A stretch of DNA of 28,067 bases from a virus. The position numbers were made by a program, and so were the translations under genes. The stretch is taken from positions 1-28,067 of IMG/VR virus record IMGVR_UViG_3300035698_025025. One strand, written 5' to 3'. Shown here piece after piece: positions 1 through 28,067 of the stretch. Under the pieces are notes generated by a model. It worked only from the letters and a program-made list of their open reading frames with translations, was not told the DNA's origin and did no database searches. Every line of letters begins with the position of its first letter. The first letter of the stretch is position 1.

Positions 1-1
1 C

Positions 2-433
2 ATAAACCATGGTAATCATGGGTTTAGAAGTGCAGCTTCGGCTAGTCTCAAAGCTTTAATGAGTAAATATATTCAAAAAGAAAATGTAAGAATCCCGTCT
101 ATTTGGTGGCCTCCTGAGACTAGGAGCCCTCTTATCTCTGATATTAAGCTTAAGAGTATTCTTGGTTCTAATGGTAATTATGAAATAGCCCCAATGCCTA
201 TGCTGGTTGGTAGCAATATTTCTGAATATAGTAGATATAGCTTAAATCTATGTAAGAGATTTAAGGATGCAGATAATGTCGATTTTTTAGCTCCTAATTT
301 GCAAAGATTCTCTATTGTCTTAAACTGGAGAATGTCTAAAGAGATTATGGAAATTCCAGAGCTATTTATGTCTGGAATTAAAATGTTTAATGATAGTGTT
401 TGTAATAAAATGATTGGTGATAGTGATGAGTGA
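2..433 (+). CDS. Protein of unknown function, 5' end outside the window
   Basis: The reading frame is open from base 2, so the ATG at 59 is probably internal and the gene most likely starts before the window. About 143 residues are visible. No family is recognised. The segment contains a Trp-Trp-Pro-Pro stretch near the visible start and is otherwise a mix of hydrophobic and polar residues with no membrane segment. Its last codons overlap the start of the E2-like gene by 8 bases, so it is translationally coupled to the ubiquitin-like cassette that follows and may belong to it. If the ATG at 59 is the true start, the product has 124 residues. That ATG sits in a TAATG context, but the TAA frame has a stop at base 3, which argues against an upstream gene ending there. 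Confidence 0.6.
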   Translation: MNHGNHGFRSAASASLKALMSKYIQKENVRIPSIWWPPETRSPLISDIKLKSILGSNGNYEIAPMPMLVGSNISEYSRYSLNLCKRFKDADNVDFLAPNLQRFSIVLNWRMSKEIMEIPELFMSGIKMFNDSVCNKMIGDSDE

Positions 434-1130
434 TAGTGAATTTAATTTTTCAGTTAGTGGTGATGGTTTAGTTAGTATTAAGGTTAATAATACTGATGGT
501 ACATCAAGTAATAAAGTAGTTAGATACGAAGATTTTGCAAGAATCTTTCTTATGGATAACCAAGATATTGATTTACCGTTATTCCCTAAGGGGATACGTA
601 AATATATTGTTCGAGGAGATAGGACTCTTGTTGCGATAGAATATCCTGAAACAAAATTTAGTACTGTTAATTGGGCAAGTGGTGATGAATATAAGGATAT
701 TCCTGTACCTCCTAGTTTATGGCTTACATTGTTACAGAATAATGCAGATGGTACATATAAGATTATTAAGAACAATTGTTTTGCGCTGGGGTTTACTGGC
801 TTTAGAGATTACGATTCTGTTTTATATAAATGGCCTTTCCCTAATCATTCCTTAACATATGGTACTGGTATATGTTGGGGTAATGATAGTAACTTTAAAA
901 ATATGAAGAATGACTGTCAGCTGACTGATTTACCTTCATTATTTAATATATATTTTTCTTCTCAATTTAATAATGATCTTGGTTATTATATTCAAAGAGG
1001 CGATGATGAGGCTGCTCATCATCATATTTTTCAGATCATATCTGGCTCTGATACATATTTAGAAAGATGGTTGATATCGGAAGAAGGCAATTTTGCCAGC
1101 TCTGTAAATAATTTAATAGGTGCGAGATAA
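426..1130 (+). CDS. E2-like ubiquitin-conjugating-fold protein, PRTRC system protein B type
   Basis: The 234-residue product resembles the prokaryotic E2 family D (PRTRC protein B). The key signature is at residues 137-151, reading PFPN, eight residues, then G-I-C-W. It parallels the HPN...G-x-C-L active-site region of E2 enzymes, so Cys150 is the expected thioester cysteine. A conserved-looking P-P-S-L-W segment (95-99) precedes it. Such proteins accept an activated ubiquitin-like modifier from an E1 partner. The ATG at 426 is preferred over a TTG at 414 because GGTGAT lies just upstream and the ATGA-style overlap matches neighbouring genes. A JAMM peptidase and a ThiF-like E1 follow directly. 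The family assignment is from memory of motifs; the function is inferred. Confidence 0.72.
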   Translation: MSDSEFNFSVSGDGLVSIKVNNTDGTSSNKVVRYEDFARIFLMDNQDIDLPLFPKGIRKYIVRGDRTLVAIEYPETKFSTVNWASGDEYKDIPVPPSLWLTLLQNNADGTYKIIKNNCFALGFTGFRDYDSVLYKWPFPNHSLTYGTGICWGNDSNFKNMKNDCQLTDLPSLFNIYFSSQFNNDLGYYIQRGDDEAAHHHIFQIISGSDTYLERWLISEEGNFASSVNNLIGAR

Positions 1131-1132
1131 CA

Positions 1133-2326
1133 ATGACTAATTATAGTAGAAAACCTCAAGTTCCAGCTGCATACACTAGACCTGTAGTTAAGACTGGTAC
1201 ATATGATACTGGTTTGGCTGATTTGCTTTTCGGATCGCGTGGTGAATGTAAAATAGAAGAGCTTGAATCTGATAAAGATTTCTGTATTGGGATATTTTCT
1301 GATGGTGCTTGGGAGTCTAGGAAGAATGATATTGGAACATTTTCTTATAAGAAGCACGATTTTGAAGTTCCATATTTGAAAGTTCCTGGTTATCACATGT
1401 TTGAAATGGCCTTGCCTCCCATCCCCTACGGGATGCTTATCGGTATTACTGATTTTTATAAGAAGATAATGGATAAGCTATCTAATGCTGAATCTATGGT
1501 TCAAGTATGGTGGAATAAGTCAGAAGAGAAATACCAATTATACGTTCCTAAACAAAAGGTTAGTGGTGCTTCAATTAGTTTTGAACATTCTCTTGTGCTT
1601 CAAAATAATGAAAATATGGTATGGGTATTAGATACTCATTCTCATAATACTATGAATGCGTTCTTCAGTGCTGGTGACAATGCAGATGAAAAGTCTACTA
1701 GAATCTTTGGTGTTATTGGGCAATTAAATAAACCTGATTGGGCATCTAAGTGGAGAGCGGGCTGTAATGGTCAATATTTAGATCTTGATATTGGTGATAT
1801 TTTTGACATGGAAAACCTTGAAGTTGTTATTATTCCTGATAGTGAAATAGATAAGGTAGAGAAGAACGTATATATTTCCCATACTCGCGTTAATAGTAAG
1901 TCTGTACAAGCTGGTCGTCGGCCTTATAGAGCACCTGTTGGCCATCCTTACTCTGGTGATCCTGGTTATGGCGATAATGCTTATGGTTACGGTGGTTATA
2001 ATGGGTATGGAAGCTCTATTAATGGTGGCAAAATGGACGAAGGAGGTTCTTACGTTGGTAATTATAACTTTCAATATATTTCATATGATCCTGAACTCGA
2101 TTCATTATTTTCAGATATCGAAGAGATTAATGACTGGGGTGGTAAAGGGCAGCTTGAAGACCATAATTTTATTACTGTTATTCGTACCATGGTAGATTAT
2201 ATTTGTTCATATAGTGAATTTAACAATAATACTGCCTCTGCTATGCTTGACCAGCTTAGTGTTAATATCACCAAAGAAGATTTTGATAAAATCATGAGGG
2301 CATATATGCCTGAGGAGTCAGTATAA
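1133..2326 (+). CDS. JAMM/JAB (Mov34/MPN) metallopeptidase, predicted deubiquitinase-like
   Basis: The 397-residue protein carries a complete JAMM zinc signature: His169-Ser-His171, seven residues, Ser179, two residues, Asp182. This is the H-x-H-x7-S-x2-D pattern of isopeptidases that release or process ubiquitin-like modifiers. An acidic residue upstream of the motif would complete the site. Around residues 262-308 there is a Gly/Tyr/Pro-rich, low-complexity linker with repeated GYG-type units. It separates the peptidase from a C-terminal acidic helical region (about 309-397) that I do not recognise. The gene sits between E2-like and E1-like genes, the arrangement seen in prokaryotic ubiquitin-like operons such as PRTRC. 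The predicted role is modifier maturation or deconjugation. Confidence 0.82.
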   Translation: MTNYSRKPQVPAAYTRPVVKTGTYDTGLADLLFGSRGECKIEELESDKDFCIGIFSDGAWESRKNDIGTFSYKKHDFEVPYLKVPGYHMFEMALPPIPYGMLIGITDFYKKIMDKLSNAESMVQVWWNKSEEKYQLYVPKQKVSGASISFEHSLVLQNNENMVWVLDTHSHNTMNAFFSAGDNADEKSTRIFGVIGQLNKPDWASKWRAGCNGQYLDLDIGDIFDMENLEVVIIPDSEIDKVEKNVYISHTRVNSKSVQAGRRPYRAPVGHPYSGDPGYGDNAYGYGGYNGYGSSINGGKMDEGGSYVGNYNFQYISYDPELDSLFSDIEEINDWGGKGQLEDHNFITVIRTMVDYICSYSEFNNNTASAMLDQLSVNITKEDFDKIMRAYMPEESV

Positions 2327-3390
2327 TGAATTTTATTAATGAAATGTATTCAAAAGTTAATGCAGTTATAGATAATTCTCTTGAGTATGGTCGGCTTAAG
2401 GGTAGGGATATTGATGTTCCTAATAATATTGTTGTATTGGGGGCTGGCGGAACTGCTAGCTGGTTTGCTCCAAAGTTATCTAAGATAATTAATGATGCTT
2501 TAGACAAGGGACTTTTACAATATGTTTCTCGTCGTCCTATTAATATCTGTTTTATTGATGGTGATTCTGTAGAAGAAAAGAATCTTATTCGTCAGAATTT
2601 TATTAGTCATGATATTACTAAGAATAAAGCAGAAGTTATTCATGGTAGATATGGTATGCAGCTTAATACAACTGTTAATAGTGGATATATTGATAAGTAT
2701 TTATCTAATAAAGAATATTCACCTATTAAGGCAGATGTGTCAGATAGGTTTGTTGATATTTCTGATTTGGGATTTTTTTCAAATATTAAACATAAAAATA
2801 TTTTATTTTTAAATCTTATTGATAATGCTGTTACTAGAAAGATTGTTCATCTTACTGCTAATGACTGTAGAATGGGTATTGTAATTGATGTTGCTAATAA
2901 TGAATATAATGGTCAGCTTACTACTTCTATATATCATTCTCGCGAAAGAAGTCTTACAGTAGATTTTGATATTATTAGTAGCTGGTTCTATAATGAATTA
3001 CCTGAACAGCTTGATTTAAAAGACAATGTGTCTGTATTCAGCTGTGCTGATGTAGATGCTGAATCTTCTGATCAGTTATTTAATGCTAATGATATGGCTG
3101 CTACTGTTCTCAGTAATTATCTTAATGACTGGATTGTTACTAATAGTGTAACATATGGAAGAGTTGATTTTGTTACTGGTTCGAATATGTCTATTACTAA
3201 TAGCAATAGATTTTATAATAAGAACCTAATGGATAACCTTGTAAAATTATCCAATACTGATATTCCAGAAAATGAGCGTTCTCCTCATGTAAAAGCAGCT
3301 ATTGAGATTGGATTAATATCTCCTGATAATTGCAGCAAGGATTTTCAGGTGTATTCTGAATACTCTACTAGGATAAAGGAAAGCATGTAA
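2326..3390 (+). CDS. ThiF/E1-like adenylating enzyme (PRTRC ThiF type)
   Basis: The 354-residue protein has the E1/ThiF/MoeB fold signatures in order. There is a nucleotide-binding G-A-G-G-T at 39-43. A second beta strand ends in D78-G-D80, followed by V-E-E-K-N-L-I-R-Q (82-90), the typical D-x-D-x-V-x-x-x-N-L-x-R-Q element. Lys101 is in the expected ATP-contact position, and L-I-D-N-A-V-T-R-K (164-172) matches the conserved D-N-x-x-x-R strand. Cys181 and Cys240 are candidate thioester or metal-binding cysteines. This enzyme would adenylate the C-terminus of a ubiquitin-like protein and pass it to the E2-like partner. The start overlaps the JAB stop (TAATG) with GAGGAG upstream. Confidence 0.82.
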   Translation: MNFINEMYSKVNAVIDNSLEYGRLKGRDIDVPNNIVVLGAGGTASWFAPKLSKIINDALDKGLLQYVSRRPINICFIDGDSVEEKNLIRQNFISHDITKNKAEVIHGRYGMQLNTTVNSGYIDKYLSNKEYSPIKADVSDRFVDISDLGFFSNIKHKNILFLNLIDNAVTRKIVHLTANDCRMGIVIDVANNEYNGQLTTSIYHSRERSLTVDFDIISSWFYNELPEQLDLKDNVSVFSCADVDAESSDQLFNANDMAATVLSNYLNDWIVTNSVTYGRVDFVTGSNMSITNSNRFYNKNLMDNLVKLSNTDIPENERSPHVKAAIEIGLISPDNCSKDFQVYSEYSTRIKESM

Positions 3391-4988
3391 TGAAGCAGCT
3401 TGGATCTTATCAAACTAAAGAGATCCTTGGTGATCTTATATCTATTAGTAAGAAATTCGAACAGATATATGGGATTATTAGGTCAACTATTAGTTGTACG
3501 AATCATGAACTTGGTCAAAATTCTGTTGGCATCTTATCTACATTCCCTGAAAAATATAGCGATGAGATCTCTTCTTTTATTGAGAGTTATGAATTTGGCT
3601 TAAGTCAAATTGGCCATATTAATGGTCACAGCATACCAAAGTTAGCATATCTTATGTCTGTTGATTATAATTATCAGACTGCGGGTCCTGATCTGCGTCC
3701 TCTTCATGGCCTTGATAATGAACGTAGCTTGTTACCATCCGATTCTGTTATAACTAGCGAATTTTATAATCCTGGCAGTGTTATGTATTCACAGGTGAAG
3801 GATCCAGATAATACTTATTCTCTTGAGAAAATTGATTCTGATGTTATGATTGGCGAAATTATTGGTAGCATTAACAAGCATATTGGCATTCTTGGGAAGT
3901 ATTCTAATAGTGTAATCTTTAGGCATCGCAGTATTGATGGGAGAAAAATTTCTTTAATTAATCCAAAGCTTTCTCCTGATGTCATTAATCAGATAGAGTC
4001 TTCTTTCAAGAATATATCTAGAATATTTTATAATCTAAATAATGATTTATTCCTTAGTCAAGATGGTGTTAGAGATCATGTTGTTGGCTTTATAAAGAAT
4101 AAGAGCTATATAGATCATGCTAAGGCGCATCTTGGTTGCAAAAGCGCTATATCTGTGGACATAAGTAAATTTTACAACAGTATTTCTCTTGTTAATATGA
4201 TTGATAATAATTTATTTTATAATTCTATGAAGACTTGGTTCAAGTATAAAACTGGAGATGAGTTTATGCCTAGTAAGTTTAAGGATCCTTATAATCATAA
4301 TACGGTTGATAGATTGCTTGGACTCATGAATGTTCAGTTTATTGGTATTATGAATTTCTTAACACATAATGGCCAGTTACCTACCGGTGCTAGCTATTCT
4401 CCTGATATATCTAATCTATTACTGGCTACAGTTGATAGTGATATTACAGAAAATATTAAATCTCTTCCACATGACCTTAAGTATACTAGATATGCGGATG
4501 ACATTTGTATATCCAGTAATGTGGCTAAGAACGATGATGGCAGCTATGTTCTTAATATCGAAAATGTCCGTGATCTTGAAAAGATAGTTAAGGATAGTGG
4601 GTTTTATTTGAATTACGATAAAACAAAAATAATGGGTCCAAGGGATAGAAAGAAGATAGCTGGACTAATTCTTGACCATACCTCATCTCCTCCTAGATTA
4701 TCTATTGGTTCCAAGAAGAAGCTGGAGCTTAAAGAAAAATATCAAGGATTAAATTATAGAAATCTAAACGATTCAGACCGTGGAGTTCTTAACTGGGTTA
4801 ATAGTATTAACCCAAAACAATATGAGTTTATTTGTGCTGGTATTAGTAATGCTCCTGGTGCTAATATTGCAATAACTGGCTCTGGTTCTACTAGAGAGGC
4901 TGTTGTTTATTCAGATCCATTTGATTGGTTTGAAGTGGGTTTAACTATGCCAGATGAATGGCATGTTAATGCTGAACCAGTATTTTGA
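3390..4988 (+). CDS. Retron-type reverse transcriptase
   Basis: The 532-residue protein shows ordered reverse-transcriptase blocks. Residues H243-A-K-A-H247 stand where retron enzymes have NAxxH. V-D257-I-S-K-F-Y-N-S is motif A, L330-P-T-G-A-S-Y-S-P motif B, and R-Y368-A-D-D371 motif C. K-T-K-I (about 410) and I423-A-G-L, a variant of the retron VTG motif, follow. All three catalytic aspartates are present. The first ~190 residues and the last ~90 match nothing I recognise. Motif B is of the xxG-x-x-x-S-P type, unlike the SQ type of diversity-generating retroelements. The gene overlaps the E1 stop by one base (TAATG), with AAGGA upstream, so it is translationally tied to the conjugation cassette. 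No adjacent msr/msd-like RNA is apparent. Confidence 0.88.
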   Translation: MKQLGSYQTKEILGDLISISKKFEQIYGIIRSTISCTNHELGQNSVGILSTFPEKYSDEISSFIESYEFGLSQIGHINGHSIPKLAYLMSVDYNYQTAGPDLRPLHGLDNERSLLPSDSVITSEFYNPGSVMYSQVKDPDNTYSLEKIDSDVMIGEIIGSINKHIGILGKYSNSVIFRHRSIDGRKISLINPKLSPDVINQIESSFKNISRIFYNLNNDLFLSQDGVRDHVVGFIKNKSYIDHAKAHLGCKSAISVDISKFYNSISLVNMIDNNLFYNSMKTWFKYKTGDEFMPSKFKDPYNHNTVDRLLGLMNVQFIGIMNFLTHNGQLPTGASYSPDISNLLLATVDSDITENIKSLPHDLKYTRYADDICISSNVAKNDDGSYVLNIENVRDLEKIVKDSGFYLNYDKTKIMGPRDRKKIAGLILDHTSSPPRLSIGSKKKLELKEKYQGLNYRNLNDSDRGVLNWVNSINPKQYEFICAGISNAPGANIAITGSGSTREAVVYSDPFDWFEVGLTMPDEWHVNAEPVF

Positions 4989-5003
4989 AAAAGGTAATAA
5001 AAT

Positions 5004-5789
5004 ATGTTAAATATAATCGGTCATGATCTAAGTGCCGTAGATAAGGATAATATTAAGAAGATTTTTTCTTATACTCCATTATCTAAAAATAAACAAATGA
5101 TAATCGATCTAAAATATGTTGACTTTGAAATTGATGATTATAATACGATTTTTGCCATTGGTAAAGTTGCTACGCGATTAATAGTTAGAGAGTTAGTTAA
5201 GGGTGGGAAAATAAGCCAGAGTGTTTTCGTTGGAAATGATTTATATAATCAAGATGCTGGTTTCATGTTTGTAAATGTTGGTCTTGAAGTCGTAGATATT
5301 ATGACATCTCAAGAAAACAAGGATTTTATGTGGGATAAGGTATCCAATGCTGTTGATCTTTATCTTAAGATTAATCCCGATGATATTACTGCTGGTGAAA
5401 ATGAAGTAGTCAAAGAAACTATTGTAATAGATTCTGCTGTAGTGGATGATGCTTGGCCAGATACTGGCCTTCCTAAATCTAATGCTCCTGCTGTAATCCA
5501 GCCTATTGGTGATAATGTTACCTATCAAGTGGGCGATATATTAGATAAGCTTTATGAGCATGTCTCTTTGTCTGACCCTAGTCTTGGAAAGATGTTATCT
5601 AAGTATGAGAAGTTTACTCTTCATACTACTAGTGGGGATTTAAATATATATCCTACAACTAGAATGCCTGATAGTGATGAAGATCCTTCGATAACATTTA
5701 AGGACCTTGTTGTGCTTCTCAAGTATTTTACTATAATGAATGCAGAGCATGTAACCCTGAAGAAGAAAGATGGAAACATTACTGATTAA
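5004..5789 (+). CDS. Protein of unknown function, possible UDG-like fold in N-terminal half
   Basis: The 261-residue protein follows the reverse transcriptase after 15 bases, with AAAGGT as ribosome binding site. Residues 40-120 run D-D-Y-N-T-I-F-A-I-G-K-V-A-T-R-L and later F-M-W-D-K-V, which loosely resembles the second half of uracil-DNA glycosylase-like domains (strand, then G-K/R-x-A). No catalytic motifs of that family are visible, so the resemblance is weak. A proline- and acid-rich stretch (about 140-175) links to a C-terminal alpha/beta region. The C-terminus does not end in Gly-Gly, so it gives no sign of being a ubiquitin-like modifier. Its position suggests it may belong to the same transcription unit as the conjugation cassette. 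Confidence 0.6.
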   Translation: MLNIIGHDLSAVDKDNIKKIFSYTPLSKNKQMIIDLKYVDFEIDDYNTIFAIGKVATRLIVRELVKGGKISQSVFVGNDLYNQDAGFMFVNVGLEVVDIMTSQENKDFMWDKVSNAVDLYLKINPDDITAGENEVVKETIVIDSAVVDDAWPDTGLPKSNAPAVIQPIGDNVTYQVGDILDKLYEHVSLSDPSLGKMLSKYEKFTLHTTSGDLNIYPTTRMPDSDEDPSITFKDLVVLLKYFTIMNAEHVTLKKKDGNITD

Positions 5790-6039
5790 GTTCTTTAAGA
5801 ATTTCATGACTACTATAATAATTTATTATTCTAGAAAATTAGTGTTTTATATTGATTTTCTATTACAGTCGTCTTTTGATGATTCTACTGTTGTGTGTCA
5901 TAGATGTGGTGAAGAATTTAGAATAAAAATAATTGAACAATTGTCATTAGATAATTGTTTATCATGTGGGGAACCTTTTAAGGATTCCTACGAAAAAAAT
6001 GTGCAAGATGTCGAGGTGATTAATGACAGGAATGATTGA
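5770..6039 (+). CDS. Small zinc-ribbon protein
   Basis: The 89-residue product has two CxxC knuckles (V-C-H-R-C-G and N-C-L-S-C-G, around residues 42-66), spaced as in a zinc ribbon. The N-terminal ~30 residues are strongly hydrophobic and aromatic and could be a membrane-associated helix. An internal ATG at 5806 would remove part of it. The start at 5770 overlaps the preceding gene by 20 bases and has a purine-rich GAAGAAGAAAG upstream. Function is unknown. Next to an E1/E2/JAB cassette a zinc-binding partner is noteworthy, but a single ribbon is not evidence of an E3 ligase. Confidence 0.6.
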   Translation: METLLIKFFKNFMTTIIIYYSRKLVFYIDFLLQSSFDDSTVVCHRCGEEFRIKIIEQLSLDNCLSCGEPFKDSYEKNVQDVEVINDRND

Positions 6040-6382
6040 TGATGAAGATAATAACGATGGCTCAAAGTCATTGATAATTAAAACAGATGATGATGGAAAA
6101 ATGTCAATGGATTTTGATGGCGAATATAAGCTATATGAAGTCTTTGGTATTTTAACTGTAACTATGGCGGACATGTTTGTTAAGAACTTTATGGTTCCTT
6201 ATATGAATGAACAATCTGTAAAGATTGTGGAGCATTTAAAAAATACTACTGCAGAACCTCAGGCTGACATTAATAATGGCATTAAAGATGTTGCAGAACT
6301 TAATCTTAGTGTTAAAAAAATAATGTCTTTAGTGAATCAATTTAAGGGCATTCAAGACACTCCATCTTCTGGCTCTAGTTAA
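6023..6382 (+). CDS. Acidic protein of unknown function
   Basis: The 119-residue protein has a very acidic N-terminus (D-D-E-D-N-N-D) and then a helical central region. Its Ser-rich tail (P-S-S-G-S-S) ends in TAATG overlapping the RuvC gene. A strong ribosome binding site, GAGGTGAT (6013-6020), precedes the ATG. It overlaps the zinc-ribbon gene by 17 bases. No family is recognised. Confidence 0.65.
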   Translation: MTGMIDDEDNNDGSKSLIIKTDDDGKMSMDFDGEYKLYEVFGILTVTMADMFVKNFMVPYMNEQSVKIVEHLKNTTAEPQADINNGIKDVAELNLSVKKIMSLVNQFKGIQDTPSSGSS

Positions 6383-6894
6383 TGAGTATAAAGTTTTGTG
6401 CTATAGATCCTTCTATGGCATGTACTGCTTTAACCATATTACAACACACTAGTAGCAATGATAAGTTTAAGATAGTAGATAAGGTTAGCCTTAGTACTAA
6501 AGGTATTAAATATCCCGACCGATGGGAGAAAAAGATTGGTATGTATGAAATGTTTACATATTGGCTAACTCCTAGGATAGAAGAAATATCATTTTTTGTA
6601 ATTGAGAATTATTCTTATGGAAGTGCTGGTCATTTGGCAGACCTAGGTGAGCTAAATGGTATGTTTAAATATTTCTTATGGAAACATGGTAAGTATATAG
6701 ATGTTATAGCTCCATCTAGTGTTAAGAAATTAATAACTGGTGATGGTCGTTCTAAGAAAGACATAGTTGCAAGAGATGTTGTTAATTTTATCACTAATGA
6801 TGTTGTATTTAATAATACTGATGAGTCTGATAGTGCAGCAATAGGCATTGCCTATGCCTTGAAGATGATGAGGATAGAAGATGAACAAGAATAG
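6382..6894 (+). CDS. RuvC-like Holliday junction resolvase
   Basis: The 170-residue product matches the RuvC/RNase H fold. Asp9 lies in the first strand (C-A-I-D-P-S) and Glu75 in V-I-E-N. A P-x-x-V-K-K-x-I-T-G-D-G-R-x-K-K segment (111-126) is typical of RuvC substrate contacts, and Asp147/Asp150 lie in T-D-E-S-D-S-A-A-I. All four acidic positions expected for two-metal catalysis are present and length is close to bacterial RuvC. It would cut four-way junctions formed during phage recombination and replication, upstream of packaging. The gene is coupled to its neighbours by one-base and 14-base overlaps. Confidence 0.85.
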   Translation: MSIKFCAIDPSMACTALTILQHTSSNDKFKIVDKVSLSTKGIKYPDRWEKKIGMYEMFTYWLTPRIEEISFFVIENYSYGSAGHLADLGELNGMFKYFLWKHGKYIDVIAPSSVKKLITGDGRSKKDIVARDVVNFITNDVVFNNTDESDSAAIGIAYALKMMRIEDEQE

Positions 6895-7156
6895 AATTAG
6901 GGATCTTATTAAGACTCTAGATTTAAGTTTGGAAGAGCAATCGCTATCCAATGAAGAATACCTTGTTTTCATTGCTAATCTGTTGATTGCCTTTGGAAAG
7001 AATGGTCTTTCGAATGATGCTGAATTATCCGTTATCAATGTTAATGATTCTTCTAGTGTAGAATATGCTCTTAATATTTATCCCAATAATCCTTTTTTAT
7101 CTAGTGTATTACAAGGACATGCTGTAATTAAATGGTCAGAATTTTTTAAGGAGTGA
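6881..7156 (+). CDS. Protein of unknown function
   Basis: The 91-residue product starts within the end of the RuvC gene. The sequence is mostly helical at the N-terminus (L-I-K-T-L-D-L-S-L-E-E) with a hydrophobic core near residues 30-40. There are no cysteines or recognisable motifs. Its position between the RuvC and HU-like genes suggests a role in DNA metabolism, but nothing in the sequence specifies it. Confidence 0.6.
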   Translation: MNKNRIRDLIKTLDLSLEEQSLSNEEYLVFIANLLIAFGKNGLSNDAELSVINVNDSSSVEYALNIYPNNPFLSSVLQGHAVIKWSEFFKE

Positions 7157-7159
7157 TTT

Positions 7160-7687
7160 ATGGATGAAGAAGTTGAGGGTACACTTGCGGAAACTGTCGC
7201 TAATGCGTATCCGGACTATGAAAGACTTGCCTTTATAGCAAATGATTCCATTCGCTTCAGGGATAAAACATTATCTGAATGGGCAGAAGAATCTAAGCTC
7301 ACAAGGATTTCAGGAGACTTGTCTCTTGATGAGCTTGAACAATATAATATTGATTTTATTAATATTAGCGATTCTATAATGACAAATCTTAGCTATGCTA
7401 GATCGTCTTATGGGCTTGCTAAGCTACAATACTCTAGAATGTTAAACCTTACTAAGGCCGCGATACTTGAAGAGCGTAGAGGGTCTAATGCAAGGGCTCC
7501 TGGTGCTGACATCCTTGAAGGTATGGCTAGATCTAGGATTATGGATGATTATTCTTCATATAAGCTTTCAGATATGTTACTCGAGTTTTGGAAAACTATG
7601 CATGATAAGCTTCGGCTTATAGATAATAGGCTTACTGGTATGAATATCCTAAGAAATGTTGAGAGTAAGTATGCCGTCCACAACTAA
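7160..7687 (+). CDS. Helical protein, possible recombination-mediator-like (UvsY-type) protein
   Basis: The 175-residue protein has an acidic N-terminus, then long predicted amphipathic helices from about residue 55 to the end, with repeated A/Y/L-rich heptad-like spacing (I-M-T-N-L-S-Y-A-R-S-S-Y). A basic central segment (E-E-R-R-G-S-N-A-R) interrupts them. Its size and all-helical pattern, and its place a few genes before recA, recall UvsY-like mediators of large phages. I see no diagnostic motif, so this is only a suggestion. GGAG in the preceding gene's end serves as the ribosome binding site. Confidence 0.55.
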   Translation: MDEEVEGTLAETVANAYPDYERLAFIANDSIRFRDKTLSEWAEESKLTRISGDLSLDELEQYNIDFINISDSIMTNLSYARSSYGLAKLQYSRMLNLTKAAILEERRGSNARAPGADILEGMARSRIMDDYSSYKLSDMLLEFWKTMHDKLRLIDNRLTGMNILRNVESKYAVHN

Positions 7688-7982
7688 GAGAAAGGTTAAT
7701 AAGCAAGATATTGTAGATATAATTAGAGACGTATTTGTCACAAAAGAAGATGCTGAGTATGTATATGAAAAGATACATGAAAAGGTTTTGGATTCATTGC
7801 TTAATGGCTATGATGTAAATCTGTTTGGTTGTGTTGCGATAGAGGCGGTACATAAAAATGAGAGAATTATACCTGGTGCATTTGGTGGCGATGATATACA
7901 TCTCCCTAAAAGACGTATTCTTAAAACCAGAGTTTATCCCACTCTCTCTAGTGAATGGGATTTTATGAACGGAGCATCCTAA
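7671..7982 (+). CDS. HU/IHF-family DNA-binding protein
   Basis: The 103-residue protein follows the HU fold. N-K-Q-D-I-V-D-I-I begins the first helix. A second helix, Y-V-Y-E-K-I-H-E-K-V-L-D-S-L-L-N-G, leads into the N-L-F-G-C-V-A-I-E sheet, equivalent to the v-x-l-x-G-F-G-x-F strand of HU with the usual aromatic changed. A basic arm and a final L-P-K-R-R-I-L-K-T-R-V-Y-P strand complete the fold. It would bend or coat phage DNA. The ATG at 7671 is chosen over one at 7656; both overlap the upstream gene. It ends in TAATG with the next gene. Confidence 0.75.
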   Translation: MPSTTKRKVNKQDIVDIIRDVFVTKEDAEYVYEKIHEKVLDSLLNGYDVNLFGCVAIEAVHKNERIIPGAFGGDDIHLPKRRILKTRVYPTLSSEWDFMNGAS

Positions 7983-8575
7983 TGAGTATAGTTTTAATAG
8001 ACCGCAATATAGACTGTGACACTGTTAATAGGTTTATGTCTGTTAATATATCTAATGTGGATTGTATTATTATTGATTCATCCTTATTTATCAATGAGCT
8101 TATTGCTATAGGTTCTATCTCTACAAGTGATCCTCTTGGATCATTTAATGTTTTGAGATCTAAGATATTTAATAATGAATTTTTTAATAATAAAGATTCT
8201 ATATCTTCCATACAAATGGTAGATGAGATTATTAATCACATATATGAAGAGGATGTTGATTCTTTTCTATTAGGGGCATTCTTATATGATATTCCCGTAT
8301 TCATTGATGGCTGCGAAGTTTTTAATGATGGTAAAAGTACACATATATACATAGACTCTAATCTAGATATTAAATTTTTGACATATGCCAAGTCTAAATA
8401 TGATTTAGATGAGTCTTACTTGATTAACTATTATGATGATAATCATACCTTATTGGGATTATATAATAAAACCATTTCGGTGGTTATGAAAAAAAAAATG
8501 ATATATGAAGGACAATTATTGGATGACAAATCCCATGTTGGTTCCTTGTATAATGAATTGATTGGTACAGTATGA
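7982..8575 (+). CDS. Protein of unknown function
   Basis: The 197-residue protein is acidic and rich in Asp, Asn, Ile and Ser, with alternating hydrophobic strands and helices suggesting an alpha/beta fold. No catalytic motif, cysteine cluster or membrane segment stands out. The start overlaps the HU-like stop (TAATG) and the end overlaps the recA start (ATGA). It is therefore co-translated with recombination genes. Confidence 0.6.
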   Translation: MSIVLIDRNIDCDTVNRFMSVNISNVDCIIIDSSLFINELIAIGSISTSDPLGSFNVLRSKIFNNEFFNNKDSISSIQMVDEIINHIYEEDVDSFLLGAFLYDIPVFIDGCEVFNDGKSTHIYIDSNLDIKFLTYAKSKYDLDESYLINYYDDNHTLLGLYNKTISVVMKKKMIYEGQLLDDKSHVGSLYNELIGTV

Positions 8576-9606
8576 TAAGCAAAGACAAAGAAAGAGCTAT
8601 AAAAGTAGCTCTTTCAACTCTTAAGAAAAAATATGGTGATGACTGCTTTATAGATGCAGATAATATATCTAACCTACCTTCTATATCCACAGGGTCTTTA
8701 CTTCTGAATGAGTGTATTGGTATTGGTGGCCTACCAGAAGGCAGGGTAGTTGAAATATACGGCGGTGAATCCAGCGGTAAGACCACATTGATTACATTAA
8801 TTGGTGCAGAAGCACAAAAGAAGTATCCTGAATCATATATAGGTATTGTTGACATAGAGCATGCTTTTAATCCTGCATATGCATCTGAACTTGGGCTTAA
8901 CGTTGATGACTTATTATTTACTCAACCAGATAGTGCGGAAGAAGCACTAGATACTATGCTGTCTTTGATTAATAGTGGTGCATGTTCTGTGGTTGTGCTT
9001 GATTCTGTTGGCGGTTTGCAAACTAAGCAACAGCTTGAGAAAGGTATTGGAGAAGCTACTATGTCTGAAGTGGCAAGAATTCTTAGCCAGACTTTGCCTA
9101 AAATTGTTAAAGCAGCTAAGCATACTGATACATTGGTTATATTTATTAATCAAATTAGAGCCACTATGTCTATGTATGGCAAACCTGAAACTACAATGGG
9201 TGGAAATGCATTGAAGTTCTTTAGCTCTGTTAGGCTTGAGATGAAAAAGACTGAAGTAATGCTTAGTGGCACTGAGCCTGTTGGGCAAAGAGTTAAGATT
9301 AAAGTTGTTAAGAATAAGGTTGGTCCACCATTTGGTGTTGTTGAGGCTGATCTATACTTTGGGCGTGGTTTTGATCAATCTATTGAAATTGTAGATATTG
9401 CTATTAAGAGGGAAATAATAAGGCAGGGCGGTGCTTGGTATTATCTGGAAGATGAGACCAAATTCCAAGGCAAGACTAATCTGATTGAATATATTAATAG
9501 TAATGATGAATTATTCGAAAGCCTGAAAAGTAGAATATTTGGTGAAGATGATGAAAAAGCTGAAGTTATCAGTGGAACTAGTTCCGAAGATGAGCTGATC
9601 GGGTAA
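8572..9606 (+). CDS. recA: RecA recombinase
   Basis: The 344-residue protein is a full-length RecA homologue. Walker A is G-G-E-S-S-G-K-T-T (64-72) and Walker B is V-V-V-L-D144-S-V. D-I-E96-H-A-F-N-P carries the catalytic glutamate, and N-Q-I-R with P-E-T-T-M-G-G-N-A-L-K-F-F gives the L2 DNA-binding loop region. It lacks a long acidic tail but ends in an acidic, Ser-rich stretch. It catalyses ATP-dependent strand exchange, supporting recombination-dependent phage replication and repair. Neighbouring RuvC and Cas4-like genes fit the same pathway. The start overlaps the previous stop by four bases. Confidence 0.95.
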   Translation: MISKDKERAIKVALSTLKKKYGDDCFIDADNISNLPSISTGSLLLNECIGIGGLPEGRVVEIYGGESSGKTTLITLIGAEAQKKYPESYIGIVDIEHAFNPAYASELGLNVDDLLFTQPDSAEEALDTMLSLINSGACSVVVLDSVGGLQTKQQLEKGIGEATMSEVARILSQTLPKIVKAAKHTDTLVIFINQIRATMSMYGKPETTMGGNALKFFSSVRLEMKKTEVMLSGTEPVGQRVKIKVVKNKVGPPFGVVEADLYFGRGFDQSIEIVDIAIKREIIRQGGAWYYLEDETKFQGKTNLIEYINSNDELFESLKSRIFGEDDEKAEVISGTSSEDELIG

Positions 9607-9619
9607 CTTAAGGAAGTTT

Positions 9620-10033
9620 CTGAGTAGTGAAGAGTGGGACATGGTTAGACTTGATACATATCATAAAGCTGGAAACATCTGCCAGATATGTGGGGACAAT
9701 GGAATTTCTCAGGGGTTAAACCATGCAGTGGAATGTTATGAAGAATGGAAATATGTTTATCCAAACTATAGAAATTCTTATCTTAGACCAACACAAATCT
9801 TAAAGGAGCTAGTATGCCTTTGCCCAAGATGCCACGAAGTAAAGCATATTGGCCTTGCAAGAGTCAGGGGCCGTGGTAGAGAAGCTATGGAACATTTCAT
9901 GTTTATTAATAATCTTAGTAAGCATGTATCAAATATTGAAATCGGTCTAGCCTTTAAGGTGTGGAACGTTAGGAATAATGTTCAGTGGGATGTTTCCTGT
10001 GGACTTATTGAAAAAAATTTGGATTTAAGGTAA
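9620..10033 (+). CDS. HNH-type nuclease domain protein, likely CTG start
   Basis: The protein contains C-x2-C (I-C-Q-I-C-G), then N-H-A-V-E-C-Y-E-E-W, and C-P-R-C-H-E-V-K-H with A-R-V-R-G-R. This is the arrangement of a widespread free-standing HNH family in phages and bacteria. The first ATG is at 9641, but the frame upstream encodes S-S-E-E-W-D, which fits the conserved beginning of the family. The only plausible start giving it is CTG at 9620, with AAGGA five bases before it. The ATG at 9641 also has a modest GAAGAG six bases upstream, so 130 residues is the conservative length. It could be a homing or DNA-processing nuclease. It lies 13 bases after recA. Confidence 0.75.
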   Translation: MSSEEWDMVRLDTYHKAGNICQICGDNGISQGLNHAVECYEEWKYVYPNYRNSYLRPTQILKELVCLCPRCHEVKHIGLARVRGRGREAMEHFMFINNLSKHVSNIEIGLAFKVWNVRNNVQWDVSCGLIEKNLDLR

Positions 10034-10040
10034 ATAAAAA

Positions 10041-10511
10041 ATGAACACAAGTACACTCGAGGATGTCAAAGCTTTTCATATCGCATTTGGACACCCAGTA
10101 GAAGACTTATTAACAGTACCCGATGCTGAGACCGTAAAACTTAGGCTTAGACTAATACTAGAAGAATATATTGAACTGGTTCTTGCTACTACTAATGATA
10201 GTATGACTAGCTTTTCTATTCTCACACTACTTAATGAAGCTGATGAGTTTATTAAAAAGATGGATGAATCTGATATTGAGGTAGACCATATTGAAGTAGC
10301 AGATGCTTTAGGTGATATAAAATATGTTGTAGATGGTTCTGCTCTTGTTTATGGTATCCCTCTTGATGATGTGTCTAAAGAGATTCATAGATCTAATATG
10401 AGCAAACTTGGCGAAGATGGTAAGCCTATCTATCGCGAAGATGGTAAAATTAAAAAAGGCAAGGATTATACTGCTCCAGATATTTGTCGCATATTGGAGA
10501 ACATGTCATGA
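10041..10511 (+). CDS. MazG-like / phosphoribosyl-ATP pyrophosphohydrolase-like protein
   Basis: The 156-residue all-alpha protein has an E41-E-Y-I-E45 helix and a V-A-D88-A-L-G-D92-I-K-Y helix, giving the acidic metal site of the MazG/HisE/dUTPase superfamily. The S-N-M-S-K-L-G-E-D-G-K-P-I-Y-R-E-D-G-K segment is typical of phage and bacterial family members. It probably hydrolyses nucleoside triphosphates to monophosphates, adjusting nucleotide pools during infection or degrading a host alarm nucleotide. The exact substrate cannot be read from sequence. Confidence 0.85.
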   Translation: MNTSTLEDVKAFHIAFGHPVEDLLTVPDAETVKLRLRLILEEYIELVLATTNDSMTSFSILTLLNEADEFIKKMDESDIEVDHIEVADALGDIKYVVDGSALVYGIPLDDVSKEIHRSNMSKLGEDGKPIYREDGKIKKGKDYTAPDICRILENMS

Positions 10512-10858
10512 CTTGTAAGACTAAAGTCATAATGTGTATGCAAGATGATGAGATCGATGACATAGAGATAGATGCAGTTATTGAACATTCTACTAGGGGT
10601 TCTTCTAAATCTGGTTATCAAACAAGTATCGTTTTTCATAATTATAATAAGTCTGCTATTGCTGCCATTAATCATGAGATACTTAGCAGCATAATCCTTG
10701 TATATGCCAGTGATCTTGGTATCGTTACTAAGTCAGTAGGAATGTTAGATATTAAAGATTTTGAGATAGAATATTCATTTGGGTTTATGGATAATCGCCC
10801 TAGTGAAAGAATATCACTTGATCATTGGGACTTCTTTGTTAGTGAGAGTGCTAAATGA
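10508..10858 (+). CDS. Protein of unknown function
   Basis: The 116-residue product starts at an ATGA overlap with the MazG-like gene, with GGAGAA seven bases upstream. An upstream TTG in frame is less likely. The sequence alternates acidic turns (D-D-E-I-D-D-I-E) with hydrophobic strands, suggesting a small alpha/beta protein. Cys3 and Cys11 are its only cysteines. It overlaps the ATPase gene by four bases. No family is recognised. Confidence 0.6.
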   Translation: MTCKTKVIMCMQDDEIDDIEIDAVIEHSTRGSSKSGYQTSIVFHNYNKSAIAAINHEILSSIILVYASDLGIVTKSVGMLDIKDFEIEYSFGFMDNRPSERISLDHWDFFVSESAK

Positions 10859-11373
10859 CTACTGTTATTAATGTTTTTGCTGGCCCTGGTGCCGGAAAGT
10901 CTACTGTAGCTGCTGGTTTATTTTATGCACTTAAGATACGCGGAGTTAATGTAGAGCTAGTTACAGAGTATGCTAAAGATAAGGTTTGGGATGAGCATGA
11001 ATTTATTTTTAATAACCAATTATATCTGTTTGCTAAACAGTATAATAGGTTATTTAGATTACTCGATAAGGTTGATTATATAGTTACTGATTCTCCCATA
11101 TTGCTTAGTGCTCATTATGGATCTGATATGAGTAAATCATTTATTGATCTAGTGATAGAGACACATAATGGATTAGACTCTTTAAATTTCTTTTTAGCTA
11201 GAGATATAAATGTACAGTATAAAAATTCTGGCAGGATGCATAGTCTTGAAGAGGCAGTAGAAATTGATGTTCAAATTAAATCTCTATTAGATGATACTAA
11301 TACCGAATATTTTAATACTATATGCAGCGATGGTGTAGTTCAAGATATTATTCATCATATTGGTGATAGATAA
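10855..11373 (+). CDS. P-loop ATPase/kinase, AAA_28-like (NadR-type fold)
   Basis: The 172-residue protein has a Walker A loop A-G-P-G-A-G-K-S-T (9-17) and the segment G-V-N-V-E-L-V-T-E-Y-A-K-D, followed by D-Y-I-V-T-D-S-P-I-L-L-S. These are hallmarks of a small phage ATP-binding family related to the nucleotide or nicotinamide-riboside kinase fold. It may phosphorylate a nucleoside or cofactor precursor; the substrate is unknown. It is translationally coupled on both sides (ATGA and TAATG overlaps). Confidence 0.8.
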   Translation: MTTVINVFAGPGAGKSTVAAGLFYALKIRGVNVELVTEYAKDKVWDEHEFIFNNQLYLFAKQYNRLFRLLDKVDYIVTDSPILLSAHYGSDMSKSFIDLVIETHNGLDSLNFFLARDINVQYKNSGRMHSLEEAVEIDVQIKSLLDDTNTEYFNTICSDGVVQDIIHHIGDR

Positions 11374-11648
11374 TGAGTGATGAATTTAGTTTTGAAATAA
11401 CTGACGAAGGCTTTGATGAAGTCGAAGAAGTGGTGATCGGTCTAAATAGACAAGATGTATCTGACAATGCTATCTTTGTTTTGTATTCAAATGAAAGTGT
11501 TCTTAATGTTGTATCTAGGCCTGGATGTAAATATCATGGCATGATGGATTCACAGGCGCTTTTGTTTGATCTTATAGATTATATTAAAGATAATAATTTG
11601 GATATATTAAATCATTTCACTATTGATATAGTGAAAACTGGAAGGTAG
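11373..11648 (+). CDS. Acidic protein of unknown function
   Basis: The 91-residue protein has a highly acidic N-terminus (T-D-E-G-F-D-E-V-E-E) and a C-terminal helix/strand region. It overlaps the P-loop ATPase stop by one base. No motif is recognised. Confidence 0.6.
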   Translation: MSDEFSFEITDEGFDEVEEVVIGLNRQDVSDNAIFVLYSNESVLNVVSRPGCKYHGMMDSQALLFDLIDYIKDNNLDILNHFTIDIVKTGR

Positions 11649-11652
11649 TAAA

Positions 11653-11847
11653 ATGAGAAAGCTAGTAACAATTAGAAAAAATAGTGCTATAGAGCCAATT
11701 GATGGTGATGATGTTACAGAAAGAGCTACAGTCGATGGATGGGATCTTGTCGTAAAGAAGGGTGAGTTCTCTATTGGCGATAGCGGTGTATATTTTGAGA
11801 TAGATTCTGTCTTACCTGAGGATGATAGATATGCTTATGGGGATTGA
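11653..11847 (+). pseudogene. RNA ligase (DRB0094-like) truncated to its N-terminal segment
   Basis: Sixty-four residues remain. They read like the beginning of the DRB0094-type RNA ligases of phages and bacteria: M-R-K-L-V-T-I-R-K, then P-I-D-G-D-D, then V-D-G-W-D-L-V-V-K-K-G-E-F and V-Y-F-E-I-D-S-V-L-P. In intact relatives this is the N-terminal OB-like domain, followed by a nucleotidyltransferase domain with a K-x-D-G motif. Here the frame stops shortly after E-I-D-S and no ligase catalytic domain follows before dnaE. A strong GGAAGG ribosome binding site suggests the stub may still be translated. It could be a remnant or a retained minimal domain. Confidence 0.7.
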
Positions 11848-11944
11848 TAATGATATTAATATGCTAAAGGCCCTAGAGGATGCATGGAATGATAATCGGG
11901 ATGGTTTTGATATTAAATGTGATACTCTCGGTGATCCAAAATGA
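11831..11944 (+). CDS. Possible small protein linking RNA-ligase stub to dnaE
   Basis: A 37-codon frame (ATG 11831, alternative ATG 11837) overlaps the end of the ligase stub and ends in ATGA at the dnaE start. A GAGG lies about 10 bases upstream. It is acidic and has no known family. The coupled overlaps favour real translation, but a frame this short could occur by chance. Confidence 0.35.
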   Translation: MLMGIDNDINMLKALEDAWNDNRDGFDIKCDTLGDPK

Positions 11945-13260
11945 CTGAAACATACACTGGACTGCATCAGCATAGTGTTTATTCCGTTCTTGATGGCTTT
12001 GCAAAAGTAGAAGACATGGTTGTGCGAGCCAAAGAGCTAGGCATGAATGGCGTTTGTATTTCTGATCATGGGACTATGGCATCGGCTTTCGAATTGAATA
12101 AGCAATGCAAGAAGCATGGCATGAAGCCAATCTTTGCCAATGAGATGTATATGGCCCCTACCAGTAATCTTGTTAAGGAAAGACTAGAAGGTTATAAGCC
12201 ATCTTATCATCTAATAGTGATAGCTAAGAATGATATTGGATACAAGAACTTAATGCGCCTTACTAGTGATAGCTGGGTTAATGGTAAATATTATAAACCA
12301 AGAACTTCTATGTCTAAGTTGTCAGAGCATAGAGAAGGCTTAATTATTCTTGCTGCTTGTATTGGTGGTATGTCTCAGCAACTCTTCCTGGAGGGAAGGG
12401 TTGAGGAGGCTGAAGATCATATACTTGAAATGCAACAAATATTTGGTAGTGACTACTATCTAGAGGTTCAATATACTGGACTCAAAGAACAAGAGCTTGT
12501 TAATGACTTCTATTTTGAAATGGGAGAGAAACATGGTTTTGAGATTGTTGTTACTGCAGATTCTCATTATGTAGAGAAAACTGATTCCAAGTATCACAAT
12601 GCCCTAGTAGCTATCAACACTGGTGGAAAAATTATTGGCGAGAAGAAAGCAAATCTTACTGATGAAGATATAGATCAAGATGAATCTGGTATGTATTACA
12701 CTCCCGGTGAATATTTTATGAAATCTCATGATGACCTGGTTGATACTGGTCAGTTTGTAGATTGCATGGAGGCATTCGCTCTAAGTAATAGTATTGCTGA
12801 ACAGTGTAATGTTGAATTTATTACTGGTCAGAAATATATCCCCATAATAGAGGGTGTTAATGATGAAGATGCTGAACTTAAAATGGTTTGCGAAAATGGA
12901 CTTAGATCTTTTCTAGCGGAGCAAGATAGAGTACCAATGAGTGATGAATTAGTCTCTGAATATTGGGATAGACTATATTATGAACTTGAAATTATTGCCA
13001 AAATGGAGTTTTCTAGATACTTCTTGGTGGTCTCTGAGTATGTACAATGGTCAAAAGATAATGGTATAATGGTCGGTGGTGGTCGTGGCTCTGCTGCAGG
13101 TTCATTGGTTGCTTATACAAGTAAGATAACTAATGTAGACCCCATAAGATATGATCTACTATTTGAAAGATTCCTTTCAAGAGGTAGAGCTAAGCGTCCA
13201 CAAGTAGATTGCCCAAATTATACCTATGAAGAATATTCGAACGATAAGGAGAATGCCTAA
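11941..13260 (+). CDS. dnaE: DNA polymerase III alpha subunit, N-terminal half (PHP and start of palm)
   Basis: The 439-residue protein matches the first ~400 residues of DnaE. The PHP domain has H9-Q-H11-S-V-Y-S-V-L-D-G, S-D-H-G and T-A-D-S-H-Y metal-site elements. The beginning of the C-family palm contains G-G-G-R-G-S-A-A-G-S-L-V-A-Y and D-L-L-F-E-R-F-L. It then diverges (R-P-Q-V-D, then ~16 unrelated residues) and stops, exactly where intact enzymes continue into the catalytic P-D-x-D-x-D-F loop. The missing part is encoded at 18006-20486. Neither half alone holds a complete active site, so function requires association of the two chains. The stop overlaps the next ATG. Confidence 0.92.
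   Translation: MTETYTGLHQHSVYSVLDGFAKVEDMVVRAKELGMNGVCISDHGTMASAFELNKQCKKHGMKPIFANEMYMAPTSNLVKERLEGYKPSYHLIVIAKNDIGYKNLMRLTSDSWVNGKYYKPRTSMSKLSEHREGLIILAACIGGMSQQLFLEGRVEEAEDHILEMQQIFGSDYYLEVQYTGLKEQELVNDFYFEMGEKHGFEIVVTADSHYVEKTDSKYHNALVAINTGGKIIGEKKANLTDEDIDQDESGMYYTPGEYFMKSHDDLVDTGQFVDCMEAFALSNSIAEQCNVEFITGQKYIPIIEGVNDEDAELKMVCENGLRSFLAEQDRVPMSDELVSEYWDRLYYELEIIAKMEFSRYFLVVSEYVQWSKDNGIMVGGGRGSAAGSLVAYTSKITNVDPIRYDLLFERFLSRGRAKRPQVDCPNYTYEEYSNDKENA
13246..13251 (+). promoter_or_regulatory. Strong ribosome binding site AAGGAG for the small Cys-ended protein
   Basis: AAGGAG lies eight bases before the ATG at 13260, inside the end of the dnaE N-terminal half. It is one of the best matches to the anti-Shine-Dalgarno sequence in the window, suggesting the small protein is made at a higher level than its neighbours. 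Confidence 0.6.
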
Positions 13261-13487
13261 TGGCAAAAGAAACTAGTACGCCTAATGAGCCCGAGCAAGG
13301 TCCCGGACTTATCTGGGCTGCAGGTCATGGTGTGGGTGGCAATTGGTCACTCAAAAGAACAACAGTCGAAGACAAAATAAGGGTTAGTGATGTTAATCAG
13401 CTTAGAACTTTTATAGAACAATTATATAACCATACTCATTCATACGAGGACGTTGCAAGTACTAGTTCAAGCACTACTACTTGCTAA
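13260..13487 (+). CDS. Small protein with Ser/Thr-rich tail ending in Cys; candidate radical SAM substrate or virion protein
   Basis: The 75-residue protein has a Gly-rich N-terminal half (G-P-G-L-I-W-A-A-G-H-G-V-G-G-N-W). A central helix follows, I-R-V-S-D-V-N-Q-L-R-T-F-I-E-Q-L, with the motif Y-N-H-T-H-S-Y. The C-terminal tail is T-S-S-S-T-T-T-C. The N-x-L-R...N-H-T-H-x-Y pattern resembles short segments in phage tail or fibre proteins. The tail, with a single terminal Cys next to two radical SAM genes, looks like the modifiable core of a peptide precursor. Both readings are inference. It has a strong ribosome binding site and is coupled to the dnaE N-terminal half. Confidence 0.6.
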   Translation: MAKETSTPNEPEQGPGLIWAAGHGVGGNWSLKRTTVEDKIRVSDVNQLRTFIEQLYNHTHSYEDVASTSSSTTTC

Positions 13488-13495
13488 TTAAATTT

Positions 13496-14026
13496 ATGAT
13501 TAATGCAAAATATTTAGGTTCGGTGTGTGGTGATAATCTACATGCAACAATGGATGAGCTAGTTGCTTATCTTAGTGATGATAAAAATATTGTTATCACT
13601 AGTACTGAATTTCAAGCTACTGCCTTATACTTTAGACATCAATTGGTAACCTATGATATCTATGTTAAGTATCAAGCCTTAATCTATTCTATTAGAACTG
13701 CTCTTGCTCAGGTTGATGGACTTACTCTTGAAGAGAGGGTCAGATGTCATTACCTATCTGCAATACTTGCTATTCCAATTATTAGTGGCGAATCATATAT
13801 GGTTTATCAAAAGATTAGAGTTGATATCAATAGATATGCTGATGGCTATAAGAAATTTTCTGAACAATATCAAATAGTTAGAGACTTATGTTCTGGCCAT
13901 CCTGGTCTTAGTATTATAAGTATGCCATTTAATAGAATGATTACAGAGATGCACTCTGTATTAGAGTTTGCTGCCGATACTGATAAATCTAACGATTTAG
14001 ATATTATTGATTTTGGTCTTAGCTGA
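13496..14026 (+). CDS. Protein of unknown function in the radical SAM island
   Basis: The 176-residue product is largely helical, with a central hydrophobic stretch (Y-L-S-A-I-L-A-I-P-I-I-S-G). I recognise no family and see no precursor-binding (RRE) winged-helix signature. It starts nine bases after the small Cys-ended protein without a clear ribosome binding site, so it may rely on coupling. It ends two bases before the radical SAM start. Its fixed position between candidate substrate and maturase suggests a partner role. Confidence 0.6.
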   Translation: MINAKYLGSVCGDNLHATMDELVAYLSDDKNIVITSTEFQATALYFRHQLVTYDIYVKYQALIYSIRTALAQVDGLTLEERVRCHYLSAILAIPIISGESYMVYQKIRVDINRYADGYKKFSEQYQIVRDLCSGHPGLSIISMPFNRMITEMHSVLEFAADTDKSNDLDIIDFGLS

Positions 14027-14027
14027 T

Positions 14028-15065
14028 ATGACTAAACAAGAAATCTGGGCTAGATGGGAGTCTCATAAGAAACACATGGTGCTTACTCTTACACGTAGTT
14101 GTAATCTTAGATGTTCTTATTGTTATGAATTTAATGACGATGGTGCTTCCATACTTGTTGATAGAGGTGTATCAGAGATGTCTATATGTACTGCTATTAG
14201 TTCTATTAGAGACATAAAACCTGATATGGTTAGGTTTTATGGTGGTGAGCCATTGCTTAGGGCCGATGTTATTATGGCTGTTATGGATGAATTTCCTCAA
14301 CTTGATTTTGGTATTAATACTAACGGGATGCTTCACAGAAAACTCCCTGACGAGTATTGGGCAAGGATGCTTCATGTAGAGCTATCAATAGATGGCATAG
14401 ATGATACTACAAGAACTGAAAATCTTGATAAATATTATAAGGCTGTAGATGCTATCAGGGAGAAGGTTCCAATACAGGAAGGTATAACATGCTCTGTTAC
14501 ATTATCAGATTCATATTCTGATTATACTATATTTAATAGAATTCGAGATATCTACAATAGATTTAATATTAATGTGTTCCAAGTTGGTATAGCTACAAAT
14601 CAACAAATACATAGGTCTATTGTCATGAATGATAGTGTTTTTATTAAAAAGTATGCTGGTGAGATGATTGAAGCTTACGTTAATTCAGCGGCTTCTAATC
14701 TTCCACTTATAATAAAGGGTCGTGACCAGTTATCTGCTAATATAAATGGCAATACAGAGTGCAGTAGTTTGTCTGGTCAGTATGCTGCAGTTGATGTTGA
14801 TGGAACCATTGGCACATGCCATGTTGCATTGGGTAATAATATTGATTTGTCTAATCACAATCTTGATAATACTACTTTTGCTTGCCCATACGTTAAAGAG
14901 ACTAATCCAGAATTGGCAATTGCCCTTACTGAGAATGCTGAGTTATTAACCTTCTGCACTCTTCTTGAGACTATTAATTTTGAAATGTATATGACTGAAA
15001 ATGAGTTAGATAAGCAATCTTTTATACAGATGATTAATCATCATCTTGATAATCAAAATGCCTAA
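14028..15065 (+). CDS. Radical SAM enzyme, SPASM-like peptide/protein maturase
   Basis: The 345-residue protein has the radical SAM C25-N-L-R-C29-S-Y-C32 motif, which binds a 4Fe-4S cluster for S-adenosylmethionine cleavage. F-Y-G-G-E-P (70-75) contacts the methionine amino group. Additional cysteines at 245, 264, 286 and 310 in the C-terminal third, with V-D-V-D-G-T-I-G-T-C-H, resemble a SPASM/twitch auxiliary-cluster domain, as in RiPP maturases and anaerobic sulfatase activators. The likely substrate is a peptide or protein. ATG 14028 is used because the preceding stop lies at 14024-14026. It overlaps the next gene by eight bases. Confidence 0.85.
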   Translation: MTKQEIWARWESHKKHMVLTLTRSCNLRCSYCYEFNDDGASILVDRGVSEMSICTAISSIRDIKPDMVRFYGGEPLLRADVIMAVMDEFPQLDFGINTNGMLHRKLPDEYWARMLHVELSIDGIDDTTRTENLDKYYKAVDAIREKVPIQEGITCSVTLSDSYSDYTIFNRIRDIYNRFNINVFQVGIATNQQIHRSIVMNDSVFIKKYAGEMIEAYVNSAASNLPLIIKGRDQLSANINGNTECSSLSGQYAAVDVDGTIGTCHVALGNNIDLSNHNLDNTTFACPYVKETNPELAIALTENAELLTFCTLLETINFEMYMTENELDKQSFIQMINHHLDNQNA

Positions 15066-15528
15066 ACATGTCTATAAATACAAAAACAATAATTATATTA
15101 TAAACGAGTTCGAATTTTCTGATGCAGAAGTACAGCATCTTTTTAATTCAATGGTTAGTAATCCGGATCATTACAATGTTATTAATCCAGACTCGCCATT
15201 AGAACTTGCTAAATCACTAGCCTCTAGTGGTTATGAAATTAAATCTATATATTCCAATGAAGCATTAGTTGCTATTGTAATAATAGAACACGATCCCTCT
15301 AGTTACCCTTGCGTATCGCTTCATTTTATTAATAAGAAAGAATATAGAATATCAATGATATTGACAGACTATATTATGCGTATGAATATTAATTATTCTA
15401 CATATGTATTCTTTACTAAAAATATCTTGATTGCTAAGTATGTAGTAAAAAAATTAGGTGGTTATATAAAAAGCTTTGAGGACAATGAGTATGAAGTCAT
15501 TGTCCCTTATGGAGAAAAATGTGGATGA
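15058..15528 (+). CDS. Protein of unknown function, weak GNAT-like pattern
   Basis: The 156-residue protein shows an alternating helix/strand order, with L-V-A-I-V-I-I-E-H followed by a C-V-S-L-H-F-I strand and a late K-Y-V-V-K-K-L-G-G helix. This order is reminiscent of GNAT acyltransferases, but the acetyl-CoA-binding Q/R-x-x-G-x-G/A loop is not seen. The assignment is therefore tentative. It lies between two radical SAM genes with eight-base overlaps on both sides, implying a shared operon. Confidence 0.55.
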   Translation: MPKHVYKYKNNNYIINEFEFSDAEVQHLFNSMVSNPDHYNVINPDSPLELAKSLASSGYEIKSIYSNEALVAIVIIEHDPSSYPCVSLHFINKKEYRISMILTDYIMRMNINYSTYVFFTKNILIAKYVVKKLGGYIKSFEDNEYEVIVPYGEKCG

Positions 15529-17941
15529 AATATTTGTATCTATTGATACTATTTTAAATAAAGAACTTGTCGTTGATAATAAGTATAAATACAAGGACTT
15601 GACTCTTATTAACATGATCATGACAAGAAAGTGTAATTTTGATTGCACCTACTGTAGTCCTGCTGGTACAAAAATAAAAATGCATGATTTTTCCAGTAAA
15701 AATATTGAAGACATAGTTGTTGGAGATATTATTCTTGGATACAATGAAGAATCTGATGGCAGTAATGGGAGAAAATTGGAACCAACAGTTGTTACGGAAA
15801 TTAAAAATCATGAAGCTGATAATGTTCGTGCCCTGAATATAGATAATGAAATCTTAAATTTAACTGCTGAAGATCCTATTCTTTATAAATCTCATGGTAG
15901 GAATAATCATAGATGGGGTAAGGTTGAAAACCTTAAATCTGGATATAAAGTATTGAAATTGAATGTAGATGATTTTGAGCCCAATAATGATATAGATGAA
16001 GACTATATCATTGGATATATAGTTTCTGCAATGTTAGGAGATGGACATTTTTCTAAGCGTAAAGATAAGAATGGGCATGATGCATATAAGTTTAGATTTG
16101 TAGTCAAGGATCAGGATGTTAATGATAGGTTTGAAGTATTCATGGATCATTTAGGCTTTGATTTTAATAAATATCCATACAAAATATCTAGCAAGCATAA
16201 TACATATCGTGATGCTATTAATAGTGGGGAAAAAGATACCTATTATAAATTCATGGATTTAGTGAGTGAAAATTTTAGAGTAAATAAATCTTTAAATTAT
16301 TTTAGGGGATTTTTATCTGGTATTTATGATACTGAAGGAAGTATAGATGAGAAATCGAAAATTATAAGAATATTTAATTCAGATAATAATATAATAAGTG
16401 AGTTAACTGAAGGATTGAGTATACTTGATATTGCACACACTTTTGATAAAGAAAAGAAAACTAAAAATAAGCATGTTAAAGTTGTTAGATTATTAAATTC
16501 TCCTATTAATAATTCTATAAAATTTATATCTTTGATTAATCCTGCTTGTTATAGAAAAGGATATAGTAATTTTTATGATTATAATATTTTTAAAGATGTG
16601 GAAATCAGCGATATCGAAAAGGTAGAAGGTATTCATACTGTATACTCTCTTTCTACAGAATCTAAAACTTACATTGCTAATAATGTTGCAGTTCACAACT
16701 GTCCAGAGGATAAAGATCAGAAGAACATCGGTGATTGGACTCCTGAACTATTTCGGTCTTTACTTCAATTCTGTGATAAAGAATCGCAAAGGAATGTTGT
16801 TACAATCTCGTTTTTTGGTGGAGAACCATTATTGAAATGGAAGTTAATAAAGAAACTTCTTATTGAGTGTGAGGATGACTTAGTTAATTCAAAAGTCACT
16901 TTCAATATCAATATATCAACCAATGCATACCTTATGGATGAATCTGTTCAACAATGGATGACTGAATGGGGCGATAGAACTGGTGTTATCGTAGGGTTCC
17001 TTCTGTCTGTTGATACATTCCTCGAAGACAATACTCAGCGCATACAAAAGAAGTCTAGGCTTCCTGGCCTTGATGTTATTGTTGCTAATCTTGATTTAAT
17101 GAAAGAGTCTTATCCTAGACTAATGAAGAATTCTACTTTTAGAATTTCTCTAATGCATGATCTGGTATATCGTGTCTATGAAGATATGAAAATCATGGTT
17201 GGGTATAATCCATTCAGTGTTATTGTACATCCTATCACTACACATGACAAAGACGAAGACAAGTGGTCTCCCGAGCTTTGGGACGAGTTTGAAAAAGCAG
17301 TCAATGATATCGCTATGTATTCTTTAATGAATAGTAATGTTGCTATCGAGTGTATGGAAGGCGTGTCTGATAAGGGTGGTAACTGTGGTGCAGGATCTTG
17401 GATGTTAGGTGCTGATTCTTCCGGTGATCTTTATTCATGCTACTTTACTGCACATGATGGTGATAAGACTGATGCTGTAGCCAGCTATGTTAATGGTGAT
17501 CATTATGAACAGGGTCATAGATATATAGACATTGTATATGATTCTAAGTGTGATACGTGTAATACTGAGTATTGTCATCAGTGTCATATTAAAAATGTTA
17601 TTCATACAGGTGATTACTTCTGTCCGGCCTCTTGGTGTGTAGAGATCGCTACGATGTATAAAAACACTAAGCACTTGTGTGATCTTACTTCCGTTAATGC
17701 ATGGCATAGTCCAGATACTGGTTTATCCATGAAGTCTTTTCATGAAAGCATAATGTGTTATACAAATAGTATAGCTGGATTTTTACAAGGCGCTATAGCT
17801 GGTGAGCATTTTACACCGGAAGAGCATTGTGGTTGTGAGATAACTGAAGGTTCTATTACTGAGGCTATGGAAATATTGGCTAATATGGACTTGCTTAAGA
17901 TAACTTCTGAGAAGATTATGCTGAATAGTATGGTTAAGTAA
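15521..17941 (+). CDS. Radical SAM/SPASM-like enzyme precursor interrupted by an intein
   Basis: The precursor of 806 residues would splice to 457. The radical SAM motif begins C38-N-F-D-C42-T-Y, then the intein; the third cysteine is restored by the first C-extein residue (C-P-E-D). I-S-F-F-G-G-E-P follows. A cysteine-rich C-terminal region has C-G-A-G-S-W and Y-S-C-Y-F, then C-D-T-C-N-T-E-Y-C-H-Q-C and F-C-P-A-S-W-C. It resembles a SPASM domain with auxiliary clusters. It probably modifies a peptide or protein, perhaps the product of 13260-13487. GTG 15521 is favoured because GGAG lies six bases upstream and it overlaps the previous stop in the usual way; ATGs at 15485, 15491 and 15509 lie deeper in that gene. 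A terminator follows. Confidence 0.85.
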   Translation: MDEIFVSIDTILNKELVVDNKYKYKDLTLINMIMTRKCNFDCTYCSPAGTKIKMHDFSSKNIEDIVVGDIILGYNEESDGSNGRKLEPTVVTEIKNHEADNVRALNIDNEILNLTAEDPILYKSHGRNNHRWGKVENLKSGYKVLKLNVDDFEPNNDIDEDYIIGYIVSAMLGDGHFSKRKDKNGHDAYKFRFVVKDQDVNDRFEVFMDHLGFDFNKYPYKISSKHNTYRDAINSGEKDTYYKFMDLVSENFRVNKSLNYFRGFLSGIYDTEGSIDEKSKIIRIFNSDNNIISELTEGLSILDIAHTFDKEKKTKNKHVKVVRLLNSPINNSIKFISLINPACYRKGYSNFYDYNIFKDVEISDIEKVEGIHTVYSLSTESKTYIANNVAVHNCPEDKDQKNIGDWTPELFRSLLQFCDKESQRNVVTISFFGGEPLLKWKLIKKLLIECEDDLVNSKVTFNINISTNAYLMDESVQQWMTEWGDRTGVIVGFLLSVDTFLEDNTQRIQKKSRLPGLDVIVANLDLMKESYPRLMKNSTFRISLMHDLVYRVYEDMKIMVGYNPFSVIVHPITTHDKDEDKWSPELWDEFEKAVNDIAMYSLMNSNVAIECMEGVSDKGGNCGAGSWMLGADSSGDLYSCYFTAHDGDKTDAVASYVNGDHYEQGHRYIDIVYDSKCDTCNTEYCHQCHIKNVIHTGDYFCPASWCVEIATMYKNTKHLCDLTSVNAWHSPDTGLSMKSFHESIMCYTNSIAGFLQGAIAGEHFTPEEHCGCEITEGSITEAMEILANMDLLKITSEKIMLNSMVK
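15653..16699 (+). mobile_element. LAGLIDADG intein inserted in the radical SAM iron-sulfur motif
   Basis: The element encodes 349 residues. Cys1 opens block A (C-S-P-A-G-T-K-I-K-M, then I-E-D-I-V-V-G-D). Two LAGLIDADG motifs follow: Y-I-V-S-A-M-L-G-D130-G and F-L-S-G-I-Y-D-T-E228-G. Block F (V-Y-S-L-S-T-E-S-K-T-Y-I-A-N-N) and block G (V-A-V-H-N, then Cys+1) end it. The splicing residues Cys1, His348, Asn349 and Cys+1 are present. Block B reads T71-A-E-D74, with Asp where His is usual. Both endonuclease acidic residues remain, so homing activity is plausible. Correct splicing would rebuild the C-x3-C-x2-C motif exactly. Confidence 0.92.
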
Positions 17942-17965
17942 TAATAAAAACAAAAAAAAGTAATT

Positions 17966-17991
17966 AATAAGCCCCTTGATTGGGGCTTATT
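17966..17991 (+). terminator. Intrinsic terminator after the radical SAM island
   Basis: A perfect 10-base-pair stem (AATAAGCCCC / GGGGCTTATT) with a six-base TTGATT loop sits 25 bases after the radical SAM stop. A T-rich end overlaps the stem foot. An A-rich stretch lies upstream, so it could also work in the opposite direction. It lies between the two dnaE halves. Confidence 0.85.
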
Positions 17992-18005
17992 TGTCTGAGG
18001 TATAT

Positions 18006-20486
18006 ATGAGTTTAAGAATATTAGTAGAGGAACGTGTATCTTCTGATAGATATATTGGTCGTGAGGCTAATATTCGCTTTGAATTGAACCATCTTGAGTT
18101 GCATGATCTTGATGATTATCTATTTACTTGCTTTACAAAAGGCATAAAAGATGAATCTAATCTTACTAATAGTAATATTAAATATCTTCTAGGCATGACT
18201 GATACTATATCTGATGGTGCTGTTCACACTAAGGGTGGCAACTGGCCTGATATAGACATTGACTTTCAACATGATGTCAGGGATAAGGTTAAGGGCCATC
18301 TTAAGGATGTTTATGGTGAAGAATGTGTTGCCTCTATAGGTACGGTTACATTTGCCAAAGCCAAAGGCGTTTTTAAGGATGTTGCTAGGATATATGGTCT
18401 TCCTTTCCAGAAGTCGAATGATATATCTAAGCTATTTCCAGAGATGTGTGAGTCTATAGATGAAGCCATAAGTGGATCTCCTGACCTACGAGCTGTTATA
18501 TCTACTGATCCTGAAGTAGAAGAGGTGTTTGAGTATGCAAAGGCACTAGAGGGTACTGTGAGGGCTATAGGTGTACATGCTGCTGGTGTTGTTGTATCAC
18601 CTATACCTGTTACCGATATAGTTCCTCTTTTTGAATCAAAAGGTGAAGCTGTAACAATGTTCGATGGACCTACTCTTGAAGAGATAGGTCTTATTAAATA
18701 TGACATCCTAGGGCTTAAGGCTCTTACTGTCATATCTAGAACCATAGATATGATTAAGGATAGATCTGGTGTCGTTATTGATATAGACAAGATACCAGAA
18801 GATAGTTCGGAAGCATATGAGATAATAAGTTCTGGCAATACTCTTGGAATTTTTCAACTTGAAGGTTCTAAAGCTTTAAGAGATTTTGCTGCATCATGTG
18901 AACCTAAGAGTATAGGTGATATAGGTGCAATTATTTCTCTATATAGGCCTGGCCCAATAGGTCTTGGTGCGCTTGATGAATATGTATATAGAAAGACAGG
19001 TAAAATAGAAGCTGTTTTTGATATACCTGAATTTAATTATATATTTGAAGATACATATGGTTTATTAATATATCAAGAGCAGTTAATGAGACTGTCTGGT
19101 GATATGTGTGGATTCGACGATATAGAAAGGGATGTTTTAAGAAAGGCTACGGCCAAGAAGGATGCTGAATTGTTGGCATCGCTTAAGGAGAATTTCGTTG
19201 AGGGTGCTGTTAAAAAATCAGGACAAGATAGACAAAGGGTGTCAGAACTCTTTGATAGGATGGAAGCTTTTAGTAGGTACAGTTTTAACAAGTCTCATGC
19301 TATTGCCTATTCTTACATTACTTATCAGACAGCATGGTTAAAAGCACTTTATCCGTCTGAATATATGGCTTCATCTATATCGTGCGAGCCCGAATCCGAT
19401 CAGCAATCTATATACATGTCTGATGCTAGAAGGAATGGTGTTGAGGTTCTTCCACCTGATATTAATCACTCTAGCAGGGACTTTGTTGTTGGTGAATCTG
19501 GTGAGATATTATTTGGGTTTAGCTCAATTAAAGGACTTGGTTCTGCTGCTATAGATAAGTTGCTTAATCTAAAACCTCATACTAGTTTTGGAGATTTTTT
19601 AATAAAGTCATTTCATGCTAAGGGTGTTAATAAAAAAGTTATAGATGCTTTGATATGTTCTGGGTCTTGTGATGCATTTGGATTTAAAAGATCATGCCTA
19701 TTAGCTGGTTTTGAAAGATTCCTTATGGATTATGCCAATGAAGCTGAAGAGGAATATTCATCTGAGTTAGCTAGAAAGTTCTGTAGGCTTGAAGATAAGT
19801 ATTTTGATAATCCTAATATACAAGAATTTCCCATGCTTAAGATTCTTGAGATGGAGAATATGCTATTGGGTGTACATATATCCGGTAACCCTTTTGATTT
19901 TGCCAGAGCACTTGTGTCTGAAAATCATAGGTCAATCGATTACCTAAATGGTGTAGATGGTGGTTCTCATTATGCTCTTGTACAAATAGATAAGGTTAAG
20001 CAAATAACTACCAAGAAAGGTGATCCGATGGCATTTATAGATGTCACGGATAAAGATGGTAGTAGTACGAACATGGTTATATTCCCCAATGTTTTCAATA
20101 AGTTACAGAAGACATTGGTAGAGAACAAGTATGTACTCATCTTCCTTAATGTTAAGCTAGATAGCAGGGGAAGAGGTTTCCTTGTTGTTAACATTCAAGA
20201 TCTTACATCTGAGCTTGATTCAGTATCAGATAAAGCTGAAGCTGAAAAGAATATGAAAAAAATAGATCTTATTATAAGCAATGTTAGTCCTGTAAGGATT
20301 CGTTCAATAATGAATAAGATTAATGATTATAAAATGGATAAAGATACAGGATACTCTGCGTCTCTTCTTGTAGATATTGGAGATGCTATGTTTAATATAG
20401 CCACATTTGATATACGTAAGATAGATATTGCAATGCTAAGATCATTTAGTAAGGTTGCGGGGTTGACTGTCAAAAGAGGGGTTTAA
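18006..20486 (+). CDS. dnaE: DNA polymerase III alpha subunit, C-terminal half (catalytic palm, fingers, OB)
   Basis: The 826-residue chain begins with about 80 residues not recognisable as DnaE, then enters the catalytic palm at W-P-D82-I-D84-I-D86-F. The third catalytic aspartate is D233 in I-K-Y-D-I-L-G-L. Fingers follow (E-A-F-S-R-Y-S-F-N-K-S-H-A), then a helix-hairpin-helix-like region and a C-terminal OB fold (A-L-V-Q-I-D-K-V-K-Q-I-T-T-K-K-G). The PHP domain and the G-R-G-S-A-A-G-S loop are supplied by the gene at 11941-13260. ATG 18006 has GAGG nearby; an upstream TTG at 17976 falls inside the terminator loop. The unusual N-terminal 80 residues may mediate assembly of the halves. Confidence 0.92.
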   Translation: MSLRILVEERVSSDRYIGREANIRFELNHLELHDLDDYLFTCFTKGIKDESNLTNSNIKYLLGMTDTISDGAVHTKGGNWPDIDIDFQHDVRDKVKGHLKDVYGEECVASIGTVTFAKAKGVFKDVARIYGLPFQKSNDISKLFPEMCESIDEAISGSPDLRAVISTDPEVEEVFEYAKALEGTVRAIGVHAAGVVVSPIPVTDIVPLFESKGEAVTMFDGPTLEEIGLIKYDILGLKALTVISRTIDMIKDRSGVVIDIDKIPEDSSEAYEIISSGNTLGIFQLEGSKALRDFAASCEPKSIGDIGAIISLYRPGPIGLGALDEYVYRKTGKIEAVFDIPEFNYIFEDTYGLLIYQEQLMRLSGDMCGFDDIERDVLRKATAKKDAELLASLKENFVEGAVKKSGQDRQRVSELFDRMEAFSRYSFNKSHAIAYSYITYQTAWLKALYPSEYMASSISCEPESDQQSIYMSDARRNGVEVLPPDINHSSRDFVVGESGEILFGFSSIKGLGSAAIDKLLNLKPHTSFGDFLIKSFHAKGVNKKVIDALICSGSCDAFGFKRSCLLAGFERFLMDYANEAEEEYSSELARKFCRLEDKYFDNPNIQEFPMLKILEMENMLLGVHISGNPFDFARALVSENHRSIDYLNGVDGGSHYALVQIDKVKQITTKKGDPMAFIDVTDKDGSSTNMVIFPNVFNKLQKTLVENKYVLIFLNVKLDSRGRGFLVVNIQDLTSELDSVSDKAEAEKNMKKIDLIISNVSPVRIRSIMNKINDYKMDKDTGYSASLLVDIGDAMFNIATFDIRKIDIAMLRSFSKVAGLTVKRGV

Positions 20487-20737
20487 TGGGTTCTGATAAA
20501 GATTTTATTAAAAAATGCAAAATGCATTTTGGTAAGACTCCAGAACATATTAATTATATTTTAGAAGATCACGTAGATAGAATTAAACAACTCGAACAGA
20601 AGCATGATGAGGTTAGTCCCATCATGGCTGGCATAATAGCAAAATTAGAATCTATTAGTGGATGCTTAGTAACTGAAAATGTACTAAGTGAAAAAATGAT
20701 AGATTTAGAAATAGTAAGAATGATTAAGAATAAATAA
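20486..20737 (+). CDS. Small helical protein of unknown function
   Basis: The 83-residue product begins at a TAATG overlap with dnaE. It contains a likely coiled-coil or helical stretch (D-R-I-K-Q-L-E-Q-K-H-D-E-V) and a basic C-terminus. No family is recognised. Coupling to the polymerase suggests, without proving, a replisome link. Confidence 0.6.
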   Translation: MGSDKDFIKKCKMHFGKTPEHINYILEDHVDRIKQLEQKHDEVSPIMAGIIAKLESISGCLVTENVLSEKMIDLEIVRMIKNK

Positions 20738-20759
20738 AAATTAGTAAATGGAGAAAAAT

Positions 20760-21665
20760 ATGGGAATATGGGATTTAGTTGACGAGCATTTAATGGAGCC
20801 ACCGGCTCTAAAGACAGATAGATTGCCAACATTTTATCCATCATCATCAGCTTGCATTAGCGATGTGGATGGTACGACACCTGTTGGTGCATGCTTAAGA
20901 GCGAATTATTATAGATGTGCTGGTTATGACAAGTCTGATGCAGATAGCTTATGGTCACAGTATGTTTTTGCAGGCGGCATTATATGGGAACAATGGATAC
21001 TTGATAAGATTAAGGCTGCTGGTCATTTACTTGGTAGTAATATTAAGTTCGTTGATGTTGACAGATATATTTCTGGTGAACTTGATGGCATCGTAAAGGA
21101 TCCTGATACTGGCAAGACCATGATAATTGAAATTAAGACCTTCTTTGGCTATGAAGCGAAAAAGAATCTATGTGGCAATAGAACTGTTACCCCTAAGCCT
21201 AAAGATCCTCACCTTTTGCAGTCCTTTTTCTATCTTGGTCATTTCAAAGACCAGATAGATGAAGTTGCTATAATGTATTTCGCTAGAGATGACCATACCA
21301 GACAAGAATTTCGTGTTACTAGGTATGTTGAGAATGGTAAAACATATCCTAAAATATCTACCAAGCATCAGGGTGAAGAGTATTCTTTTATTGATAGACG
21401 AATTACGCTTGAAGGTGTATATAGTAGATTCGATGATCTCATGACTTCTCTTAAGAATGCTGAGCTTCCTCCTCCTGATTATATGCATACTTATCCTGAC
21501 GAAGTTGTTGAAGCTAAGCGTGCTACTGGTGAAATAGCTAAGACTAAATATGAGAATTGGTCTAGAAATAAAGAAAAATATCCTATTGGATACTTTATGT
21601 GTCAATCCTACTGCTCCTATAGAACTATGTGTGCTCAGCAAAAAGCAGAAGACGGTCACGACTGA
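20760..21665 (+). CDS. Cas4/RecB-like PD-(D/E)XK nuclease with predicted 4Fe-4S cluster
   Basis: The 301-residue protein has the nuclease core G-E-L-D109-G-I-V, then I-I-E124-I-K126-T, and a Q154-x3-Y motif. Cys45 near the N-terminus plus Cys281, Cys285 and Cys291 near the C-terminus reproduce the split cysteine arrangement of Cas4/AddB-type iron-sulfur nucleases. It likely degrades DNA ends for recombination or host-DNA turnover. ATG 20760 is chosen over 20748 because GGAG lies six bases before it. It overlaps the decayed GIY-YIG gene by one base (TGATG). Confidence 0.85.
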   Translation: MGIWDLVDEHLMEPPALKTDRLPTFYPSSSACISDVDGTTPVGACLRANYYRCAGYDKSDADSLWSQYVFAGGIIWEQWILDKIKAAGHLLGSNIKFVDVDRYISGELDGIVKDPDTGKTMIIEIKTFFGYEAKKNLCGNRTVTPKPKDPHLLQSFFYLGHFKDQIDEVAIMYFARDDHTRQEFRVTRYVENGKTYPKISTKHQGEEYSFIDRRITLEGVYSRFDDLMTSLKNAELPPPDYMHTYPDEVVEAKRATGEIAKTKYENWSRNKEKYPIGYFMCQSYCSYRTMCAQQKAEDGHD

Positions 21666-22129
21666 TGTATTATGTATGCTCTTATATTGATCCTATAGTA
21701 ACAGTGATTGACTCTGGATTGAGTGAAGATGATGCATTTGAATTGGAATGTTTTCTTATTCAGGAAATTGGAAGAAAAGATTTAAATCTTGGCACATTGC
21801 TAAATTTAACAGCAGGTGGAGAAGGAATGAGTGGATTCTGCATGAAAAATAGTACAAAAAATAAGATTAGTAAAGCCTTAGTTGGTATTGCTAAATCAGA
21901 AACACACAAATTAAATATATCTATGTCTAAAATGGGAAATTTAAATCCTAATTTTGGCATACCTATTAGGGGATCTATCAGATCTAAACTTAGTAAAAAT
22001 TATATAATTATAAGTCCTAATGGTGATGAGTTTAAAATTTGTGGATTAAATAAATTTTGTAATGATAATCTCTTGCATACTTCGGCGATGAGCGAAGTTG
22101 CACAAGGAAAGAGAAGGAATTATAAATGA
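21665..22129 (+). pseudogene. Decayed GIY-YIG homing endonuclease with NUMOD-type DNA-binding repeats
   Basis: The 154 residues start M-Y-Y-V-C-S-Y-I-D-P, the first strand of a GIY-YIG family. They jump directly to L-S-E-D-D-A-F-E-L-E-C-F-L-I-Q-E-I-G-R and then N-L-T-A-G-G-E-G-M-S-G. The intervening segment, which normally holds F-Y-V-G-K-G and the catalytic Arg/His, is missing in frame. NUMOD3-like (T-K-N-K-I-S-K-A-L-V-G) and NUMOD1-like (I-S-P-N-G-D-E-F) DNA-binding modules follow. The frame stops at R-N-Y-K-TGA, and the next codons read W-K-C-K-Y, the usual family ending, suggesting a Gly (GGA) to TGA change. Cleavage activity is unlikely. Confidence 0.75.
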
Positions 22130-22142
22130 TGGAAGTGCAAAT

Positions 22143-22322
22143 ATGACAAGAAAAAATTATAATAAAATTGCTTCTCTGATTCATAATGCTGTTACCGATG
22201 ATATTGGCAATACCAGGGAAGGTATTATCTTATTGTCAGATGTAATTGCTGATTATTTTAAAGAAGATAATTGTCTTTTTGATAAAGATAGATTTATGAA
22301 AGCATGTGGGTTGAAAGAGTAG
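22143..22322 (+). CDS. Small conserved-looking phage protein
   Basis: The 59-residue product M-T-R-K-N-Y-N-K-I-A...Y-F-K-E-D-N...F-D-K-D-R-F-M-K-A-C-G-L resembles a short hypothetical protein common in phage genomes. Function is unknown. A GGAAG seven bases before ATG 22143 decides the start. That binding site lies in the lost tail of the endonuclease gene. It ends one base before the primase-helicase. Confidence 0.7.
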   Translation: MTRKNYNKIASLIHNAVTDDIGNTREGIILLSDVIADYFKEDNCLFDKDRFMKACGLKE

Positions 22323-22323
22323 A

Positions 22324-24906
22324 ATGTCAATAAAATTAGAAAGCTTTGAAAAGCAATTGGATAAGATAAGGAAACATCTTCCAGATTATCTATTAGAGCA
22401 GGGTCATGATGTGACTAATGGTAGAAAGATTTGCTGTATTAATCCTAAGCATGAAGATCATAGCCCGTCTATGAGTCTTTTTGAACCTGAAGAAGGCTCT
22501 CCTGCTGTACATTGTTTTTCTTGTGGATTTTCTGCAGATATATTTACTGCTGCCCATGTTCTTGAGCACAAACCCAAGGTTGGACCTGGGTTTATTACTG
22601 ATAATGTACTTTATCTTGCTGATAAATTTGGAATAGAAGTTCCCGTAAAGCAACTTACTGAAGAAGAAATATATGAGCTTAATACGTATGATGCATATCG
22701 TATGGCTGCTGATTATATTAGTACTACTAAATTAACAGAAGCGGCTATTGCTGAGATTAATTTCAGAGAATGGCCTGCTGATGAGATTAGAAAGTTTAAT
22801 GTTGGTATTTGTGATAACTATGACAAGTTTAGATCCTCTCTTAAACTAGCTGGGTTTACCGCTAGGTTTCTAGATGAAATAGATCTTAATAATAAATATA
22901 TATTTTCTCCAGATAATTTAATATTTACTATCTGTGATGACTTTGGTCGACCAGTTGGGTTTGCTGCTAGAAATCTAAGATATGATGGAGTGAAAGATGA
23001 AAATAATCGCCTTATTAATGGGCCTAAGTTTAATAACACTAAGACAACTGGTATTAAATGTAACATATATAGAAAATCTGAACGTTTATACTTACTGGAT
23101 AGGGCAAAAAATAGTTCAAGTCCACTATATATTGTTGAGGGTTATGGAGACGCACTTACTGGTCAACTCAACCATATGGAAAATATGGTTGCCATTGGTT
23201 CTCTTGAGCTTAATGAACATCATTTAAACACTTGTAGAAGAAATGGGATATACGATGTTGTTATTTGTCTTGATGGTGATATTGAAGGTGAGAAGAAGGC
23301 AAAGATCTTATTAGATAATGTATTAAAAAATATACATGATATTAAAATAAGGTTTATATTCCTAGAAGCTGGCGTGGATGAAGATGGAAAAATTGTAAAA
23401 GTTGATCCGGATATATTCATAAGAGAGAAAGGACCTCAAGAATTTATCAAGCTTCCTAAGATAGATCCATTTGAATGGAGATTGATGGAGTTTCTTAATG
23501 ATGATGAGGCTGATGCTGAGGCAATATGTTTCAGCATGATTCCGATCATCATGCTAGAACCTTCGCCTATTCGAAGAGAAAGAATGATTAGAGACCTGTC
23601 TTCTCATACTGGGTATTCTGATAAGGTTATAAAGGACGAACTTGATAAGATAGCTGATTCTGAAGAGTCAAAGATACAAAGAAAGAAAGAAGCTGTTGTA
23701 GATAATATCAAGACACTATTACAGAAAAGATCTGATTCTCCTGAGATAATATTTCAGAGAGGCATCAATGACCTCTATACCATTGAGAAAGAAAAGAATG
23801 CTGGTGTTTTAACTGCTGAGGGTCTTATCAATAATATGCTTGCTATTAAGCAATATGAAGAAGCTGAAGAGCTGCATACTGCTTTAAACTTTGGTCCCAA
23901 TTTTGAGACACTTGGTGTGGCTCTATCTGGAGATCTTCGTGGAAAAATGATAGTTCTTGGTGGTACTGGTAATACTGGTAAAACATCTAAGTTCTGCAAC
24001 CTTGCATGGAATCTTGGTATGTATAATGAAAATGTTATCCCTATCATACTTACGATAGATGATAGCGCTAAAGAACTTGTTCCTAGACTTGTTACTTATG
24101 ATATGGCTATGAGGAATCGGGAATCAAACCCTGATTTATTTGATCTTATCAATATTAATAAAGTTGCTACTCCGTTCTTATTCAAAGATAATCTTGAGTA
24201 CGATGCAATAATGGCTGAAAGAGAAATCTCTTATCAGAACTTATTTAAACTGGCTAGAGAAGAAAAACTTGTTGTATTAGATAGGGAAAGTGGTGGTAGT
24301 ATTGACTTTATTAATGGTGTCATAAAACATTATTCTGAACTATATCCAGAAAAGAGGGTTATAATGTTCTTGGATAATTTTCATTTAGTTGATGTCCCTG
24401 GTCTTGAAGATGGAAGGATAAAGTATAAGACTTTATCTAAAGATCTTAAGCAAGTGTGTACTAGCTATGGCGCTACCATCTTTACTACTGCTGAGTATCG
24501 CAAGTTGGTTAAAGGTAACAAGCCGTCTAATAGTGACTTAGCAGAAACAGTTGCCCTTGAGTATGACTCTAATGCAATACTCCATCTATATAGTGAGCTT
24601 CATGATCTTAGAGATGTATCTTGTAAGTATTCTTTAGACCTTAATGGGAATAAGATGCCGATAATCGAAGAAGATGTTGGCAAAAATAAGATAAACTCAT
24701 ATAAGGGCACTATCTATTATCAATTCATTCCTGATAAAGCAATGTATTTTGAAATTACAGAGAGGCATGCTAAGAATTTAGAGAGTGCTAATCAACAGGC
24801 TCATCAGAGTGCGCTTATGGAAGCTGTGGCTGAAGATGAATATAATGCTAAGGGCCCCATAAGCAGGTTTGGTGAAGGTGAAACCCCAGATACTTACGGC
24901 AAATGA
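22324..24906 (+). CDS. Bifunctional DnaG-type primase / DnaB-type helicase
   Basis: The 860-residue protein has an N-terminal CHC2 zinc finger (C38-x4-H43 with H-C64-F-S-C67-G). A TOPRIM catalytic core follows, with E272 in I-V-E-G-Y-G-D and D317-G-D319 in C-L-D-G-D-I-E-G. A C-terminal RecA-like helicase domain has Walker A G-G-T-G-N-T-G-K-T (546-554) and V-I-M-F-L-D-N-F-H-L as Walker B. The order matches T7 gp4-like fusions. It would unwind the fork and lay RNA primers for the split DnaE polymerase. Its end overlaps the next gene. Confidence 0.93.
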   Translation: MSIKLESFEKQLDKIRKHLPDYLLEQGHDVTNGRKICCINPKHEDHSPSMSLFEPEEGSPAVHCFSCGFSADIFTAAHVLEHKPKVGPGFITDNVLYLADKFGIEVPVKQLTEEEIYELNTYDAYRMAADYISTTKLTEAAIAEINFREWPADEIRKFNVGICDNYDKFRSSLKLAGFTARFLDEIDLNNKYIFSPDNLIFTICDDFGRPVGFAARNLRYDGVKDENNRLINGPKFNNTKTTGIKCNIYRKSERLYLLDRAKNSSSPLYIVEGYGDALTGQLNHMENMVAIGSLELNEHHLNTCRRNGIYDVVICLDGDIEGEKKAKILLDNVLKNIHDIKIRFIFLEAGVDEDGKIVKVDPDIFIREKGPQEFIKLPKIDPFEWRLMEFLNDDEADAEAICFSMIPIIMLEPSPIRRERMIRDLSSHTGYSDKVIKDELDKIADSEESKIQRKKEAVVDNIKTLLQKRSDSPEIIFQRGINDLYTIEKEKNAGVLTAEGLINNMLAIKQYEEAEELHTALNFGPNFETLGVALSGDLRGKMIVLGGTGNTGKTSKFCNLAWNLGMYNENVIPIILTIDDSAKELVPRLVTYDMAMRNRESNPDLFDLININKVATPFLFKDNLEYDAIMAEREISYQNLFKLAREEKLVVLDRESGGSIDFINGVIKHYSELYPEKRVIMFLDNFHLVDVPGLEDGRIKYKTLSKDLKQVCTSYGATIFTTAEYRKLVKGNKPSNSDLAETVALEYDSNAILHLYSELHDLRDVSCKYSLDLNGNKMPIIEEDVGKNKINSYKGTIYYQFIPDKAMYFEITERHAKNLESANQQAHQSALMEAVAEDEYNAKGPISRFGEGETPDTYGK

Positions 24907-25639
24907 TTTTATGCTTGCGGCGTATTGCCCCAAGACCATAGATCTTTCTAATAGAGATATCTTGTTTAAAGACCAGCTATCTAGTTTTGACATTGATATT
25001 TCTAATACAATTAATGATATAGATTTATTCTTATCTGTCGTTACATATAGAACTATTGAATCATTTCTATCTGATATACATATAAGAGTTAAGACTCTAG
25101 AACGAAAGTTTAATGAAGTAGTATGGTCGTATATTGATAAAAGTGATTCTAATATAAAAAAAGCTGCTATAGCATGGGTTAGATTCCATGGTATATATAA
25201 TAGGCTTATTGAGTTGATAGGATTATCTGATCATGTAACTACCAATATCTCTTTTTTTAATACTATAAATGGATTAAGGTATTCTTTTAAGATTGATATG
25301 GTTTTGATGTCTAAAAATAATCATTCGTATGTCACCTTTTCTCCTCATGTATCTATGTATCCAGGTATGTCTATCATATCTAACTATGGTACTTTGGCAG
25401 GTGTTGAATATCTAAATGAAGCTTTTCTATATCCAAATGAAATTATAGATTTTTCATTTAGTAATTCTTTAACTAGTAAACATTTTTTTGAAAAAAAGAT
25501 AAATATAAAACAATATAATATAAATAAGCATGTACAGAATATGCCCTTGATCGTTGGCGATAGTAATCGCTCAATAAACTTATCCTTATGTAGATTATGT
25601 AAGGGAAGAAGAGAGTGTTTTCCTAAATGTGCTGGGTAA
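24878..25639 (+). CDS. Cysteine-cluster protein, possible degenerate Cas4-like nuclease
   Basis: About 253 residues. The early segment L-T-A-N-D-F-M-L-A-A-Y-C-P-K resembles the Cys-Pro start of Cas4/RecB-type nucleases, and the end carries C-R-L-C-K-G-R-R-E-C-F-P-K-C. In the middle F-K-I-D-M-V could be the nuclease Asp, but the following strand reads Y-V-T-F-S-P without the E-x-K pair, suggesting loss of catalysis. The GTG at 24878 is chosen so the N-terminal Cys helix is complete; ATG 24911 has no ribosome binding site. It overlaps the helicase end. The family call is tentative. Confidence 0.55.
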   Translation: MKPQILTANDFMLAAYCPKTIDLSNRDILFKDQLSSFDIDISNTINDIDLFLSVVTYRTIESFLSDIHIRVKTLERKFNEVVWSYIDKSDSNIKKAAIAWVRFHGIYNRLIELIGLSDHVTTNISFFNTINGLRYSFKIDMVLMSKNNHSYVTFSPHVSMYPGMSIISNYGTLAGVEYLNEAFLYPNEIIDFSFSNSLTSKHFFEKKINIKQYNINKHVQNMPLIVGDSNRSINLSLCRLCKGRRECFPKCAG

Positions 25640-25647
25640 GATGAATA

Positions 25648-25917
25648 ATGAAGCTACTTTTTGCTTTAAAAGAATCTGATGGTAAACCAGTAATAGATTC
25701 CGGCGGACACATGAAAGTGGTCGCCTCACTACTAGATGAGAACGACCAAATTATTGTTATAATAAATAATAACATTGGAAGTTATTTCATCGAAAGGGTT
25801 GTTAATAGGTTCTTAATGAATCCATATGAGTCAACTAATTTCGCTAAGATAGAGGATGAAGACGCCTGGAATACTTACCAGACCTATTTTAATCTCGCTG
25901 GAATAATACCCAAGTGA
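25648..25917 (+). CDS. Protein of unknown function
   Basis: The 89-residue product begins eight bases after the cysteine-cluster gene. It has beta strands (K-V-V-A-S-L-L, I-I-V-I-I) and a C-terminal acidic/aromatic region (D-E-D-A-W-N-T-Y-Q-T-Y-F). No motif is recognised. Confidence 0.6.
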   Translation: MKLLFALKESDGKPVIDSGGHMKVVASLLDENDQIIVIINNNIGSYFIERVVNRFLMNPYESTNFAKIEDEDAWNTYQTYFNLAGIIPK

Positions 25918-25931
25918 TATAGGAGTCAATA

Positions 25932-26393
25932 ATGAAAGAACATGCTGACGGTAGAGGATCTATGCCTCAAAGAAAAATCTTTAGTCAAGTCAAAGAGTTA
26001 TATAAAGATTATAAAGTAATATACGAATTGTATATACCGGAACTTAGGCAAAGATTTGATATCTTTGTCTTGGAACTAGGTATTGCGGTCGAATATGATG
26101 GCGACCAGCATGATAGTTTTAATGAATATTTCCATAGAGATATAAATGGCTACATAGAAAGCAAAAAGCTGGATATAAGTAAAGAAAAATTTTGTCAAGA
26201 TAATGGCATTAAGCTAATTAGGATTAAGGGCAGCGTTGACGAACTAACAAAAAACAATCTAATGACAATAATTAACAAAGTTGATTATCCCGATAGGGAA
26301 TTCTGTGTCGATATATTTGACCACAAATCTGATAAATTAGAAAAAGAGAAAGAATATAGAAAGCAAAGATATCTGAGGAACAAGGAAAAATAA
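25932..26393 (+). CDS. Vsr/EDxHD-like (PD-(D/E)XK) endonuclease, likely homing type
   Basis: The 153-residue protein contains R-F-D43-I-F-V, then V-E54-Y-D56-G-D-Q-H60-D61, then S-K79-K-L-D-I-S-K-E-K-F-C and N-G-I-K-L-I-R-I. This resembles the Vsr/DUF559-like fold and the EDxHD homing endonucleases found with phage introns and split genes. The basic Lys/Arg C-terminus could bind DNA. AGGAG precedes ATG 25932. A structured noncoding region and direct repeats follow immediately, a setting that would suit an intron or stand-alone homing element, though no interrupted gene is visible. Confidence 0.75.
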   Translation: MKEHADGRGSMPQRKIFSQVKELYKDYKVIYELYIPELRQRFDIFVLELGIAVEYDGDQHDSFNEYFHRDINGYIESKKLDISKEKFCQDNGIKLIRIKGSVDELTKNNLMTIINKVDYPDREFCVDIFDHKSDKLEKEKEYRKQRYLRNKEK

Positions 26394-26394
26394 G

Positions 26395-26468
26395 GTCTGA
26401 TAAAAACAGACTTGGCACTCTAGTTCTAGAAATTTTCATTTAAGAATCTTCTTTTCTTAAATTGAAAA
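26395..26468 (+). other. Two hairpins after the endonuclease gene
   Basis: First, GTCTG (26395-26399) pairs with CAGAC (26407-26411) around an A-rich loop. Second, TTTTCATTTAAGAA (26433-26446) pairs with 26454-26468 with a single bulge, giving about 14 base pairs. An 11-A run with five T follows (26474-26489). There is no classical T tract directly after the second stem on the + strand, so termination is uncertain. Confidence 0.45.
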
Positions 26469-26509
26469 ACCTTAAAAAAAAAAATTTTTATTATACTGAA
26501 TGTATTATT

Positions 26510-26517
26510 TATAAATA
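26510..26517 (+). promoter_or_regulatory. TATAAATA, possible T4-late-type promoter element
   Basis: The octamer equals the T4 late promoter consensus and lies just upstream of the structured RNA candidate. A TATACT (26492-26497) is a second possible -10. The region is very AT-rich, so either may be chance. No convincing -35 box is seen. Confidence 0.2.
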
Positions 26518-26520
26518 TCA

Positions 26521-26644
26521 CTTACGTATAGTTGGACTACTCGGCCGTGTTAGCGGGCGAAGTACAATTTGTATGTAAAGAATGACGCCGGAAACCTAGG
26601 CCCTGATAACTACATCGTACCGATGAGACTATAAGGGCGCTAGG
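26521..26644 (+). ncRNA. Structured noncoding RNA candidate
   Basis: This stretch is clearly richer in G and C than its surroundings and has no long frame. Possible stems: 26521-26528 with 26572-26580 (one bulge, one G-U); inside it 26538-26546 with 26555-26564 (one mismatch and one bulge); and CCTAG-GCCCT (26595-26604) with AGGGC-G-CTAGG (26634-26644). The last encloses CATCG-TAC-CGATG (26613-26625). TATAGT (26527-26532) could also pair with ACTATA (26628-26633) as a pseudoknot or alternative. I could not match it to a known riboswitch, retron RNA or complete group I intron core. It lies between a Vsr-like nuclease gene and the ligase gene. Confidence 0.5.
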
Positions 26645-26690
26645 ATGAGAATTCACTGTGCAATTGACCTATGATATGGGACATCCATTC

Positions 26691-26716
26691 TAAACGAGAT
26701 CTTTACGATCTATCTT
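26691..26716 (+). repeat. 26-base direct repeat, copy 1
   Basis: The copy is identical over 26 bases to 26862-26887. It begins TAAACGAG and contains AGATC-TTTAC-GATCT, a short inverted repeat. It is followed by GGATACA and an ATG at 26724. Confidence 0.9.
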
Positions 26717-26723
26717 GGATACA

Positions 26724-26864
26724 ATGTATCAATTTGTAATAATTTCTTCTTATGACAATTCTGGTTCTCCGGTTAGGCTAGGGCCTAACACACAAATTGT
26801 CATAAGAAGAAATATAAAAATGCAGCAGAAAGGATGCATGCTACAGGATCCTTTTATTGCTTAA
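26724..26864 (+). CDS. Possible 46-residue protein overlapping the hairpin
   Basis: An ATG frame runs from just after repeat copy 1 to the first bases of copy 2 and encodes M-Y-Q-F-V-I-I-S-S...P-F-I-A. The ribosome binding site is poor (TTGGAT). Because a 19-base-pair perfect hairpin lies inside it, translation is doubtful; the frame may be accidental. Confidence 0.25.
   Translation: MYQFVIISSYDNSGSPVRLGPNTQIVIRRNIKMQQKGCMLQDPFIA
26742..26813 (+). repeat. Long perfect inverted repeat (19-bp stem) with nested hairpin
   Basis: ATTTCTTCTTATGACAATT (26742-26760) is exactly complementary to 26795-26813. The 34-base interior contains a second stem GTTAGGC (26772-26778) / GCCTAAC (26783-26789) with a TAGG loop. 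As RNA this forms a very stable rod. It lies between the two direct repeats. Confidence 0.85.
26829..26854 (+). terminator. Weak terminator-like hairpin before the ligase gene
   Basis: AAAGGAT (26829-26835) pairs with ATCCTTT (26848-26854) around a 12-base loop containing GCATGC, followed by a short T and A run. It could end a transcript from the noncoding region before the ligase. The stem is only seven base pairs. Confidence 0.35.
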
Positions 26865-26887
26865 ACGAGATCTTTACGATCTATCTT
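26862..26887 (+). repeat. 26-base direct repeat, copy 2
   Basis: Identical to 26691-26716, 171 bases downstream. It abuts the AGGAG ribosome binding site of the ligase gene, so its hairpin (AGATC/GATCT) may affect ligase transcription or translation. Confidence 0.9.
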
Positions 26888-26897
26888 AGGAGTAGTA

Positions 26898-28007
26898 ATG
26901 AATAAAATTGGATTTAAATTACCAACACTGTTTGGTATTGCAAAAACTGGAAAGATAAAAACTTGGTCAATATCGGTAAGTTCTGATGATCATCCAGAAA
27001 TAATAGTTGATCATGGTTATATAGATGGTAAGCTTCAGAGAGATTCTAGAGTTATTAGTATTGGAAAAAATATTGGAAAAGCTAACGAAACTACTCCATG
27101 GAAACAAGCTGTAGCAGATGCTGTATCTAAATGGAGGAAGAAGCATGACCATAATTATTTTGAAAGAGTACCCAATAAGGTAGAAATTCTATTACCTATG
27201 TTGGCTTTAGAGTATTCTAAACGTGGTCATAATATATCCTGGCCAGCTTTTGCACAGCCAAAGCTTAATGGAGTAAGATGTTTAGCCAAGATGGATGAAG
27301 ATGGCATGATAACCTTTACCTCTAGAAAAGCTAAGAAGTTCCATGTATTGGAACACATGATTTCCTATCTTGAGAATATTATGATTCCTGGTGATATACT
27401 TGATGGAGAGCTCTATAATCATGAACTCACTTTTCAGGAAATCATATCATCCGTAAAAAGAGAGAAAGATAAGGTAGCTAATACTGAGAATATACAGTAT
27501 CACGTCTATGATTACCCATCACATCCTGGTGACTTTGATGCTAGATGTGAAAGTTTGTACCGAAAAATTCCTAGAGATCCTGATTCGCCAATAAGGCTTG
27601 TATCAACGAAAGAAATTAAAGATGCAGAAGCCCTATTAGAATATCATGATGACATTACCTCTGATGGATACGAAGGAACAATGGTTAGGAATAAGAAGGG
27701 AAAGTATTTATTTCAATACAGGTCCACTGATTTGCTCAAGCTAAAAGACTTTATGGACGAAGAGTTTGTTGTTGTTGGCGGAAATGCTGGTGTTGGTAGA
27801 TCTAAGAACCAGTGTACGTTTACTTGTACTACTACCAGCGGTATGGAGTTTGCCGTCAGGACGATAGGCGAAAATGAAGTTAGAGAAGAACAACTTGTTA
27901 ATCTTGATAGTTATATCGGCAAATATCTAACAGTAAAATTTCAAAACTACTCTGATGAAGGCGTTCCTATATTTCCTGTAGGAATAGGCTTTAGAGATTA
28001 CGAATAA
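26898..28007 (+). CDS. ATP-dependent DNA ligase
   Basis: The 369-residue protein has an N-terminal accessory region (I-K-T-W-S-I-S-V...H-G-Y-I-D-G-K). The nucleotidyltransferase motif I reads K122-L-N-G-V-R, motif III D-G-E-L-Y-N-H, motif IV E-G-T-M-V-R-N and motif V L-L-K-L-K-D-F. An OB-fold C-terminus follows (V-K-F-Q-N-Y...F-P-V-G-I-G-F-R-D). Motif I has Asn in place of the usual Asp of K-x-D-G; the adenylated lysine is present. It seals nicks in phage replication and recombination. AGGAG gives a strong ribosome binding site. The 60 bases after it are AT-rich with nothing recognisable. Confidence 0.93.
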   Translation: MNKIGFKLPTLFGIAKTGKIKTWSISVSSDDHPEIIVDHGYIDGKLQRDSRVISIGKNIGKANETTPWKQAVADAVSKWRKKHDHNYFERVPNKVEILLPMLALEYSKRGHNISWPAFAQPKLNGVRCLAKMDEDGMITFTSRKAKKFHVLEHMISYLENIMIPGDILDGELYNHELTFQEIISSVKREKDKVANTENIQYHVYDYPSHPGDFDARCESLYRKIPRDPDSPIRLVSTKEIKDAEALLEYHDDITSDGYEGTMVRNKKGKYLFQYRSTDLLKLKDFMDEEFVVVGGNAGVGRSKNQCTFTCTTTSGMEFAVRTIGENEVREEQLVNLDSYIGKYLTVKFQNYSDEGVPIFPVGIGFRDYE

Positions 28008-28067
28008 AATATTAACTAAATTGAAAAATTTAATTTGTGTTAACCAAAGAACTTCAGGTCCGCAAAA

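Follow-up and report, generated by a model that had tools for sequence, protein, structure and literature searches.

We found that the genes of a ubiquitin-like conjugation cassette (E2, JAB and E1) adjoin a retron-type reverse transcriptase (RT) gene in the window, by which we mean the whole 28,067-nucleotide stretch of viral DNA analysed here, and that an RT gene lies within ~1 kb (0-1 kb) downstream of the E1 gene, on the same strand, in five separate E1 lineages. Since the pairing recurs in several unrelated large phages, an undescribed viral pathway is suggested. We tentatively propose, at a little below an even chance, that the window carries a phage operon in which PRTRC-like ubiquitin conjugation and a retron-type RT act in one pathway; the broader proposal, that a viral pathway joining ubiquitin-like conjugation and reverse transcription, for example by tagging an RT-cDNA particle, came together on more than one occasion among large phages, is one we hold as possible but doubtful. 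Bacterial ubiquitin-like conjugation is mostly known as antiviral defence, and so are retron-type RTs; here the whole set of ubiquitin-like (Ub), E2, JAB and E1 genes, with polyubiquitin-like precursors, belongs to phages. If functional, the recurring pairing would be a phage pathway connecting protein tagging and cDNA synthesis, and would offer a starting point for explaining the RTs that large lytic phages carry and for finding what PRTRC-like conjugation modifies. The RT link is the new part of the finding, the conjugation half being known, and no publication describing the cassette-RT pairing was found in the open-access collection searched.

As a preliminary description of this DNA had claimed, genes for E2, JAB, E1 and RT adjoin at positions 426-4988 (Table 1), with a 2-nt gap between E2 and JAB and 1-nt TAATG overlaps at the JAB-E1 and E1-RT junctions. 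The same description had called the cassette translationally fused to the RT, but the genes merely overlap and are coupled, not fused. It had also read the stop-start overlap as a sign of one functional unit; since the fragment is 97% coding and overlaps of this size are commonplace throughout it, the E1-RT overlap is by itself no evidence for such a unit. Scanning viral contigs with single RT and polymerase sequences turned up no close relative of this phage.

Table 1. Genes of the conjugation cassette and RT and their neighbours in the window (RT, reverse transcriptase).
Feature	Position	Strand	Remarks
Gene upstream of E2, 3' end	1..433	+	Truncated by contig start; ATG at 59 is the first in frame
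E2 (UBC)-like protein, 234 aa	426..1130	+	Cys150 (codon 873-875), motif PFPN..GICWG
JAB/JAMM peptidase, 397 aa	1133..2326	+	Prok-JAB; E120, H169-x-H171, S179, D182; PRTRC_A-like
E1/ThiF-like adenylating enzyme, 354 aa	2326..3390	+	ThiF; catalytic Cys240 (codon 3043-3045); PRTRC_ThiF-like
Retron-type RT, 532 aa	3390..4988	+	RVT_1; core ~190-485; YADD codons 368-371 (4491-4502)
Next gene, 261 aa	5004..5789	+	No family match

The proposed E2, JAMM and E1 identities were borne out by family models, in the case of E2 through its homologues. The window JAB matches Prok-JAB at 1.1e-4, and the E1 has one ThiF match at 1.3e-5. The window E2 reaches only E=0.08 against Prok-E2_D but aligns with homologues, 25 of 35 of which match this family (best 2.6e-29), and its identity is firm only via these relatives. 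The predicted E2 fold had no PDB match in a fold search, nor did a profile search of PDB sequences with the E2 yield one. The active sites, which had been described as intact, appear so from their residues: the JAMM and YADD motifs are present in the window, and the putative catalytic cysteines are invariant in the aligned sequences of E2 (Cys150; 61/61) and E1 (Cys240; 78/78). Within the JAMM motif, conservation in the alignment is 94% for E120, 94% for H169, 96% for H171, 99% for S179 and 100% for D182.

The Ub/E2/JAB/E1 set, without ParB, is present in more than 80 large-phage contigs, and the relatives share a fixed order of Ub, a ~300-aa gene, E2, JAB and E1. Often a ubiquitin-like gene stands beside the set, either single or tandem (2-6 copies), and most copies end in TGTKG. 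L031 and L078 have every component, the RT included. Since it precedes a gene of ~260-340 aa, and the window contig begins inside the gene before E2, the ubiquitin-like gene of the window presumably lies off the contig; positions 1..433 presumably hold the place of the ~260-340-aa gene, by location rather than homology.

Judged by its sequence matches, the conjugation half is of an already known kind, PRTRC-like without ParB. We take PRTRC to be the ParB-related, ThiF-related cassette comprising PRTRC_A (JAB), PRTRC_B (E2), PRTRC_C (ubiquitin-like) and PRTRC ThiF. The window JAB and E1 resemble PRTRC_A (1.3e-13) and PRTRC_ThiF (1.7e-13), and among the relatives the ubiquitin-like proteins match PRTRC_C (8.8e-17) and the E2 weakly matches PRTRC_B (1.1e-3). 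On the other hand, the scores of the window proteins fall below the curated cut-offs (51.0 bits against 101.8 for PRTRC_A; 50.5 against 144.75 for PRTRC_ThiF), no ParB_N protein was found in 25 records searched, some of them fragments, and the window cassette has an added RT. The suggested PRTRC context stands in part, as a resemblance of JAB and E1. A CBASS-like context, which had also been suggested, is not borne out: type II CBASS (Cap2 E1-E2, Cap3 JAB) shares the E1, E2 and JAB chemistry, but E1 and E2 are separate genes in the window, the PADLOC E1-E2 models reach only 0.006 against the window E1, and none of the ten window genes scanned matched a CD-NTase family. The window E2 and JAB had no PADLOC match. 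Bacterial polyubiquitin operons and BilABCD likewise combine a ubiquitin-like protein, at times tandem, with E2, JAB and E1. However, BilD is reported to have two adenylation domains and the E2 of polyubiquitin operons to be inactive (PMC11354881), whereas the window E1 is a 354-aa single ThiF-type protein and the E2 cysteine is conserved in the phage cassettes. Compared by description in the same way, the window E2 carries PFPN..C where the Bil E2 has CEHH.

The proposal of one pathway is carried mainly by where the RT lies in other phages. The five lineages with an adjacent RT (the window; L055; L035; L031 and L078; L069 and L133) differ in their gene neighbours, and the E1-RT overlap is also present in L055. 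By chance, at least five lineages would have an RT on the E1 strand and no more than 1 kb downstream with a probability of ~3e-10, a rough figure that assumes 12 lineages and RTs placed at random over 150 kb; the UvsX-bearing viral contigs sampled for a base rate of RT placement were mostly short fragments. RT and E1 share a strand in 24/25 RT-bearing cassette records. The cassette was found at 0/80 bacterial retron-type RT loci, and few cultured phages have a retron-type RT, an RT query (L019) having matched 44/50,697 records. The lineage count, the shared strand, the bacterial loci and this rarity argue for one pathway, as do the genes for nucleic-acid-binding proteins that follow the RT in relatives (SpoVG-like in L031, L078, L069 and L133; Whirly in L055).

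The main alternative, which we regard as a serious contender well short of an even chance, is that two independent accessory modules were repeatedly co-located in the same variable region without a biochemical link, the RT perhaps serving defence or superinfection exclusion on the phage's behalf. The RT is patchy in its distribution: cassettes without it are frequent (Arash, ME3, KLEB27-3 and Vibrio D69), including those of the nearest E1 relatives of the window (ME3, L011 and L012), and its distance from E1 varies between 0 and 12 kb, downstream or upstream. In a sixth, Arash-like group, the RT lies 4-12 kb downstream of E1 and is linked to a small gene, f26, and the oppositely oriented genes between E1 and RT mean that there is no single operon there. 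Where Arash-like phages lack the RT, f30 fills its slot after f26, and at least 10 Arash-type contigs start within ~2.3 kb upstream of the RT, as for a hypervariable region. The RT-less cassettes and the Arash-like separation count against one pathway, as does the fact that the cassette RTs may or may not share one origin (p-AU 0.26). Independent modules are, however, harder to reconcile with five lineages of differing neighbours that place the RT within ~1 kb downstream on the E1 strand, with the overlaps in the window and L055, or with the bacterial loci. Conservation of the four-gene order, offered earlier as a check, is accordingly partial, with many relatives RT-less. It had also been said that the coupling would be incidental if relatives kept the cassette without the RT and the RT occurred elsewhere at random; the outcome is mixed but leans towards coupling, since the RT is indeed not always present, but its placement, downstream and on the E1 strand, is non-random. 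One candidate for a decayed RT, ME3_128 (549 aa, two genes past E1 in ME3), had no RVT_1 match.

We consider it unlikely that the RT instead serves phage DNA metabolism as an enzyme that copies or repairs the phage's nucleic acid with SSB-like partners, and that the cassette lies nearby through a shared early gene block. Genes for a RuvC-like resolvase, UvsX, DNA polymerase III alpha, a primase-helicase and a ligase do lie farther downstream in the window, and the SpoVG-like and Whirly proteins would suit such a role; but structural rather than replication genes lie beside the cassette and RT in Arash-like phages, and RT-less relatives evidently cope without the enzyme. The E2 and E1 of Arash itself are labelled 'structural protein' in the deposited record.

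The preliminary assignment of the RT as retron-type is upheld by agreement between model scores and predicted fold. The window RT matches RVT_1 at 2e-15 and scores 6e-31 with retron models, below the curated cut-off of the named ones, and its predicted fold is nearest to the retron RTs Eco2, Eco7 and Ec86. That the RT is a diversity-generating retroelement (DGR) or group II intron RT that landed here by chance is scarcely credible: such RTs do occur in phages and RVT_1 cannot discriminate, but DGR RTs have a motif 4 of SQ form whereas the motif reads TGASYSP and QGALTSPKISN here, the group II intron model reaches only 5e-7, no group II intron RNA reached the Rfam threshold in the window, and the predicted fold points to retron RTs. 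The resemblance to retrons covers the sequence and predicted fold of the RT and, in some phages, folded RNA upstream of it. Strongly folded non-coding gaps lie immediately upstream of the RT in L035 (8724-9005; z ~-12), L197 (z -7.7) and L076, ranking 1st, 8th and 3rd, respectively, among 117 gaps. The window RT departs from retrons in its N-terminal extension (~190 aa, with low model confidence there) and in having no recognised effector and no adjoining RNA gap: no flanking gap exceeds 15 nt, which leaves no adjoining room for a retron RNA, and no msr-msd RNA was matched by Rfam at this RT. To our knowledge, E2-JAB-E1 is not among the retron effector types. YADD is replaced by YGDN in the L055 RT and by YVDN in the L035 RT, and the activity of these two enzymes may differ. 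These replacements and the missing RNA gap count against one pathway, while the retron-like RT, the folded gaps and the conserved catalytic residues count for it. Three other candidates for RNA were set aside. The fold at window positions 5787-5921 (z -4.3) looked strong alone but ranks just 13th of 698 windows; conserved DNA upstream of the RT in group A is coding, being gene f26, which overlaps the RT start; and the pre-RT gaps of L069 and L133 fold well but were left uncounted, the former containing a tRNA-like sequence.

From the families and conserved residues, we infer how the proposed single pathway might run. The JAB would trim a Gly-ending ubiquitin-like precursor, encoded just upstream in relatives as a single protein or tandem polyprotein; E1 would adenylate the freed Gly and then carry it as a thioester on Cys240; and transfer to Cys150 of E2 would precede attachment to a target. 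The RT would copy a structured phage RNA into a short cDNA. Most speculatively, the RT-cDNA particle or its bound protein could be the target or trigger of conjugation, and tagging would then switch or relocate the particle during infection.

Staphylococcus jumbo phages carry an RT of unknown role (PMC10638138). Among the 44 cultured-phage matches to the L019 RT, SA1 was the sole large lytic phage without sign of bacterial DNA. A search for an E1 cassette in SA1 found none; its RT is long, as is that of the window, and the two RTs, both long-branched, group loosely together.

The row of four genes encoding an E2-like protein, a JAB protein, an E1 and a retron-type reverse transcriptase (RT) was borne out where the preliminary description had placed it, in a 28,067-bp viral fragment that is ~97% coding with nearly all genes on the + strand. 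The cassette (E2, JAB and E1) had also been described as translationally fused to the RT, but the genes overlap by one base (TAATG) at the JAB-E1 and E1-RT junctions and none is fused. Since similar overlaps run all along the fragment, the E1-RT overlap alone says little about the functional unit that had been read from it.

Features in the window and in the phage and viral records compared with it (L-numbers)
Record	Feature	Position	Strand
Window	E2-like gene	426-1130	+
Window	JAB gene	1133-2326	+
Window	E1 gene	2326-3390	+
Window	RT gene	3390-4988	+
Window	DNA polymerase III alpha, two genes	11941-13260; 17976-20486	
Window	radical-SAM genes	14007-15065; 15476-17941	
Window	non-coding gap	26394-26897	
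Window	19-bp perfect hairpin	26742-26813	
Window	identical 26-nt repeats	26691; 26862	
L066	polyubiquitin-like gene	2331-3410	
L077	polyubiquitin-like gene	3598-4704	
L004	polyubiquitin-like gene	1676-2425	
L005	polyubiquitin-like gene	3391-4182	
L002 (phage ME3)	interrupted JAB gene	3730-6840	
L006 (phage Arash)	E2-like gp248c to E1-like gp246c	1519-4539	
L019	f26, small conserved gene, and homologues	14376-14867	
L078	folded gap	4265-4645	
L031	SpoVG-like protein	9929-10270	
L078	SpoVG-like protein	10131-10457	
L055	RT, YGDN	8981-9823	
L035	RT, YVDN	9006-9791	

Pfam matched the window proteins to ThiF (1.3e-5) and Prok-JAB (1.1e-4), and the E2-like protein to Prok-E2_D at only 0.08. Judged by sequence, the identity of this E2 is settled through its relatives: 25 of the 35 proteins tied to it by the E2 family profile match Prok-E2_D (best 2.6e-29). 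The E2 Cys (residue 150) and E1 Cys (residue 240) are invariant among 61 and 78 aligned proteins, respectively, and each JAMM residue is kept in 94-100% of 72 JAB proteins. We keep a reservation on the E2 fold, as no PDB match was found for its predicted structure (pLDDT 85). Because the NCBIfam matches to PRTRC_A (1.3e-13) and PRTRC_ThiF (1.7e-13) fall below cut-off and no ParB was found in the 25 records searched, sequence comparison classes the conjugation genes as PRTRC-like rather than a PRTRC system; the ubiquitin-like protein of phage KLEB27-3 matches PRTRC_C (8.8e-17).

Scans with E1 and JAB alignments recovered >80 viral contigs, most in the order E2-JAB-E1. Two genes lie upstream of the cassette in relatives, one usually 260-350 aa long and the other ubiquitin-like, the latter mostly ending TGTKG and present in single or 2-6 tandem copies (L066 six, L077 five, KLEB27-3 four, L019 two); the KLEB27-3 protein matches Prok_Ub at 5e-27. 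In the polyubiquitin-like genes tabulated (3-6 repeats), units mostly end TGTKG or GVKG. The window's own copy presumably lies off the contig end, since the contig begins within the gene preceding E2. JAB genes are interrupted in ME3, L011, L012, L041 and L057, and E1 also in L011 and L012; the ME3 break, a likely intron or insertion by homing into codons of the active site, falls exactly at the JAMM His codons and holds endonuclease-like ORFs. In the deposited annotation of Salmonella phage Arash, the E2-like gp248c and the E1-like gp246c are labelled 'structural protein', which may reflect their detection in virions.

The window RT matches RVT_1 (2e-15), and its top-scoring models are retron RTs (PADLOC 2e-31; NCBIfam St85 6e-31). 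In its AlphaFold model, confidence is good for the greater part of the RT core (roughly residues 200-480) and low over the first 190 residues, and the nearest solved structures are the retron RTs Eco2, Eco7 and Ec86. A DGR-type RT was rejected, as TGASYSP and YADD fit the retron type. YADD is replaced in L055 and L035.

RVT_1 was found in 31 of the 89 other cassette-bearing records, a redundant set. With the RT downstream on the same strand, the gap from E1 is 0 nt in the window, an overlap in L055, 283 nt in L035, 343 nt in L031, 534 nt in L078, 828 nt in L069 and 972 nt in L133, and Arash-like phages have roughly 3.9-12 kb between the two genes; the RT lies upstream of E1 in L076 and L197. 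RT-adjacent cassettes occupy five separate places on the E1 tree, and RT occurrence among cassette phages is patchy: ME3, L011 and L012, the window's closest E1 relatives, have no adjacent RT. Were RT positions random, the chance of five of an assumed twelve lineages having an RT within 1 kb would be roughly 3e-10. Cassette RTs fall in several places on the RT tree, where a single origin is not rejected (p-AU 0.26). Retron-type RTs are rare in cultured phages (44 of 50,697 records), and none of 80 bacterial retron-type RT loci had a cassette.

The Arash-like phages are a single clade, and between their E1 and RT genes stand structural genes that point leftward. The RT start there overlaps f26, which Arash itself keeps without an RT; in RT-less members f26 is followed by a ~300-aa gene, f30. 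Every Arash-type RT contig extending far enough upstream has the cassette, leaving out those whose first base is no more than about 2.3 kb upstream of the RT. Many contigs start in that stretch (L275-L278, L282-L284, L288, L294, L300 and L301), which suggests a hypervariable or assembly-breaking region.

Folded gaps lie directly 5' of the RT in L035 (z -12), L076 and L197 (z -7.7), ranking 1st, 3rd and 8th among 117 gaps; in L035 a 15-bp perfect inverted repeat adjoins the RT start. Another (z -9.7, 2nd) lies immediately 5' of the L078 ubiquitin-like gene. SpoVG-like proteins are encoded after the RT in L031, L078, L069 and L133, with SSB-like acidic tails in the first two (DDIPF, DDLPF), and a Whirly protein in L055. 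No RNA-sized gap adjoins the window RT. The window's sole large non-coding gap, which is strongly folded (z -7.4 versus shuffles), holds a hairpin between repeats and matches no Rfam family or tRNA. It is a candidate new structured RNA; it sits 21 kb from the RT, and nothing tying the two was found.

Each half, conjugation and RT, is of a known kind. No description of their recurrent pairing was found in the literature searched, and the term 'reverse transcriptase' is absent from Iyer et al. 2006 (PMC1779556); there is a real chance that the pairing is a new pathway. Going by protein families, JAB would trim a ubiquitin-like precursor, E1 would activate the modifier and E2 would conjugate it. 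The RT presumably uses a structured RNA as its template and, as the weakest step, the RT-cDNA particle may be the target or trigger of conjugation.

Elsewhere in the window, two genes share the coding of DNA polymerase III alpha, with the break near position 442-446 of the phrog_405 profile; the 4.7 kb between them contains the two radical-SAM genes.
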